The position numbers and the translations under genes were made by a program. This document shows, piece after piece, positions 1 through 42,550 of a stretch of DNA of 42,550 nucleotides. The notes under the pieces were generated by a model. The model saw only the letters and a program-made list of their open reading frames with translations. It did no database searches and had not been told where the DNA came from. Source of the stretch: Acidobacteriaceae bacterium (GTDB taxonomy: Bacteria; Acidobacteriota; Terriglobia; Terriglobales; Acidobacteriaceae); the NCBI GenBank assembly GCA_003134435.1, contig PLBE01000248.1, forward strand, positions 75,124-117,673, read 5' to 3'. How positions within the stretch are numbered: position 1 is the stretch's first letter; each line of letters starts with the position of its first letter.

Positions 1-33
1 TTGACTGCCTCACTTGACTGCTCGGTTGGTTGC

Positions 34-1020
34 TTACTTGGCCGCGACGCTGCGCATTTCGCGAACTTTGTTGGTGAGCTCCGGCAGAAACTCCAGAATG
101 TCGTCGACAATGCCGACATCGGCGACCTGGAAAATCGGAGCCTTGGCATTCTTGTTGATGGCGATCAGGAACGGGCTGCCTTTAATGCCCGCCAGATGTT
201 GAAATGCGCCGCTGATGCCGCATGCTAGATAGACTTTCGGTTTGACGGTCTTTCCCGACGAACCGACCTGCCGCGATTTTTCCATCCACTTGGCGTCGAC
301 CACCGGCCGCGAGCAGCTCACCGCCGCGCCCATGGCATCCGCCAGTTCCTGCGCGATCGACACGTTATCCTTTGCCTGGATGCCGCGCCCGACCGAAACC
401 AGAACGTTGTACTTGGTGATATCGACATCGCCCGCTTCGGCGGCAATCGTTTCCAGATAGCGTCGCCCCGTGGTTAGAGCGCCAACCTCAGCCGATTTAT
501 CGATGACGACGCCAGCGTGCGCAGGACCCTCCGTCCCTTGGAACGCGCCCGGACGTATCGTGACCGCCGCGCCGGATGAGATGTCGCACCGGACATGGGT
601 GCTCACCTGTCCGCCAAATTCCTGCCGGATGACGGTGACGGCGGCGTTCTCAACCTGAGTCACGTCGAGCACGTCGGAGACGAACGCAGAATTCATCTTG
701 ATCGAGAGTCCGGGCGCCAGGTCGATGCCAAAATGCTCATGCGCAACCAGCACTATGCCGCCGCTCGGGAGCACTTTCACCAGCGCTTTCCGGATTAATT
801 CCGCATTGGGATAGGCCAGCGCTTCACTGGCGATTTTCCAGGTCTCGGCGTAAGCCGAACTGGCAGCGTTGCATGCGGCATCCAGGTTCGCGCCCCACCC
901 GGTGAGAATGGCTGTCGGCGCAGCCTTCGGATCAAGCTTGCGTGCCGCCGCCGCCAGTTCCAACGCGGTGTCGTCGAGTGAGCCGCCCTTGTGCGCGAGG
1001 TAACAGAAAATGCGAGCCAT
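34..1020 (-). CDS. etfA: Electron transfer flavoprotein, alpha subunit
   Basis: FAD-binding alpha subunit of ETF (FixB family), which accepts electrons from acyl-CoA dehydrogenases and passes them to a membrane oxidoreductase. The 328-residue product has the usual family length. It starts MARIFCYLAHKGG and ends in the conserved C-terminal FAD domain, with VSVGRGIQ, SRPVVDAKWM, RQVGSSGKTVKP, YLACGISGAFQH and AINKNAKAPIFQVAD in order. The start is chosen because its ATG overlaps the etfB stop as TAATG, the typical sign of translational coupling; a longer open frame reading back to 1290 only overlaps etfB in another frame. It is last in the apparent adhE-STAS-WSD-etfD-etfB-etfA operon. EtfBA beside an EtfD-like protein is a recurring arrangement, so ETF probably feeds that membrane protein. 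Family is certain; partner is inferred from context. Confidence 0.95.
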   Translation of the reverse strand: MARIFCYLAHKGGSLDDTALELAAAARKLDPKAAPTAILTGWGANLDAACNAASSAYAETWKIASEALAYPNAELIRKALVKVLPSGGIVLVAHEHFGIDLAPGLSIKMNSAFVSDVLDVTQVENAAVTVIRQEFGGQVSTHVRCDISSGAAVTIRPGAFQGTEGPAHAGVVIDKSAEVGALTTGRRYLETIAAEAGDVDITKYNVLVSVGRGIQAKDNVSIAQELADAMGAAVSCSRPVVDAKWMEKSRQVGSSGKTVKPKVYLACGISGAFQHLAGIKGSPFLIAINKNAKAPIFQVADVGIVDDILEFLPELTNKVREMRSVAAK

Positions 1021-1811
1021 TATTTCAACCCTCCTTTGGCTGCCACTAACTCCAGAACTTTGTCGATGTTTTCGTCCCGCGTGCCCTGCAAAATTGTGGC
1101 TCCCTTGCCGAGCGTCGGTACAAAGTAGTCCACTCGCTTCACTTTCGCGGCATTTTCTCCCACTACGCTCGCACCAAGTCCAAGATCCGCTGCGCCAAAA
1201 GTCGGAATCGGGATCGACGCCACTTGCCGGATCCCCCTCATCCCGACATACCGCGGTTCGTTGATGCCGGTCTGAATGGAGAGAACGCAAGGCAGATCGA
1301 TCTCACTCATCTCCTTGTTGCCCCCTTCGATCTCTCGGCTGATCTTCAGCTTCCGGCCATCCAGCACTTCGATGGAGTTGACCAGCGAGGCAAATGGATA
1401 ATCGAGCAGAGCGGCCAGCATCCCGCCGACCTGTGCGCCTCCGTCCTCCGCTTGAACGCCTGTCAAAATCAGGTCGTAACGACCTTTCTCCACCAAGCCC
1501 TTCAGGATGGTCGCGATGCCCTTGCCGTCAGACCCGCTGAAGGCCGGATCCGTGATCAGCACGCCATGGGTTGCGCCCATGGCCATCTCGCGGCGCAAAA
1601 CCTCCTCGTCATCTTCCGCTCCGACGGTTGCGACCGTGACCGTCCCGCCGACTCGCGCCACCATCTGCAGAGCTTCTTCGACGGCGTAGTTGTCGGGCTC
1701 GTTGATGGAATACACCAGTTCGTCACGTTCGATGTCATTGCCGGCACGGTTGAGCTGAATCTCGTTTTCTGAAGTGTCAGGCACTCTTCGTATGCAAACC
1801 AGAATCTCCAC
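1020..1811 (-). CDS. etfB: Electron transfer flavoprotein, beta subunit
   Basis: Beta subunit of ETF (FixA family), partner of the EtfA just downstream. Recognised by EILVCIRRVPDT at the N-terminus, the nucleotide-binding stretch TVATVGAEDDEEVLRREMAMG, the LILTGVQAEDGG segment and the FASLVNSIEVLDGRKLKI region. The frame is open to an ATG at 1823, but a GTG at 1809-1811 is preferred: GGAGG lies 5 nt upstream of it (1817-1821), and the resulting N-terminus MEILVCIRRVPDT matches the family. The product is then 263 residues. The stop codon overlaps the etfA start by one base. The gap to the upstream oxidoreductase gene is about 46 nt, so the three genes are very likely co-transcribed. Confidence 0.94.
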   Translation of the reverse strand: MEILVCIRRVPDTSENEIQLNRAGNDIERDELVYSINEPDNYAVEEALQMVARVGGTVTVATVGAEDDEEVLRREMAMGATHGVLITDPAFSGSDGKGIATILKGLVEKGRYDLILTGVQAEDGGAQVGGMLAALLDYPFASLVNSIEVLDGRKLKISREIEGGNKEMSEIDLPCVLSIQTGINEPRYVGMRGIRQVASIPIPTFGAADLGLGASVVGENAAKVKRVDYFVPTLGKGATILQGTRDENIDKVLELVAAKGGLK

Positions 1812-1857
1812 ATCCACCTCCATGAAAGGCTGAATTCCAACTTCACTAGAGTTCGTA

Positions 1858-4023
1858 CTAAAGTCGGCGCAACGAAACCGTTACGCATTCGACTGCATCG
1901 CTCGGTGGCTCCCCTTGCGATTCCGGACATTCGCGAGCAATCTGCTTGTCCACCAATTCCGCCAGATCGACCGCCGTCATCTGCCCTTCCAGCCCCGCCA
2001 CTTTGATCGCATCTTCGACGTTCACCATGCAGAACGGACACGCCGTCACCATCACATTTGCGCCCGCTTCGGCGGCCATCTGGACCCGCTTCACGCCCAT
2101 ACGCTGATCCTCTTTCGGTTCGTAGAACAGCATCAGCCCGCCCCCGCCGCAGCAGAACGAGCGATCTCGCGACCGCGCCATCTCGACTCTCTTCAAGCCG
2201 GGAATCGCATCCAGCACCGCCCGCGGCTCCTCGTAAATCTGGTTGTGCCGCCCCAGATAACAGGGGTCGTGATAGGTGTAAACGCTGTCTAGGTTTTCCA
2301 GGGGATTGAACTTGATCGTGCCCGCCGTCACCGCCCGCGCGATCACCTGGCTGATGTGCTCGACCGGCGGAATATCCTTATAGTCGCGCTTCAGCGCATT
2401 GTAGGCGTGCGGATCGGCGGTGACGATGCGCTGCACCCCGGACGCCTGGATGGCCGCGACGTTGTGATCGCGCAGCGCCATGAACAGCGTTTCTTCGCCA
2501 AAGCGCCGCGCTTCATGCCCGCTATCTTTTTCCGCCGCCCCCAGAATGCAGAAATTGTCTCCGATGTGATGTAGGATCTTCGCCGTCGCGCGCCCAATCG
2601 ATTGCATCCGGTCGTCGTAGGAAGTGATGCTGTCGACAAAATAGAGCGTGTCTGCGCCTTGGTTTGCGAGATTATTCGCGCCAGCTATTCTTACCGGGCA
2701 GCTCTTCTGGAATTCCTTCGCGTTCGCCCAATCCGCCTTCTTCTTCTCCATCTTGCCGTAGGGATTACCCCGGCTCTCCATCGCCTTCAGCGGCTTTTGC
2801 AACGATTGGGGTACGTTGCCGTCATCCACCATGCCCCGCCGCAAATCAACGATCTTGTCGATATATTCCACTAGCAGCGGGCATTCCTGTTCGCAGGCCC
2901 CGCAGGTGGTGCAGGACCAGATCTCGTCTTCGGAATAAATGCCGCCCGAACCCTCACTGCCGATCAGAGCGCTGCCGTTCTGCGCGCGCCCGAACACGGG
3001 ATAGTGCCGGAAGCTGTAGTCCCTCGCCTTGATCGTAAGGAATCGCGGAGACAGCGGCCGGCCCACCGCATTCGCCGGACAGTTGTCGGAACAGCGCCCA
3101 CAGTCGGCGCAGGAATAAAAATCCAGCATCTGCTTCCAGGTGAAATCCTCGAACTTCTTCACGCCAAAAAATGTCAGCTGATCGAGGTGCTCGTCGTTCA
3201 CGCCGTAGCGCACCGGTTTGAGAATCTCCCGGTCCAGCTTCGCAAAATAAATATTGAAAAGAGACGTCTCCACATGAAACTGGATTCCAAAAGGCCGGTA
3301 GCAGAGTAAGAAATAAAAACCCAGTTCATGCGCCAGGTAGGCGCCAAAGAGGATCATCCCCAGCGCAGGCAAGGGAAGAGACGCCACCGCATTTCGCAAT
3401 ATCCAAGGGAGTGAATAGGTGGCCAGTGTCGCAAAAGATTGCCCAGCCTGCGCCCGCGACGCCGCCCGGGCCGCGGCAAACAGGCTGTCCGCGATCATTA
3501 AGAGTGCAATCAGCGAGAGCAGGAAAATAGCGTCCGCCGTGTGTGCTTTACCATATTTCGCCGGCACCGCGTACCGCGCCGGCTGGAACACCAGGCGGCG
3601 AATCACCGCGATCACCATGCAGATCAGAACGATGCTCGCAGCGTAATCCGTGATCAGGTCATACACCGGCCCCGCTCTTCCCGGCAGACCGGGCATGACG
3701 AAATTCTCGGACACTCCGGCAATCAGAGTGGAGAAGGCGCGCATCGCCAGCAGAATGAAGCCGGCAAAAATCAAGATATGAAGCGTGCCAGCGAAGCGGT
3801 AACGCGGTTGTTTCCACTGCCCCAGCCAGAACTTCAGAACTTGTCGCAGTCTTGCCCAGGGTTGGTCAAACCGAAAATCGCGCTCGCCCCGGACCAGCGG
3901 CGCCATGCGTCTCGCCACAATGTAGAAGAAACACCCGATGCCCAGGAAGTGAATGAGTAAGAATAGGATTCGCCCCGAGACTAGCCACGATTGCACTTGC
4001 GCTGCTGACTGGATGCCTACCAC
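1858..4023 (-). CDS. EtfD-like membrane Fe-S oxidoreductase (HdrD/CCG family)
   Basis: Probable membrane-bound acceptor that moves electrons from ETF to the quinone pool, by analogy with EtfD-type proteins. In order: five or six hydrophobic segments resembling the gamma subunit of respiratory nitrate reductase (from SGRILFLLIHFLGIGCFFY through MILFGAYLAHELGFYFLLC), two 4Fe-4S motifs (CADCGRCSDNCP and CTTCGACEQECP), then two CCG-type modules. The second CCG module is intact (HDPCYLGRH, FCCGGGG, TACPFCMVN). The first lacks expected cysteines, reading YFVDSITSYDDR and AAEKDSGHEARR. The frame is open from a TTG at 4047, directly abutting the upstream stop, but a GTG at 4021-4023 has GGGAGAG about 8 nt upstream and is preferred (721 residues). 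The neighbouring etfBA supports the role. Function is inferred from family and context. Confidence 0.85.
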   Translation of the reverse strand: MVGIQSAAQVQSWLVSGRILFLLIHFLGIGCFFYIVARRMAPLVRGERDFRFDQPWARLRQVLKFWLGQWKQPRYRFAGTLHILIFAGFILLAMRAFSTLIAGVSENFVMPGLPGRAGPVYDLITDYAASIVLICMVIAVIRRLVFQPARYAVPAKYGKAHTADAIFLLSLIALLMIADSLFAAARAASRAQAGQSFATLATYSLPWILRNAVASLPLPALGMILFGAYLAHELGFYFLLCYRPFGIQFHVETSLFNIYFAKLDREILKPVRYGVNDEHLDQLTFFGVKKFEDFTWKQMLDFYSCADCGRCSDNCPANAVGRPLSPRFLTIKARDYSFRHYPVFGRAQNGSALIGSEGSGGIYSEDEIWSCTTCGACEQECPLLVEYIDKIVDLRRGMVDDGNVPQSLQKPLKAMESRGNPYGKMEKKKADWANAKEFQKSCPVRIAGANNLANQGADTLYFVDSITSYDDRMQSIGRATAKILHHIGDNFCILGAAEKDSGHEARRFGEETLFMALRDHNVAAIQASGVQRIVTADPHAYNALKRDYKDIPPVEHISQVIARAVTAGTIKFNPLENLDSVYTYHDPCYLGRHNQIYEEPRAVLDAIPGLKRVEMARSRDRSFCCGGGGLMLFYEPKEDQRMGVKRVQMAAEAGANVMVTACPFCMVNVEDAIKVAGLEGQMTAVDLAELVDKQIARECPESQGEPPSDAVECVTVSLRRL

Positions 4024-4047
4024 GGTCTCTACTCTCCCGCCTGACAA

Positions 4048-5673
4048 TCACGATGCGATTAATTGTGTTAGGACTTTGTCCTCCGTAATTACCGGTGCGA
4101 CTGCGAGTGCTGGTTGGCTCGAAGTCGCCGGCGGAACCGGAATGGTCACCCGAACGGCCGCCGGTTGGGCTTCGGACGACGTCTTTGTTGTTGCAACCTT
4201 CACCTGGGCGCGCGCCTTCTTGATTCGTTTTGTTTCTTTTGTCTTTGGTAGCGGTTTCGCCTCGACGGCATCTTTCAACTCTTCGAAACTCTGCTGCAGA
4301 AGCTTTTCCAGGAGCCCCAGATCGGGTGCCGCGTGCACATCTCCGCTGAATCCGAAGTATGCCGTGCCGTCGTAGGTCAGGATGGCGCAGTTGAGCGCCA
4401 TCTCGCCACCCACCGGAACATAGGGATAGCAGTGCAGCATCTTGTGCCCCAGCAGATAGAGAGCCTGCTGCGGTCCAGGCACATTCGTGCAAACCATGTT
4501 GAAGGGCGTAAACGGCAAGCGGCTCAGAATGTGGCCGCCCAGAGCCTGTGCCGAAGTTGGAAACATGCCGAGCAAACCGCCCGCCAGACTTACCAATTCA
4601 GCGGCATGGGATCGCTTGAGAAACTCGGTTCGCTGGTGAACCGCCGCCAGCAACTTCTGTGGTTCCCGAATGTCCAGCGGAATCGTGACCGGGACCAGAG
4701 AGATGCGGTTCCCCAATTCCCCTGGACTGTCGCTGCCGCGCAGATTCACTGGAACCATCAACCGCAGCATGCGCCCCTTCACCGAGTCGCCATGGCTTTC
4801 GAGATAGCGCCGGATGGCCGCCGTCACCAGCGTGAGAATCACGTCATTCACGCTGCTGCCGCTTACATTCTTGATGGCCTTGATTTCGGCGAGCGGAATC
4901 TCCGTCCAGGCGAATTTCTGCGGCCCCTTATAGAAGACATTGAACCGTAAGCGCTCGGTCGGAGCACTGAGTTCCGGAAGCAGGCTGGCAAACTCATCCG
5001 TGGCCAGTTTCCCGCCATTCGCGGCAAAGCGCTCCGCCATGCTCGACAGGTCCGCCATCGCCGCCAATATTCGTTTGACGAAATCGGAATAGGAATCCAC
5101 GCAGCCGTTCGTTATCGAAGTCAACACGTCGCGCGGCGGCGGAACTCGCAGACGAACTTTTCGCCGAGGCAATCGAGGCGCAACCGGACTCGCGTCCATG
5201 AGCACATTCATGATTCCAACCCCGGCAATGCCATCGGCTAGACAATGGTGCAAACGGAAAATGAGCCCCGTGCGCTCCCCTTTCAGTCCGTGCACCAGGG
5301 TCAGGTCCCAGAGCGGATGCTGGCGGTCCATTACCGTGCTCAGAATCTTGCCGGCAAGCGTTTTCAACTCCGTGTCGGTACCGTGCTTCAGCGTCACCTC
5401 TCGCAGGTGCCGATGGATGTCGAAGGTTGGGTCGAACTCCCAGCTCGGTAGCCCGATGTTGAGCGGCGGCGGCACCACCCGCTTCAAGTAGCGCGGAATC
5501 AGCGGCAGTTTCGACTCGACAAACTGCAGGCAATCCTTGAAAAGGATCTCGCCTTGAAACACGCACACACAGGCCACGTTGAGAGGCATGCCCTCGCGTT
5601 CGAGATGCAGAAAAACCGTGTCGCCCCAGGAGAGGCGATCGCCGTTCTCGCCCATCTTCTCATTGATCTGCAT
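4048..5673 (-). CDS. Wax ester synthase / diacylglycerol acyltransferase (WS/DGAT)
   Basis: Bifunctional acyltransferase family that esterifies acyl-CoA with a fatty alcohol (wax ester) or diacylglycerol (triacylglycerol). The active-site motif HHxxxDG is present as HHCLADG at about residues 142-148. Other family marks are LSWGDTVFLHLE at the N-terminus, HPLWDLTLVHGL before the active site, and CTNVPGP with GGEMALNCAILTYDG near the C-terminus. The start at 5673 has AGGAG 7-8 nt upstream; an in-frame TTG farther up (5751) has no such site. The product is 541 residues. After the catalytic domain comes a tail of about 60 residues rich in Lys, Ala, Thr and Pro, unlike most family members and probably disordered. 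The gene lies between a STAS protein and the EtfD-like gene. Placement with AdhE suggests wax ester or TAG storage; the substrate is not readable from sequence. Confidence 0.92.
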   Translation of the reverse strand: MQINEKMGENGDRLSWGDTVFLHLEREGMPLNVACVCVFQGEILFKDCLQFVESKLPLIPRYLKRVVPPPLNIGLPSWEFDPTFDIHRHLREVTLKHGTDTELKTLAGKILSTVMDRQHPLWDLTLVHGLKGERTGLIFRLHHCLADGIAGVGIMNVLMDASPVAPRLPRRKVRLRVPPPRDVLTSITNGCVDSYSDFVKRILAAMADLSSMAERFAANGGKLATDEFASLLPELSAPTERLRFNVFYKGPQKFAWTEIPLAEIKAIKNVSGSSVNDVILTLVTAAIRRYLESHGDSVKGRMLRLMVPVNLRGSDSPGELGNRISLVPVTIPLDIREPQKLLAAVHQRTEFLKRSHAAELVSLAGGLLGMFPTSAQALGGHILSRLPFTPFNMVCTNVPGPQQALYLLGHKMLHCYPYVPVGGEMALNCAILTYDGTAYFGFSGDVHAAPDLGLLEKLLQQSFEELKDAVEAKPLPKTKETKRIKKARAQVKVATTKTSSEAQPAAVRVTIPVPPATSSQPALAVAPVITEDKVLTQLIAS

Positions 5674-5747
5674 GGCCGGTCTCCTGTTCGGTCGCCCGAG
5701 TTTCACGGTGGACTTCCGCTGAATAGCGTTCCTCTGGACTGCGTTGA

Positions 5748-6029
5748 TCAACTCATAAACGAAAATCGGGTTCCCAGCCTTACCAGCTTGAGCACTTTGT
5801 AAACATTGACGTTGACGCCGCGTAATACAACCTTTACGCCTCGGCCGTCCGCCAGGCTTGCGAACTCCTGCATCGCGTTCACTCCGCTCGGATCAATCCG
5901 CTGCACCGATGAGAAATCCAATGTCACTTCGCCCTCGACGCCGTCCAGTTTTTTCCCCGCCTCTTGCAGGGCTTGAGCCATGCGCTCTTCGTCAATCTTG
6001 AGCCACACCGAGATCGTTTCTCTGGCCAT
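5748..6029 (-). CDS. STAS-domain protein (anti-anti-sigma-like)
   Basis: A single STAS domain of 93 residues. The central strand-loop VTLDFSSVQRIDPSGVNAM has the usual Asp and the Ser-Gly pair where SpoIIAA-type proteins carry the phosphorylated serine, followed by GRGVKVVLRGVNVNVYKVLKLVRL, the last strand-helix of the fold. No other domain is attached. Two starts are possible: ATG at 6041, 3 nt after the adhE stop, and ATG at 6029, which has GGTGA 5 nt upstream; the second is used. Such proteins usually report phosphorylation state to a partner kinase or anti-sigma factor, but no such partner is in the window. Being embedded between adhE and the WS/DGAT gene, it may be a protein-protein regulator of that pathway (inference only). 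Confidence 0.8.
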   Translation of the reverse strand: MARETISVWLKIDEERMAQALQEAGKKLDGVEGEVTLDFSSVQRIDPSGVNAMQEFASLADGRGVKVVLRGVNVNVYKVLKLVRLGTRFSFMS

Positions 6030-6044
6030 ACTCGTCACCATCGA

Positions 6045-8702
6045 TTAGCCGCATTGCTTCTGCATCGCGGCCGCTCCCCGTCCCCCGTATGCCTTCCAAT
6101 ACAGCTCCGTTAACTCGTTTATCAGCGGCATCCGAGGGTTTGACCGCCAGGAGGGATCGTCAAAGGCAAGCCGGGTCAGGTCGGGCATAGCCCGCTCGAA
6201 TTCTTCCGTCGAGATTCCGAGTTCGGCGATCGAATGCGGGAATCCCAGTTGGTCGAGCAACTGCTCCGTGGCCGCGATCAGCTTATTGATTTTCTCGTCA
6301 ATCGTGCTGCCGCCTAGTTTCAGCAGGTCCGCGATGGTCGCGTATTTCTTGTGCGCGTTATATCCCTTCTGGTAGGGCGAGGGCAGGAACTTCATGGGGA
6401 CGGACGCGTTATACGCAATCACGTGCGGCAACATGAGGGCGTTGGCGCGGCCGTGGGCCACGCCGAAGCGCGCGCCGAAGGCATGCGCCAGCGCATGATT
6501 CACGCCCACCGAGGCGTTGGAGAATGCCATCGCGGCAATGCACGCTGCATTGTGCATCATGGCCCGCGCCTCTTCATCGCGAGGATTTTCGTAAGCGATG
6601 GGCAAGTACTTGAATACCATCCGGATTGCCTGCATGGCATTGCAGTCCGTGTAGGCGGAAGCAAAGCTGGAAACTGCAGCCTCCAACGCATGGGTCAGGC
6701 AATCGATGCCGGTATCGGCGGTAAGGCCTTTCGGCATCGACATGACAAATTGCGAATCGACAATGGCGACATCCGGAGTCAGCGAGTAATCGGCGAGCGT
6801 CACCTTACGCCCGCGCTCTTTATCGGTCAGGACAGCGAAAGGAGTGACTTCGCTGCCGGTTCCGCTCGTTGTGGAGATGGCAATCAGCCGCGCCTGGTCT
6901 ATTTTTACCGTCGGATACTGGATCACGCGTTTGCGCAAATCCAAGAAGGGCGCGGCCAGTTCTTGCAGATCGGCATCCGGCGACTCGTACTTCAGTTTCA
7001 TGATCTTGGCCGCGTCGATCACCGACCCGCCGCCGAGCGCAATGATCTGGTCCGCTTTGTAGAAATTCAGGGTCTCCACTCCTTGCAGCACCACCTTGAC
7101 CTCGGGTTCCGCATCTGGAATGACCAGGACGTGGACGTGGGCTCCCTGAGGAAGGTAGCGCCGGACAATGTCCACGTGGCCGAACTTCTCCAAGGAAGGA
7201 TTCGTAATAATAACGGTTGACTGCGAGTGGAACTGGTGGACATTCTCCACCGCGTTAAAGTTGAAGTAGATCTGGTTGGGAACTCGGAACCACATATGGG
7301 CTTGGGTCCTCCGAGCCACACGTTTAATGTTGAGATAGTGATAGATGTTTACATTGTCGGTGGTGCTGTTCCCGCCGCCGGTGCCGCATCCAAAAGAGAA
7401 CGTGGGGGGCAGATCGTTGTAAACGCCGCCCACCGCTCCCACCGATCCGGGAGAGTTCACCAGAATGCGCCCCGCGTTGATGACCTCGCTGAATTTCCGA
7501 ATTACTTCATCGTCGCGCGAGAAAATGACTGCCGTGTGCCCCAGTCCACCAGCGTGATTCACGTCGACGCATACCTTGAGCGCCTCGGCGACGGATTTCG
7601 CCCGATACACCGACAACACCGGGAACAGCTTCTCCACCGACAGAGGATGTCCCCGCCCTACCCCTTGAATGGGAGCAATCAGAAGTTTGGTTCCCGGCTT
7701 TACCGAAATGCCAGAGAGCCGCGCGATGTCGCTGGCCTTCTGCCCCACGGCCATCGCTTGCATAAACCCGGTCTTGGGATCGATGACGGCGCGGGCCAGC
7801 AGTTCTGTCTCTTTCTCATTGCAGATGTGCGTGCCCAGTTCCGCAAATTTCTTCAGCACCACCTCGTAAATCTCATCGTCGATTACTGCCGTCTGTTCCG
7901 AGGCGCAGATGGTCCCGTTGTCGAATGTCTTGGAGAGGATGATGTCCGTCACCGCCGTATCGAGGTCCGCCGTTTTCTCCAGATAGACGGGCGTGTTTCC
8001 CGGCCCTACTCCCAACGCTGGCTTCCCCGAGCTATAGGCGGCTTTCACCGCTCCCGGACCGCCTGTGGCGTCGATCAGGCCCACGTCTTTGTGGCGCATC
8101 AGATACGCGTTGTCGAGCAGGCTGTGCGATTCCAGACAGGCAAATACGCCTGTGGGCGCTCCCTCTCCTAGCGCCGCCTCGTACATGATCCTCACCGCCT
8201 CGGAGCAGCAACGCCACGCGTTTGGATGAGGACTGAAAATCATGGCGTTGCGCGTCTTGATGGCCATGATGCACTTGAACAGCACCGTGGAAGTGGGGTT
8301 TGTAATCGGCAGGATCGAGAAGATGATCCCGATCGGTTCGGCGACTTCGACCAGGTTGCGTTCGGGAAATTCGCGAATGACCCCGACCGTCCGCTTATCC
8401 TTTATGTAGTTGTAGACAAATTCCGTGGCCACCATATTCTTGATGACCTTGTCTTCCATAACTCCGATTTTGGTTTCTTCAACCGCCAGGTGGGCCAGAG
8501 CCTGCGCTTGATCGAGGCCTGCCAGCACCATGGCCTTGACGATACGATCAACTTCCTCCTGGCTGAATTGGGTAAAGACGGCGGCCGCGGTTCGGGCTTG
8601 ACTGACGAGTCGGTCGAGGTATTCAATCCGTTCTGCACTGAGCGTTTCCGCACCCTGCGGACCAGGAACCAACTCCCGCAAGTCGCTCGTGATCGTGGTC
8701 AT
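6045..8702 (-). CDS. adhE: Bifunctional acetaldehyde-CoA/alcohol dehydrogenase
   Basis: Converts acyl-CoA to aldehyde and then to alcohol with two NADH. The 885-residue product is close to the usual length of about 890. The N-terminal aldehyde dehydrogenase half has the catalytic cysteine in DNGTICASEQ (about Cys266) and the glycine-rich GVGPGNTPVYL. The C-terminal iron-dependent alcohol dehydrogenase half has GGGSVIDAAKIMK, ISTTSGTGSEVTPF and the metal-ligand segments DCLTHALEA and HALAHAFGARFGVAHG. The start at 8702 has AGGGGG 5 nt upstream; an in-frame extension to 8798 has no support. A TACAAT hexamer (8757-8762, minus strand) could be a -10 element but lacks a matching -35. First gene of the run leading to WS/DGAT and etfDBA. 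AdhE is usually fermentative; here it could supply fatty alcohol or dispose of reductant. Confidence 0.96.
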   Translation of the reverse strand: MTTITSDLRELVPGPQGAETLSAERIEYLDRLVSQARTAAAVFTQFSQEEVDRIVKAMVLAGLDQAQALAHLAVEETKIGVMEDKVIKNMVATEFVYNYIKDKRTVGVIREFPERNLVEVAEPIGIIFSILPITNPTSTVLFKCIMAIKTRNAMIFSPHPNAWRCCSEAVRIMYEAALGEGAPTGVFACLESHSLLDNAYLMRHKDVGLIDATGGPGAVKAAYSSGKPALGVGPGNTPVYLEKTADLDTAVTDIILSKTFDNGTICASEQTAVIDDEIYEVVLKKFAELGTHICNEKETELLARAVIDPKTGFMQAMAVGQKASDIARLSGISVKPGTKLLIAPIQGVGRGHPLSVEKLFPVLSVYRAKSVAEALKVCVDVNHAGGLGHTAVIFSRDDEVIRKFSEVINAGRILVNSPGSVGAVGGVYNDLPPTFSFGCGTGGGNSTTDNVNIYHYLNIKRVARRTQAHMWFRVPNQIYFNFNAVENVHQFHSQSTVIITNPSLEKFGHVDIVRRYLPQGAHVHVLVIPDAEPEVKVVLQGVETLNFYKADQIIALGGGSVIDAAKIMKLKYESPDADLQELAAPFLDLRKRVIQYPTVKIDQARLIAISTTSGTGSEVTPFAVLTDKERGRKVTLADYSLTPDVAIVDSQFVMSMPKGLTADTGIDCLTHALEAAVSSFASAYTDCNAMQAIRMVFKYLPIAYENPRDEEARAMMHNAACIAAMAFSNASVGVNHALAHAFGARFGVAHGRANALMLPHVIAYNASVPMKFLPSPYQKGYNAHKKYATIADLLKLGGSTIDEKINKLIAATEQLLDQLGFPHSIAELGISTEEFERAMPDLTRLAFDDPSWRSNPRMPLINELTELYWKAYGGRGAAAMQKQCG

Positions 8703-8803
8703 TGCTGCCCCCTGTAACTGTCTGTCGAAGTCACTTGCCTGAGGAGCGCGCTTTTTATTGTACGTTCCCGTTCTTGCCACTACCCGGGTGAAACTCACAA
8801 CTC

Positions 8804-9190
8804 CTACGCGTAATCGATCGGATGCTTCGCCAACCAGCGCTCATCGCGCGCCTTGCCGATGTTGGTCAACGCGCTCCCTGCCACGCTTGCCGTTAGACGC
8901 CGACTCTCCCAGACAACGCCTGCGGCCAATCCGATCAAGCCGCCCAGCAGGCCGAATCCCACCGCTTTCGCCAAGGATTCCCGCCGGTACGCCGCGAAAC
9001 TCCCCAACGCCCCGATGCAAGCTCCGATGGCCGCAATCCCGAATGAGTGCTGCACCGTCTGGCTGAGAAAAGGCGTCAGCGGCTCACCATCGAGAAATTC
9101 CTCCCGGCCCGAACGCGCGCCCTCCATACCGGAACTGAAAAGCCTTCGCCCATAATCCGCATTCGCCTTCGACCACTCGCGTATTTCCAT
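8804..9190 (-). CDS. Small membrane protein of unknown function
   Basis: 128 residues, not recognised by family. A polar N-terminal part (to about residue 45) is followed by two hydrophobic helices with glycine-zipper spacing (GIAAIGACIGALGSF and VGFGLLGGLIGLAAGVVW), joined by a short basic loop (AYRRESLAK), and a charged tail. The start is supported by AGGAGA 4-5 nt before the ATG. The gene lies about 100 nt upstream of adhE on the same strand and could share its transcript, though the gap leaves room for a separate adhE promoter. The Gly-zipper pair suggests a helical hairpin in the inner membrane; no function is claimed. Confidence 0.7.
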   Translation of the reverse strand: MEIREWSKANADYGRRLFSSGMEGARSGREEFLDGEPLTPFLSQTVQHSFGIAAIGACIGALGSFAAYRRESLAKAVGFGLLGGLIGLAAGVVWESRRLTASVAGSALTNIGKARDERWLAKHPIDYA

Positions 9191-9269
9191 GGGATTCTCC
9201 TGCTACGGAGCTTTGCTCAGGAATGTCAGGATTACTTCATCATCAAGGAGGGCCCGGGTCCGTAGCAGC

Positions 9270-9289
9270 GGTCACACATCTTTGTGACC
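9270..9289. repeat. Inverted repeat GGTCACA-N6-TGTGACC
   Basis: Perfect 7-bp arms separated by CATCTT, lying about 80 nt upstream of the small membrane-protein start. It could be an operator for a dimeric regulator or a short hairpin. The half-site order is the reverse of the CRP/FNR arrangement (TGTGA-N6-TCACA), so it is not called as a CRP site. Confidence 0.45.
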
Positions 9290-9432
9290 CAAACCACGTC
9301 CGGTATGTGCCAGGAGAAACGAGGAATCGTGCAAAGTGCGGATGAGCGCGGATAAGGGGCAGGGATGGGTGTTTCAGCCGTCTTGGTCGCGAGTCTTAGG
9401 ATCTGCCCGCCGCCACTGGACCTACTGCCGTC

Positions 9433-9487
9433 GCGACCGGCCAACGTGCCCTCCGAGGGGGCAACAGGGCACGTTGGCGCCGGTCGC
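9433..9487 (-). terminator. Long GC-rich stem-loop downstream of the phasin gene
   Basis: Arms of 20 bp (9433-9452 and 9466-9487, with one 2-nt bulge) enclose a 13-nt loop; each arm contains CCAACGTGCCCT or its complement. It begins 10 nt after the phasin stop, so it is well placed to end or protect that transcript. No T-run follows on the minus strand, so it is not a classical intrinsic terminator; an mRNA-stabilising hairpin or a dispersed palindromic repeat are alternatives. Confidence 0.45.
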
Positions 9488-9497
9488 CAAAGGCGAG

Positions 9498-10418
9498 TCA
9501 GGCGTTAGGCCGCCCCGCGACCGCATGTTTCTTGGCCGGACGTTTCGCCCGATGGGCCGTCTTGTGCGCCGGTTTGTGCTCGCCGCCCTTTTTCGCCATG
9601 ACCTCCATCAGCTCCTTTTGCGCGTCCACGTAGCTCTTTACGCCTTCCCGCGTCAGTTCTGCTAACGGCACGAAGGGAAATGGCCGCAAGAGTTCCAGCG
9701 TCTTACCGGCGGTCTTAACATTGGCGTTCATCTGTTTTCCGGCTACGTCCACCAGCTTCCTTTGCGCATCGATGAAGCACTCGGTGGCATGGCGAGCCAG
9801 TTGCGAGAGCTCCATCTTCTTCATCTTCCTGGAGCCATTGCTGGGCTTGCCGCCGGTTGCCTTGGCGGTTTCCTCGGCAACCACGTCCATGAAGTGCTTC
9901 TGGGCTCTCACGAAGGTCTCCATAGCCTCCCGGGCCAGTTCCACCACTTGCTCGCCCTGATAGGGCTTTCCCGCCTTCGCCGCCTCCATCCAGGTATGCG
10001 TCTGTTTGCCGGCGATCTTCAGGAACTCCTGCTGCATGTTGACGAAGGTCTCCACGCTGCGCCGGAGCAGATCGGTAACCGCTTCCGCCGCCGGCCAGTC
10101 GCCGACCCGATCCTTCACCCCATCCATCAGGATTTCGTTCTGTTTCTGTCCCAGTTCCAGCAGCACTTTCTGCCCTTCAATAAAGTTCGCTACACTCTCC
10201 GCCGCCACTTCACTCAAAATCGCCGTCGGAGAATGCTCGGGATCCGACAATTGTTGCCGCACCGAGTGCATCAGGCTCGCATTCTGCCGCATCGCAAGAT
10301 CCAGCAGAATCCGCTGCGTCGCGAAAAAACTCTGCACTCCCTGTTGCGCCCAACCCGAGACCAGATTCACAAAAGATGACTCCCCGGTATGAGTTCGGGG
10401 ACCTACCGTCGTTGCCAT
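9498..10418 (-). CDS. Phasin-family PHA granule-associated protein, six repeats
   Basis: A 306-residue protein that should coat polyhydroxyalkanoate granules. It contains six copies of an amphipathic unit of the form F/Y-V/I-x-x-Q-x-x-x-L/M-x-x-x-x-x-K, at about residues 31, 79, 125, 169, 215 and 263: FFATQRILLDLAMRQN, FIEGQKVLLELGQKQN, FVNMQQEFLKIAGKQT, FVRAQKHFMDVVAEET, FIDAQRKLVDVAGKQM and YVDAQKELMEVMAKKG. The spacing is a regular 44-48 residues. The last 30 residues are rich in Lys, His, Ala and Pro, like the DNA-binding tails of PhaF-type phasins. The start at 10418 has GGAGG 7 nt upstream. It is divergent from phaR, with a strong promoter and a PhaR-like operator just upstream. No phaC synthase is in the window. 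Confidence 0.85.
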   Translation of the reverse strand: MATTVGPRTHTGESSFVNLVSGWAQQGVQSFFATQRILLDLAMRQNASLMHSVRQQLSDPEHSPTAILSEVAAESVANFIEGQKVLLELGQKQNEILMDGVKDRVGDWPAAEAVTDLLRRSVETFVNMQQEFLKIAGKQTHTWMEAAKAGKPYQGEQVVELAREAMETFVRAQKHFMDVVAEETAKATGGKPSNGSRKMKKMELSQLARHATECFIDAQRKLVDVAGKQMNANVKTAGKTLELLRPFPFVPLAELTREGVKSYVDAQKELMEVMAKKGGEHKPAHKTAHRAKRPAKKHAVAGRPNA

Positions 10419-10434
10419 TGGGTTACCTCCATGA

Positions 10435-10451
10435 ATGCTGCAATGCAGCAT
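10435..10451. promoter_or_regulatory. Candidate PhaR operator (CTGC-N3-GCAG palindrome)
   Basis: A perfect 17-bp palindrome, ATGCTGCA-A-TGCAGCAT. Its core CTGCAATGCAG fits the CTGC-N3-GCAG form I recall for PhaR sites from Paracoccus and Rhodobacter. It lies just downstream of the predicted -10 of the phasin promoter, roughly at the transcription start and 16 nt before the phasin ATG, where a bound repressor would block initiation. The phaR gene is next door. Confidence 0.75.
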
Positions 10452-10458
10452 CAACTAA

Positions 10459-10487
10459 ACTCTACGATTCCTCCAGGTTTGTGTCAA
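10459..10487 (-). promoter_or_regulatory. Sigma-70-like promoter of the phasin gene
   Basis: On the minus strand, a perfect -35 TTGACA (10482-10487), a 17-nt spacer and a -10 TAGAGT (10459-10464, four of six consensus bases). The predicted start falls next to the CTGC-N3-GCAG palindrome. Confidence 0.7.
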
Positions 10488-10571
10488 TATGTATTTGTCC
10501 TGTGTGCACAGCAGCATGGCTCTAAGCCTTAACCGCTATCGAAAGGAATTCCGAGAAAGGAATCGTCCAAA

Positions 10572-11138
10572 ATGAAGCCCGGTCCCGTCCTCATCAAAAA
10601 ATACGGCAATCGCAGGCTCTACGATTCCTCCCACAGCCAGTACGTCAATCTCGATGATATCGCCGCTTTCATCCGCGAAGGCCGCGAGGTCAAGGTAGTC
10701 GACGCCAAGACCGGCCATGATCTCACTCGCGTTACATTGACCCAAATCATCACCGAAGATGCCAAGGATAAGCCGACCGGCTTGCCCCTCGAACTGCTCC
10801 GCCAACTCATCGTCGCCTCCGACGAGGTCAGGCAGCAGTTCGTCATGTGGTATCTCAAATCCGCCTTCGACACCTATCAGAAGCTGCAGGATACCGTCCA
10901 AAGCCGCCTCGGCCAGGTCGAGTCCGCCATTCTCTCGCCCGGCGACTTGATGAAGAAGTTTCTCGGCGCCGCCTCTCCCGCCCCACGCCATGCCGACGCC
11001 GAGCCCGAACTCGATGCCCTCCGACGCCGCGTCGCCGAACTCGAGGCCCGCCTGGAAAAATCTGCCCGCCCCCATCCCGTACCGCGAAAACCCGTGCCTC
11101 GTAAGCCACGCCCGCCGAAACAAAAGGGCAGGGTATAA
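10572..11138 (+). CDS. phaR: PHA synthesis/granule regulator PhaR
   Basis: Repressor of PHA granule genes that also binds PHA, so that polymer accumulation relieves repression. The N-terminal DNA-binding domain (PHB_acc_N type) is clear: IKKYGNRRLYDSSHSQYVNL at about residues 8-27, then LDDIAAFIREGREVKVVDAK and DLTRVTLTQIITE. The granule-binding region follows (LPLELLRQLIVASDEVRQQF, MWYLKSAFDTYQKLQ). The C-terminus (from about residue 140) is a predicted coiled coil, LDALRRRVAELEARLEK, ending in a Pro/Arg/Lys-rich tail. 188 residues. AAAGGAAT lies about 8 nt before the ATG. Divergent from the phasin gene it probably controls; the hydrolase follows 58 nt downstream on the same strand. Autoregulation through the shared region is likely but not shown. 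Confidence 0.9.
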   Translation: MKPGPVLIKKYGNRRLYDSSHSQYVNLDDIAAFIREGREVKVVDAKTGHDLTRVTLTQIITEDAKDKPTGLPLELLRQLIVASDEVRQQFVMWYLKSAFDTYQKLQDTVQSRLGQVESAILSPGDLMKKFLGAASPAPRHADAEPELDALRRRVAELEARLEKSARPHPVPRKPVPRKPRPPKQKGRV

Positions 11139-11196
11139 TTCGCTCAGAATCAGCCTGCGCCACGACGCGTCGGGTGATTGTGCGTAAAGGCAGGCC

Positions 11197-12051
11197 ATGA
11201 CGCATTTGCCGCGCAAGAATAACGATAAAGACAGAGATAGAACTAACGATAAAGACAAACAGAAAAAGAGCGCCTGTTCAAAAGCGGCCGCTGGAGCGCC
11301 AACTCACCGCGTCGATATGGAAGCCGCCATCTCCCCCTGGACCGAAGCTCTGTTCGCGGCTGAGATCCTGTTCCTCCACGCCACCCCCGTCTATTACGGT
11401 TTCGGAGTTCCCCGAGGCGATGGCTCCGCCGTCGTCATCATCCCCGGCTTTCTCGGCACCGATCTTTATTTGATGGAACTTCACGGCTGGCTCGGACGCA
11501 TCGGCTACCGCCCTTATTTTTCCGGCATTGGCATTAACGCCGAGTGCCCCAATCTCCTTATCCAGCGCCGCCTCAACGAGACCATCGAAAAGGCCCTGTC
11601 CGACACTGAGCGAAAAATTCATCTTATCGGTCACAGTCTCGGAGGAGTCATTGCGCGCTCGGTCGCTGGCCAGCGCCCCGAGGATGTCGCTTCCGTGATA
11701 ACCCTCGCTTCGCCCATTCGCGGCACCGCCACCAGTCGAACCGTCCTCCACGCCGCCGAAGGCATCCGCCAGCGCATCCTCAAAGAGCATGGACAGGGAG
11801 TTCTGCCCGACTGCTATACCGGCCGCTGCACCTGTAATTTCGTCGACTCGTTAAAGCGCAAGGTTCCCAACGCATTGCTCGAGACCGCGATTTATACCCG
11901 CGATGACGGCATTGTCGACTGGCGCTATTGCACCACTGGCAATCCTGAACTCGACTTTGAAGTGCCCGGCACCCACATCGGAATGGCATTCAATCCTTCG
12001 GTCTATACGACCGTAGCCGAACGCCTGGCGAAAGCCCAGTCTCCCGACTAA
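11197..12051 (+). CDS. Alpha/beta hydrolase, lipase-like
   Basis: A 284-residue cytoplasmic alpha/beta hydrolase. The nucleophile elbow is GHSLGG (Ser at about residue 147). The acid is probably one of the Asp residues in TRDDGIVDW (about 236-241), and the histidine is in GTHIGM (about 260). The oxyanion segment VIIPGFLGTD lies at about 80-89. No signal peptide; the first 40 residues are very polar (NDKDRDRTNDKDKQKK) and may be disordered. AAAGG lies about 6 nt before the ATG; an ATG near residue 41 (MEAAISPW) is an alternative that would remove the polar region. Its place after phaR suggests a role at PHA granules or in lipid turnover, but the substrate cannot be read from the sequence and it is not a recognised PhaZ. 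Confidence 0.78.
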   Translation: MTHLPRKNNDKDRDRTNDKDKQKKSACSKAAAGAPTHRVDMEAAISPWTEALFAAEILFLHATPVYYGFGVPRGDGSAVVIIPGFLGTDLYLMELHGWLGRIGYRPYFSGIGINAECPNLLIQRRLNETIEKALSDTERKIHLIGHSLGGVIARSVAGQRPEDVASVITLASPIRGTATSRTVLHAAEGIRQRILKEHGQGVLPDCYTGRCTCNFVDSLKRKVPNALLETAIYTRDDGIVDWRYCTTGNPELDFEVPGTHIGMAFNPSVYTTVAERLAKAQSPD

Positions 12052-12105
12052 CCTGAGTTGTATAGCGCCAGCTCGGCTATTGTTCGTGCCTACGGCAATG
12101 CCAGA

Positions 12106-13050
12106 TTAGCGCCCCACCATCTCCAATACCGCCCCGCTTTTCGCCTCTAGAACTTCCACCGCCCTCCCCGCCTTCTCCAGCCGAATGACTGCATCTGCCC
12201 GGCTGTTGTTCGCCACCTCAAAACAGCCCTTGCAATCGGTCTTCACATAAGGAAGACGATGCATGCTGGGCCCAGAGCCATCGATCGCCGCTTCCACTCG
12301 CACCCCATTGCTTGCAGAAGCATGAAACGTCCACCGCAACTGATCCGGATCTCTTCGCGTCTCCTGCAGCTTCTTGAATTCATGCGCTTGCCCCTCATGC
12401 CACAACACCGCTTTGCGAAATACCAGCCCGAACGGCATTTCATACACCAGCCCCTCGAATGTGCTCGGAAGCGCGTCGGGGCGGTGAAAGTAGGCGTGCG
12501 TCCATGTCCAGAAGTTGCGATGCCGGTATCCGCAATTGTGTCCTTGTACGCCGAATCCCAGCAGGTCGCCCGCCCATTTCCCCCCATCCAATCTGACCTC
12601 GCCCGAAAAAAGCGCGTCGGAATGCGGCGTTCGCGAAAATCCAATCCATCCTTTATTACTCAGCGTGACCCGATACGCGGAACGAAACTGCAAATCCCAT
12701 GCCAGCGCGTGTCCGTCAACCTGCAGCCTTCCACGGCAGGAATTTTCGCCCATTTCATTCTCGCCAATTTGAAACTGCAAGGGATTCTGCCCTCGCCGAC
12801 CGAGATGCAACCCCTCCAGCGGAAATCCTTGAATGAAACTTTGCGGCTTTCCTTCCTCGGGAAACCACGTAGCCCACACTTGCACCGGCATCCCCCGCGG
12901 ATCCCGCTCGCAGCCGCTCCGTCCAGGATTCATCAGCAAATATCGGAACCACCATGCCCCACTCCCGTCCGCCAATCCCAGACGAAGGAACCACACTTCG
13001 TAACGCCGTCGTGTGGCCGGCCTTGTATACACTTCGTTCAACGTTTTCAC
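12106..13050 (-). CDS. Conserved hypothetical, possible CrtC/AttH-like lipocalin fold
   Basis: 314 residues with no signal peptide or membrane helix. It is rich in Trp, Phe, Gly and Arg and in short beta-like segments. The central LLGFGVQGHNCGYRHRNFW followed by TWTHAYF resembles the Gly/His/Trp-rich core of tocopherol-cyclase/CrtC/AttH-like proteins, but I cannot confirm the family. It begins with GTG and has no clear ribosome-binding site; the true start may be a few codons downstream. Convergent with the hydrolase gene, and divergent from atoE with about 84 nt between starts. Confidence 0.6.
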   Translation of the reverse strand: MKTLNEVYTRPATRRRYEVWFLRLGLADGSGAWWFRYLLMNPGRSGCERDPRGMPVQVWATWFPEEGKPQSFIQGFPLEGLHLGRRGQNPLQFQIGENEMGENSCRGRLQVDGHALAWDLQFRSAYRVTLSNKGWIGFSRTPHSDALFSGEVRLDGGKWAGDLLGFGVQGHNCGYRHRNFWTWTHAYFHRPDALPSTFEGLVYEMPFGLVFRKAVLWHEGQAHEFKKLQETRRDPDQLRWTFHASASNGVRVEAAIDGSGPSMHRLPYVKTDCKGCFEVANNSRADAVIRLEKAGRAVEVLEAKSGAVLEMVGR

Positions 13051-13134
13051 CAGCTCATCTTACGGGGACCGAACCCGCGCTACAATGTCCGGCGTATTCC
13101 GCTGTCCACCGCTGCTCCATCGAAAGGATCCCCC

Positions 13135-14550
13135 ATGCCTCAAGACAAGCAAGCTCCAACCCAAGAGCAACTCCTGGTCCGCTTCGGCCTGGGCCTCGCC
13201 AACTGGAGCGAGCGCTGGTTTCCCGATCCGCTCATTTTTGCTCTGCTCGGAATCGTAGTCGTGTTTCTCGCCGGTCTTGGGCTTCATCAAAGTGCCGCCA
13301 AACTCGCTATCCAGGGCGGAAGAAACTTCTGGGCTCTGGTTCCGTTCACCATGCAGATGGTCATGATCATCATCGGCGGGTATGTCGTCGCCTCCACTCC
13401 AATCGTTTATCGCGCCATCCGCGCCCTCGCTGGAATTCCCAGAACGCCCCGCGCAGCTATCGCTCTGGTCGCCCTGTTCTCCATGCTCACCTCCCTGATT
13501 TCCTGGGGCTTGAGCCTGATTTTCAGCGGACTCTTCGTGCGCGAACTCGCACATCGCGTTAAGGGCATGGATTACCGCGCTGCCGGTGCCGCCGCCTACC
13601 TCGGCCTGGGAGCGGTCTGGGCGATGGGTCTCTCTTCTTCCGCTGCCATGCTGATGGCCACCAAATCCGCCATGCCGCCCTCGTTGTTCAATATCAGCGG
13701 CCTGATTCCACTGACCCAGACTCTCTTCCTGTGGCAGAGCGTCGCGACCACCGCCATCCTGATCGTGCTTTCCGTGCTCATCGCGTATCTGTCCACGCCG
13801 TCCCCGGAAAATGCCCGGACCGCCGAATCCTACGGCATTCCCTACGAGCCCATTCGCTCCAGCCTCAATCTCGAACACAGGACCAAGCCTGGGGAGTGGC
13901 TGGAGTACAGCCCGCTGCTCACGATTCTGGTCGCCGCCCTGTTGTGCTGGTATCTCGTCGACGTTTTCCGCACTTCGCCCCAAGGCGCTTTGGCCGCCCT
14001 CGACCTGAATACTTACAACCTCATGTTCATCACCGTTGGTCTTTTATTGCACTGGCGTCCGAAACGATTCATGCGCGCCGTTGCGGAGTGCATCCCCGCC
14101 ACCGGAGGGGTGCTCATCCAGTTCCCGTTCTATGCCGTGATCTTCGGAATGATTGTGGGAACTGGGATCGCCGACGCGCTCGCCAGGCTTTTGGCCTCCA
14201 TCAGCACCCACAACACCTATCCCTTGCTGGTCGCCATTTATTCTGCTGTGCTCGGTGTCTTCATTCCCTCCGGCGGCAGCAAGTGGGTGATCGAAGCGCC
14301 CTATGTCCTGCAGGCCGCCAACCTCCACCAGGTGCATCTCGGATGGGTGGTCCAGATCTATAATGCCTCGGAAGCGCTGCCCAACCTCGTCAATCCCTTT
14401 TGGGTGCTCCCGCTGCTCGGCATATTGAAATTAAAGGCTCGCGATATCGTCGGCTACGGTGTTCTGCAGTTGATGGTTCACATCCCGGTCGTGTTCTTCC
14501 TGTGCTGGTTGTTTGCCCGTTACATTCCGTACCTCCCTCCCGTGAAATGA
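13135..14550 (+). CDS. atoE: Short-chain fatty acid transporter, AtoE family
   Basis: A polytopic inner-membrane permease (TIGR00366/AtoE type) of 471 residues, the family's usual size, taking up short-chain fatty acids such as acetoacetate or butyrate. Marks include NWSERWFPDPLIFALLGIVVVF at the N-terminus, SLISWGLSLIFSGLFVREL, GLSSSAAML, FPFYAVIFGMI and the family-typical FIPSGGSKWVIEAPYV, with NPFWVLPLLGI near the end. The ATG at 13135 has AAAGGA about 6 nt upstream; the open frame extends far upstream but only through the antisense of the neighbouring gene. Close to the PHA and WS/DGAT genes, it may bring in fatty acids that feed acyl-CoA storage, which is inference. Confidence 0.9.
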   Translation: MPQDKQAPTQEQLLVRFGLGLANWSERWFPDPLIFALLGIVVVFLAGLGLHQSAAKLAIQGGRNFWALVPFTMQMVMIIIGGYVVASTPIVYRAIRALAGIPRTPRAAIALVALFSMLTSLISWGLSLIFSGLFVRELAHRVKGMDYRAAGAAAYLGLGAVWAMGLSSSAAMLMATKSAMPPSLFNISGLIPLTQTLFLWQSVATTAILIVLSVLIAYLSTPSPENARTAESYGIPYEPIRSSLNLEHRTKPGEWLEYSPLLTILVAALLCWYLVDVFRTSPQGALAALDLNTYNLMFITVGLLLHWRPKRFMRAVAECIPATGGVLIQFPFYAVIFGMIVGTGIADALARLLASISTHNTYPLLVAIYSAVLGVFIPSGGSKWVIEAPYVLQAANLHQVHLGWVVQIYNASEALPNLVNPFWVLPLLGILKLKARDIVGYGVLQLMVHIPVVFFLCWLFARYIPYLPPVK

Positions 14551-14715
14551 GCATTGCTCGATGGTATCTTTGGGAGGGTAGAAGCGATTTCATCGAAGGA
14601 TTTGGGTAGGGCCACGGCTTTACTGGCCCGCGGAAAATCTTGTCTTCACTTTACTTTGAACGACGGCGCCTTTAGCCCCTGAGGAAAGCGAAATCTATAC
14701 TCCGTCCCTCGCGAG

Positions 14716-16257
14716 ATGGCTTGGAATTCGGAAATCACCTTCATGGAAGTCCTTAAGAAACTTTTTGAGCAGCATTTCCACTTGCCCGTCGACAGCGTGC
14801 AGCCGCTTCAGGGCCAGCTCGGTGGTTCTGGTCGCAGGATCATTCGCCTCTCCAGCGAAACAACCACGGCCATTGGCATCCTCTATGATGTCCGCGAAGA
14901 GAACGTCGCCTTCCTTGAATTCTCCAGGCACTTCCGCCGCCACGGCCTGCCTGTCCCCGAGATTTATGCGGAAGACCTGGCGCACGGCGCGTATCTTGAA
15001 GAGGATTTCGGCGGCACCACCCTTTTCGAGTTCCTGTCGGAACATCGCGACCGGGCCGCCATCGCTCCAGAAGCCGTCGCCGCCTATCGCAGAGTGGTGG
15101 CCATCTTGCCGCGCTTTCAGGTCGAAGCGGGCCTCGATTTGAACTACAAGGTTTGTTATCCGCGGGCCAGTTTCGATCGCCAGTCCATCGCCTGGGATCT
15201 CAATTACTTCAAGTATTACTTCCTCCGCCTCGCGGGTATTCTTTTCAACGAGCAGGCTCTCGAACGCGACTTCAGCCGCCTGACGAAATTCCTGTTGAGC
15301 GCCGATCGCGATTACTTCCTGTATCGCGATTTCCAGTCCCGCAACATCATGCTGCGCCCCGTTCTCGGCGAAGACCAGCCCTTTTTCCTCGACTATCAGG
15401 GCGGCCGCAAGGGCGCCCTGCAATACGATATTGCCTCCCTTCTCTATGACGCCAAGGCCGACTTGCCTCCCGATCTACGTCAGCAATTGCTCGATCATTA
15501 TCTCGACACTCTGGCCGGGTTCATCAACCTCGATCGCGGCCTGTTCATGCGGTTCTATTACGCCTATGTCTACGTTCGCATCATGCAGGCTATGGGTGCC
15601 TACGGTTTTCGCGGCTTCTATGAACGCAAAGAGCACTTCTTGCAAAGCGTGCCCTACGCCCTGAAAAACCTGCGCTGGCTGCTTCACAATGTGGAACTGC
15701 CCATTCCGCTGCCCACACTGATGGATGCCTTTAAAAACATCGTGGCCTCGGAGAAGCTGCAAGCCCTCGGCTCGACCGCCGAAAAAACCGAAAAGCTGAC
15801 CGTGCGTGTTTTCAGTTTCTCTTTTCACCGCGGCCTGCCCCAGGACGATACCGGCAACGGCGGCGGATTCGTGTTCGATGGCCGCAGCCTCCCCAACCCA
15901 GGCCGTGAAGAACGCTTCAAAGCCCTCACCGGTAAAGATGCTCCGGTCGTCGATTACCTGGATCGCCAAGAGAGCGTCCACCAGTTCTTAGCCAGCGCTA
16001 TTGCGCTGGTCGATGCCAGCGTGAGTACCTATCAGGCTCGCGGTTTCAAGCACCTGATGGTCTCATTCGGCTGTACTGGCGGCCAGCATCGCTCCGTCTA
16101 TCTGGCCGAGCACCTCGCGAATCATCTGCGTGCCCGGAGGAACGATGGAGTCGAGGTCGTAGTGCGTCATCGCGAGCAGCCGCAATTGAATCAGGCGCAA
16201 GCCCAGGACCACGAACAAGCGCAGGCGCGCTTGCTGGAGCAGGGGAAGGCTCAATGA
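14716..16257 (+). CDS. Fusion: APH-type sugar kinase + RapZ C-terminal domain
   Basis: A 513-residue two-domain protein. Residues 1-340 are an aminoglycoside-phosphotransferase-fold kinase, closest in layout to AmgK-type N-acetylmuramate/N-acetylglucosamine kinases: GSGRRIIRL glycine-rich start, catalytic loop YRDFQSRNIM (about 203-212) and FLDYQGGRKG (about 224-233). Residues 361-476 match the RapZ C-terminal domain: FSFSFHRGLPQDD, FVFDGRSLPNPG, and SFGCTGGQHRSVYLAEHLA. RapZ uses this domain to bind glucosamine-6-phosphate and RNA in E. coli; the N-terminal RapZ ATPase is absent. The tail is Gln/Ala rich. The stop overlaps the next start as ATGA. A TATACT at 14696-14701 may be a -10; if so, the ATG at 14743 (GGAAA 8 nt upstream) may be the true start. 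Confidence 0.85.
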   Translation: MAWNSEITFMEVLKKLFEQHFHLPVDSVQPLQGQLGGSGRRIIRLSSETTTAIGILYDVREENVAFLEFSRHFRRHGLPVPEIYAEDLAHGAYLEEDFGGTTLFEFLSEHRDRAAIAPEAVAAYRRVVAILPRFQVEAGLDLNYKVCYPRASFDRQSIAWDLNYFKYYFLRLAGILFNEQALERDFSRLTKFLLSADRDYFLYRDFQSRNIMLRPVLGEDQPFFLDYQGGRKGALQYDIASLLYDAKADLPPDLRQQLLDHYLDTLAGFINLDRGLFMRFYYAYVYVRIMQAMGAYGFRGFYERKEHFLQSVPYALKNLRWLLHNVELPIPLPTLMDAFKNIVASEKLQALGSTAEKTEKLTVRVFSFSFHRGLPQDDTGNGGGFVFDGRSLPNPGREERFKALTGKDAPVVDYLDRQESVHQFLASAIALVDASVSTYQARGFKHLMVSFGCTGGQHRSVYLAEHLANHLRARRNDGVEVVVRHREQPQLNQAQAQDHEQAQARLLEQGKAQ

Positions 16258-17048
16258 AGGCGATGATCCTCGCCGCCGGATTCGGCACCCGCCTTCGTCC
16301 CCTGACCGACCATCGTCCCAAAGCGCTCGTCGAAATCAATGGACGCACCCTGCTTGAACTCACGCTCACTCGCCTCCGTTCCTTTGGCGTCAGCGAGGTC
16401 ATCGTCAACGTCTTTCACTTCGCCGACATGATTGCGGAGTATCTCAGCGCCAACCGTAATTTCGGCATGCACATCGAAATTTCCCGCGAGTCTGTTCTGC
16501 TCGACACCGGCGGCGGCCTGAAAAAGGCCGCTTATTTCTTTGCTCAGCAATCCAGTCGTCCCGAAGAGCCCTTCATCCTCCACAACGTCGACGTCCTCAG
16601 CGCCATCGATCTGCGGCGCATGCTGCAATTCCACACCGAAAATCACGCCTTGGCCACGCTCGCCGTGCACGCCCGCAAAACGTCCCGCTACCTGCTCTTC
16701 GATCATCGCCTTCAACTGTGCGGACGGCGCTCAGACGTCAACGAGCGCGACAAATACGATAAGAATGACAATACTGCCGACGATCACTCCCTACCCCAGC
16801 CCCTTGCCTTTTCCGGCATCCACGTCATTTCGCCGCGCCTTCTTGGCCTTATGACCGAAGACGGCGCCTTCTCCATCATCGACTCCTACCTTCGCCTTGC
16901 TGCTCACGGAGAGAAAATCCTCGCCTTCCGTGCCGATGAATACTACTGGCGCGACCTCGGAACTCCCGAAAATATTGCCCAGGCCGCCCACGATCTCGAA
17001 CAACAAATCCTTGCCAGTAAGCTCGCCCCTTCAACCCCTCGCTCCTGA
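16254..17048 (+). CDS. Sugar-1-phosphate nucleotidyltransferase, MurU-like
   Basis: A 264-residue GT-A-fold nucleotidyltransferase. The signature LAAGFGTRLRPLTDHRPKA is at the N-terminus, with IVNVFHFADMI, the LLDTGGGLKKA loop, the metal-binding HNVDVLS, and AFSGIHVISP and WRDLGTPENI near the end. It would form an NDP-sugar from a sugar-1-phosphate. It overlaps the upstream kinase by 4 bases (ATGA). An AmgK-like kinase followed by this enzyme is the pair that converts recovered N-acetylmuramate to UDP-MurNAc in Pseudomonas (AmgK-MurU); the analogy is inference. The segment around residues 160-180 (RRSDVNERDKYDKNDNTADD) is an unusually charged insertion, probably a surface loop. Confidence 0.88.
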   Translation: MKAMILAAGFGTRLRPLTDHRPKALVEINGRTLLELTLTRLRSFGVSEVIVNVFHFADMIAEYLSANRNFGMHIEISRESVLLDTGGGLKKAAYFFAQQSSRPEEPFILHNVDVLSAIDLRRMLQFHTENHALATLAVHARKTSRYLLFDHRLQLCGRRSDVNERDKYDKNDNTADDHSLPQPLAFSGIHVISPRLLGLMTEDGAFSIIDSYLRLAAHGEKILAFRADEYYWRDLGTPENIAQAAHDLEQQILASKLAPSTPRS

Positions 17049-17101
17049 TACTCTCAAGACATCGCCATCCCCATCACCGTCGTAAAGGAGACCGCACCTC
17101 A

Positions 17102-18931
17102 TTGCCGCCCGTATCGTCGCCCATCGTCAACGCGCAGGAAATTACCAAGGCCTTTGGAGCCCTCCCGCTCTTCCAGAACGTTTCGTTCACCATTTCCGAA
17201 GGAGATCGCATCGGCCTCATCGGCCCCAACGGCTCGGGCAAGTCCACCCTGCTGAGAATCCTCGCCGGCGAAGTCAATCCCGATCGCGGCGACGTGTCCT
17301 TCCGCAAGCGCACCCGCCTCGCCTGCGTTGAGCAGGACTCCCGATTTGCCCCCGCAACCACCGTGCGCTCCGTCATCGAGAGTGCTCTCGATCGCTGCGG
17401 CGTATCCGGCACCGAACGCGGCGCCCGCTTTGCCGAAACTCTCGGCCGTGCCGGCTTTGAAAACCTCGACGCGACCGCCACCCAATTATCCGGCGGCTGG
17501 CAAAAGCGTCTCGCCATCGTCGAAGCCCTGGTCCAACATCCCGACATCCTCCTCCTCGATGAACCTACCAACCATCTCGATCTCCTCGGCATCACCTGGC
17601 TCGAAGACTTGCTCGAACAAGCCTCCTTCGCCAGTGTAATCGTCAGCCACGACCGCTATTTTCTGGAGAACGTCACCACCGACATGGTCGAACTCAATCG
17701 CATTTATCCCGAGGGCTCGCTCCGCGTCCACGGCAACTACAGCCAATTTCTGGAGAAGAAAGAAGAATTCCTGCACGCCCAATCCAAGCGTCAGGAAGCC
17801 CTTGAAAATCTCGTCCACGGAGAAATCGAGTGGCTCCGCCGCGGCGCCAAAGCCCGCACCCGCAAGTCCAAAGCCCGCATCAGCAAAGCCGGCGAACTCA
17901 TGGGCGAACTGGCCGACCTCAATCAGAGAACCCGCAGCACCACCGCGCAGATCGATTTTTCCGCCACCGACCGCAAGACCAAACGCCTGATTGAACTGCA
18001 GGACGTCACCTGCACCATGGGCGATCGTCCATTATTTGACAGCCTCAACTTCATCCTCACCGCCGGCATGCGCGTCGGCCTGGTCGGCCCCAACGGCAGC
18101 GGCAAGACCACTCTCCTCCGCCTGCTGCAAGGCGACCTCGCTCCCACCGGAGGCAGCATCCGCCGCGCCGACTGGCTGCGCATCGTCTACTTCGACCAGA
18201 CTCGCACCCTCGATCCCGACGTAACTCTGCGCCGCGCTCTCGCACCCGACGGCGATTCCGTCATCTATCGCGATCGCGTCATCCACGTCGCCGGATGGGC
18301 CGCAAGATTCCTCTTTACCGGAGAGCAACTCAGCCAGCCCGTCGGCCGACTTTCCGGAGGCGAACGCGCCCGCGTCCTCATCGCCCAGCTCATGCTGCAG
18401 CCCGCCGACATTCTGCTGCTCGACGAACCCACCAACGACCTCGATATTCCTACGCTGGAAATTCTGGAAGAAAGCCTGATCGATTTTCCCGGCTCGCTCG
18501 TGCTCGTGACGCACGACCGCTACATGCTCGATCGCGTCTCCACCATCGTGCTCGGCCTCAATGGCAAAGGCGGAGCCGACACCTTCGCCGACTACGCTCA
18601 ATGGGAGGCATGGCAGACGCAGCGCTCCAAGCCAGACAAGACGCCCGGCGCGGCAACAACGGAGAGTTCTCCGACGTCAGACAGTTCCACGCCGGCAGCG
18701 CCTGCGAAAAAGAAACTCTCGTATCTCGAAGCCCGCGAATACGCCACCATCGAGCAGCGGGTAGAGGAAGCCGAACAGCTCGTGCAAGCCAAACGCGCCG
18801 AACTCGAAGATCCCGCCAACGCCATGGATGCTCCGCGACTGGTAAGCGCCCAGGCCGCGCTGGACGCCGCGCAAGAAGCGCTCGACGTGCTTTATGCGCG
18901 CTGGGCTGAACTCGAAAAAAAGAACGGCTGA
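17102..18931 (+). CDS. uup: ABC-F family ATPase, Uup-type
   Basis: A soluble ABC protein with two nucleotide-binding domains and no membrane segment. First domain: Walker A GPNGSGKST (about 41-49), signature LSGGWQKR, Walker B LLLDEPTNHLD. Second domain: GPNGSGKTT, LSGGERAR, LLLDEPTNDLD. Between them is the charged ABC-F linker (EIEWLRRGAKARTRKSKARI). After a low-complexity Thr/Ser/Pro/Ala stretch, the C-terminus forms the Uup-like coiled coil (LEAREYATIEQRVEEAEQLV through YARWAELEKKNG). Uup is linked to ribosome function and to precise excision of transposons. It begins with TTG at 17102, with AAGGAG 11 nt upstream, a somewhat long spacing. 609 residues. About 53 nt after the nucleotidyltransferase, so possibly the same operon. 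Confidence 0.9.
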   Translation: MPPVSSPIVNAQEITKAFGALPLFQNVSFTISEGDRIGLIGPNGSGKSTLLRILAGEVNPDRGDVSFRKRTRLACVEQDSRFAPATTVRSVIESALDRCGVSGTERGARFAETLGRAGFENLDATATQLSGGWQKRLAIVEALVQHPDILLLDEPTNHLDLLGITWLEDLLEQASFASVIVSHDRYFLENVTTDMVELNRIYPEGSLRVHGNYSQFLEKKEEFLHAQSKRQEALENLVHGEIEWLRRGAKARTRKSKARISKAGELMGELADLNQRTRSTTAQIDFSATDRKTKRLIELQDVTCTMGDRPLFDSLNFILTAGMRVGLVGPNGSGKTTLLRLLQGDLAPTGGSIRRADWLRIVYFDQTRTLDPDVTLRRALAPDGDSVIYRDRVIHVAGWAARFLFTGEQLSQPVGRLSGGERARVLIAQLMLQPADILLLDEPTNDLDIPTLEILEESLIDFPGSLVLVTHDRYMLDRVSTIVLGLNGKGGADTFADYAQWEAWQTQRSKPDKTPGAATTESSPTSDSSTPAAPAKKKLSYLEAREYATIEQRVEEAEQLVQAKRAELEDPANAMDAPRLVSAQAALDAAQEALDVLYARWAELEKKNG

Positions 18932-19138
18932 GACTCCCGGCAAAAGAATGAGGATAGTGGTGCGATGCGATGTTTCAACAACTACCCGCGCAAAATGTCA
19001 TCATCTGCTGACAGGATTTGCGGCTGGAGGCGCTCCTCGCAATGAGAAGGCATTCCAATGCCCGCGACAAGATACCACCGAAACCAGAAATAAGAGGCGC
19101 TCCATCGGAATGGGCCTTCGATCGGATTTCCGAGTGCG

Positions 19139-20611
19139 CTACGCCTTCGCAAAATCAATAAACCCGCGCTGCACGTCCGTCCGCGTCAGCCTCGCCCTCA
19201 CCTTGTCGCCCACATGCAACCCTTGCGCTCCCTGCGCCAGCAATCCTTCAATATGCGGTTGCATGACGCGAACAAACGTTCCCTTCGGAGTCACTCCGGT
19301 GACGATGGCGTCAAAGGTTTCACCCACCCGATGGCTCATCGCCACCGCCGCCAGCCGCTTCGACATTTCCCGCTCTACTTTTCGCGCCGCATCGCCCTTC
19401 TCGGTGCAGTTCGTCGCGATCCCGGCAAGTTCGTCGTCGGAGTAAGGCCCCGGCTTTCCATCGAGCAGACTTTTAATCAGCCGTTGTGTCACCACATCGG
19501 CAAAGCGCCGGTTCGGAGCCGTCGAGTGCGTGTAATCCTGCACCGCCAGCCCAAAGTGCCCCTGCGCGGGATCGCCCGGACGCTCCAGTACATATTCCCC
19601 CGGCCCGATCAGCTTGATCACCGCCAGCGAAAGGTCGGCAAAATGATCGGGATCGGCCGCCTTGCGCTGCACCAGAAAGTCGTTCAACGCCTTGGAATCT
19701 GCCTGCGCCGGCAACTTCACGCCCCGCGCCGCCGCCAGTCGCACAATGCCGTCCCAATGCTCAGGAGTCTTCACGATGCGCCGCAACGAAGAAACCTTTT
19801 CCAGCAGCCGCGCCACCACGCCATTGGCCGCGATCATAAAATCTTCGATCAACTCCGTAGCCCGATTCTTCTCCACCGTGGCTACGCCCGTCACCTGCTG
19901 GTTCAACAGCAGCGGAACCGTTTCCGCCGTATCGATGTTCAACGCTCCGTTCGCGTAGCGCAATTTCCGGAGCGCTTGCGCCGCTTCGTCCTGCAGCTTG
20001 AGCTGCGCTTGCAGATCCGAAGACGCCGCCACCTTCGGCGGAGCCGCCCCCGTACCCTCCAGCCACGCTCCCACTGCGCTGTAAGTCAGTTGCGCTTTAT
20101 TGCGGACGATGGCTCGATACACGGCGCTGGCGCCGAGCGCCCCACTCCCATTAACCACAAATTCCGTCACCACCGCCGGCCTGTCCACGTCCGGCAACAG
20201 CGACGATGCGCCGGTCGAGAGCTCGTTCGGCAACATCGGGAAAATGGCCACGCCCGTATAAACGGAAGTTGTCTCCTTGGCCGCGTGCTGATCAATCGCG
20301 GAATCCTTCCCCACAAAGGCATCTACATCCGCGATGCCCACCATCACCTTGATGTCGCCATTCGGCAACCGCTCGGCAACCTCGATCTGATCGAGGTCCT
20401 TCGAAGTATCGTTATCGATGGAAGACCAGAGCAGCCCCCGCAGATCGCGTACCTTGTCCGAAGCCACCAGTTGCGGCGGATGCGCGCTGATCTCCGCCAG
20501 TTGTTGTTGCGTCGCCGGCGGAAAATTCGGCTCGAAACCCTGCGCCAGCATCACCTGCCGCGCCATGGCCTGAAGATCGATAGACATAGAAGAAGACCGA
20601 AGATCGTTCAT
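19139..20611 (-). CDS. RNB-domain exoribonuclease (RNase II/R family) with S1 domain
   Basis: A 3'-to-5' exoribonuclease of the RNase II/R superfamily, 490 residues. The RNB catalytic domain shows the acidic cluster SIDNDTSKDLDQIEVAE, VMVGIADVDAFV, TSVYTGVAIFPMLP and TEFVVNGSG, and the later YTHSTAPNRRFADVVTQR motif. The C-terminus is an S1-type RNA-binding domain (FDAIVTGVTPKGTFVRVM to VQRGFIDFAKA). The N-terminal cold-shock domains of full RNase R are missing, so this is a short form. The start at 20611 is chosen as the first ATG after GGAGGA (about 12 nt upstream); ATG at 20587 is an alternative. Flanked by two ABC-F genes. It is divergent from the second, with about 235 nt between starts. 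Confidence 0.88.
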   Translation of the reverse strand: MNDLRSSSMSIDLQAMARQVMLAQGFEPNFPPATQQQLAEISAHPPQLVASDKVRDLRGLLWSSIDNDTSKDLDQIEVAERLPNGDIKVMVGIADVDAFVGKDSAIDQHAAKETTSVYTGVAIFPMLPNELSTGASSLLPDVDRPAVVTEFVVNGSGALGASAVYRAIVRNKAQLTYSAVGAWLEGTGAAPPKVAASSDLQAQLKLQDEAAQALRKLRYANGALNIDTAETVPLLLNQQVTGVATVEKNRATELIEDFMIAANGVVARLLEKVSSLRRIVKTPEHWDGIVRLAAARGVKLPAQADSKALNDFLVQRKAADPDHFADLSLAVIKLIGPGEYVLERPGDPAQGHFGLAVQDYTHSTAPNRRFADVVTQRLIKSLLDGKPGPYSDDELAGIATNCTEKGDAARKVEREMSKRLAAVAMSHRVGETFDAIVTGVTPKGTFVRVMQPHIEGLLAQGAQGLHVGDKVRARLTRTDVQRGFIDFAKA

Positions 20612-20721
20612 CGCGCTAAACTTTCCTCCACTTTCAAAGAAGATAAGTCTGAAAAGGCTACCATGAATCCGCGATTCTCCCTCGCGCACTTCCTGGGGTA
20701 CTTTTCGTGCGAAGCGCTGTT

Positions 20722-20750
20722 CCTCCGAGTGCCCCGGTGCTCTCCGTGGT
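20722..20750 (-). repeat. Dispersed 29-nt CACNGAGG-type repeat, copy 1
   Basis: Read on the minus strand it begins ACCACGGAGAGCACCG and ends ACTCGGAGG. It matches the element at 37114-37142 at 22 of 29 positions by my count, and resembles that at 40720-40748. It lies between the RNB and ABC-F starts. Confidence 0.5.
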
Positions 20751-20846
20751 AATGCCTCTGATTTTGAGCCGCAAACCCGTGATATTCTAATAACAGTAGC
20801 TGCGTCTTCCTCCGATTGGATCGATTCCCGCAGTTTCCTGAATATC

Positions 20847-22475
20847 ATGATTTCTGTCAGCAATGTGTCCATGCGCTACGGCGCTAAAGTTCTATTCGAC
20901 GAGGTTTCCACCGGCTTCATTCCGGGCAAGCGCTATGGCCTCACCGGCCCCAACGGCGCCGGCAAATCCACCTTCATGAAGCTCCTGACCGGCGAACTCG
21001 AACCCCAGAAGGGAACCGTGGTCCGCCCCAGAAAACTAGGCGTCCTCAGCCAGGATCAGTTCGCCTTCGACAAATATCGCGTCATCGATGCCGTCATCAT
21101 GGGCAACCGCCGCTTATGGGCCGCTCTGGAAGAACGCGAAATCATCTATGCCAAGCATGAGATGACCGACGCCGACGGCATGAAGCTCGGCGAACTCGAA
21201 GGCATTGTCGGCGAGGAAGATGGCTACACCGCCGAAAGTGACGCCGCCATTCTGCTGCAGGGCCTCGACATTCCCGACGCCATGCACGAGCGCAAAATGT
21301 CTGAGATTCCCGGCGGCCAGAAAATGCGCGTGCTCCTCGCCCAGGCTCTGTTCGGGCATCCCCAGGCCCTGCTGCTCGACGAGCCCACCAACCATCTCGA
21401 TCTCGATTCCATCCACTGGCTCAAGAATTTCCTGAATCAGTATGAAGGCGTGTTGATCGTGATTTCCCACGATCGCCATTTTCTCAACGGCATCTGCACC
21501 CACATTGCCGACATCGATTACGAGACCATCATCACCTATACCGGCACTTACGACGATATGGTGATCGCCAAGACCCAGATTCGCTCCCAGATCGAAGGGC
21601 AAAACGCCCAGCGCGAGAAAAAGATTTCTCAGCTCAACGAATTCATCGCCCGCTTCGCCGCCGGAACCCGCTCCAGCCAGGTGCAGTCGCGGCGCAAGGA
21701 AGTCGAGCGCCTCCAGGTCACCGAACTGGCCAAATCCAACATCCAGCGCCCCTATCTCAAGTTTGAACAGAAGCGCCCCTCGGGGAAGCACATATTGGAA
21801 ATAGAATCCGTCAGCAAGTCCTACGGTCAGGCGAAAGTGATTTCCAATTTCACCGCCAGCGTGCTTCGCGGCGAAAAAATCGCGCTCATGGGCCGCAACG
21901 GTTCCGGCAAGACGACCCTGGTCAACGCCCTGCTCGCCAACTCCCCGACCGTGTCGGAATCGGAGCTGCGAAAAACCAGTGGCTACGATGGACCCTTTCT
22001 CGATGGCGGAAAAGTCATTTGGGGTCACGAGGCCGCCGTCGGATATTTCGCCCAGGATCACAAGGCACTCATCGAGCCCGGCATCAAGGTCCTGGAATGG
22101 CTCCATCAGTGGGATCCAGCCGCTTCCACCGAAGAAATTCGCGGCATTCTGGGCCAGATGCTTTTCCCCCGCGATGATGCCGAAAAGCGCACCGACGTGC
22201 TCTCTGGCGGAGAAGCGGCCCGCTTGCTCTTCTGCAAACTCATGCTCCAGAAGCCCAACTTGCTCGTGCTTGACGAGCCCACCAACCATCTTGATCTCGA
22301 ATCGATCAACGCCCTCAATATTTCACTGCAACGCTATCCCGGAACCGTGCTGCTGGTCACCCATGACGAGGACCTGATCGACGAAGTCGCGACCCGAATC
22401 TGGCACTTCGAGGGCACCCACGAAATTACCGACTTCAAAGGCGCCTACAGCGAGTACCAGGCCGTGCTTGCCTGA
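20847..22475 (+). CDS. ABC-F family ATPase, YbiT/EttA-type
   Basis: A soluble tandem ATPase of 542 residues, likely acting on the ribosome. First domain: Walker A GPNGAGKST (about 34-42), Walker B LLLDEPTNHLDLDS and HDRHFLN. Second domain: GRNGSGKTT, LSGGEAAR, LVLDEPTNHLDLES, THDEDL. The inter-domain linker, QNAQREKKISQLNEFIARF with QSRRKEVERL, is the ABC-F P-site-interaction motif region. The first signature motif reads IPGGQKMR instead of LSGGQ. Residues around SPTVSESELRKTSGYDGP in the second domain form an insert, as in YbiT-like members. There is no C-terminal coiled coil, unlike the Uup copy upstream. A TTGAGC/CTAATA pair near 20764-20792 could be a weak promoter. Confidence 0.9.
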   Translation: MISVSNVSMRYGAKVLFDEVSTGFIPGKRYGLTGPNGAGKSTFMKLLTGELEPQKGTVVRPRKLGVLSQDQFAFDKYRVIDAVIMGNRRLWAALEEREIIYAKHEMTDADGMKLGELEGIVGEEDGYTAESDAAILLQGLDIPDAMHERKMSEIPGGQKMRVLLAQALFGHPQALLLDEPTNHLDLDSIHWLKNFLNQYEGVLIVISHDRHFLNGICTHIADIDYETIITYTGTYDDMVIAKTQIRSQIEGQNAQREKKISQLNEFIARFAAGTRSSQVQSRRKEVERLQVTELAKSNIQRPYLKFEQKRPSGKHILEIESVSKSYGQAKVISNFTASVLRGEKIALMGRNGSGKTTLVNALLANSPTVSESELRKTSGYDGPFLDGGKVIWGHEAAVGYFAQDHKALIEPGIKVLEWLHQWDPAASTEEIRGILGQMLFPRDDAEKRTDVLSGGEAARLLFCKLMLQKPNLLVLDEPTNHLDLESINALNISLQRYPGTVLLVTHDEDLIDEVATRIWHFEGTHEITDFKGAYSEYQAVLA

Positions 22476-22524
22476 CCGGTCTGTGATCTAGTGTGGCGGA
22501 TCCAATGTCGCGGATCCAGTGTGG

Positions 22525-22544
22525 CGCGGACACTCTCGTCCGCG
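22525..22544. repeat. GC-rich hairpin repeat CGCGGAC-ACTCTC-GTCCGCG
   Basis: Perfect 7-bp arms and a 6-nt loop, 50 nt after the ABC-F stop. An 11-base part, CGCGGACACTC (22525-22535), recurs inverted as GAGTGTCCGCG at 22653-22663, just before the Rrf2 stop. Paired inverted copies between convergent genes suggest a dispersed palindromic element or a two-way termination/processing signal; no T-run is present. Confidence 0.5.
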
Positions 22545-22652
22545 AAAAGCCCGCGCTCTGATACTGCTTCCCGGCAGGCGAGTACTCGTTCCGAGGTTCT
22601 TTAGGGGGTCGAACCTTGGGGTCGTTGAAGATCGGGCTTCACCGCGTGGGCG

Positions 22653-22663
22653 GAGTGTCCGCG
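22653..22663. repeat. Inverted copy of the CGCGGACACTC element
   Basis: GAGTGTCCGCG, the exact reverse complement of 22525-22535, 15 nt beyond the end of the Rrf2 gene. Confidence 0.45.
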
Positions 22664-22677
22664 TGCGTTAAAATCCC

Positions 22678-23169
22678 CTACTTCGCGTCCTTCTGAATGA
22701 TCGTCACCAGCGAGCCCTTCTTGTTTTTTGCCTTGGAACTCGCCCGCCTTTGAGATTTCGCCCCCCCCGCCACGATGTCGGCAACCGTGGTCCGGTCCAG
22801 GATCTTTGCCGCCGCATCGCGCACCTCCAGAAACACGCTGTAGAGTGCCCGATGGTCGGAGTCGGTGATCATCAGGTTTCGCAGTTGATCGGCATCCCCA
22901 AACGGCGCCAGCGGGCCGTCCACCAGGCGAATAATCTCGCTGAGCTTAATCTCCTCCGGCGCGCGCCGCAGCCGGTAACCGCCCTTCGCGCCCCGCACGC
23001 TTTCCACAATGCGCGCGTTCTTCAGTTCCAGCAGAATCAACTCCAGAAATTTCTCCGGCAGGTCGCTGTCAATGGCAATGTCACGGATCTTTACCGTGTC
23101 AGTTCCGTAGCGGCGCCCCAGAGTCTGGATCGCTTGCAGCGCGTAGAGTCCCTTTTGCGAGATCTTCAA
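22678..23169 (-). CDS. Rrf2-family transcriptional regulator without cysteines
   Basis: A winged-helix regulator of 163 residues. Family marks: MKISQKGLYALQAIQTLGRR, IRDIAIDSDLPEKFLELILLEL (recognition helix region), RGAKGGYRLRRAPEEIKLSEIIRLVDGPLAP. Cluster-binding members such as IscR and NsrR carry three cysteines after this point; here there is no cysteine at all, so it cannot bind an Fe-S cluster that way and resembles CymR-like members. The C-terminus is a basic tail (SQRRASSKAKNKKGS). It begins with TTG; GGAGG lies 9 nt upstream. It has its own well-formed promoter (23199-23227). Targets are unknown; neighbours do not include sulfur or Fe-S genes. Confidence 0.9.
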   Translation of the reverse strand: MKISQKGLYALQAIQTLGRRYGTDTVKIRDIAIDSDLPEKFLELILLELKNARIVESVRGAKGGYRLRRAPEEIKLSEIIRLVDGPLAPFGDADQLRNLMITDSDHRALYSVFLEVRDAAAKILDRTTVADIVAGGAKSQRRASSKAKNKKGSLVTIIQKDAK

Positions 23170-23198
23170 TCGTCTGTTCCTCCCAACTGCTTGGACGT

Positions 23199-23227
23199 AC
23201 TCTAGTAGGCCCCCGCCCGCTTTGCAA
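23199..23227 (-). promoter_or_regulatory. Promoter of the Rrf2 gene
   Basis: Minus strand: -35 TTGCAA (23222-23227), a 17-nt spacer, -10 TAGAGT (23199-23204), about 30 nt before the TTG start. The -10 is identical to that of the phasin promoter, and the spacing is ideal. Confidence 0.55.
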
Positions 23228-23326
23228 CTAATCTTGTGTCCTGGCCCCGTGCCACGACTGGAAATGCAAAAAATTGCACTTGCGGCGATCGACCCCCTTG
23301 CCGCATATTGGCATTCGAAGAGATCT

Positions 23327-25279
23327 CTACCGCGCCGAAGCCATCTTCAGCACCGGGCCGCCCACTTCGTCATGCGATTCGCCTTCCAGGCAAACTCGAT
23401 GCCATAGCTCGAGGTTGAGCAGCCGCCAGATGCGATCATAGTTATCCCGATGCTTCGCGCGGTGTTCGTCGAACAGCTTTTCGATCGCCTCCCGCCGGAA
23501 AAATCCGCGATTCAGGCTGCGCGGTTCCAGCAGCATTCCGCGAATCGTTTCCAAACGCGGTCCCGCCAGCCACCCGCTCCACGGCGTCGGGAATCCCAGC
23601 TTGGGCCGGTACAGTATCGAGTGGGGTAGCAGATCCTCCACCGCCTTCTTCAAAATCTGCTTGCCAGCCAGCCCCTGGATCTGCACCTCCCGCGGAATCC
23701 GCGACGCGAACTCCACCAGTACATGATCCAGAAACGGCACCCGGCTCTCAATCGACGCCGCCATGCTCATGTTGTCCTGCTTCATCAGCAGTTCCACCAG
23801 ATACGTCTTGATGTCGGTATACAGCAGCCGTTGCAGCATCTCGCCCGACGAACGGTCCCAATAAGCGAGCACATTCTTATAGGCCGAGCCCGGCGCCGCT
23901 TCCCGCGCGAACTCATCCGTCAGCAACCCGCTCTGCTCCGCCGCTCCAAAAGCCGAAAAGAAATTATCGAAGTAGAATGACGCCCACGAATTGCCATCCT
24001 TCGCCAGAAACGTGTGTTCCAGTTTCCGGCGCAGCGTCGCGCCCAGCAATGAAGACGTCGCCACCTGCTCTCGCACCAGCCGACGCAACCCACCTGGAAC
24101 CACTCCCCGGTACGCCCGATCCAGGTTCGCGTTTTTCAAAGTAAAGGCATAGCGCGTATAGCCCGCCAGCGTTTCATCCGCTCCCTCGCCCGTCAGCACG
24201 ACCGTGACTCTTTCCCGCGCCAGTCGCGCCACAAAATAAAGCGACACGCTCGAAGGCCACACCAGGGGCTCGTCTTCGTGCCAGATCAAATGGGGCAGCG
24301 CTCCAAAAAAATCCTCCTCACTTACCAGCACTTCGTGATGCCGCGATCGAATATGCTCCGATACTGTCCGCGCAAAAGGCAATTCGCTGTAGCTTTGCTC
24401 TGTGTAGCCCACCGAAAAAGTTTCCACCGGCTCGCGCCGTATCTTCGTCATCAGCGCCGCCACCGCGCTCGAATCCACGCCCCCGCTCAGGAACACGCCC
24501 AGCGGCACGTCGCTCATCAGATGGCTCTCGACCGCGCCTTCCAGCAACTCCCGGTAGCGCTCGATGTAGTAGCTCTCCACCCGCGATTCGTGCGGACGCG
24601 CCACATCCAGATCCCAATATTGCCGTATCTCTGCCTTTCCCTCGAGACTCACCGTCATCGTATGTCCCGGCAGCAGCTTCCGGATTCCCGCATAAAAACT
24701 CTCGTCGCCGGATAAATATCCAAACGCCAGATATTCCGGCAGCGCCGCCCGGTTGAACTCCGTATGCACCCCGCCATGCGCCAGCACCGCCTTGATCTCC
24801 GAGCCGAACAGCAGCCGCTCCGGCGTCAACTGGTAGTACAGCGGCTTGATCCCCAACCGGTCCCGCGCGATAAACAGCGTCCGCGTATTGCGATTCCAGA
24901 TCGCGAACGCGAACATGCCCCGCAGATGCTGCACGCAATCCGCCCCGTATTCCTCGAACAGGTGGACGATCGTTTCCGTATCGCTGTGCGTCGAGTAGCG
25001 GTGGCCGCGCGCGATCAGTTGCTCCCGCAGGGCGAGATGGTTATAGATCTCGCCGTTGAACACGATCCACAGCGTGCCATCCTCATTGGAGATCGGCTGA
25101 TGGCCGCCCGCCACGTCTACGATGCTCAGCCGTCGCATCCCAATTCCCGCCGCGCCGTCCGTATAAAAGCCGTCGTCATCCGGCCCGCGATGGCGGATGA
25201 CGTCGCACATTTCCCGCAGCGCTTTGGGGTTCGCCCGCGCGTCCCTCTTGAATTCAAGAATTCCAGCAATCCCGCACAT
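23327..25279 (-). CDS. asnB: Asparagine synthase (glutamine-hydrolysing) family amidotransferase
   Basis: A 650-residue AsnB-type enzyme. The N-terminal class II glutaminase has the nucleophile Cys2 in MCGIAGIL, then RHRGPDDDGFY and NGEIYNH. The synthetase half has the ATP pyrophosphatase loop LSGGVDSSAVAAL and GEGADETLAGYTRY. Length and context match the AsnB paralogues found in exopolysaccharide/exosortase loci (amidating a sugar or peptide) as well as ordinary asparagine synthase, so the substrate is open. The ATG at 25279 is fixed by Cys2 and lies 1 nt after the upstream stop (TGA-A-ATG); GGAG within the end of the upstream gene serves as ribosome-binding site. It is therefore translationally coupled to the heparinase-like gene. 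Confidence 0.9.
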   Translation of the reverse strand: MCGIAGILEFKRDARANPKALREMCDVIRHRGPDDDGFYTDGAAGIGMRRLSIVDVAGGHQPISNEDGTLWIVFNGEIYNHLALREQLIARGHRYSTHSDTETIVHLFEEYGADCVQHLRGMFAFAIWNRNTRTLFIARDRLGIKPLYYQLTPERLLFGSEIKAVLAHGGVHTEFNRAALPEYLAFGYLSGDESFYAGIRKLLPGHTMTVSLEGKAEIRQYWDLDVARPHESRVESYYIERYRELLEGAVESHLMSDVPLGVFLSGGVDSSAVAALMTKIRREPVETFSVGYTEQSYSELPFARTVSEHIRSRHHEVLVSEEDFFGALPHLIWHEDEPLVWPSSVSLYFVARLARERVTVVLTGEGADETLAGYTRYAFTLKNANLDRAYRGVVPGGLRRLVREQVATSSLLGATLRRKLEHTFLAKDGNSWASFYFDNFFSAFGAAEQSGLLTDEFAREAAPGSAYKNVLAYWDRSSGEMLQRLLYTDIKTYLVELLMKQDNMSMAASIESRVPFLDHVLVEFASRIPREVQIQGLAGKQILKKAVEDLLPHSILYRPKLGFPTPWSGWLAGPRLETIRGMLLEPRSLNRGFFRREAIEKLFDEHRAKHRDNYDRIWRLLNLELWHRVCLEGESHDEVGGPVLKMASAR

Positions 25280-25280
25280 T

Positions 25281-27788
25281 TCAGTATTTCTCCGCGTAAG
25301 GTGACGAATTCCGATTCGGGGTCGAGTCCTTCTCCGGTAGCTCTTCCAACAAAGGCGCAAAAGAAAATTCCTCCGTCGCCTGCTCCGACGCCGTTTTCAC
25401 GGCTGCATTCGCTTTGCGCCACTCCAAAAACCTAGCTCGCCGTTCCGCCTTCACCATCGGCTTTCCCTTCCATTCCACATGCGATCCGCCGATCACAATC
25501 AGATGCGTGAGTCTCTCTTTGTCCACCCGGCAATACAGCACCCGCGCGTCCGAAGACCACGGACCGAAACTCCAAGCCTCGTCGCCCAGCGCAAAAAAGA
25601 ACTGTTCACGTCGCTCCGGCAGGGTTCCGTCAAGATAAGCAAGCTCATATACCTGCACCCCCGACTGAGTCGTGCTCGTGATCCTTGGATCAAAATGCGT
25701 TTCACGCTCCCTGCCATTTGCCGCAACCCGCGGCAGCAGCGCCGTTGCCGTCTCGGCCGGCAATAAAACTCGCGCCCGCGATTGCACCAGCGGCGCCGTC
25801 TCGAACTCCCCATAAGCCGGCGACAGAAGGGTCGTGCTCACTTCCGTCCCTCTCTGCCAGATCGTATTTTCCGGCATGATCAGGCTTAAACTCGATTCGC
25901 ACGCTCCGGCCCGGGTAATCTCCAGGCGTCCAGCGCTGACTTCCCGAACTCCAAGATCGGACGCGAAGTGCCAGCGCACTTCAAGTTCATGTTCGCCTCG
26001 GCCCACTGCGATGTCGCGAATCAGCCAAACACCACCTGCGATATGCAGTACGTGCCGCCGATGCACAATCCCATCCGCCAGCCGCGCGTATCCATTATGA
26101 CTGCCCACAAAGTAAGTGAAGGTCTTGCCTGCAATCCAATCTTCCGCGACCGTGGTCGGAATCTGCGTCCATGAAAAAGGTTCGTCCGCTACCGCCTGAT
26201 TCAATCCATCCACCCGCAGCGTGTTATGCGCGCCCGTTCCGCGAAACGTATTGCGCTCCGCCGGATCTCGCGAAATATAAACCCCGCTTCCCGAGTCCAC
26301 CAGCCACCGCCGTCCATCCATCGTAAGCCGCAGGCTAAGTGCGTCCGCGTGCCCGTGCCCCGAACGCCCCACGCCCTGCGGACCGGCATCGACTACCATC
26401 GTTTGCCTGAAGGGTTGCGAATCCGCGAGCCCGTAAAGCCCGCCGTCGCAAAACGCAAACGAGTGCGCCGCCGCTGCCGCACTCGCAGTCGTCGTGGCCA
26501 GCTGCGCGACCGCCGCATCGCCAAACAACCAGATCGATTCCTCCGTCAATCGCGCCGCCGAAAACTTCCTCCCATACATCAGCGCCCCAAGTGCCAGCGG
26601 ATCCGTCATCCACTCCGTCCGATTGCGCCTCGGATTCCACAAACGTCCGCCATCATCGTCCCCAAATCCTTCCGCCGGCCCCGCCAGCGCTAGCGCATCC
26701 ACTACCTCCAGCATTCGCCCCAGCACTCCGTCATATTCCGGCGGAATCTCCATCGCGTTCCGCGCCGCCAGCAGCCGCGCATATAAAAAAAAGTCGAGCG
26801 CGTACACGTGATAGTGCAGCGACTGCTCAAAATAAACGCCATCCGGACGAACTTGCCGCCCCGCCTCACGCCGCACGATTTTCCACCCGCATTCCTTCCA
26901 GCCCGCTGCCCCCGGTATCTGCGGATATAAAGTGCCCAGAAAGAAAAGCGCCACCGCTTCCCCCAGCAGATGCGTGTTGGGTGAAAAGTATGTCGAAAGA
27001 TAGCGCTCCATGTAACGCCCGTGAAACCCAAGCGCCGGCAGCATCTGTCCGCGAAACTCCGCCCCTTCCGCGGTTCCCGCCAGCAACTGGTCCACCCAGG
27101 TCCAGGACATACTGCGGAATGCCACTTCCAGCGAACTGCCCCAATTGATTCCCAGGGGATACGGATTCGCCTGGATCCAACTGCGCCACTGCGCCATCAG
27201 TTCGCGCGTGTATTTCTCGTCTCCGCTCAGCCGGCGAGCCTTGGCGAGCGTCACCAGATGCTGGTGCCGGTTCAATTCCCATGTGACTTTGTGGTCGCCC
27301 ACGACCGCGAAGTCAAGAAAAGGAATCCTGAACCACGGCAGCAGCGGCGCTCGCTTACCGTTCACCGGATCCAGATGCCAGTCGATCTCTTTGCAATTGG
27401 AATCGCCGGAATTGGAATCGCCGCTGCCCACACCGCCGCTGAAGTCGAGATTCTTGTAGCCCAGCAACTGAAAGCGATGCGCGCAGATCGCATCCGCCTC
27501 ACCCAAAATCTCCTCCGCTTCGCCCGGCAGATGCCGGAGCAACAACTTCGCCCGCTCTGAAGTCCCGGTGCCGCCGCGTTCGCCCTCTGAAGATTCGCCC
27601 TCGGCAAAAAAGAACCGCCCCGCCTGCCCCGCCGCTTCGGCATTCAGTCGAACCCTTCCGCTCCCTAGGCCCACCCGGTGCCGCAGCAGGTCGCCATGCT
27701 TGTGAAGTTCCTGCCCCACACGCACCCGCACCTCTTCCCAGTCCATTTGGGACACGCGCGCCAGCTTGCTTTGCCATCCAGAAGCCAC
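25281..27788 (-). CDS. Heparinase II/III-family protein
   Basis: An 835-residue protein with the two-part architecture of heparinase II/III and alginate-lyase-like polysaccharide lyases. An alpha-toroid region (about 80-400: WHLDPVNGKRAPLLPWFRIP, WELNRHQHLVTLAKA, LEVAFRSMSWTWVDQLL, NTHLLGEAVALFFLG) is followed by a beta-sandwich (from about 440: QTMVVDAGPQGVGRSGHGHADALS, RWLVDSGSGVYI, FRGTGAHNTLRVDG). No signal peptide is seen. Such proteins commonly sit in exopolysaccharide loci. The frame opens with GTG at 27788 and has an ATG at 27746; neither has a clear ribosome-binding site. A 15-bp direct repeat near 27400-27430 encodes the repeat GDSNSGDSN. It ends 1 nt before asnB. Confidence 0.85.
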   Translation of the reverse strand: MASGWQSKLARVSQMDWEEVRVRVGQELHKHGDLLRHRVGLGSGRVRLNAEAAGQAGRFFFAEGESSEGERGGTGTSERAKLLLRHLPGEAEEILGEADAICAHRFQLLGYKNLDFSGGVGSGDSNSGDSNCKEIDWHLDPVNGKRAPLLPWFRIPFLDFAVVGDHKVTWELNRHQHLVTLAKARRLSGDEKYTRELMAQWRSWIQANPYPLGINWGSSLEVAFRSMSWTWVDQLLAGTAEGAEFRGQMLPALGFHGRYMERYLSTYFSPNTHLLGEAVALFFLGTLYPQIPGAAGWKECGWKIVRREAGRQVRPDGVYFEQSLHYHVYALDFFLYARLLAARNAMEIPPEYDGVLGRMLEVVDALALAGPAEGFGDDDGGRLWNPRRNRTEWMTDPLALGALMYGRKFSAARLTEESIWLFGDAAVAQLATTTASAAAAAHSFAFCDGGLYGLADSQPFRQTMVVDAGPQGVGRSGHGHADALSLRLTMDGRRWLVDSGSGVYISRDPAERNTFRGTGAHNTLRVDGLNQAVADEPFSWTQIPTTVAEDWIAGKTFTYFVGSHNGYARLADGIVHRRHVLHIAGGVWLIRDIAVGRGEHELEVRWHFASDLGVREVSAGRLEITRAGACESSLSLIMPENTIWQRGTEVSTTLLSPAYGEFETAPLVQSRARVLLPAETATALLPRVAANGRERETHFDPRITSTTQSGVQVYELAYLDGTLPERREQFFFALGDEAWSFGPWSSDARVLYCRVDKERLTHLIVIGGSHVEWKGKPMVKAERRARFLEWRKANAAVKTASEQATEEFSFAPLLEELPEKDSTPNRNSSPYAEKY

Positions 27789-27832
27789 GGATTCATTTAT
27801 CTTACATGCTCAAAAGCCACTCTCAATCAGCC

Positions 27833-27848
27833 GGTTACCGTTGTAACC
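27833..27848. repeat. Inverted repeat GGTTAC-CGTT-GTAACC
   Basis: Perfect 6-bp arms about 45 nt upstream of the heparinase-like start. A regulator-binding site is possible; position fits control of the minus-strand genes. Confidence 0.4.
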
Positions 27849-28040
27849 CTCGCAAATCCCCAACCCTGACCGGGGCTCGCCGGTCGCGGTAGGATTATGG
27901 TTGCGGACAGTTTTTGTAAGGGAGCGGTTCACTCTTCACCCGTGCCGTAGCCTGGAAAGAAAAGAGTAAAAAGAAACGAGGCGAGAGAAACCATTGGAAA
28001 TGAATGACTTCTCCGCCTTCCCACTGGACTCGGAAGATGC

Positions 28041-28069
28041 TTGAGGATATTCTGTAACATATTGATAAC
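28041..28069 (+). promoter_or_regulatory. Weak promoter candidate for the algD-like gene
   Basis: TTGAGG (28041-28046), 17-nt spacer, GATAAC (28064-28069), followed by a leader of about 55 nt to the TTG start. Both hexamers match only four of six consensus bases. Confidence 0.3.
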
Positions 28070-28131
28070 AAGTATTTTGTTTCGCGCCAGAGGTTGCGTC
28101 TCACTCCCTCTCGGCGGTCAGGAGAACTCGC

Positions 28132-29457
28132 TTGAGCTTGTCGGTTAGCATTTTTGGATTGGGATACGTCGGTTCCGTTTCCGCAGCCTGTTTTGCCTCT
28201 ATGGGCCACAAGGTGATCGGCGTCGACGTTAGCCGAGCCAAGGTTGAAATGATGGCCGCCGGACGCACTCCCATCGTGGAAGCGCGCATGAGCGAAATGG
28301 TCGCCGAAGCTCACCGCGCCGGACTCCTGCAAGCTACCTCCGACGCGACCGCTGCCGTGCTCAATTCCGAAGTCTCTTTCGTCTGCGTCGGAACCCCCAG
28401 CCTCAAAAATGGCAAACTCGATCTCAGTCACATCGAGAGCGTTACCCGCGAAATCGCCGCCGCCATTCGCCAGAAGAAATCGCCCCACGTCTTTGTCCTG
28501 CGCAGCACCGTCCTCGCCGGGACCACCGAAACCGTCGTCCTGCCCATCCTCGAAAAAGAGAGTGGAAAAAAGTGCGGCCACGATTTCACCCTTTGCTATA
28601 ACCCCGAGTTCATGCGCGAAGGCAGCGCCGTCGCCGATTTCCTCAACCCGCCCTACACCATTCTCGGAGCCAGCGACACTCGCCACCTTGCCCCACTCCG
28701 CGAACTCTACAAGAACACTCCCGGCACCATCTACGAGACCACTATTCCCGTCGCCGAAATGGTCAAGTATTTTTCCAACATCTATCACGCCCTCAAGGTC
28801 GGTTTCGCCAACGAAATGGGAACCATGTGCAAGCACCTCGGCGTCGACGCCCAAGTCGTTACTACCATCTTCACCTCCGACACCAAGCTCAATATTTCTC
28901 CCGCCTATCTGTCTCCGGGGTTCGCCTTCGGCGGTTCCTGTCTTCCGAAAGATCTGCGCGCCATTACCTATAAAGCCAAAGAACTCGACCTCAAGCTGCC
29001 CTTGCTCGAATCCCTCCTGCCCAGCAACGCCGAGCACGTCGATCGCGCCCTGGAAATGGTGCTCAGCACGGGTAAGAAAAGAATTGCGCAGCTCGGACTC
29101 AGCTTTAAAGCCGGCACCGACGATCTCCGCGAAAGCCCCCAGGTCCAGTTGATCAAGCGCCTCATGGGCGAGGGCCTCGAAGTCAAGGTCTGGGACGAGG
29201 ATGTCTCTCTTGGCCGCTTGGCGGGAGCCAACCGCCAGTACATCGAAGAGGTCATCCCTCACATCGGCTCCGTGCTTTCCGCCGACCTCGAAGGTGTCCT
29301 GCGCACCGCTGAAGTCGTGATCCTGGGGAATAAATCCGCCAGCAAAGATCAACTGGCCAGGTACCTTCGCCCTGAACACATCGTCATTGACCTGATTCAT
29401 CTCGATAAGGCAAAGCGTCCGGAAGGCGCTAAAACGTATCAAGGAATTTGCTGGTGA
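28132..29457 (+). CDS. algD: GDP-mannose 6-dehydrogenase-like nucleotide-sugar dehydrogenase
   Basis: A 441-residue NAD-dependent dehydrogenase that oxidises a nucleotide sugar to its uronate. The N-terminal Rossmann motif is IFGLGYVGSVSAACFA. The catalytic cysteine lies in GFAFGGSCLPKDLRA, and the second domain begins GLSFKAGTDDLRESPQVQL. Segments such as SFVCVGTPSLKNGKLDLSHI and YNPEFMREGSA resemble AlgD (GDP-mannose 6-dehydrogenase, 436 residues) more than UDP-glucose dehydrogenase, so GDP-mannuronate is the likelier product; this choice is from memory of the family. It begins with TTG at 28132, with GGAG 7 nt upstream. Leads the plus-strand polysaccharide genes, with the FemAB-like and sulfotransferase genes downstream. 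Confidence 0.85.
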   Translation: MSLSVSIFGLGYVGSVSAACFASMGHKVIGVDVSRAKVEMMAAGRTPIVEARMSEMVAEAHRAGLLQATSDATAAVLNSEVSFVCVGTPSLKNGKLDLSHIESVTREIAAAIRQKKSPHVFVLRSTVLAGTTETVVLPILEKESGKKCGHDFTLCYNPEFMREGSAVADFLNPPYTILGASDTRHLAPLRELYKNTPGTIYETTIPVAEMVKYFSNIYHALKVGFANEMGTMCKHLGVDAQVVTTIFTSDTKLNISPAYLSPGFAFGGSCLPKDLRAITYKAKELDLKLPLLESLLPSNAEHVDRALEMVLSTGKKRIAQLGLSFKAGTDDLRESPQVQLIKRLMGEGLEVKVWDEDVSLGRLAGANRQYIEEVIPHIGSVLSADLEGVLRTAEVVILGNKSASKDQLARYLRPEHIVIDLIHLDKAKRPEGAKTYQGICW

Positions 29458-29647
29458 GAACCTCGAAGAACTCGCGTGGCAAACGGGCTCGGCCCCGTCC
29501 GGAAGTGTCCAGGAAATCTGACCCCGGCTTTGAAAGGGCACCGCTTCAGTCCTGCCGTAAGCCGCTGAAATTGGTTTGCGTTTCTGCGGCTGCGGTATGC
29601 TTTCCGCAACCCCGGCTGACCCCTTCCATCACGCGACCGGGAAACGC

Positions 29648-30679
29648 ATGAAGTTTCATCGCATCGACATCAAGTCCGCCGACTGGAAGCGCCTCGACGC
29701 TTTCACCGACCGCACCGTTTTCCAGACGCGCGAGTGGCTGCAATTTGTCGCCGAGTCGCAGCGGGCTCAGCCCGTTCTCGCCGAACTGCGCGAGAAAAAC
29801 GACGTTCTCGGATATTTCACCGGCCTTACCGTTTCAAAGTTCGGCATGAAGGTTCTGGGCAGTTCCTTTCCCGGCTGGACGACTCCCTACATCGGCTTCA
29901 ATCTCAATCCCAACGTGTCCCGCGCCCTCGCCCTGGCAGCTCTGGAGAAATTTGCGTGGGACGATCTCAAGTGCTTGCACCTCGAAGTCTCCGATCCCAA
30001 CTTCTCTGCCGGAGATGGCGAGGCCGCGGCCTTCAAGCTCGAGTACTACGCTTCCTATCGCACCGACCTGTCCCGCTCCGAAGAAGAATTGTTCAATTCC
30101 ATGGAGAGTGCCTGCCGCCGCTGCATTCGCAAAGCCGAGAAAAGCGGCCTGAAAATCGAAGAGGCCCACGACCTTGCCTTCGCCGACGAATACTTCGAGC
30201 AACTCAAGGACGTTTTCGCCAAACAATCCCTGGTTCCGACCTATTCCGTCGAGCGCGTGCGCTCCCTCGTGCGCCACCTCGAACCGAGTGGCAACATCCT
30301 ATTGCTGCGCGCCCGCGATCCGGAAGGGAAGTGCATCGCCACGGGAATTTATCCCGGCTTCAACCAGATTGCCGAGTTCTGGGGCAATGCCAGTTTCCGC
30401 GCCTATCAGGGCCTGCGCCCCAATGAAGCCTGCCACTGGTATGCCATGCGCTATTGGAAGCAGCGCGGCGTCGCCATTTTCGACTGGGGAGGCGAAGGCG
30501 CCTACAAGGAAAAATACGGCTGCCAGCCCCACCGCGTGCCCTGGTTCACGAAATCCCGGTATCAGATCGTGGGAGCCTTGCGCAACGAGGCGCGCAACCT
30601 GTTTGCCCGTAAGCAGAAGTTTCTCGGGTGGCTGCAGGGCAACCGCTCCGCGGCGGAACGCGTTCCGGCCGAGGAGTAG
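29648..30679 (+). CDS. FemAB/GNAT-like acyltransferase
   Basis: A 343-residue protein of the FemAB-like double-GNAT family. It shows FQTREWLQFVAESQRAQPVL at the N-terminus, TPYIGFNLNPN, LFNSMESACRRCIRKAEKSGL (the region that normally carries the conserved basic helix), and the C-terminal acetyltransferase part GIYPGFNQIAEFWGNASF, PNEACHWYAMRYWKQRGVAIFDWGG and EKYGCQPHRVPW. Members in exosortase/EPS loci are of unknown substrate; peptidoglycan-bridge enzymes are distant relatives. The ATG at 29648 begins the conserved part; the frame is open to 29576 without support. It lies 190 nt after algD and 64 nt before the sulfotransferase. Confidence 0.8.
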   Translation: MKFHRIDIKSADWKRLDAFTDRTVFQTREWLQFVAESQRAQPVLAELREKNDVLGYFTGLTVSKFGMKVLGSSFPGWTTPYIGFNLNPNVSRALALAALEKFAWDDLKCLHLEVSDPNFSAGDGEAAAFKLEYYASYRTDLSRSEEELFNSMESACRRCIRKAEKSGLKIEEAHDLAFADEYFEQLKDVFAKQSLVPTYSVERVRSLVRHLEPSGNILLLRARDPEGKCIATGIYPGFNQIAEFWGNASFRAYQGLRPNEACHWYAMRYWKQRGVAIFDWGGEGAYKEKYGCQPHRVPWFTKSRYQIVGALRNEARNLFARKQKFLGWLQGNRSAAERVPAEE

Positions 30680-30743
30680 CACGAAGAGAAGCAACCAGAA
30701 TGCAGTAAGACAAGTAAGCAAATAGAACTAGAAGGGAAGCACC

Positions 30744-31610
30744 ATGGCGTTACTGCTTCGCAGGGCCTTCCGGCATCTCTCGCGGGTTCACGACGTGCTC
30801 TTTCGCCGCACTCTGATCGAGCGCGAGATCACCATCTTCGACGACGACGTCTTCCTCACGTCCTACCCCCGTTCCGGCAATACCTGGACCCGCTTCCTGG
30901 TCGGCAACTTCGTCAATCCGAGCGAGCCCGTGACCTTCCTCAATGTCGAGCGCCTCGTGCCCGACATGTACAAGAGCGCCGATTGGGTCCTGCGCCGCCT
31001 GCCCCGCCCGCGCGTGCTCAAGAGCCATGAGTGCTTCGACGCCCGCTATCGCCGCGTCATCTACATCGTCCGCGACCCGCGCGATGTCGCCATTTCCAAC
31101 TATCACTGGGAGATGAAGCTGCGCTCCATTCGGGAAGGCTGCCCCATCGACGAGTTCGTCCCCCAGTGGATGGGTGGGAAGTTCTGGCGGCGCATCGGAT
31201 CCTGGGCCGACCACGTCCACAGCTGGCTGGCGACGCGCCAGGGACAGGACAACTTTCTGCTGATGCGCTACGAAGACCTGCAGCAGGATCAGCCCCGTGA
31301 ACTGGCGCGGGTGGCGGGTTTCATGGGCCTCGATCCCGATGCCGAGCGCATCCAGCGGGCCATTGAACGGAGCTCCGCCGCCAACATGCGCAAGATGGAA
31401 GAGACGCAGGGGAAGAAGTGGGTGGCGACGTTCCACACGCGGAGCGACAAGCCTTTTGTCCGCAAGGCGTCATCCGGGGGATGGCGGGCGGTGTTGCCGG
31501 GAAAGACCGTGACCTACATGGAGGCGCAGTGGGGGCCGCTGATGAAGCAACTGGGCTACCCGCTCTCGACCGAAACGGAAAAGGAAGCGCCGGAAGTCAC
31601 GCACGCTTAG
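30744..31610 (+). CDS. PAPS-dependent sulfotransferase
   Basis: A 288-residue sulfotransferase. The 5'-phosphosulfate loop is TSYPRSGNTWTRFLV (about residues 39-53) and the 3'-phosphate site is VIYIVRDPRDVAISNYH (about 109-125); the C-terminal FVRKASSGGWRAVL matches the RKGxxGDW-like segment of the family. It transfers sulfate from PAPS to a hydroxyl or amino group of a glycan, lipid or small molecule. AAGGGAAG precedes the ATG. In this neighbourhood (algD, asnB, heparinase-like) a polysaccharide substrate is a reasonable inference. The strand composition of the plus strand changes within the last third of this gene, from C-rich to G-rich. Confidence 0.88.
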   Translation: MALLLRRAFRHLSRVHDVLFRRTLIEREITIFDDDVFLTSYPRSGNTWTRFLVGNFVNPSEPVTFLNVERLVPDMYKSADWVLRRLPRPRVLKSHECFDARYRRVIYIVRDPRDVAISNYHWEMKLRSIREGCPIDEFVPQWMGGKFWRRIGSWADHVHSWLATRQGQDNFLLMRYEDLQQDQPRELARVAGFMGLDPDAERIQRAIERSSAANMRKMEETQGKKWVATFHTRSDKPFVRKASSGGWRAVLPGKTVTYMEAQWGPLMKQLGYPLSTETEKEAPEVTHA

Positions 31611-31628
31611 GGGACCCCCCCCGGTCCC
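31611..31628 (+). terminator. GC stem-loop after the sulfotransferase gene
   Basis: GGGACC-CCCCCC-GGTCCC, starting at the base after the stop codon. Perfect 6-bp stem with a C6 loop, but no T-run follows, so factor-independent termination is doubtful. Confidence 0.3.
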
Positions 31629-31654
31629 GCCCTCCAGATGCGCAAAACCGAGAA

Positions 31655-31672
31655 GTGTTCCACGTGGAACAC
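31655..31672. promoter_or_regulatory. Candidate parS site (ParB-binding centromere)
   Basis: A perfect 18-bp palindrome, GTGTTCCACGTGGAACAC. The inner 16 bases TGTTCCACGTGGAACA differ from the Bacillus parS consensus TGTTTCACGTGAAACA only at one symmetric position per arm, and match the TGTTCCACGTGGAACM form I recall from pseudomonads. It is intergenic, and sits within about 0.4 kb of the point where GC skew changes sign. No parA or parB is in the window. Confidence 0.85.
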
Positions 31673-31976
31673 TGTAGGCGCGTTACTGTACGTATAATAA
31701 TATACATATTGTGACGGTATCTGGCGGCAGGGGAAGGCAGTTAAGGCGAAGTGGGGCACGAGGCTGTTTTGCGATCTCAGGGGTGTGGCGGGACTGTGGA
31801 ACATCCCGGCTGACGTCTGTTTCTTGCCGGGCTTGCGGCATCGGGAGCCGCGGCGAAAGAGACTTTCATGGGATCGGCAGGCTTGCCGCCCCCCCGTTGC
31901 CAAGGGCGCGAAGGATGGGGCACCGCCGGCGTGGTTGTTGCCGGGGAAAGCGCGGCCACCCGCGTGGTTCGACGGG

Positions 31977-32984
31977 TTACTGGATTTCGTTGCCGTAGGT
32001 GGGGACGGATTGCTGCACCAGGTAGAGCAGGGTTTGAGCTCGCGACGACCAGTCGCTTTGGGGATATTGCGCGATCAATTGCTGAGCGATGGCGATGGCG
32101 GCATTCTTGGCTTGTTCGGACTTTTTGGCCTGGTCTTCGGTTTTGTAGATTTCGATGAGGGCGGCGCGGCGGGAGGCGGCGTTATAGAGGGCTTCGGGAG
32201 CGGCGGGAGAGGTGGGATGTTCTTTGGCATACTTTTCGTAGAGATCGGCTTCCTTATCTGGGCATTTTGAGGAGCCCTGCCATTCACCACAGAGTTTGTT
32301 GTCGATGAGGTGGAAGGTGGCGAGGTCGGCCCACTTGCTGCCGGGAAACTTCTTGATGACCTGCTTCATCCACTGCTCGTCGATTTCGCCGCGGATGTAG
32401 GCTTCTTTCTCGCGGGCGGAGGGGCGGGACTGCATATCGGCCTTGCCGATCTGCCAGCGAATGTCGGCGGCGCGATAAAGGGCTTCGCCGGCGAGAGGAG
32501 CGGCGGGGAAGATATCGTAGACGCGGCGATAGAGTCGCAAGGCATCCTGGGCGGCGCCGCGGCGACCGTGGCGGCGGCTGGCTTCGTCCTCGGCATCGAC
32601 GGCGGCGCCGAAGAGGATACGGTCGCCGTTGGGAGTGGTTGCCCAGACGATGCCGGTATCGAGGATCCAGCCGCTGATGGTTTTCTCCTGTTCGTCATCT
32701 TCCAAGACAAAGGCGGGGTCGGGCGCATTGGCGGAGCCGAGCAGCGCTTCGACGTGGAGCCAGTTGCGGCTTTTGTCAAGCAGAATGAGTTCGCGTCCGC
32801 GTTCGACTTGGCCGAGCTTGTTGGAAGTTGCATCGGGAGAGATATAGATGATGGCTTCGCGCACGAGCGTGCCGCGATCGGCGGCGAGCAGCGAAGAACT
32901 TCCCAGCAGCACCAAGGCGATCAAAAACAGAAAGTTGGGAATCAGTTTCACGGTCGTCTTCGTCTCCGGAATCGAGGGTAGCAT
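31977..32984 (-). CDS. Secreted protein with SH3-like and tetratricopeptide-like regions
   Basis: 335 residues, family not recognised by name. The start at 32984 gives a signal peptide with hydrophobic core FLFLIALVLLGSSSLLAAD; the longer frame to 33116 puts an unlikely Arg/Pro-rich leader before it. Residues after the signal resemble a bacterial SH3 domain (GTLVREAIIYISPDATSNKL, VERGRELILLDKSRNWLHVE). The rest is helical and resembles TPR repeats of envelope assembly proteins (RLYRRVYDIFPAAPLAGEAL, IKKFPGSKWADLATFHLID, AQQLIAQYPQSDWSSRAQTL). A periplasmic or outer-membrane location is likely. No ribosome-binding site is evident. Its 3' end faces the parS region. Confidence 0.75.
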   Translation of the reverse strand: MLPSIPETKTTVKLIPNFLFLIALVLLGSSSLLAADRGTLVREAIIYISPDATSNKLGQVERGRELILLDKSRNWLHVEALLGSANAPDPAFVLEDDEQEKTISGWILDTGIVWATTPNGDRILFGAAVDAEDEASRRHGRRGAAQDALRLYRRVYDIFPAAPLAGEALYRAADIRWQIGKADMQSRPSAREKEAYIRGEIDEQWMKQVIKKFPGSKWADLATFHLIDNKLCGEWQGSSKCPDKEADLYEKYAKEHPTSPAAPEALYNAASRRAALIEIYKTEDQAKKSEQAKNAAIAIAQQLIAQYPQSDWSSRAQTLLYLVQQSVPTYGNEIQ

Positions 32985-33168
32985 GTTGGATAAGATGCGT
33001 GAAACGGGGTGCGCGGGGTGGAGGCGAGACGGAGTTTGGCGTCGGATGAAGAAGCGAGGGGCTTTGATCACGGGGGACGCGGAGGAGCAGGTGGGATCGA
33101 CAGAATCGTAAGTCAACTGGTTCGACTCACCACGCTTTTATCTCACGCGCTTGTTTACGCCTTTTTGT

Positions 33169-33387
33169 TTACGCTTGTTTCTTGAATTCTCCTTCGAAGG
33201 AATGTTCGGGGCTGTGGCCGGGTTCGGGAAAATCGCTGTCAGCTCCGTCCTGCATGGGGTCGGGGTTGCGATGACCGAGTTGATTTCTCATGGAGTTGTT
33301 GCCGGCCTGGCCGCGTTCGTCGGGCTCCTGCGAGCCTTTCCCGCGGTCGGCATCGTTGTGAAGATGATCGCTGACACTTTTCGGCAT
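33169..33387 (-). CDS. Possible small hydrophilic protein
   Basis: A 72-residue open frame beginning MPKSVSDHLHNDADRGKG and ending EHSFEGEFKKQA, very rich in Asp, Glu, His, Asn, Gly and Pro. It has no hydrophobic segment and no cysteine. AAAGG lies 6 nt before the ATG. The composition suggests an intrinsically disordered cytoplasmic protein. It has no recognised family, and the opposite strand is also open here, so it may be chance. Confidence 0.45.
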   Translation of the reverse strand: MPKSVSDHLHNDADRGKGSQEPDERGQAGNNSMRNQLGHRNPDPMQDGADSDFPEPGHSPEHSFEGEFKKQA

Positions 33388-33579
33388 GACAGGCCTTTCG
33401 AAGTGCACATTGATAAGAATGAATCCAAAGGGTAGATTACGCCGAATGTTCGCGGCGGGCAATGTAGGGAGGGCGCGTGGGATGGGTGAAGTTCGGCGGC
33501 AATATTCCCGTCGGAGTGTTCGCCATTTATTTGCCTGGCGGAGGCTGAATTCTGGAAGGCCTTTGGAGCGTGCAAGTTG

Positions 33580-33608
33580 TTGTAATCGTTACTATAGGTA
33601 AATTTAAT
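33580..33608 (+). promoter_or_regulatory. Promoter of the HAD gene with overlapping palindrome
   Basis: -35 TTGTAA (33580-33585), 17-nt spacer, -10 TTTAAT (33603-33608, five of six consensus), 35 nt before the ATG. The palindrome GTAA-TCG-TTAC (33582-33592) overlaps the -35 and the spacer, a place where a bound regulator would block RNA polymerase. The surrounding 60 bases are clearly more AT-rich than the flanks. Confidence 0.55.
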
Positions 33609-33643
33609 AGTCGATTAACACGATCTTGAATCTAAAATAGAAC

Positions 33644-34483
33644 ATGGTCAACAAGCAGAGAAAACAATTTCTATTTGCCAGTGACTTCGATCAGACGCTG
33701 ACCTTTAACGATACAGGTTATGTACTGAGCGAGCTTCTTGGTATTTCCGTCGCGGAGTTCGAGCGCAAGGCGAAGGGCATGGCGAAGCTGAACCTGGTGC
33801 AACAGGGCGCCGAGCTTTCCTATCTTCTATTGCACGATCCGGAGTTCCGGTCGCGGGTGCGGCGCGACGACCTGATCAAGGCGGGGAAGCGGATTCGCCT
33901 GAAGGACAATATCAAGCAGATTTACGAGATACTGGACCGGCGGATCGACGGATTCCACTTTGATTTTTACGTAATTTCAGCGTCGCCAGTGGAAGTGATT
34001 CAGTCGGCGCTGGAGGGGATTGTGCCGGAGGATCACATTTTCGGCACCGAGTTCAAATGGAAGGCGTCGGGCGAGATTGAAAGCCTGGTGCGGGCGACGG
34101 CGGGTTATGGCAAGGTCACGCGGCTGGATCAACTGGAAGAGCAACTGGGGATTCCGGCGGACCATATTGTGTATGTGGGCGACGGCAGTTCGGACATTCA
34201 CGTGATGTTGCATGTGAACCGGCGCGACGGATTTACGATTGCGGTGTCGGAATCGAAACTGGTGGCGCAAATTGCGAAGCGGACGGTGCTTGGGGATAAC
34301 GCGCTGGCGACGCTGGTGCCGATTCTGGAAGAGATTGCGGGCTGGCAGCGGCCGCAGATCCGGCAGTTATTTGAATCCTACGGATTCCTGATTCAGGGAT
34401 GGGATCGAGTGCAGACGGACTGGGTGACGCTGCGTCCGAGCGGCGTGGCGGTGGAGAAAGTGACGGCGGCCGACGTGGTTTAA
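33644..34483 (+). CDS. HAD-superfamily phosphatase (PSP-like)
   Basis: A 279-residue HAD hydrolase. Motif I is [11 protein letters not shown] (Asp14 and Asp16), motif II Ser in VISASPVEV, and motif [13 protein letters not shown]. The cap between motifs I and II is helical, as in type-C1 enzymes (phosphoserine phosphatase and relatives). Positions after motif IV ([24 protein letters not shown], then [14 protein letters not shown]) are not typical of SerB, so the substrate is unknown. A phosphate ester is presumed. The gene is monocistronic by spacing, with its own promoter. Its coding strand is G-rich, in line with the G-rich plus strand of this part of the window. Confidence 0.82.
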
Positions 34484-34678
34484 GGTCGCGGGAATGGCTG
34501 GACTTTCCGGACAACTGATTCGGGCGCGGCTGGTTGTGGGCAGCGAGTGGTTGGGTGCAACTAATTGGCGGGTGCGGGGTTCTTACCTTCGGTATGCGAT
34601 TCTCGCTCACGGGTCGAGCTGAGTGTCGTCTAATGATTCTCGATTCAAAATGACTGTTGCAACGCCTGAGGCACTATC

Positions 34679-35290
34679 ATGAAGCGTCCCCTTGCTTTTT
34701 TCTTCGCATGGTTAATCGTAATTCTTGCCGCCGGAGTAGTGGAGGCGCAGCAGTCTTCGCAAGATGTGCCGTTAACGGCGGCGCCGCCACAACAGCAGCA
34801 GGAGCAGCGGGGGTGGATTCCGCAGGGCATTCAGGGGTTGCGGCAGAGCGCGGCGTCGAAAACGGAATTCACGCTGGACCACTCGATGCTGGTGATCGCA
34901 TCGAAGCTAAGTCCGGACAATGAAGATCTGCAGCGCGTGATTGCGGGAGTGAGCGGGGTCTCGGTGCATAGCTTCCGTTATTCCGGGCGGTGGACGTATG
35001 ATCCGGAGGCGCTGGGGGCGTTGAAGGAGGAATACCGAACGGCGGGTTGGACCCAATTGGTAAACAACCACGACAAGGACGGGGCGTCGGGGGGGATGAA
35101 TGTCTGGATCCGGTGGGAGAATAATGCGATCAGCAACGTGGCGATCCTTTCGGCGCGGGCGAATGAGGTTGATTTTTTCGTGGTAACGGGGTCGATCAGT
35201 CCGATTGATCTGTCGCATCTGGGCGGGCATTTTGGGATTCCGAAGCTTGACGGCGGAGTGGTGGTGCCAAGGGGGCCGGGACGGCCTTAG
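34679..35290 (+). CDS. Secreted protein, DUF4252-like
   Basis: 203 residues with a signal peptide (MKRPLAFFFAWLIVILAAGVVEAQ, cleavage after about residue 23) and a Gln/Pro-rich linker. The mature part (LDHSMLVIASKLSPDNEDLQRVIAGVSGVSVHSFRY, WTQLVNNHDKDG, NVWIRWENNAISNVAILSA, VVTGSISPIDLSHL) resembles DUF4252 proteins, small secreted domains of unknown function. TGAGG lies 7 nt before the ATG. No lipobox cysteine. DUF4252 genes are often next to ECF sigma factors; none is here. Confidence 0.65.
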   Translation: MKRPLAFFFAWLIVILAAGVVEAQQSSQDVPLTAAPPQQQQEQRGWIPQGIQGLRQSAASKTEFTLDHSMLVIASKLSPDNEDLQRVIAGVSGVSVHSFRYSGRWTYDPEALGALKEEYRTAGWTQLVNNHDKDGASGGMNVWIRWENNAISNVAILSARANEVDFFVVTGSISPIDLSHLGGHFGIPKLDGGVVVPRGPGRP

Positions 35291-35396
35291 GGTCGTTGTG
35301 GCGAGGGGAGTGAGCGAGGAGTGCGCGGCAATTCCCAGCAACGGCAAGAGCAACACCGACACGGAGCAACGGAGGCGGGCGTCCGTTTTCCGTGGG

Positions 35397-36230
35397 CTAG
35401 CGGGTTTTGGGGGATGGGCCGAGTTTGCGCAATTTGTCGCGGGCTTGCGCGGCTTCGGTGGTGCGGGGATAGCGCTGGATCACGTGCTTGAGTTCTTGTG
35501 AGCCCTCATCTTCTTTTCCGAGCTCGATCAGCGCGAATCCTTTTTTGAGTTGGGCGGCGGCGGCTTTATTTCCGCTGGGAAAGTTCTGCAGCACGAGGTC
35601 GTAGTTGGTGACGGCTTTCTGGTAATCGCCCGCCTTGAACTGAATTTCGGCGAGGTAGAAGTATGAATTTCCGGCGAGATCGGTGTTGGGATAGAACTTG
35701 ATGTAGTCGTTGAATTCCTGGGTGGAGAGGTCGTTTTTCCCGCCGTTATAGTCACGCAGGGCGTTGTTGTAGAGCACGTCTGGGGGGGGCGCCTGGGCCA
35801 TCTCCTGTTGTTTCTGCTGCTCCAGCGCCTGCTGGGCGGCCAGGGATTGCTGGGCGGCCTGCATGTCCTCGAACTGTTTGCTGAGCTTGGCGAGGCGAAC
35901 CTTCAGTTCGTCCATGGTATCGTTCAGGGCCTGAATCTGGCCGGAGATCTGATCGACCTGGCCGGCACGATCCTGCTGTTGTTTGTTGATGGAGGTTTGC
36001 AGTTCGTTGATGGCGGAGCTGACTTTGTTGGCGGCGTCGGTGTTCTGCTCCATCAGATTCTTCATCACGCCCATACGCTCGTCAAAGGACTGCTTCATCT
36101 GGGTCATCTGCTGTTGCAGTTGGGCGACCTGGGTTTGCAGTTCGATGATGTCTTTGTTGGCGGCGCTGGCGGGACCGATGGAGATGGCGAGGAGAAGCGC
36201 GAGAGTCAGCGGGATGGATTTCGATTTCAT
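35397..36230 (-). CDS. cpoB: Tol-Pal system coordinator CpoB (YbgF)
   Basis: A periplasmic protein of 277 residues that couples outer-membrane constriction to peptidoglycan synthesis. Signal peptide MKSKSIPLTLALLLAISIGPASA, then a long coiled coil (about 27-150: VAQLQQQMTQMKQSFDERM, INELQTSINKQQQDRAGQV, MDELKVRLAKLSKQFEDM), then three tetratricopeptide repeats (LYNNALRDYNGGKNDLSTQE, SYFYLAEIQFKAGDYQKAV, LKKGFALIELGKEDEGSQEL). The start at 36230 has AGGA 5 nt upstream. Last gene of the tol-pal operon, about 51 nt after pal. The coiled coil is much longer than that of E. coli CpoB. Confidence 0.9.
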   Translation of the reverse strand: MKSKSIPLTLALLLAISIGPASAANKDIIELQTQVAQLQQQMTQMKQSFDERMGVMKNLMEQNTDAANKVSSAINELQTSINKQQQDRAGQVDQISGQIQALNDTMDELKVRLAKLSKQFEDMQAAQQSLAAQQALEQQKQQEMAQAPPPDVLYNNALRDYNGGKNDLSTQEFNDYIKFYPNTDLAGNSYFYLAEIQFKAGDYQKAVTNYDLVLQNFPSGNKAAAAQLKKGFALIELGKEDEGSQELKHVIQRYPRTTEAAQARDKLRKLGPSPKTR

Positions 36231-36281
36231 AGTGATCCTGTTCGATGGCAATGCCGGGAGCGGGAACTAGTCCGCTATCGG

Positions 36282-37058
36282 TTATTTGTCGTAAACGAAA
36301 TGGCCGCGGCGGTTTTGCTGCCAGCAACTTTCGTTGGACTCGGTGCAGAATGGTTTCTCCTTGCCCATGGTAATGGTTTTGATGCGTTCGCCAGCGATGC
36401 CAGACTGGACGAGGGCGTTCTTAACCGTATCGGCGCGGTTGGTGCCGAGGGCGAGGTTATATTCGGTGGAGCCGCGCTCGTCGGAGTGACCCTCGATGGT
36501 GACGTGGATACTGGCGTGCTGCTGCAGAAACTGGGCATCGCTCTGCAAGGAGCTTTGCTGATCGGGGCGCAGGTTGTCTTTGTCGTAGTCGAAATAGATG
36601 TCCTTCACCTGCTGGGCGAAGAGTTCTTCTTCGGTGGTGTTGGAGGCGGCCGGGGGCGGGGCGGCGGCGGAGTTGACGGTGACGCGAGCGGTGGCGTCCT
36701 GCGTGCCTCCGGCGCCTTTGGCGATGAGATGGTAGGTGGTGGAATCGGCGGGAGCGACTTGACGCGAGCCGGCGAGATCGACGGCTCCGATGCCGTCGAT
36801 GGTGACGTCGGTGGCGTTGGTGGTTTGCCAGGTGAGGGTGGTGGTCTGGCCCTGGTCAATGGTATTGGGATTGGCCGACAAGGAGGCAGTGGGGGCGGTC
36901 ATCGAGGGCGGCGGCGTCGGCAGAGGCGGCGCGACCTTCTTGGCGCAAGCGCCGAGGAACAGTATTGTGCCGAGTGTAAAAGCCGCGGTGAACCATCGGG
37001 TAACGGTTGGGGCGGTGATTGTAGTCGTCGCTGGGTTCGTCCTTGTCTTCATGGTCAT
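36282..37058 (-). CDS. pal: Peptidoglycan-associated lipoprotein Pal with Ig-like insert
   Basis: Outer-membrane lipoprotein that anchors the membrane to peptidoglycan. The lipobox is LGAC (Cys at about residue 38). The C-terminus is an OmpA-like domain: IYFDYDKDNLRPDQQSSLQ, IEGHSDERGSTEYNLALGTN (diaminopimelate-binding Asp and Arg included), and a variant ending with CTESNESCWQQNRRGHFV. Between them lies about 85 residues of Ig-like beta domain (SANPNTIDQGQTTTLTWQTT, STTYHLIAKGAGG), absent from E. coli Pal. Of the ATG cluster at 37064/37058/37052, the one at 37058 has AAGGA 5 nt upstream. 258 residues. Follows tolB by about 150 nt, the largest gap in the operon. Confidence 0.92.
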   Translation of the reverse strand: MTMKTRTNPATTTITAPTVTRWFTAAFTLGTILFLGACAKKVAPPLPTPPPSMTAPTASLSANPNTIDQGQTTTLTWQTTNATDVTIDGIGAVDLAGSRQVAPADSTTYHLIAKGAGGTQDATARVTVNSAAAPPPAASNTTEEELFAQQVKDIYFDYDKDNLRPDQQSSLQSDAQFLQQHASIHVTIEGHSDERGSTEYNLALGTNRADTVKNALVQSGIAGERIKTITMGKEKPFCTESNESCWQQNRRGHFVYDK

Positions 37059-37113
37059 CGTCATCCTTAAGAAAGACGTCACTTGGATGCCTCCGGTTAG
37101 TGACTCAATCTTT

Positions 37114-37142
37114 ACCACAGAGGGCACCGAGAAACACAGAGG
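37114..37142 (+). repeat. Dispersed 29-nt CACNGAGG-type repeat, copy 2
   Basis: Begins ACCACAGAGGGCACCG and ends ACACAGAGG, in the pal-tolB gap. Internally it is a run of CAC(A/C)GAG-like units about 12 nt apart. 22 of 29 positions match copy 1 and 21 of 29 match copy 3 by my count. Confidence 0.55.
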
Positions 37143-37208
37143 AAAGCTAACGGTGGCCGTGCGTCAGTGTGTACCCTGCAGGGCATATTCTGAATGGTTG
37201 AGATCAAA

Positions 37209-38528
37209 CTATTTCCAACTCCAGTTGGGCTGCGTATTGTTGCCTTTGAAAGTCAGTTGTTTGACGTTGGTGCCGTCGGCGAGCATGGTCCATATCTGGT
37301 CGGAGCCGGAGCGGTGGGACTGGAAAACGATGTGGCGTCCGTCGGGCGACCAGCAGGGGAAGTCGTTGCGACCGGAGTCGTGGGTGAGTTGGACCCACTG
37401 CTTGCTGGCGACGTCCATAAGATAAAGATCGTTGGAGCCGGGCTCACCGGGGCCGTACTTACGCATCCAGGAAAAGGTCAGGAACTGGCCATTGGGCGAC
37501 CAGTTGGGCGAGACGGCGTAGCCCTGATCGGTGAGGCGCTGGAGGTTGGTGCCATCCGATTCCATGGTATAGATCTGGGGAAGGCCGGAGCGTCCGCTGA
37601 CGAAGGCGATCTGGGATCCGGTTTTGCGGTTCCAGGTGGGAGAGACGTCAGGCCCCTTATCGTTGGTGAGGCGGCGGGAGTTTCCCCCGGAGCCGTCGAT
37701 GACAAAGATGTTGGGATAGCCACTGCGGGAGGAAGAGAAGGCGATCTTGCCATCGGGCGACCAGGAGGGCGAGAGATTCATGCCGCCAAAACGCGGGAAG
37801 GCGATCATGCGATTGAGATCGAACGAGTACATCATGATCTCCCAACCGCCTTTGTTGATCGAACTGAAGGCGAGGCGGGAGCCATCGGGCGAGATGCGGG
37901 GCGAGAGGGAAATGCTGCCGAGGTGAGTGACCTGCTGCTGGTTGGCGCCGTCGTAATCCATGGCCCAGATTTCTTTATGGCCAGAGCGTTCGCTGACGAA
38001 GTAGATTTTGCTTTCGGCAATTCCGGCCATGCCGCCGCCGAGGCGGAAGATGATTTCGTCGGCGAATTTGTGAGCGATGACGCGCACGGCGTCGCTGGTG
38101 GCGTTGTCGAGGTATTGCTTACCGAGCACCTGGGGCGACTTTTCATTTTTGACGTCGTAGAGCCATCCCTGGACGGTGACTTTGCCGGCGGCCGCGCCGA
38201 GGTTGCCGAAGGCGAGCATGGAAGTGTTGGGGGGCGGGGAATTCCAGGCGGAGAAGTTGATTTCGGAGGGTTGGCCGGGTTCCTGGAGGGGATAAAAGCT
38301 TTTGGAGACAAGGTCAAAGATGCCGGCGTTGTCGAGGTCGTTCCAGAGGGTGTCGTTGAAGGTTTTGAGGAGCGCGGAGTTGGTGGGGTCGGCGGTCGAG
38401 GGCTTGAAATCGGAAGCGGCGAGGCGGATGCGTTCGGCGGAGAGGCCGGTCCCGCCGCGAACCCAGTCCTGGGCTGCGGATGCTGTGATCAGGAGGAATG
38501 GGAGAAAGCAGTATAGAAAACGCTTCAT
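37209..38528 (-). CDS. tolB: Tol-Pal system beta-propeller protein TolB
   Basis: A periplasmic protein of 439 residues. Signal peptide MKRFLYCFLPFLLITASA, an N-terminal TolB domain (IRLAASDFKPSTADPTN, NDTLWNDLDNAGIFDLVS, VQGWLYDVKNEKSPQVLG) and a six-bladed propeller with repeated SPDG/WSPDG motifs (LSPRISPDGSRLAFSS, LSPSWSPDGKIAFSSSRSG, VSPTWNRKTGSQIAFVSGRSG, VSPNWSPNGQFLTFSW, FPCWSPDGRHIVFQSHRSG). The start at 38528 has AGAGG 4 nt upstream and lies 22 nt after the tolA stop. The longer frame to 38681 runs inside tolA and is rejected. The signal is short and followed directly by QDWVRGG. Confidence 0.95.
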   Translation of the reverse strand: MKRFLYCFLPFLLITASAAQDWVRGGTGLSAERIRLAASDFKPSTADPTNSALLKTFNDTLWNDLDNAGIFDLVSKSFYPLQEPGQPSEINFSAWNSPPPNTSMLAFGNLGAAAGKVTVQGWLYDVKNEKSPQVLGKQYLDNATSDAVRVIAHKFADEIIFRLGGGMAGIAESKIYFVSERSGHKEIWAMDYDGANQQQVTHLGSISLSPRISPDGSRLAFSSINKGGWEIMMYSFDLNRMIAFPRFGGMNLSPSWSPDGKIAFSSSRSGYPNIFVIDGSGGNSRRLTNDKGPDVSPTWNRKTGSQIAFVSGRSGLPQIYTMESDGTNLQRLTDQGYAVSPNWSPNGQFLTFSWMRKYGPGEPGSNDLYLMDVASKQWVQLTHDSGRNDFPCWSPDGRHIVFQSHRSGSDQIWTMLADGTNVKQLTFKGNNTQPNWSWK

Positions 38529-38550
38529 GGAGCCTCTATTTTTGTGGGGA

Positions 38551-39333
38551 TCATTTTTTATCGGGATCAAAGTACCACTCCGCTGAGAGTTTATTTCCAG
38601 AATAGTCTGAAGGCAGGGGACCGAAGGTATCAATTCGCAGGAGGGTTCGAACCGCGGATTGATCGACGGCAGGAACTCCACTCGATTGCTCGATTTCGAC
38701 GTTGGAGGGGTGTCCGTCGCGGGCGATGTCGAAGGTCAGGTAGACCCGCTTTGCTTCGGTGATTCTGGGGTCGAACGTTTGCCAGTTTTCGGTGATTTTG
38801 CGTCCCATGGCCTGGACGTACCAGGGAAAGCGGCTGCCGAAATCGCCATTGGTGCCGGCAAATCCAAAGCCGCCTTTTCCGCCTCCGGCGCTCATGGTGT
38901 AGGGGCCGCTGACAGGACCGCCCTCGCCATAGGGAATCTGATTCGACTCGGGGGGTTGGGGTTGCGGCTTGCGTTGAGTGGCGCTGGGCGGCGCGGGTTT
39001 CACTTTGGTCTTGGTATTTTTGTCGGGAATCGGAATCGCATCCGGCTCTTTTTCTTGAATGGCGGGCTGCGACTTGGCGAGGCCCTTGGATTCGGTGGCG
39101 AGGACGCTTGTGGTTTCGGCTGGATTGGCGGGCAGGGGAATGGAACTCACGAGGGTTGCACCCATGGCATCGCCACCGCCTCCACTACCCCAGCCCTGGC
39201 GGTGAAGGCCGTGAATGAAGACGGCATAGAGGACGACAAAAGCGGCGAAGGCGAGATGGAGGCCGAGCGACCAGGCGAGAGGGCGGCGGAGTTGACCGCT
39301 TTCGGAATCGAAGTCGAGGGAGCTGTAGGGCAT
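38551..39333 (-). CDS. tolA: TolA/TonB-like energy transducer
   Basis: About 260 residues. One N-terminal membrane anchor (RPLAWSLGLHLAFAAFVVLYAVF), a Gly-rich then Pro/Lys-rich periplasmic linker (KTKVKPAPPSATQRKPQPQP) and a C-terminal TonB/TolA fold (WYVQAMGRKITENWQTFDP, KRVYLTFDIARDGHPSNVEI, VDQSAVRTLLRID). It should carry energy from TolQR to Pal/TolB. The linker is short and Pro-rich like TonB, not the long helical domain of enterobacterial TolA; position in the operon decides the name. The ATG at 39333 is used; a TTG at 39351 would extend into the tandem repeats. No strong ribosome-binding site precedes either. Confidence 0.82.
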   Translation of the reverse strand: MPYSSLDFDSESGQLRRPLAWSLGLHLAFAAFVVLYAVFIHGLHRQGWGSGGGGDAMGATLVSSIPLPANPAETTSVLATESKGLAKSQPAIQEKEPDAIPIPDKNTKTKVKPAPPSATQRKPQPQPPESNQIPYGEGGPVSGPYTMSAGGGKGGFGFAGTNGDFGSRFPWYVQAMGRKITENWQTFDPRITEAKRVYLTFDIARDGHPSNVEIEQSSGVPAVDQSAVRTLLRIDTFGPLPSDYSGNKLSAEWYFDPDKK

Positions 39334-39345
39334 ATCCAATCGTTG

Positions 39346-39404
39346 TTTCAAATCCGCGTTTCAGATCCGCATTTCAGGTCCACATTTCAAATCCGCATTT
39401 CAAA
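39346..39404. repeat. 13-bp tandem repeat between tolR and tolA
   Basis: Four full copies of TTTCAAATCCGCA-like units (39346-39358, 39359-39371, 39372-39384, 39385-39397) and a partial fifth (39398-39404). Units differ at one to three positions. It fills most of the tolR-tolA gap, just upstream of the tolA start, where copy number would alter the leader of tolA. Confidence 0.85.
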
Positions 39405-39423
39405 GCAAAAATCAGGTGCGGTT

Positions 39424-39852
39424 TTAGTGCCGGCCGCTGTGAGTATCCATGGGCTGCGTAACGATGCTGACGTTGCTGATGCCTGCCTGTTTGATGGCGT
39501 CCATGACGGTGGCAAAGGCGCCAAAGGGGACATCTTCGTCGGAGCGCAAATAAATCGCCTGGTGCTGAGGATCGCGAATTTTCTGTTTGAGGCGGGTTCC
39601 GATCTGGTTGATGTTGATGGGATCGTTGCCGAGAAAGACTTTTTGCGATTTATCAATGCTGATGACGAGGCGCTCTTCGGTGATTTCCTTGACGGTGCGG
39701 GTGTGGGGCACATTGACCTCGATGCCGGATTGGAGCACGGGCGCGGTGACCATAAAAATGATGAGCAGGACGAGGACGACGTCGACCAGGGGCGTGATGT
39801 TGATGTCGGAGAGTGCGGTCTGGGTGCGGCCGTTGGGAGTGGTAAAAGCCAT
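39424..39852 (-). CDS. tolR: Biopolymer transporter TolR/ExbD
   Basis: A 142-residue inner-membrane proton-channel subunit. One N-terminal helix holds the conserved aspartate (SDINITPLVDVVLVLLIIFMV; Asp24 of VDVVLVLL), followed by the periplasmic domain (VNVPHTRTVKEITEERLVIS, LRSDEDVPFGAFATVMDAIKQAG). Its start overlaps the tolQ stop by one base (TAATG). ExbD and TolR cannot be separated on sequence alone; the tolB-pal neighbours indicate TolR. Confidence 0.93.
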   Translation of the reverse strand: MAFTTPNGRTQTALSDINITPLVDVVLVLLIIFMVTAPVLQSGIEVNVPHTRTVKEITEERLVISIDKSQKVFLGNDPININQIGTRLKQKIRDPQHQAIYLRSDEDVPFGAFATVMDAIKQAGISNVSIVTQPMDTHSGRH

Positions 39853-40604
39853 TAGCGTCTGGCCTCGGGATTTGGCGAACGGGGACCGGACGCGCCCTGG
39901 GCAGTTGAAGCGGGGCTGAGCGACTCCTGCTGACGCTCGACCAGATTGAGCATCTCGAGGGTGAAGTCATCGTTGCGCGAAGCCAATTCGCGAATGGAGC
40001 CGATGATGAGGTTGTAGGCGATGACGGCGGGGATGGCTGCGGCGAGTCCGGCGGCGGTAGTGACCAGGGCTTCGGAGATTCCGGGCGCGACGGCGCGCAG
40101 GGTGGCGGCGCCGGCGGTGCCCAGGCCGTGGAAGGCGTCGATGATTCCCCAGACCGTGCCGAAAAGTCCGATGAACGGAGTGACGGCGCCGGTGATGGCG
40201 AGCCAGGGGAGATTGCGTTCGAGAGCGGTGATTTCTTCGGAAGACTGCACCTGCATGGCGCGCTGAATGGCCGCGCTGTTGTGGACAGTGCCGGTGGTTC
40301 CCATCTGGCGTTTAAATTCGAAAACCGCGGCGGAGAACACTCCTACCAGCGGGCTGGGGCGGAACTGCTCAGTCACCGAAGCGATGTCTTGCAGGCGCTG
40401 GGCCTTGCGGAAGGCGCGGAGAAAGCGGTCGCTCTGGGCGCGGGCGCGGCGGATGTGCCGCCATTTGGAGAGAATCACGGCCCAGGAAAGCACGCTGAAG
40501 GCGATGAGCAGAAGCAGGACGGTCTTGGCTACGGGACCAGTCTGAAGGACGAGATCAACGATATCGCCGCCGACGAACAACAGCAGGAGGGAAGGAAAGT
40601 GCAT
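39852..40604 (-). CDS. tolQ: Proton-channel protein TolQ/ExbB
   Basis: A 250-residue inner-membrane protein with three helices: VAKTVLLLLIAFSVLSWAVI, LAITGAVTPFIGLFGTVWGII and LVTTAAGLAAAIPAVIAYNLI, the last two with the conserved small-residue pattern of the MotA/TolQ/ExbB channel. The cytoplasmic loop has ALERNLPWLAITG before helix 2. The C-terminal tail is Ser/Pro/Ala rich. First gene of the tol-pal operon. Minus-strand TATAAT (40630-40635) lies about 26 nt upstream of the ATG and is the likely -10; the -35 is not recognisable. Confidence 0.93.
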   Translation of the reverse strand: MHFPSLLLLFVGGDIVDLVLQTGPVAKTVLLLLIAFSVLSWAVILSKWRHIRRARAQSDRFLRAFRKAQRLQDIASVTEQFRPSPLVGVFSAAVFEFKRQMGTTGTVHNSAAIQRAMQVQSSEEITALERNLPWLAITGAVTPFIGLFGTVWGIIDAFHGLGTAGAATLRAVAPGISEALVTTAAGLAAAIPAVIAYNLIIGSIRELASRNDDFTLEMLNLVERQQESLSPASTAQGASGPRSPNPEARR

Positions 40605-40629
40605 CTTTTAGGGAGAACCCCTGTTAGAG

Positions 40630-40635
40630 ATTATA
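40630..40635 (-). promoter_or_regulatory. Candidate -10 element of the tol-pal operon
   Basis: Perfect TATAAT on the minus strand upstream of tolQ. No TTGACA-like hexamer is at 16-18 nt, so activation or an extended-promoter mechanism would be required. Confidence 0.4.
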
Positions 40636-40719
40636 GACCACGGTAGAGGCGCGTCCGGGCCGGGTATCGCATCGGTCAACGCGGCGTTGATAGAATCCTG
40701 GCGCCGGAGGAGAGCTGGA

Positions 40720-40748
40720 ACCGCGGTGGACACTGAGGAACACGGGGG
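40720..40748 (+). repeat. Dispersed 29-nt CACNGAGG-type repeat, copy 3
   Basis: Begins ACCGCGGTGGACACTGAGG and ends AACACGGGGG, in the intergenic space between the anchor-repeat gene and tolQ. It matches copy 2 at 21 of 29 positions by my count. Confidence 0.45.
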
Positions 40749-40813
40749 GTTGTTCGTGACTTGGGCCAACCATTGAGCCGACGAATGGGTTGTGGGCGAA
40801 ATGGGAATCGGGG

Positions 40814-42397
40814 TTACGGGTTTGGAATCACAGCCTCGGCGACATTGGAATAGGCGCTCTCTTCTCCCTGGGCGTTCACCTCAGTGGTGGCGTAGTAGTA
40901 GGTCGCTCCTGAGTCAACCGTACTGTCGGTGTAGCTGGTCGAGGGATCGAGGGATGAATTGATTTCATAGAACGGGCCACTGCTGGCGGTGCCGCGGTAG
41001 ACGTTGTAGCCCGCGGCGTTGTTGTCGCCGGCGTTCCACGAAAGGGAGACGCTATGGGATTGCTGGGCTACGCCAGTGCCGGTCAACTGCTCGATGGTAG
41101 GTGAGTTGGCAGCGTTGCTGATGAATCCCACTTTGCCGGAGGCGGTACCGGAGGCGTTGGGAGTGAATTGAATGGTGACGGGGATGGTGTTTCCGGCTGG
41201 AATGGTCACGGGCAGGTTGAGTCCGAGGACGGCGAACTCGGAACTGTTGGACTGGTCGGCAGAGATGGTTACGGCGACGACCGAGGCGGCGAGTGAAACC
41301 TGGAGAGTGGCTTTCGAACCGAGTGTGACGCTGCCGAAATTCAAAGATGCGGGACTGAGTTGGAGTTGGCCGTTGCCGTTAGCGATGCCTTTGCCGGTCA
41401 ACTGCGCTGTGGTGGGCGAGTTCTCGGCATTGCTGGTGAAACTGACGGTGCCAGTGGCGGTGCCAGCGGTGCTGGCGATGAATTCGAGAGTGACAGGGAT
41501 GCTTTTTCCAGCCGCAATGGTGACGGGCAAGTGCAGGCCGACGATGGCAAACTGGGAACTTGAAGACTGGTCGGCCGAGATGGTAACGGCGGCGTTGGAG
41601 GCGGTGAGGGTAGCCTGCAGTGTGGCACTCGATCCCACCTTGACGTTACCGAAATTGATGGACGCAGGACTGATGGCGAGTTGCGCGACGGCTTTGGCGA
41701 CGCCGATGCCGGTCAACTGCACGGCAGTCGGTGAGTTCGCGGCATTGCTGGTGAAGTTGGCGGTGCCGTTGGCGGTGCCGGAAGCGCTGGGAGTGAATTG
41801 CACGGTGACAGAGATGCTGTCTCCGGCGGGAACCATGATGGGCAGTTTGAGTCCGACGATGGCAAACTGGGAATTCGAGGACTGGTCGGAAGTGATAGTT
41901 ACGGTGGAGTTGGAGGCGGTGAGGGTAGCCTGGAGGGTGGCACTGGAACCGACTTTGACGTCTCCGAAATTCAAGGTTGCGGGACTGACAGTGAGTTCCG
42001 GCTTCGCCTTGGAGACGCCGGTTCCGGAGAAGGACATTTTAGAAAGCGGGGCTTTGGGGTCGTTGGTCACCAGGGAGAGTGTGCCGTCGGTGTTGCCCGG
42101 GGCGGTGGGCGCGAAGGTAACGGGCAAGGCAATGCTGGCGCCAGGACGGATCTTGACCGGCAAAACAAAGTCGTTGAATGAAAACGCGTCACCCTGTTTC
42201 GACTTCGAAGTGATCTCAAGAACACGAGTGCCGGCGTTCGACAGGGTGAGAGAGTAGGAAACGGTGGTGCCGACCTTCACGTCGCCGAAGTTGTAGCTGC
42301 AAGGATTGCATTGCAGTTGCTGGGCAGAAGCGGACGCGGGCAGGAAAAAGAGGCTGCTGAGGAGGGTGGCAACGACGACTAGGGGGAAGGTCCTCAT
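40814..42397 (-). CDS. Secreted protein with choice-of-anchor D repeats and a fibronectin-like C-terminus
   Basis: 527 residues. Signal peptide MRTFPLVVVATLLSSLFFLPASASA, then four repeats of about 105-110 residues of the choice-of-anchor D (ASPM/SPD-2/Hydin-like) beta-sandwich type. Each starts near (S)PATLNFGDVKVG and ends near LTGxG; the first copy (CNPCSYNFGDVKVGTTVSYS) is most divergent and carries two cysteines. The last 90 residues (VSLSWNAGDNNAAGYNVYRG, YTDSTVDSGATYYYATTEVN, GEESAYSNVAEAVIPNP) are a fibronectin type III domain. It should be a surface or exported adhesive protein. The start at 42397 is the first ATG giving a signal peptide. Not part of the tol-pal operon by spacing (about 209 nt). 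No C-terminal sorting motif is seen. Confidence 0.85.
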   Translation of the reverse strand: MRTFPLVVVATLLSSLFFLPASASAQQLQCNPCSYNFGDVKVGTTVSYSLTLSNAGTRVLEITSKSKQGDAFSFNDFVLPVKIRPGASIALPVTFAPTAPGNTDGTLSLVTNDPKAPLSKMSFSGTGVSKAKPELTVSPATLNFGDVKVGSSATLQATLTASNSTVTITSDQSSNSQFAIVGLKLPIMVPAGDSISVTVQFTPSASGTANGTANFTSNAANSPTAVQLTGIGVAKAVAQLAISPASINFGNVKVGSSATLQATLTASNAAVTISADQSSSSQFAIVGLHLPVTIAAGKSIPVTLEFIASTAGTATGTVSFTSNAENSPTTAQLTGKGIANGNGQLQLSPASLNFGSVTLGSKATLQVSLAASVVAVTISADQSNSSEFAVLGLNLPVTIPAGNTIPVTIQFTPNASGTASGKVGFISNAANSPTIEQLTGTGVAQQSHSVSLSWNAGDNNAAGYNVYRGTASSGPFYEINSSLDPSTSYTDSTVDSGATYYYATTEVNAQGEESAYSNVAEAVIPNP

Positions 42398-42550
42398 AGA
42401 CCCTATTTCACCAACGACGCAGGTTTGAGGCAAAATCAGAAGTGCATTTCGGGCGACCTGGTGTACTAGTTCTTTCGGCACTGGGAGGGCGATCTGGCGC
42501 GTCGTGGCGGGGGGCACTATGCTATGCTGCGCGTAAAGTTGCAGGTAGAT

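What the first reader, a model, noticed from the sequence alone, without database searches (positions are those of the whole stretch)
30900..32400. GC skew of the plus strand changes sign near 31.3-31.7 kb, irrespective of gene direction
Counts in single 60-base lines: 17221-17280 (plus gene) C 24, G 16; 24481-24540 (minus gene) C 26, G 15; 33841-33900 (plus gene) G 26, C 16; 37621-37680 (minus gene) G 26, C 12. Gene orientation therefore does not explain it. Reading along the plus strand, negative-to-positive skew is the pattern at a replication origin, since leading strands are usually G-rich. The skew left of about 9 kb is weaker and mixed (adhE shows G at least equal to C). The flip lies within the end of the sulfotransferase gene and is next to the parS palindrome.
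Basis: partly seen in the sequence, partly recalled or inferred. Interest (0 to 1): 0.85.

Follow-up and report, generated by a model that had tools for sequence, protein, structure and literature searches.

The report
Scattered centromere sites flip strand skew
In this soil bacterium's genome the G-versus-C strand bias flips beside a copy of the chromosome-partition site parS, and the same flip is seen at most of the other scattered parS copies sampled in its genus, so it seems to mark parS sites with a strand bias of their own and not simply the one replication origin.

Summary
Cumulative GC skew has its minimum at 31164, 492 bp from a perfect parS palindrome (31656-31671). At four-fold degenerate sites the skew goes from about -0.5 to about +0.6 on both gene strands, so transcription does not explain it. 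That this is the replicon's origin is only partly supported: dnaA and the parAB-linked parS cluster lie on other contigs, and the same negative-to-positive step recurs at other parS sites. Of 40 parS loci from seven same-genus genomes, 35 had enough flank; 32 step upwards (mean 0.139). Control points in the same loci average 0.000. A congener keeps genes from both sides of the flip collinear, has no parS between them, and has no skew there. Most secondary sites in the genus carry a composite element: parS plus TGTACGTACA-like boxes at preferred spacings. Limits: the effect is strong in three genomes, weak or absent in others, unproven in other genera, and some equally sharp jumps have no parS. 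Best reading: a secondary parS from which a two-way, strand-asymmetric process starts; local replication initiation is the leading but unproven form. Seven searches of the held papers listed no report of this.

The parts
31656..31671 (.). parS palindrome TGTTCCACGTGGAACA (chromosomal ParB site), one of five exact copies at three places in this genome
   Evidence: exact match in the window and in the own genome
31687..31696 (.). TGTACGTATA box, one mismatch from TGTACGTACA, 15 bp from parS; part of a composite element seen at most secondary parS sites sampled in the genus
   Evidence: position; such boxes (up to 2 mismatches) lie within 120 bp of 35 of 40 sites against 1 of 40 control places, most often 0-5 or 15-20 bp from parS
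31700..31709 (.). ATATACATAT, possible degenerate further box of the composite element
   Evidence: position; layout judged by eye from the flanks printed
31164..31164 (.). minimum of cumulative GC skew (switch point)
9001..31164 (.). left arm, negative plus-strand GC skew; it continues leftwards on the contig and fades to about 0 over roughly 70 kb
   Evidence: four-fold sites
31672..42550 (.). right arm, positive plus-strand GC skew up to the contig end
30744..31610 (+). sulfotransferase gene, transcribed towards parS
   Evidence: Pfam PF00685 E 3.2e-37
31977..33116 (-). YfiO/TPR-like gene, transcribed towards parS (convergent with the sulfotransferase)
   Evidence: Pfam PF13525 E 8.1e-06

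Best explanation
The switch marks a secondary chromosomal parS site, not the replicon's single oriC. In this Acidobacteriaceae/Terriglobales genus several parS copies are scattered over the chromosome, and most of those sampled are the centre of a local domain in which the strand running away from parS has more G than C. SHOWN: the step sits at or close to parS, is independent of gene strand, recurs at most parS copies of the best-sampled congeners, and is absent from a collinear congener locus that lacks parS. INFERRED: something directional starts at ParB-bound parS and moves outwards on both sides, leaving a strand-asymmetric mutational imprint. I think bidirectional replication initiation at or beside these sites is the most likely form, because G over C outwards is the sign of a leading strand and is the sign seen at the parAB-linked sites of the same genus. 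The boxes beside parS may bind a second protein; their function is unknown. My confidence in the descriptive part (secondary parS with a parS-centred local skew step) is about 0.85; in local replication initiation as the cause about 0.3. On checking I lowered both a little: the AT-skew argument fell away and the strongest non-parS jumps are upward.
For: Minimum 492 bp from parS. Four-fold skew -0.50/-0.55 to +0.65/+0.61 on both gene strands. Steps at the other parS loci of the genome. Same-genus set: 40 loci, 35 with at least 2 kb on both sides, 32 of 35 step up, mean 0.139, 19 negative-to-positive and 2 positive-to-negative flips; two of the 35 (L073, L092) are main parAB sites, so 30 of 33 secondary. 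In-locus controls: 31 sites mean 0.145, 27 positive; 52 points 5 kb away mean 0.000, 23 positive. G161+G128: 19 sites mean 0.203, 14 at 0.1 or more; controls 11 (mean 0.009), 60 (-0.019) and 22 (-0.020), of which 1, 5 and 3 reach 0.1. Pooled profile changes at parS: -0.09, then 0.00 in the first 250 bp and +0.03 to +0.05 beyond. More parS copies, larger step (rho 0.54, 35 sites; confounded with genome). Orthologous blocks: 19 of 24 arms have more outward skew with parS than without (0.128 against 0.055, p 0.002). Collinear G028 locus without parS: -0.005/-0.024 against -0.154/+0.232. No single polar oligomer stands out.
Against: Sharp upward jumps without parS exist and are as strong as many parS ones: C198 ~52 kb (0.30), G128 C50 ~338 kb (0.28), C9 ~79 kb (0.24) and ~232 kb (0.21); non-parS jumps are balanced at lower thresholds (11 up/10 down at 0.15, 4/3 at 0.20) but 2/0 at 0.25. 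L143, an orthologue of the window's HAD locus, goes from -0.145 to +0.109 with no parS in the held flank. At four-fold sites the AT skew does not follow a leading-strand pattern; in the window it goes from -0.32/-0.05 to +0.11/+0.26. No DnaA-box enrichment (TTATNCACA 0 within 1 kb of 40 sites) and no cluster in the sequences scanned. Genes near the sites point inwards more than outwards (270 against 165 kb). Weak or absent in G166 (0.02-0.07, 4 sites), G163 (mean 0.07), G167 (0 of 2), G136's secondary site and G028 C12:364220, G005/G014 (6 of 11, 2-kb arms). G017: 6 of 7 but p 0.04, and at two of the six a neighbouring control is about as large. The conserved pair L094/L098 shows +0.03 and -0.10. 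No coverage or wet data.
Confidence: 0.42

Rival explanations
1. This is the one replication origin (oriC) of the replicon.
For: Sharp negative-to-positive switch, gene-independent, beside parS; step of the same order as at the main parS loci of congeners (0.44 and 0.35).
Against: dnaA on C125 and the parB-linked parS cluster on C28; equivalent switches at other parS loci; no DnaA-box cluster; congener G028 has its sharp switch at the parAB cluster (C12:104397) and none at the window's syntenic position; skew fades to zero within about 70 kb.
Confidence: 0.08
2. SMC/condensin loaded by ParB at parS (or sliding ParB itself) moves outwards and leaves strand-asymmetric mutation or repair; no replication starts here.
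For: parS is the common element; a two-way outward process from a palindrome must flip sign there; more parS copies go with a larger step; recruitment of SMC at parS is stated as known in PMC10197239 (passages).
Against: I know of no way for SMC movement to expose or mutate one strand; several genomes have parS without a clear step.
Confidence: 0.27
3. parS copies are kept or inserted at places that already were skew minima, or are remains of former origin regions moved by rearrangement; parS is not the cause.
For: The skew profiles are mosaics with sharp jumps in both directions, and strong upward jumps without parS exist; the interval around the window's parS is replaced relative to G028, and 18 of 21 relatives compared share sequence only from about 33178 rightwards.
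Against: The flip is absent from the collinear G028 locus without parS; remains should not keep an exact 16-mer with boxes at preferred spacings at 35 of 40 sites; too many sites per genome to be past origins.
Confidence: 0.23
4. Chimeric contig or local inversion at the flip.
For: Draft assembly of 261 contigs; the window ends at a contig end; the DNA just left of 33178 was not found in the 21 relatives compared.
Against: Genes of both arms are collinear in G028 at similar spacing (16.6 and 20.2 kb); the pattern recurs in other assemblies.
Confidence: 0.03
5. Transcription or gene orientation makes the skew.
For: 20 of 40 sites lie between convergent genes by mechanical ORF calls.
Against: Four-fold-site GC skew has the same sign in plus and minus genes of each arm.
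Confidence: 0.01

Closest known systems
Chromosomal parS sites of the ParABS/Spo0J system
   Same: Exact 16-bp palindrome; parB present in the genome; a multi-copy parS cluster beside parB in congeners.
   Different: Extra copies are scattered (in G017 up to 1.4 Mb from the main cluster), have flanking TGTACGTACA-like boxes at 35 of 40 genus sites, and mostly sit on local skew steps. That known parS lie mostly near oriC is recalled and also stated in a passage of PMC5815017; Livny 2007 itself is not held.
GC-skew switch at a bacterial oriC
   Same: Sign, sharpness, gene-independence.
   Different: Several per genome, fades over tens of kb, no DnaA-box cluster found, away from dnaA and parAB.
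Multi-origin skew profiles (skew N-domains of eukaryotes, multi-origin archaea; recalled)
   Same: Upward jumps with more gradual declines between on parts of G128 C9 and C50.
   Different: Bacterial chromosome; some jumps tied to parS, others not; sharp downward jumps too; initiation not shown.
Ectopic parS in Caulobacter (PMC5815017, passages seen)
   Same: Extra parS away from the main cluster.
   Different: There engineered and partly harmful, and 'GC skew' has 0 occurrences in that text; here natural.

Membership tests
Chromosomal parS site | TGTTNCACGTGNAACA palindrome | tested here: met
   exact at 31656-31671; the pattern read backwards gives 0 in this genome
Chromosomal parS site | ParB encoded in the genome | tested here: met
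   TIGR00180: 3 matches in G000, best E 3.6e-26; 146 of 150 family genomes searched, G000 included
Chromosomal parS site | located near oriC/parAB | tested here: not met
   no par gene among the 30 window ORFs scanned with Pfam; main cluster on C28; the true distance is unknown in a draft assembly
Chromosomal parS site | bound by ParB in cells | not testable with these tools
   needs ChIP
Replication origin (oriC) | switch of GC skew from negative to positive | tested here: met
Replication origin (oriC) | unique per replicon | tested here: not met
   similar switches at other parS loci; that several lie on one replicon is shown only where contigs join them (G028 C12, G017)
Replication origin (oriC) | DnaA-box cluster | tested here: not met
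   2 scattered near matches in the window, no cluster; none near dnaA or the main parS either, so this clade's box may differ
Replication origin (oriC) | dnaA/dnaN or similar neighbourhood | tested here: not met
Replication origin (oriC) | coverage maximum in growing cells | not testable with these tools
   no reads held
Secondary (multi-origin) replication origin | local GC-skew divergence on both arms, gene-independent | tested here: met
Secondary (multi-origin) replication origin | initiator binding sites or an unwinding element | tested here: inconclusive
   AT content rises only within 100 bp of parS (0.50 and 0.47 against about 0.41); TGTACGTACA boxes present but function unknown

The most novel reading that the evidence does not exclude
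Chromosomes of this acidobacterial genus replicate from several places: each scattered parS, with its flanking boxes, is a bifunctional centromere-origin from which forks start often enough to imprint strand bias over tens of kilobases, giving a natural multi-origin bacterial chromosome.
Probability: 0.22. Interest if true: 0.97.

Novelty: new variant of a known kind. Interest (0 to 1): 0.75.

Why it matters
GC-skew switches are routinely used to locate the single bacterial origin. Here they occur at many parS copies, so that rule would mislead, and they point to an unrecognised directional process starting from ParB-parS. If replication starts there, it would be a natural bacterial chromosome with many origins; if not, then SMC or ParB movement may leave a strand-specific mutational imprint. 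Either would be new to my knowledge and is directly testable by sequencing growing cells.

Tried and rejected
Transcription as cause: rejected by four-fold sites split by gene strand. A KOPS-like oligomer as carrier of the skew: no dominant polar 4-, 6- or 8-mer; the strongest residuals are general C-rich against G-rich words. DnaA-box origin: no clusters in the 14 sequences scanned. AT skew as a sign of C deamination: all-base AT skew goes the expected way (window +0.027 to -0.081; 40 loci +0.015 to -0.040), but at four-fold sites it does not, and in the window it is reversed, so I dropped that argument. Phage element: parS-N-TTGTACRTACA has 0 exact matches in viral contigs. Boxes as determinant of the step: their number does not correlate with step size (rho -0.01), and G017's secondary parS lack them. 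Non-parS jumps: only C198 about 53 kb was read; no parS-like site (up to 4 mismatches) or box (1 mismatch) lies there, and by eye it is inside coding sequence. HAD orthologues in named genomes: of 80 loci returned I analysed 40 (L112-L151); none has parS (up to 2 mismatches, CACGTG core intact) in the held flank; of the twelve closest (L112-L123), ten have held left flank and are positive there, and eleven of twelve are positive on the right, so no flip; L143 does flip upwards without parS.

Rows dropped before counts: one search measured 35 of 40 loci (five had under 2 kb on one side). One search used 19 of 20 G161+G128 sites and 11 of 20 contig-start controls (the others under 16 kb). One search left out blocks within 12 kb of an exact parS in the held target and arms with under 800 aligned bases. 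One search used 31 of 40. include L073, later recognised as G161's main parAB site; searches also include L092, G128's main site. The fetched parS loci were chosen from the list, mostly sites that seemed to have room on both sides; that list was cut, so the parS sites of five genomes with matches (G147, G153, G170, G171, G172) were not seen, and listed sites near contig starts (in G128, G161, G163, G164, G165, G166), all of G169's and G095's (listed) were not fetched. Eight of the 24 genus genomes have no exact parS. Of the 12 single-contig family genomes ten have exact parS in one cluster only; G017 and G136 have scattered ones.

Full report
OBSERVATION. Plus-strand GC skew is negative from about 9 to 31 kb and strongly positive from 31.5 kb to the right end of the window, which is also the end of contig C103. 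The cumulative minimum is at 31164 and the perfect parS palindrome at 31656-31671. At four-fold degenerate sites the GC bias has the same sign in genes of either strand: -0.50 and -0.55 on the left, +0.65 and +0.61 on the right. This looks like a strand-specific mutational bias, not a coding effect. The 5-kb step of 0.35 is the largest found in the 347 kb held of this genome and is equalled by one other parS site in the 1.14 Mb scanned.

WHERE THE USUAL ORIGIN MARKERS ARE. The genome (5.75 Mb, 261 contigs; the closest named relatives are Acidobacteriaceae and Terriglobia MAGs) has its best dnaA match on C125. It has five exact parS copies at three places: C28 (three in tandem), the window, and C198:87362. 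C28 is homologous to the parB-parS locus of congener G028 (parB at C12:102748, parS at 104613), and the dnaA contig matches G028 C12 about 30 kb from there. So the main partition locus and dnaA are not in the window. No DnaA-box cluster was found in the window or in any of the 14 sequences scanned, main regions included, so the box consensus of this clade may differ.

THE FLIP GOES WITH parS. In the window's own genome the other parS loci also sit at or near negative-to-positive switches: C198:87362 (minimum at 87765), the C28 cluster (minimum at 1491, parS from 1717), and a one-mismatch parS at C154:64238 (minimum at 63384). In G028 the parAB cluster has a sharp switch (minimum 104397), C1:38810 a clear but less exact one (minimum 42711), C12:641035 a weak one and C12:364220 none. 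I then took 40 parS loci from seven same-genus genomes. Of the 35 with at least 2 kb on both sides, 32 step upwards (mean 0.139); 19 flip negative to positive and 2 positive to negative. Two of these 35 are main parAB loci, so 30 of 33 secondary sites step up. With 4.5-kb arms 27 of 31 sites are positive, mean 0.145, against 23 of 52 and mean 0.000 for points 5 kb away in the same loci (p 6e-7). For G161 and G128 the mean step is 0.203 at 19 sites, against 0.009 at 11 contig-start controls and about -0.02 at 82 points along two long contigs; 14 of 19 sites but 9 of 93 controls reach 0.1. The pooled profile goes from about -0.09 left of parS to 0.00 in the first 250 bp and +0.03 to +0.05 beyond. 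Sites share ancestry and genomes and some controls overlap, so these p-values are optimistic.

NATURAL EXPERIMENT. Congener G028 keeps window genes 14716-17048 and, of those at 33644-42550, seven of eight collinear on its contig C1 at similar spacing; the genes between differ. It has no parS there (up to 2 mismatches), and its skew, in window orientation, is -0.005 and -0.024 against -0.154 and +0.232 in the window. This also argues against a chimeric join. Over 24 parS-flanking arms with orthologous blocks elsewhere that have no exact parS within 12 kb in the held sequence, outward skew is higher with parS in 19 (mean 0.128 against 0.055, p 0.002). Of 80 HAD-gene orthologous loci returned I analysed 40; none has parS in the held flank, and the closest show no flip, but one more distant locus (L143) goes from -0.145 to +0.109 without parS. 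In 18 of 21 relatives compared, shared sequence begins at about 33178 and none of the seven tested window genes to the left was found, so the interval around parS is not shared with them.

ANATOMY OF THE SECONDARY SITES. In this genus most sampled sites carry a composite element. TGTACGTACA-like boxes (up to 2 mismatches) occur within 120 bp of 35 of 40 sites against 1 of 40 control places, most often 0-5 or 15-20 bp from parS; the 8-mer TACGTACA occurs 40 times, at 22 of 46 sites, within 250 bp, against 0.2 expected. In the window the box is at 31687-31696, with a possible further one at 31700-31709. The main sites of G161 (L073) and G128 (L092) have none. Half of the 40 sites lie between convergent genes by mechanical ORF calls. 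Box number does not predict step size; parS number does (rho 0.54), though G128 holds most multi-copy sites. G017's secondary parS lack the boxes.

HOW GENERAL. The effect varies. G161: 13 of 13 measurable sites. G128: 7 of 7. G163: 6 of 6 and G166: 4 of 4 but small (means 0.07 and 0.04). G165: 2 of 3. G167: 0 of 2. Scattered parS are not general in the family: of 12 single-contig genomes ten have exact parS in one cluster only. In G017, one of the two exceptions and of another genus, 15 exact parS lie at 8 loci; 6 of 7 secondary loci step up, but modestly (mean 0.057 against 0.015 for 16 controls, of which 11 are also positive, p 0.04; at two of the six a neighbouring control is about as large), on top of an ordinary one-origin skew around the parAB cluster in sampled stretches. 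G136's one secondary site shows nothing. In two more genera, with about 2 kb on each side or less, 6 of 11 are positive (mean 0.042), which does not establish the effect there. Sharp jumps without parS exist in both directions: 11 up and 10 down at 0.15, 4 and 3 at 0.20, 2 and 0 at 0.25, counted after setting aside the five parS jumps. Some may be rearrangement boundaries; the two strongest are upward and unexplained.

MECHANISM. The palindromic symmetry of parS means that any process starting there and moving both ways can give opposite skews. Outward strands are richer in G, as leading strands usually are, and with the same sign as at the parAB-linked sites. AT skew gives no clear support: at four-fold sites it does not follow, and in the window it is reversed. 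Local replication initiation explains sign, gene-independence and fading with distance best of the mechanisms I considered. It is unproven: no initiator sites were recognised, and genes point inwards more than outwards (270 kb against 165 kb). SMC or ParB movement is the main rival; keeping of parS at pre-existing minima is the other. Parts of G128 C9 and C50, with upward jumps and declines between, resemble multi-origin profiles, but sharp downward jumps occur there too.

LITERATURE. Seven answered searches of the held library (listings only) showed no title or abstract start describing skew steps at secondary parS. Passages of PMC10197239 and PMC5815017 were seen; the first uses parS clusters and skew together to place the one origin and notes that dnaA need not mark it. 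Livny 2007 is not held. This does not prove that nothing is in print.

Noticed in passing
window 33169-33387, minus strand: Small open frame of 72 codons (hydrophilic product) upstream of the HAD gene; the DNA is 76-83% identical in 18 of 21 relatives compared. Not searched against family libraries.
   Followed up: partly
G000 C198 ~52-53 kb; G128 C9 ~79 and ~232 kb; G128 C50 ~338 kb: Sharp upward skew jumps without a parS-like site; the C198 one lies inside coding sequence by eye.
   Followed up: partly
same-genus genomes: The number of exact parS copies varies from 0 to 17 among 24 genomes of one genus (some incomplete), which suggests quick turnover.
   Followed up: no
L076 (G161) and L101 (G165); L094 (G163) and L098 (G165): Two secondary parS positions look conserved between species; the second pair shows no consistent upward step.
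   Followed up: no
L143 (HAD orthologue locus in a named MAG): Skew goes from -0.145 to +0.109 across the HAD gene with no parS (up to 2 mismatches) in the held 20.8 kb.
   Followed up: no
G028 C12:60-105 kb: The dnaA region and the parAB cluster lie about 30 kb apart, and the sharp skew minimum is at the parS cluster, not at dnaA.
   Followed up: partly
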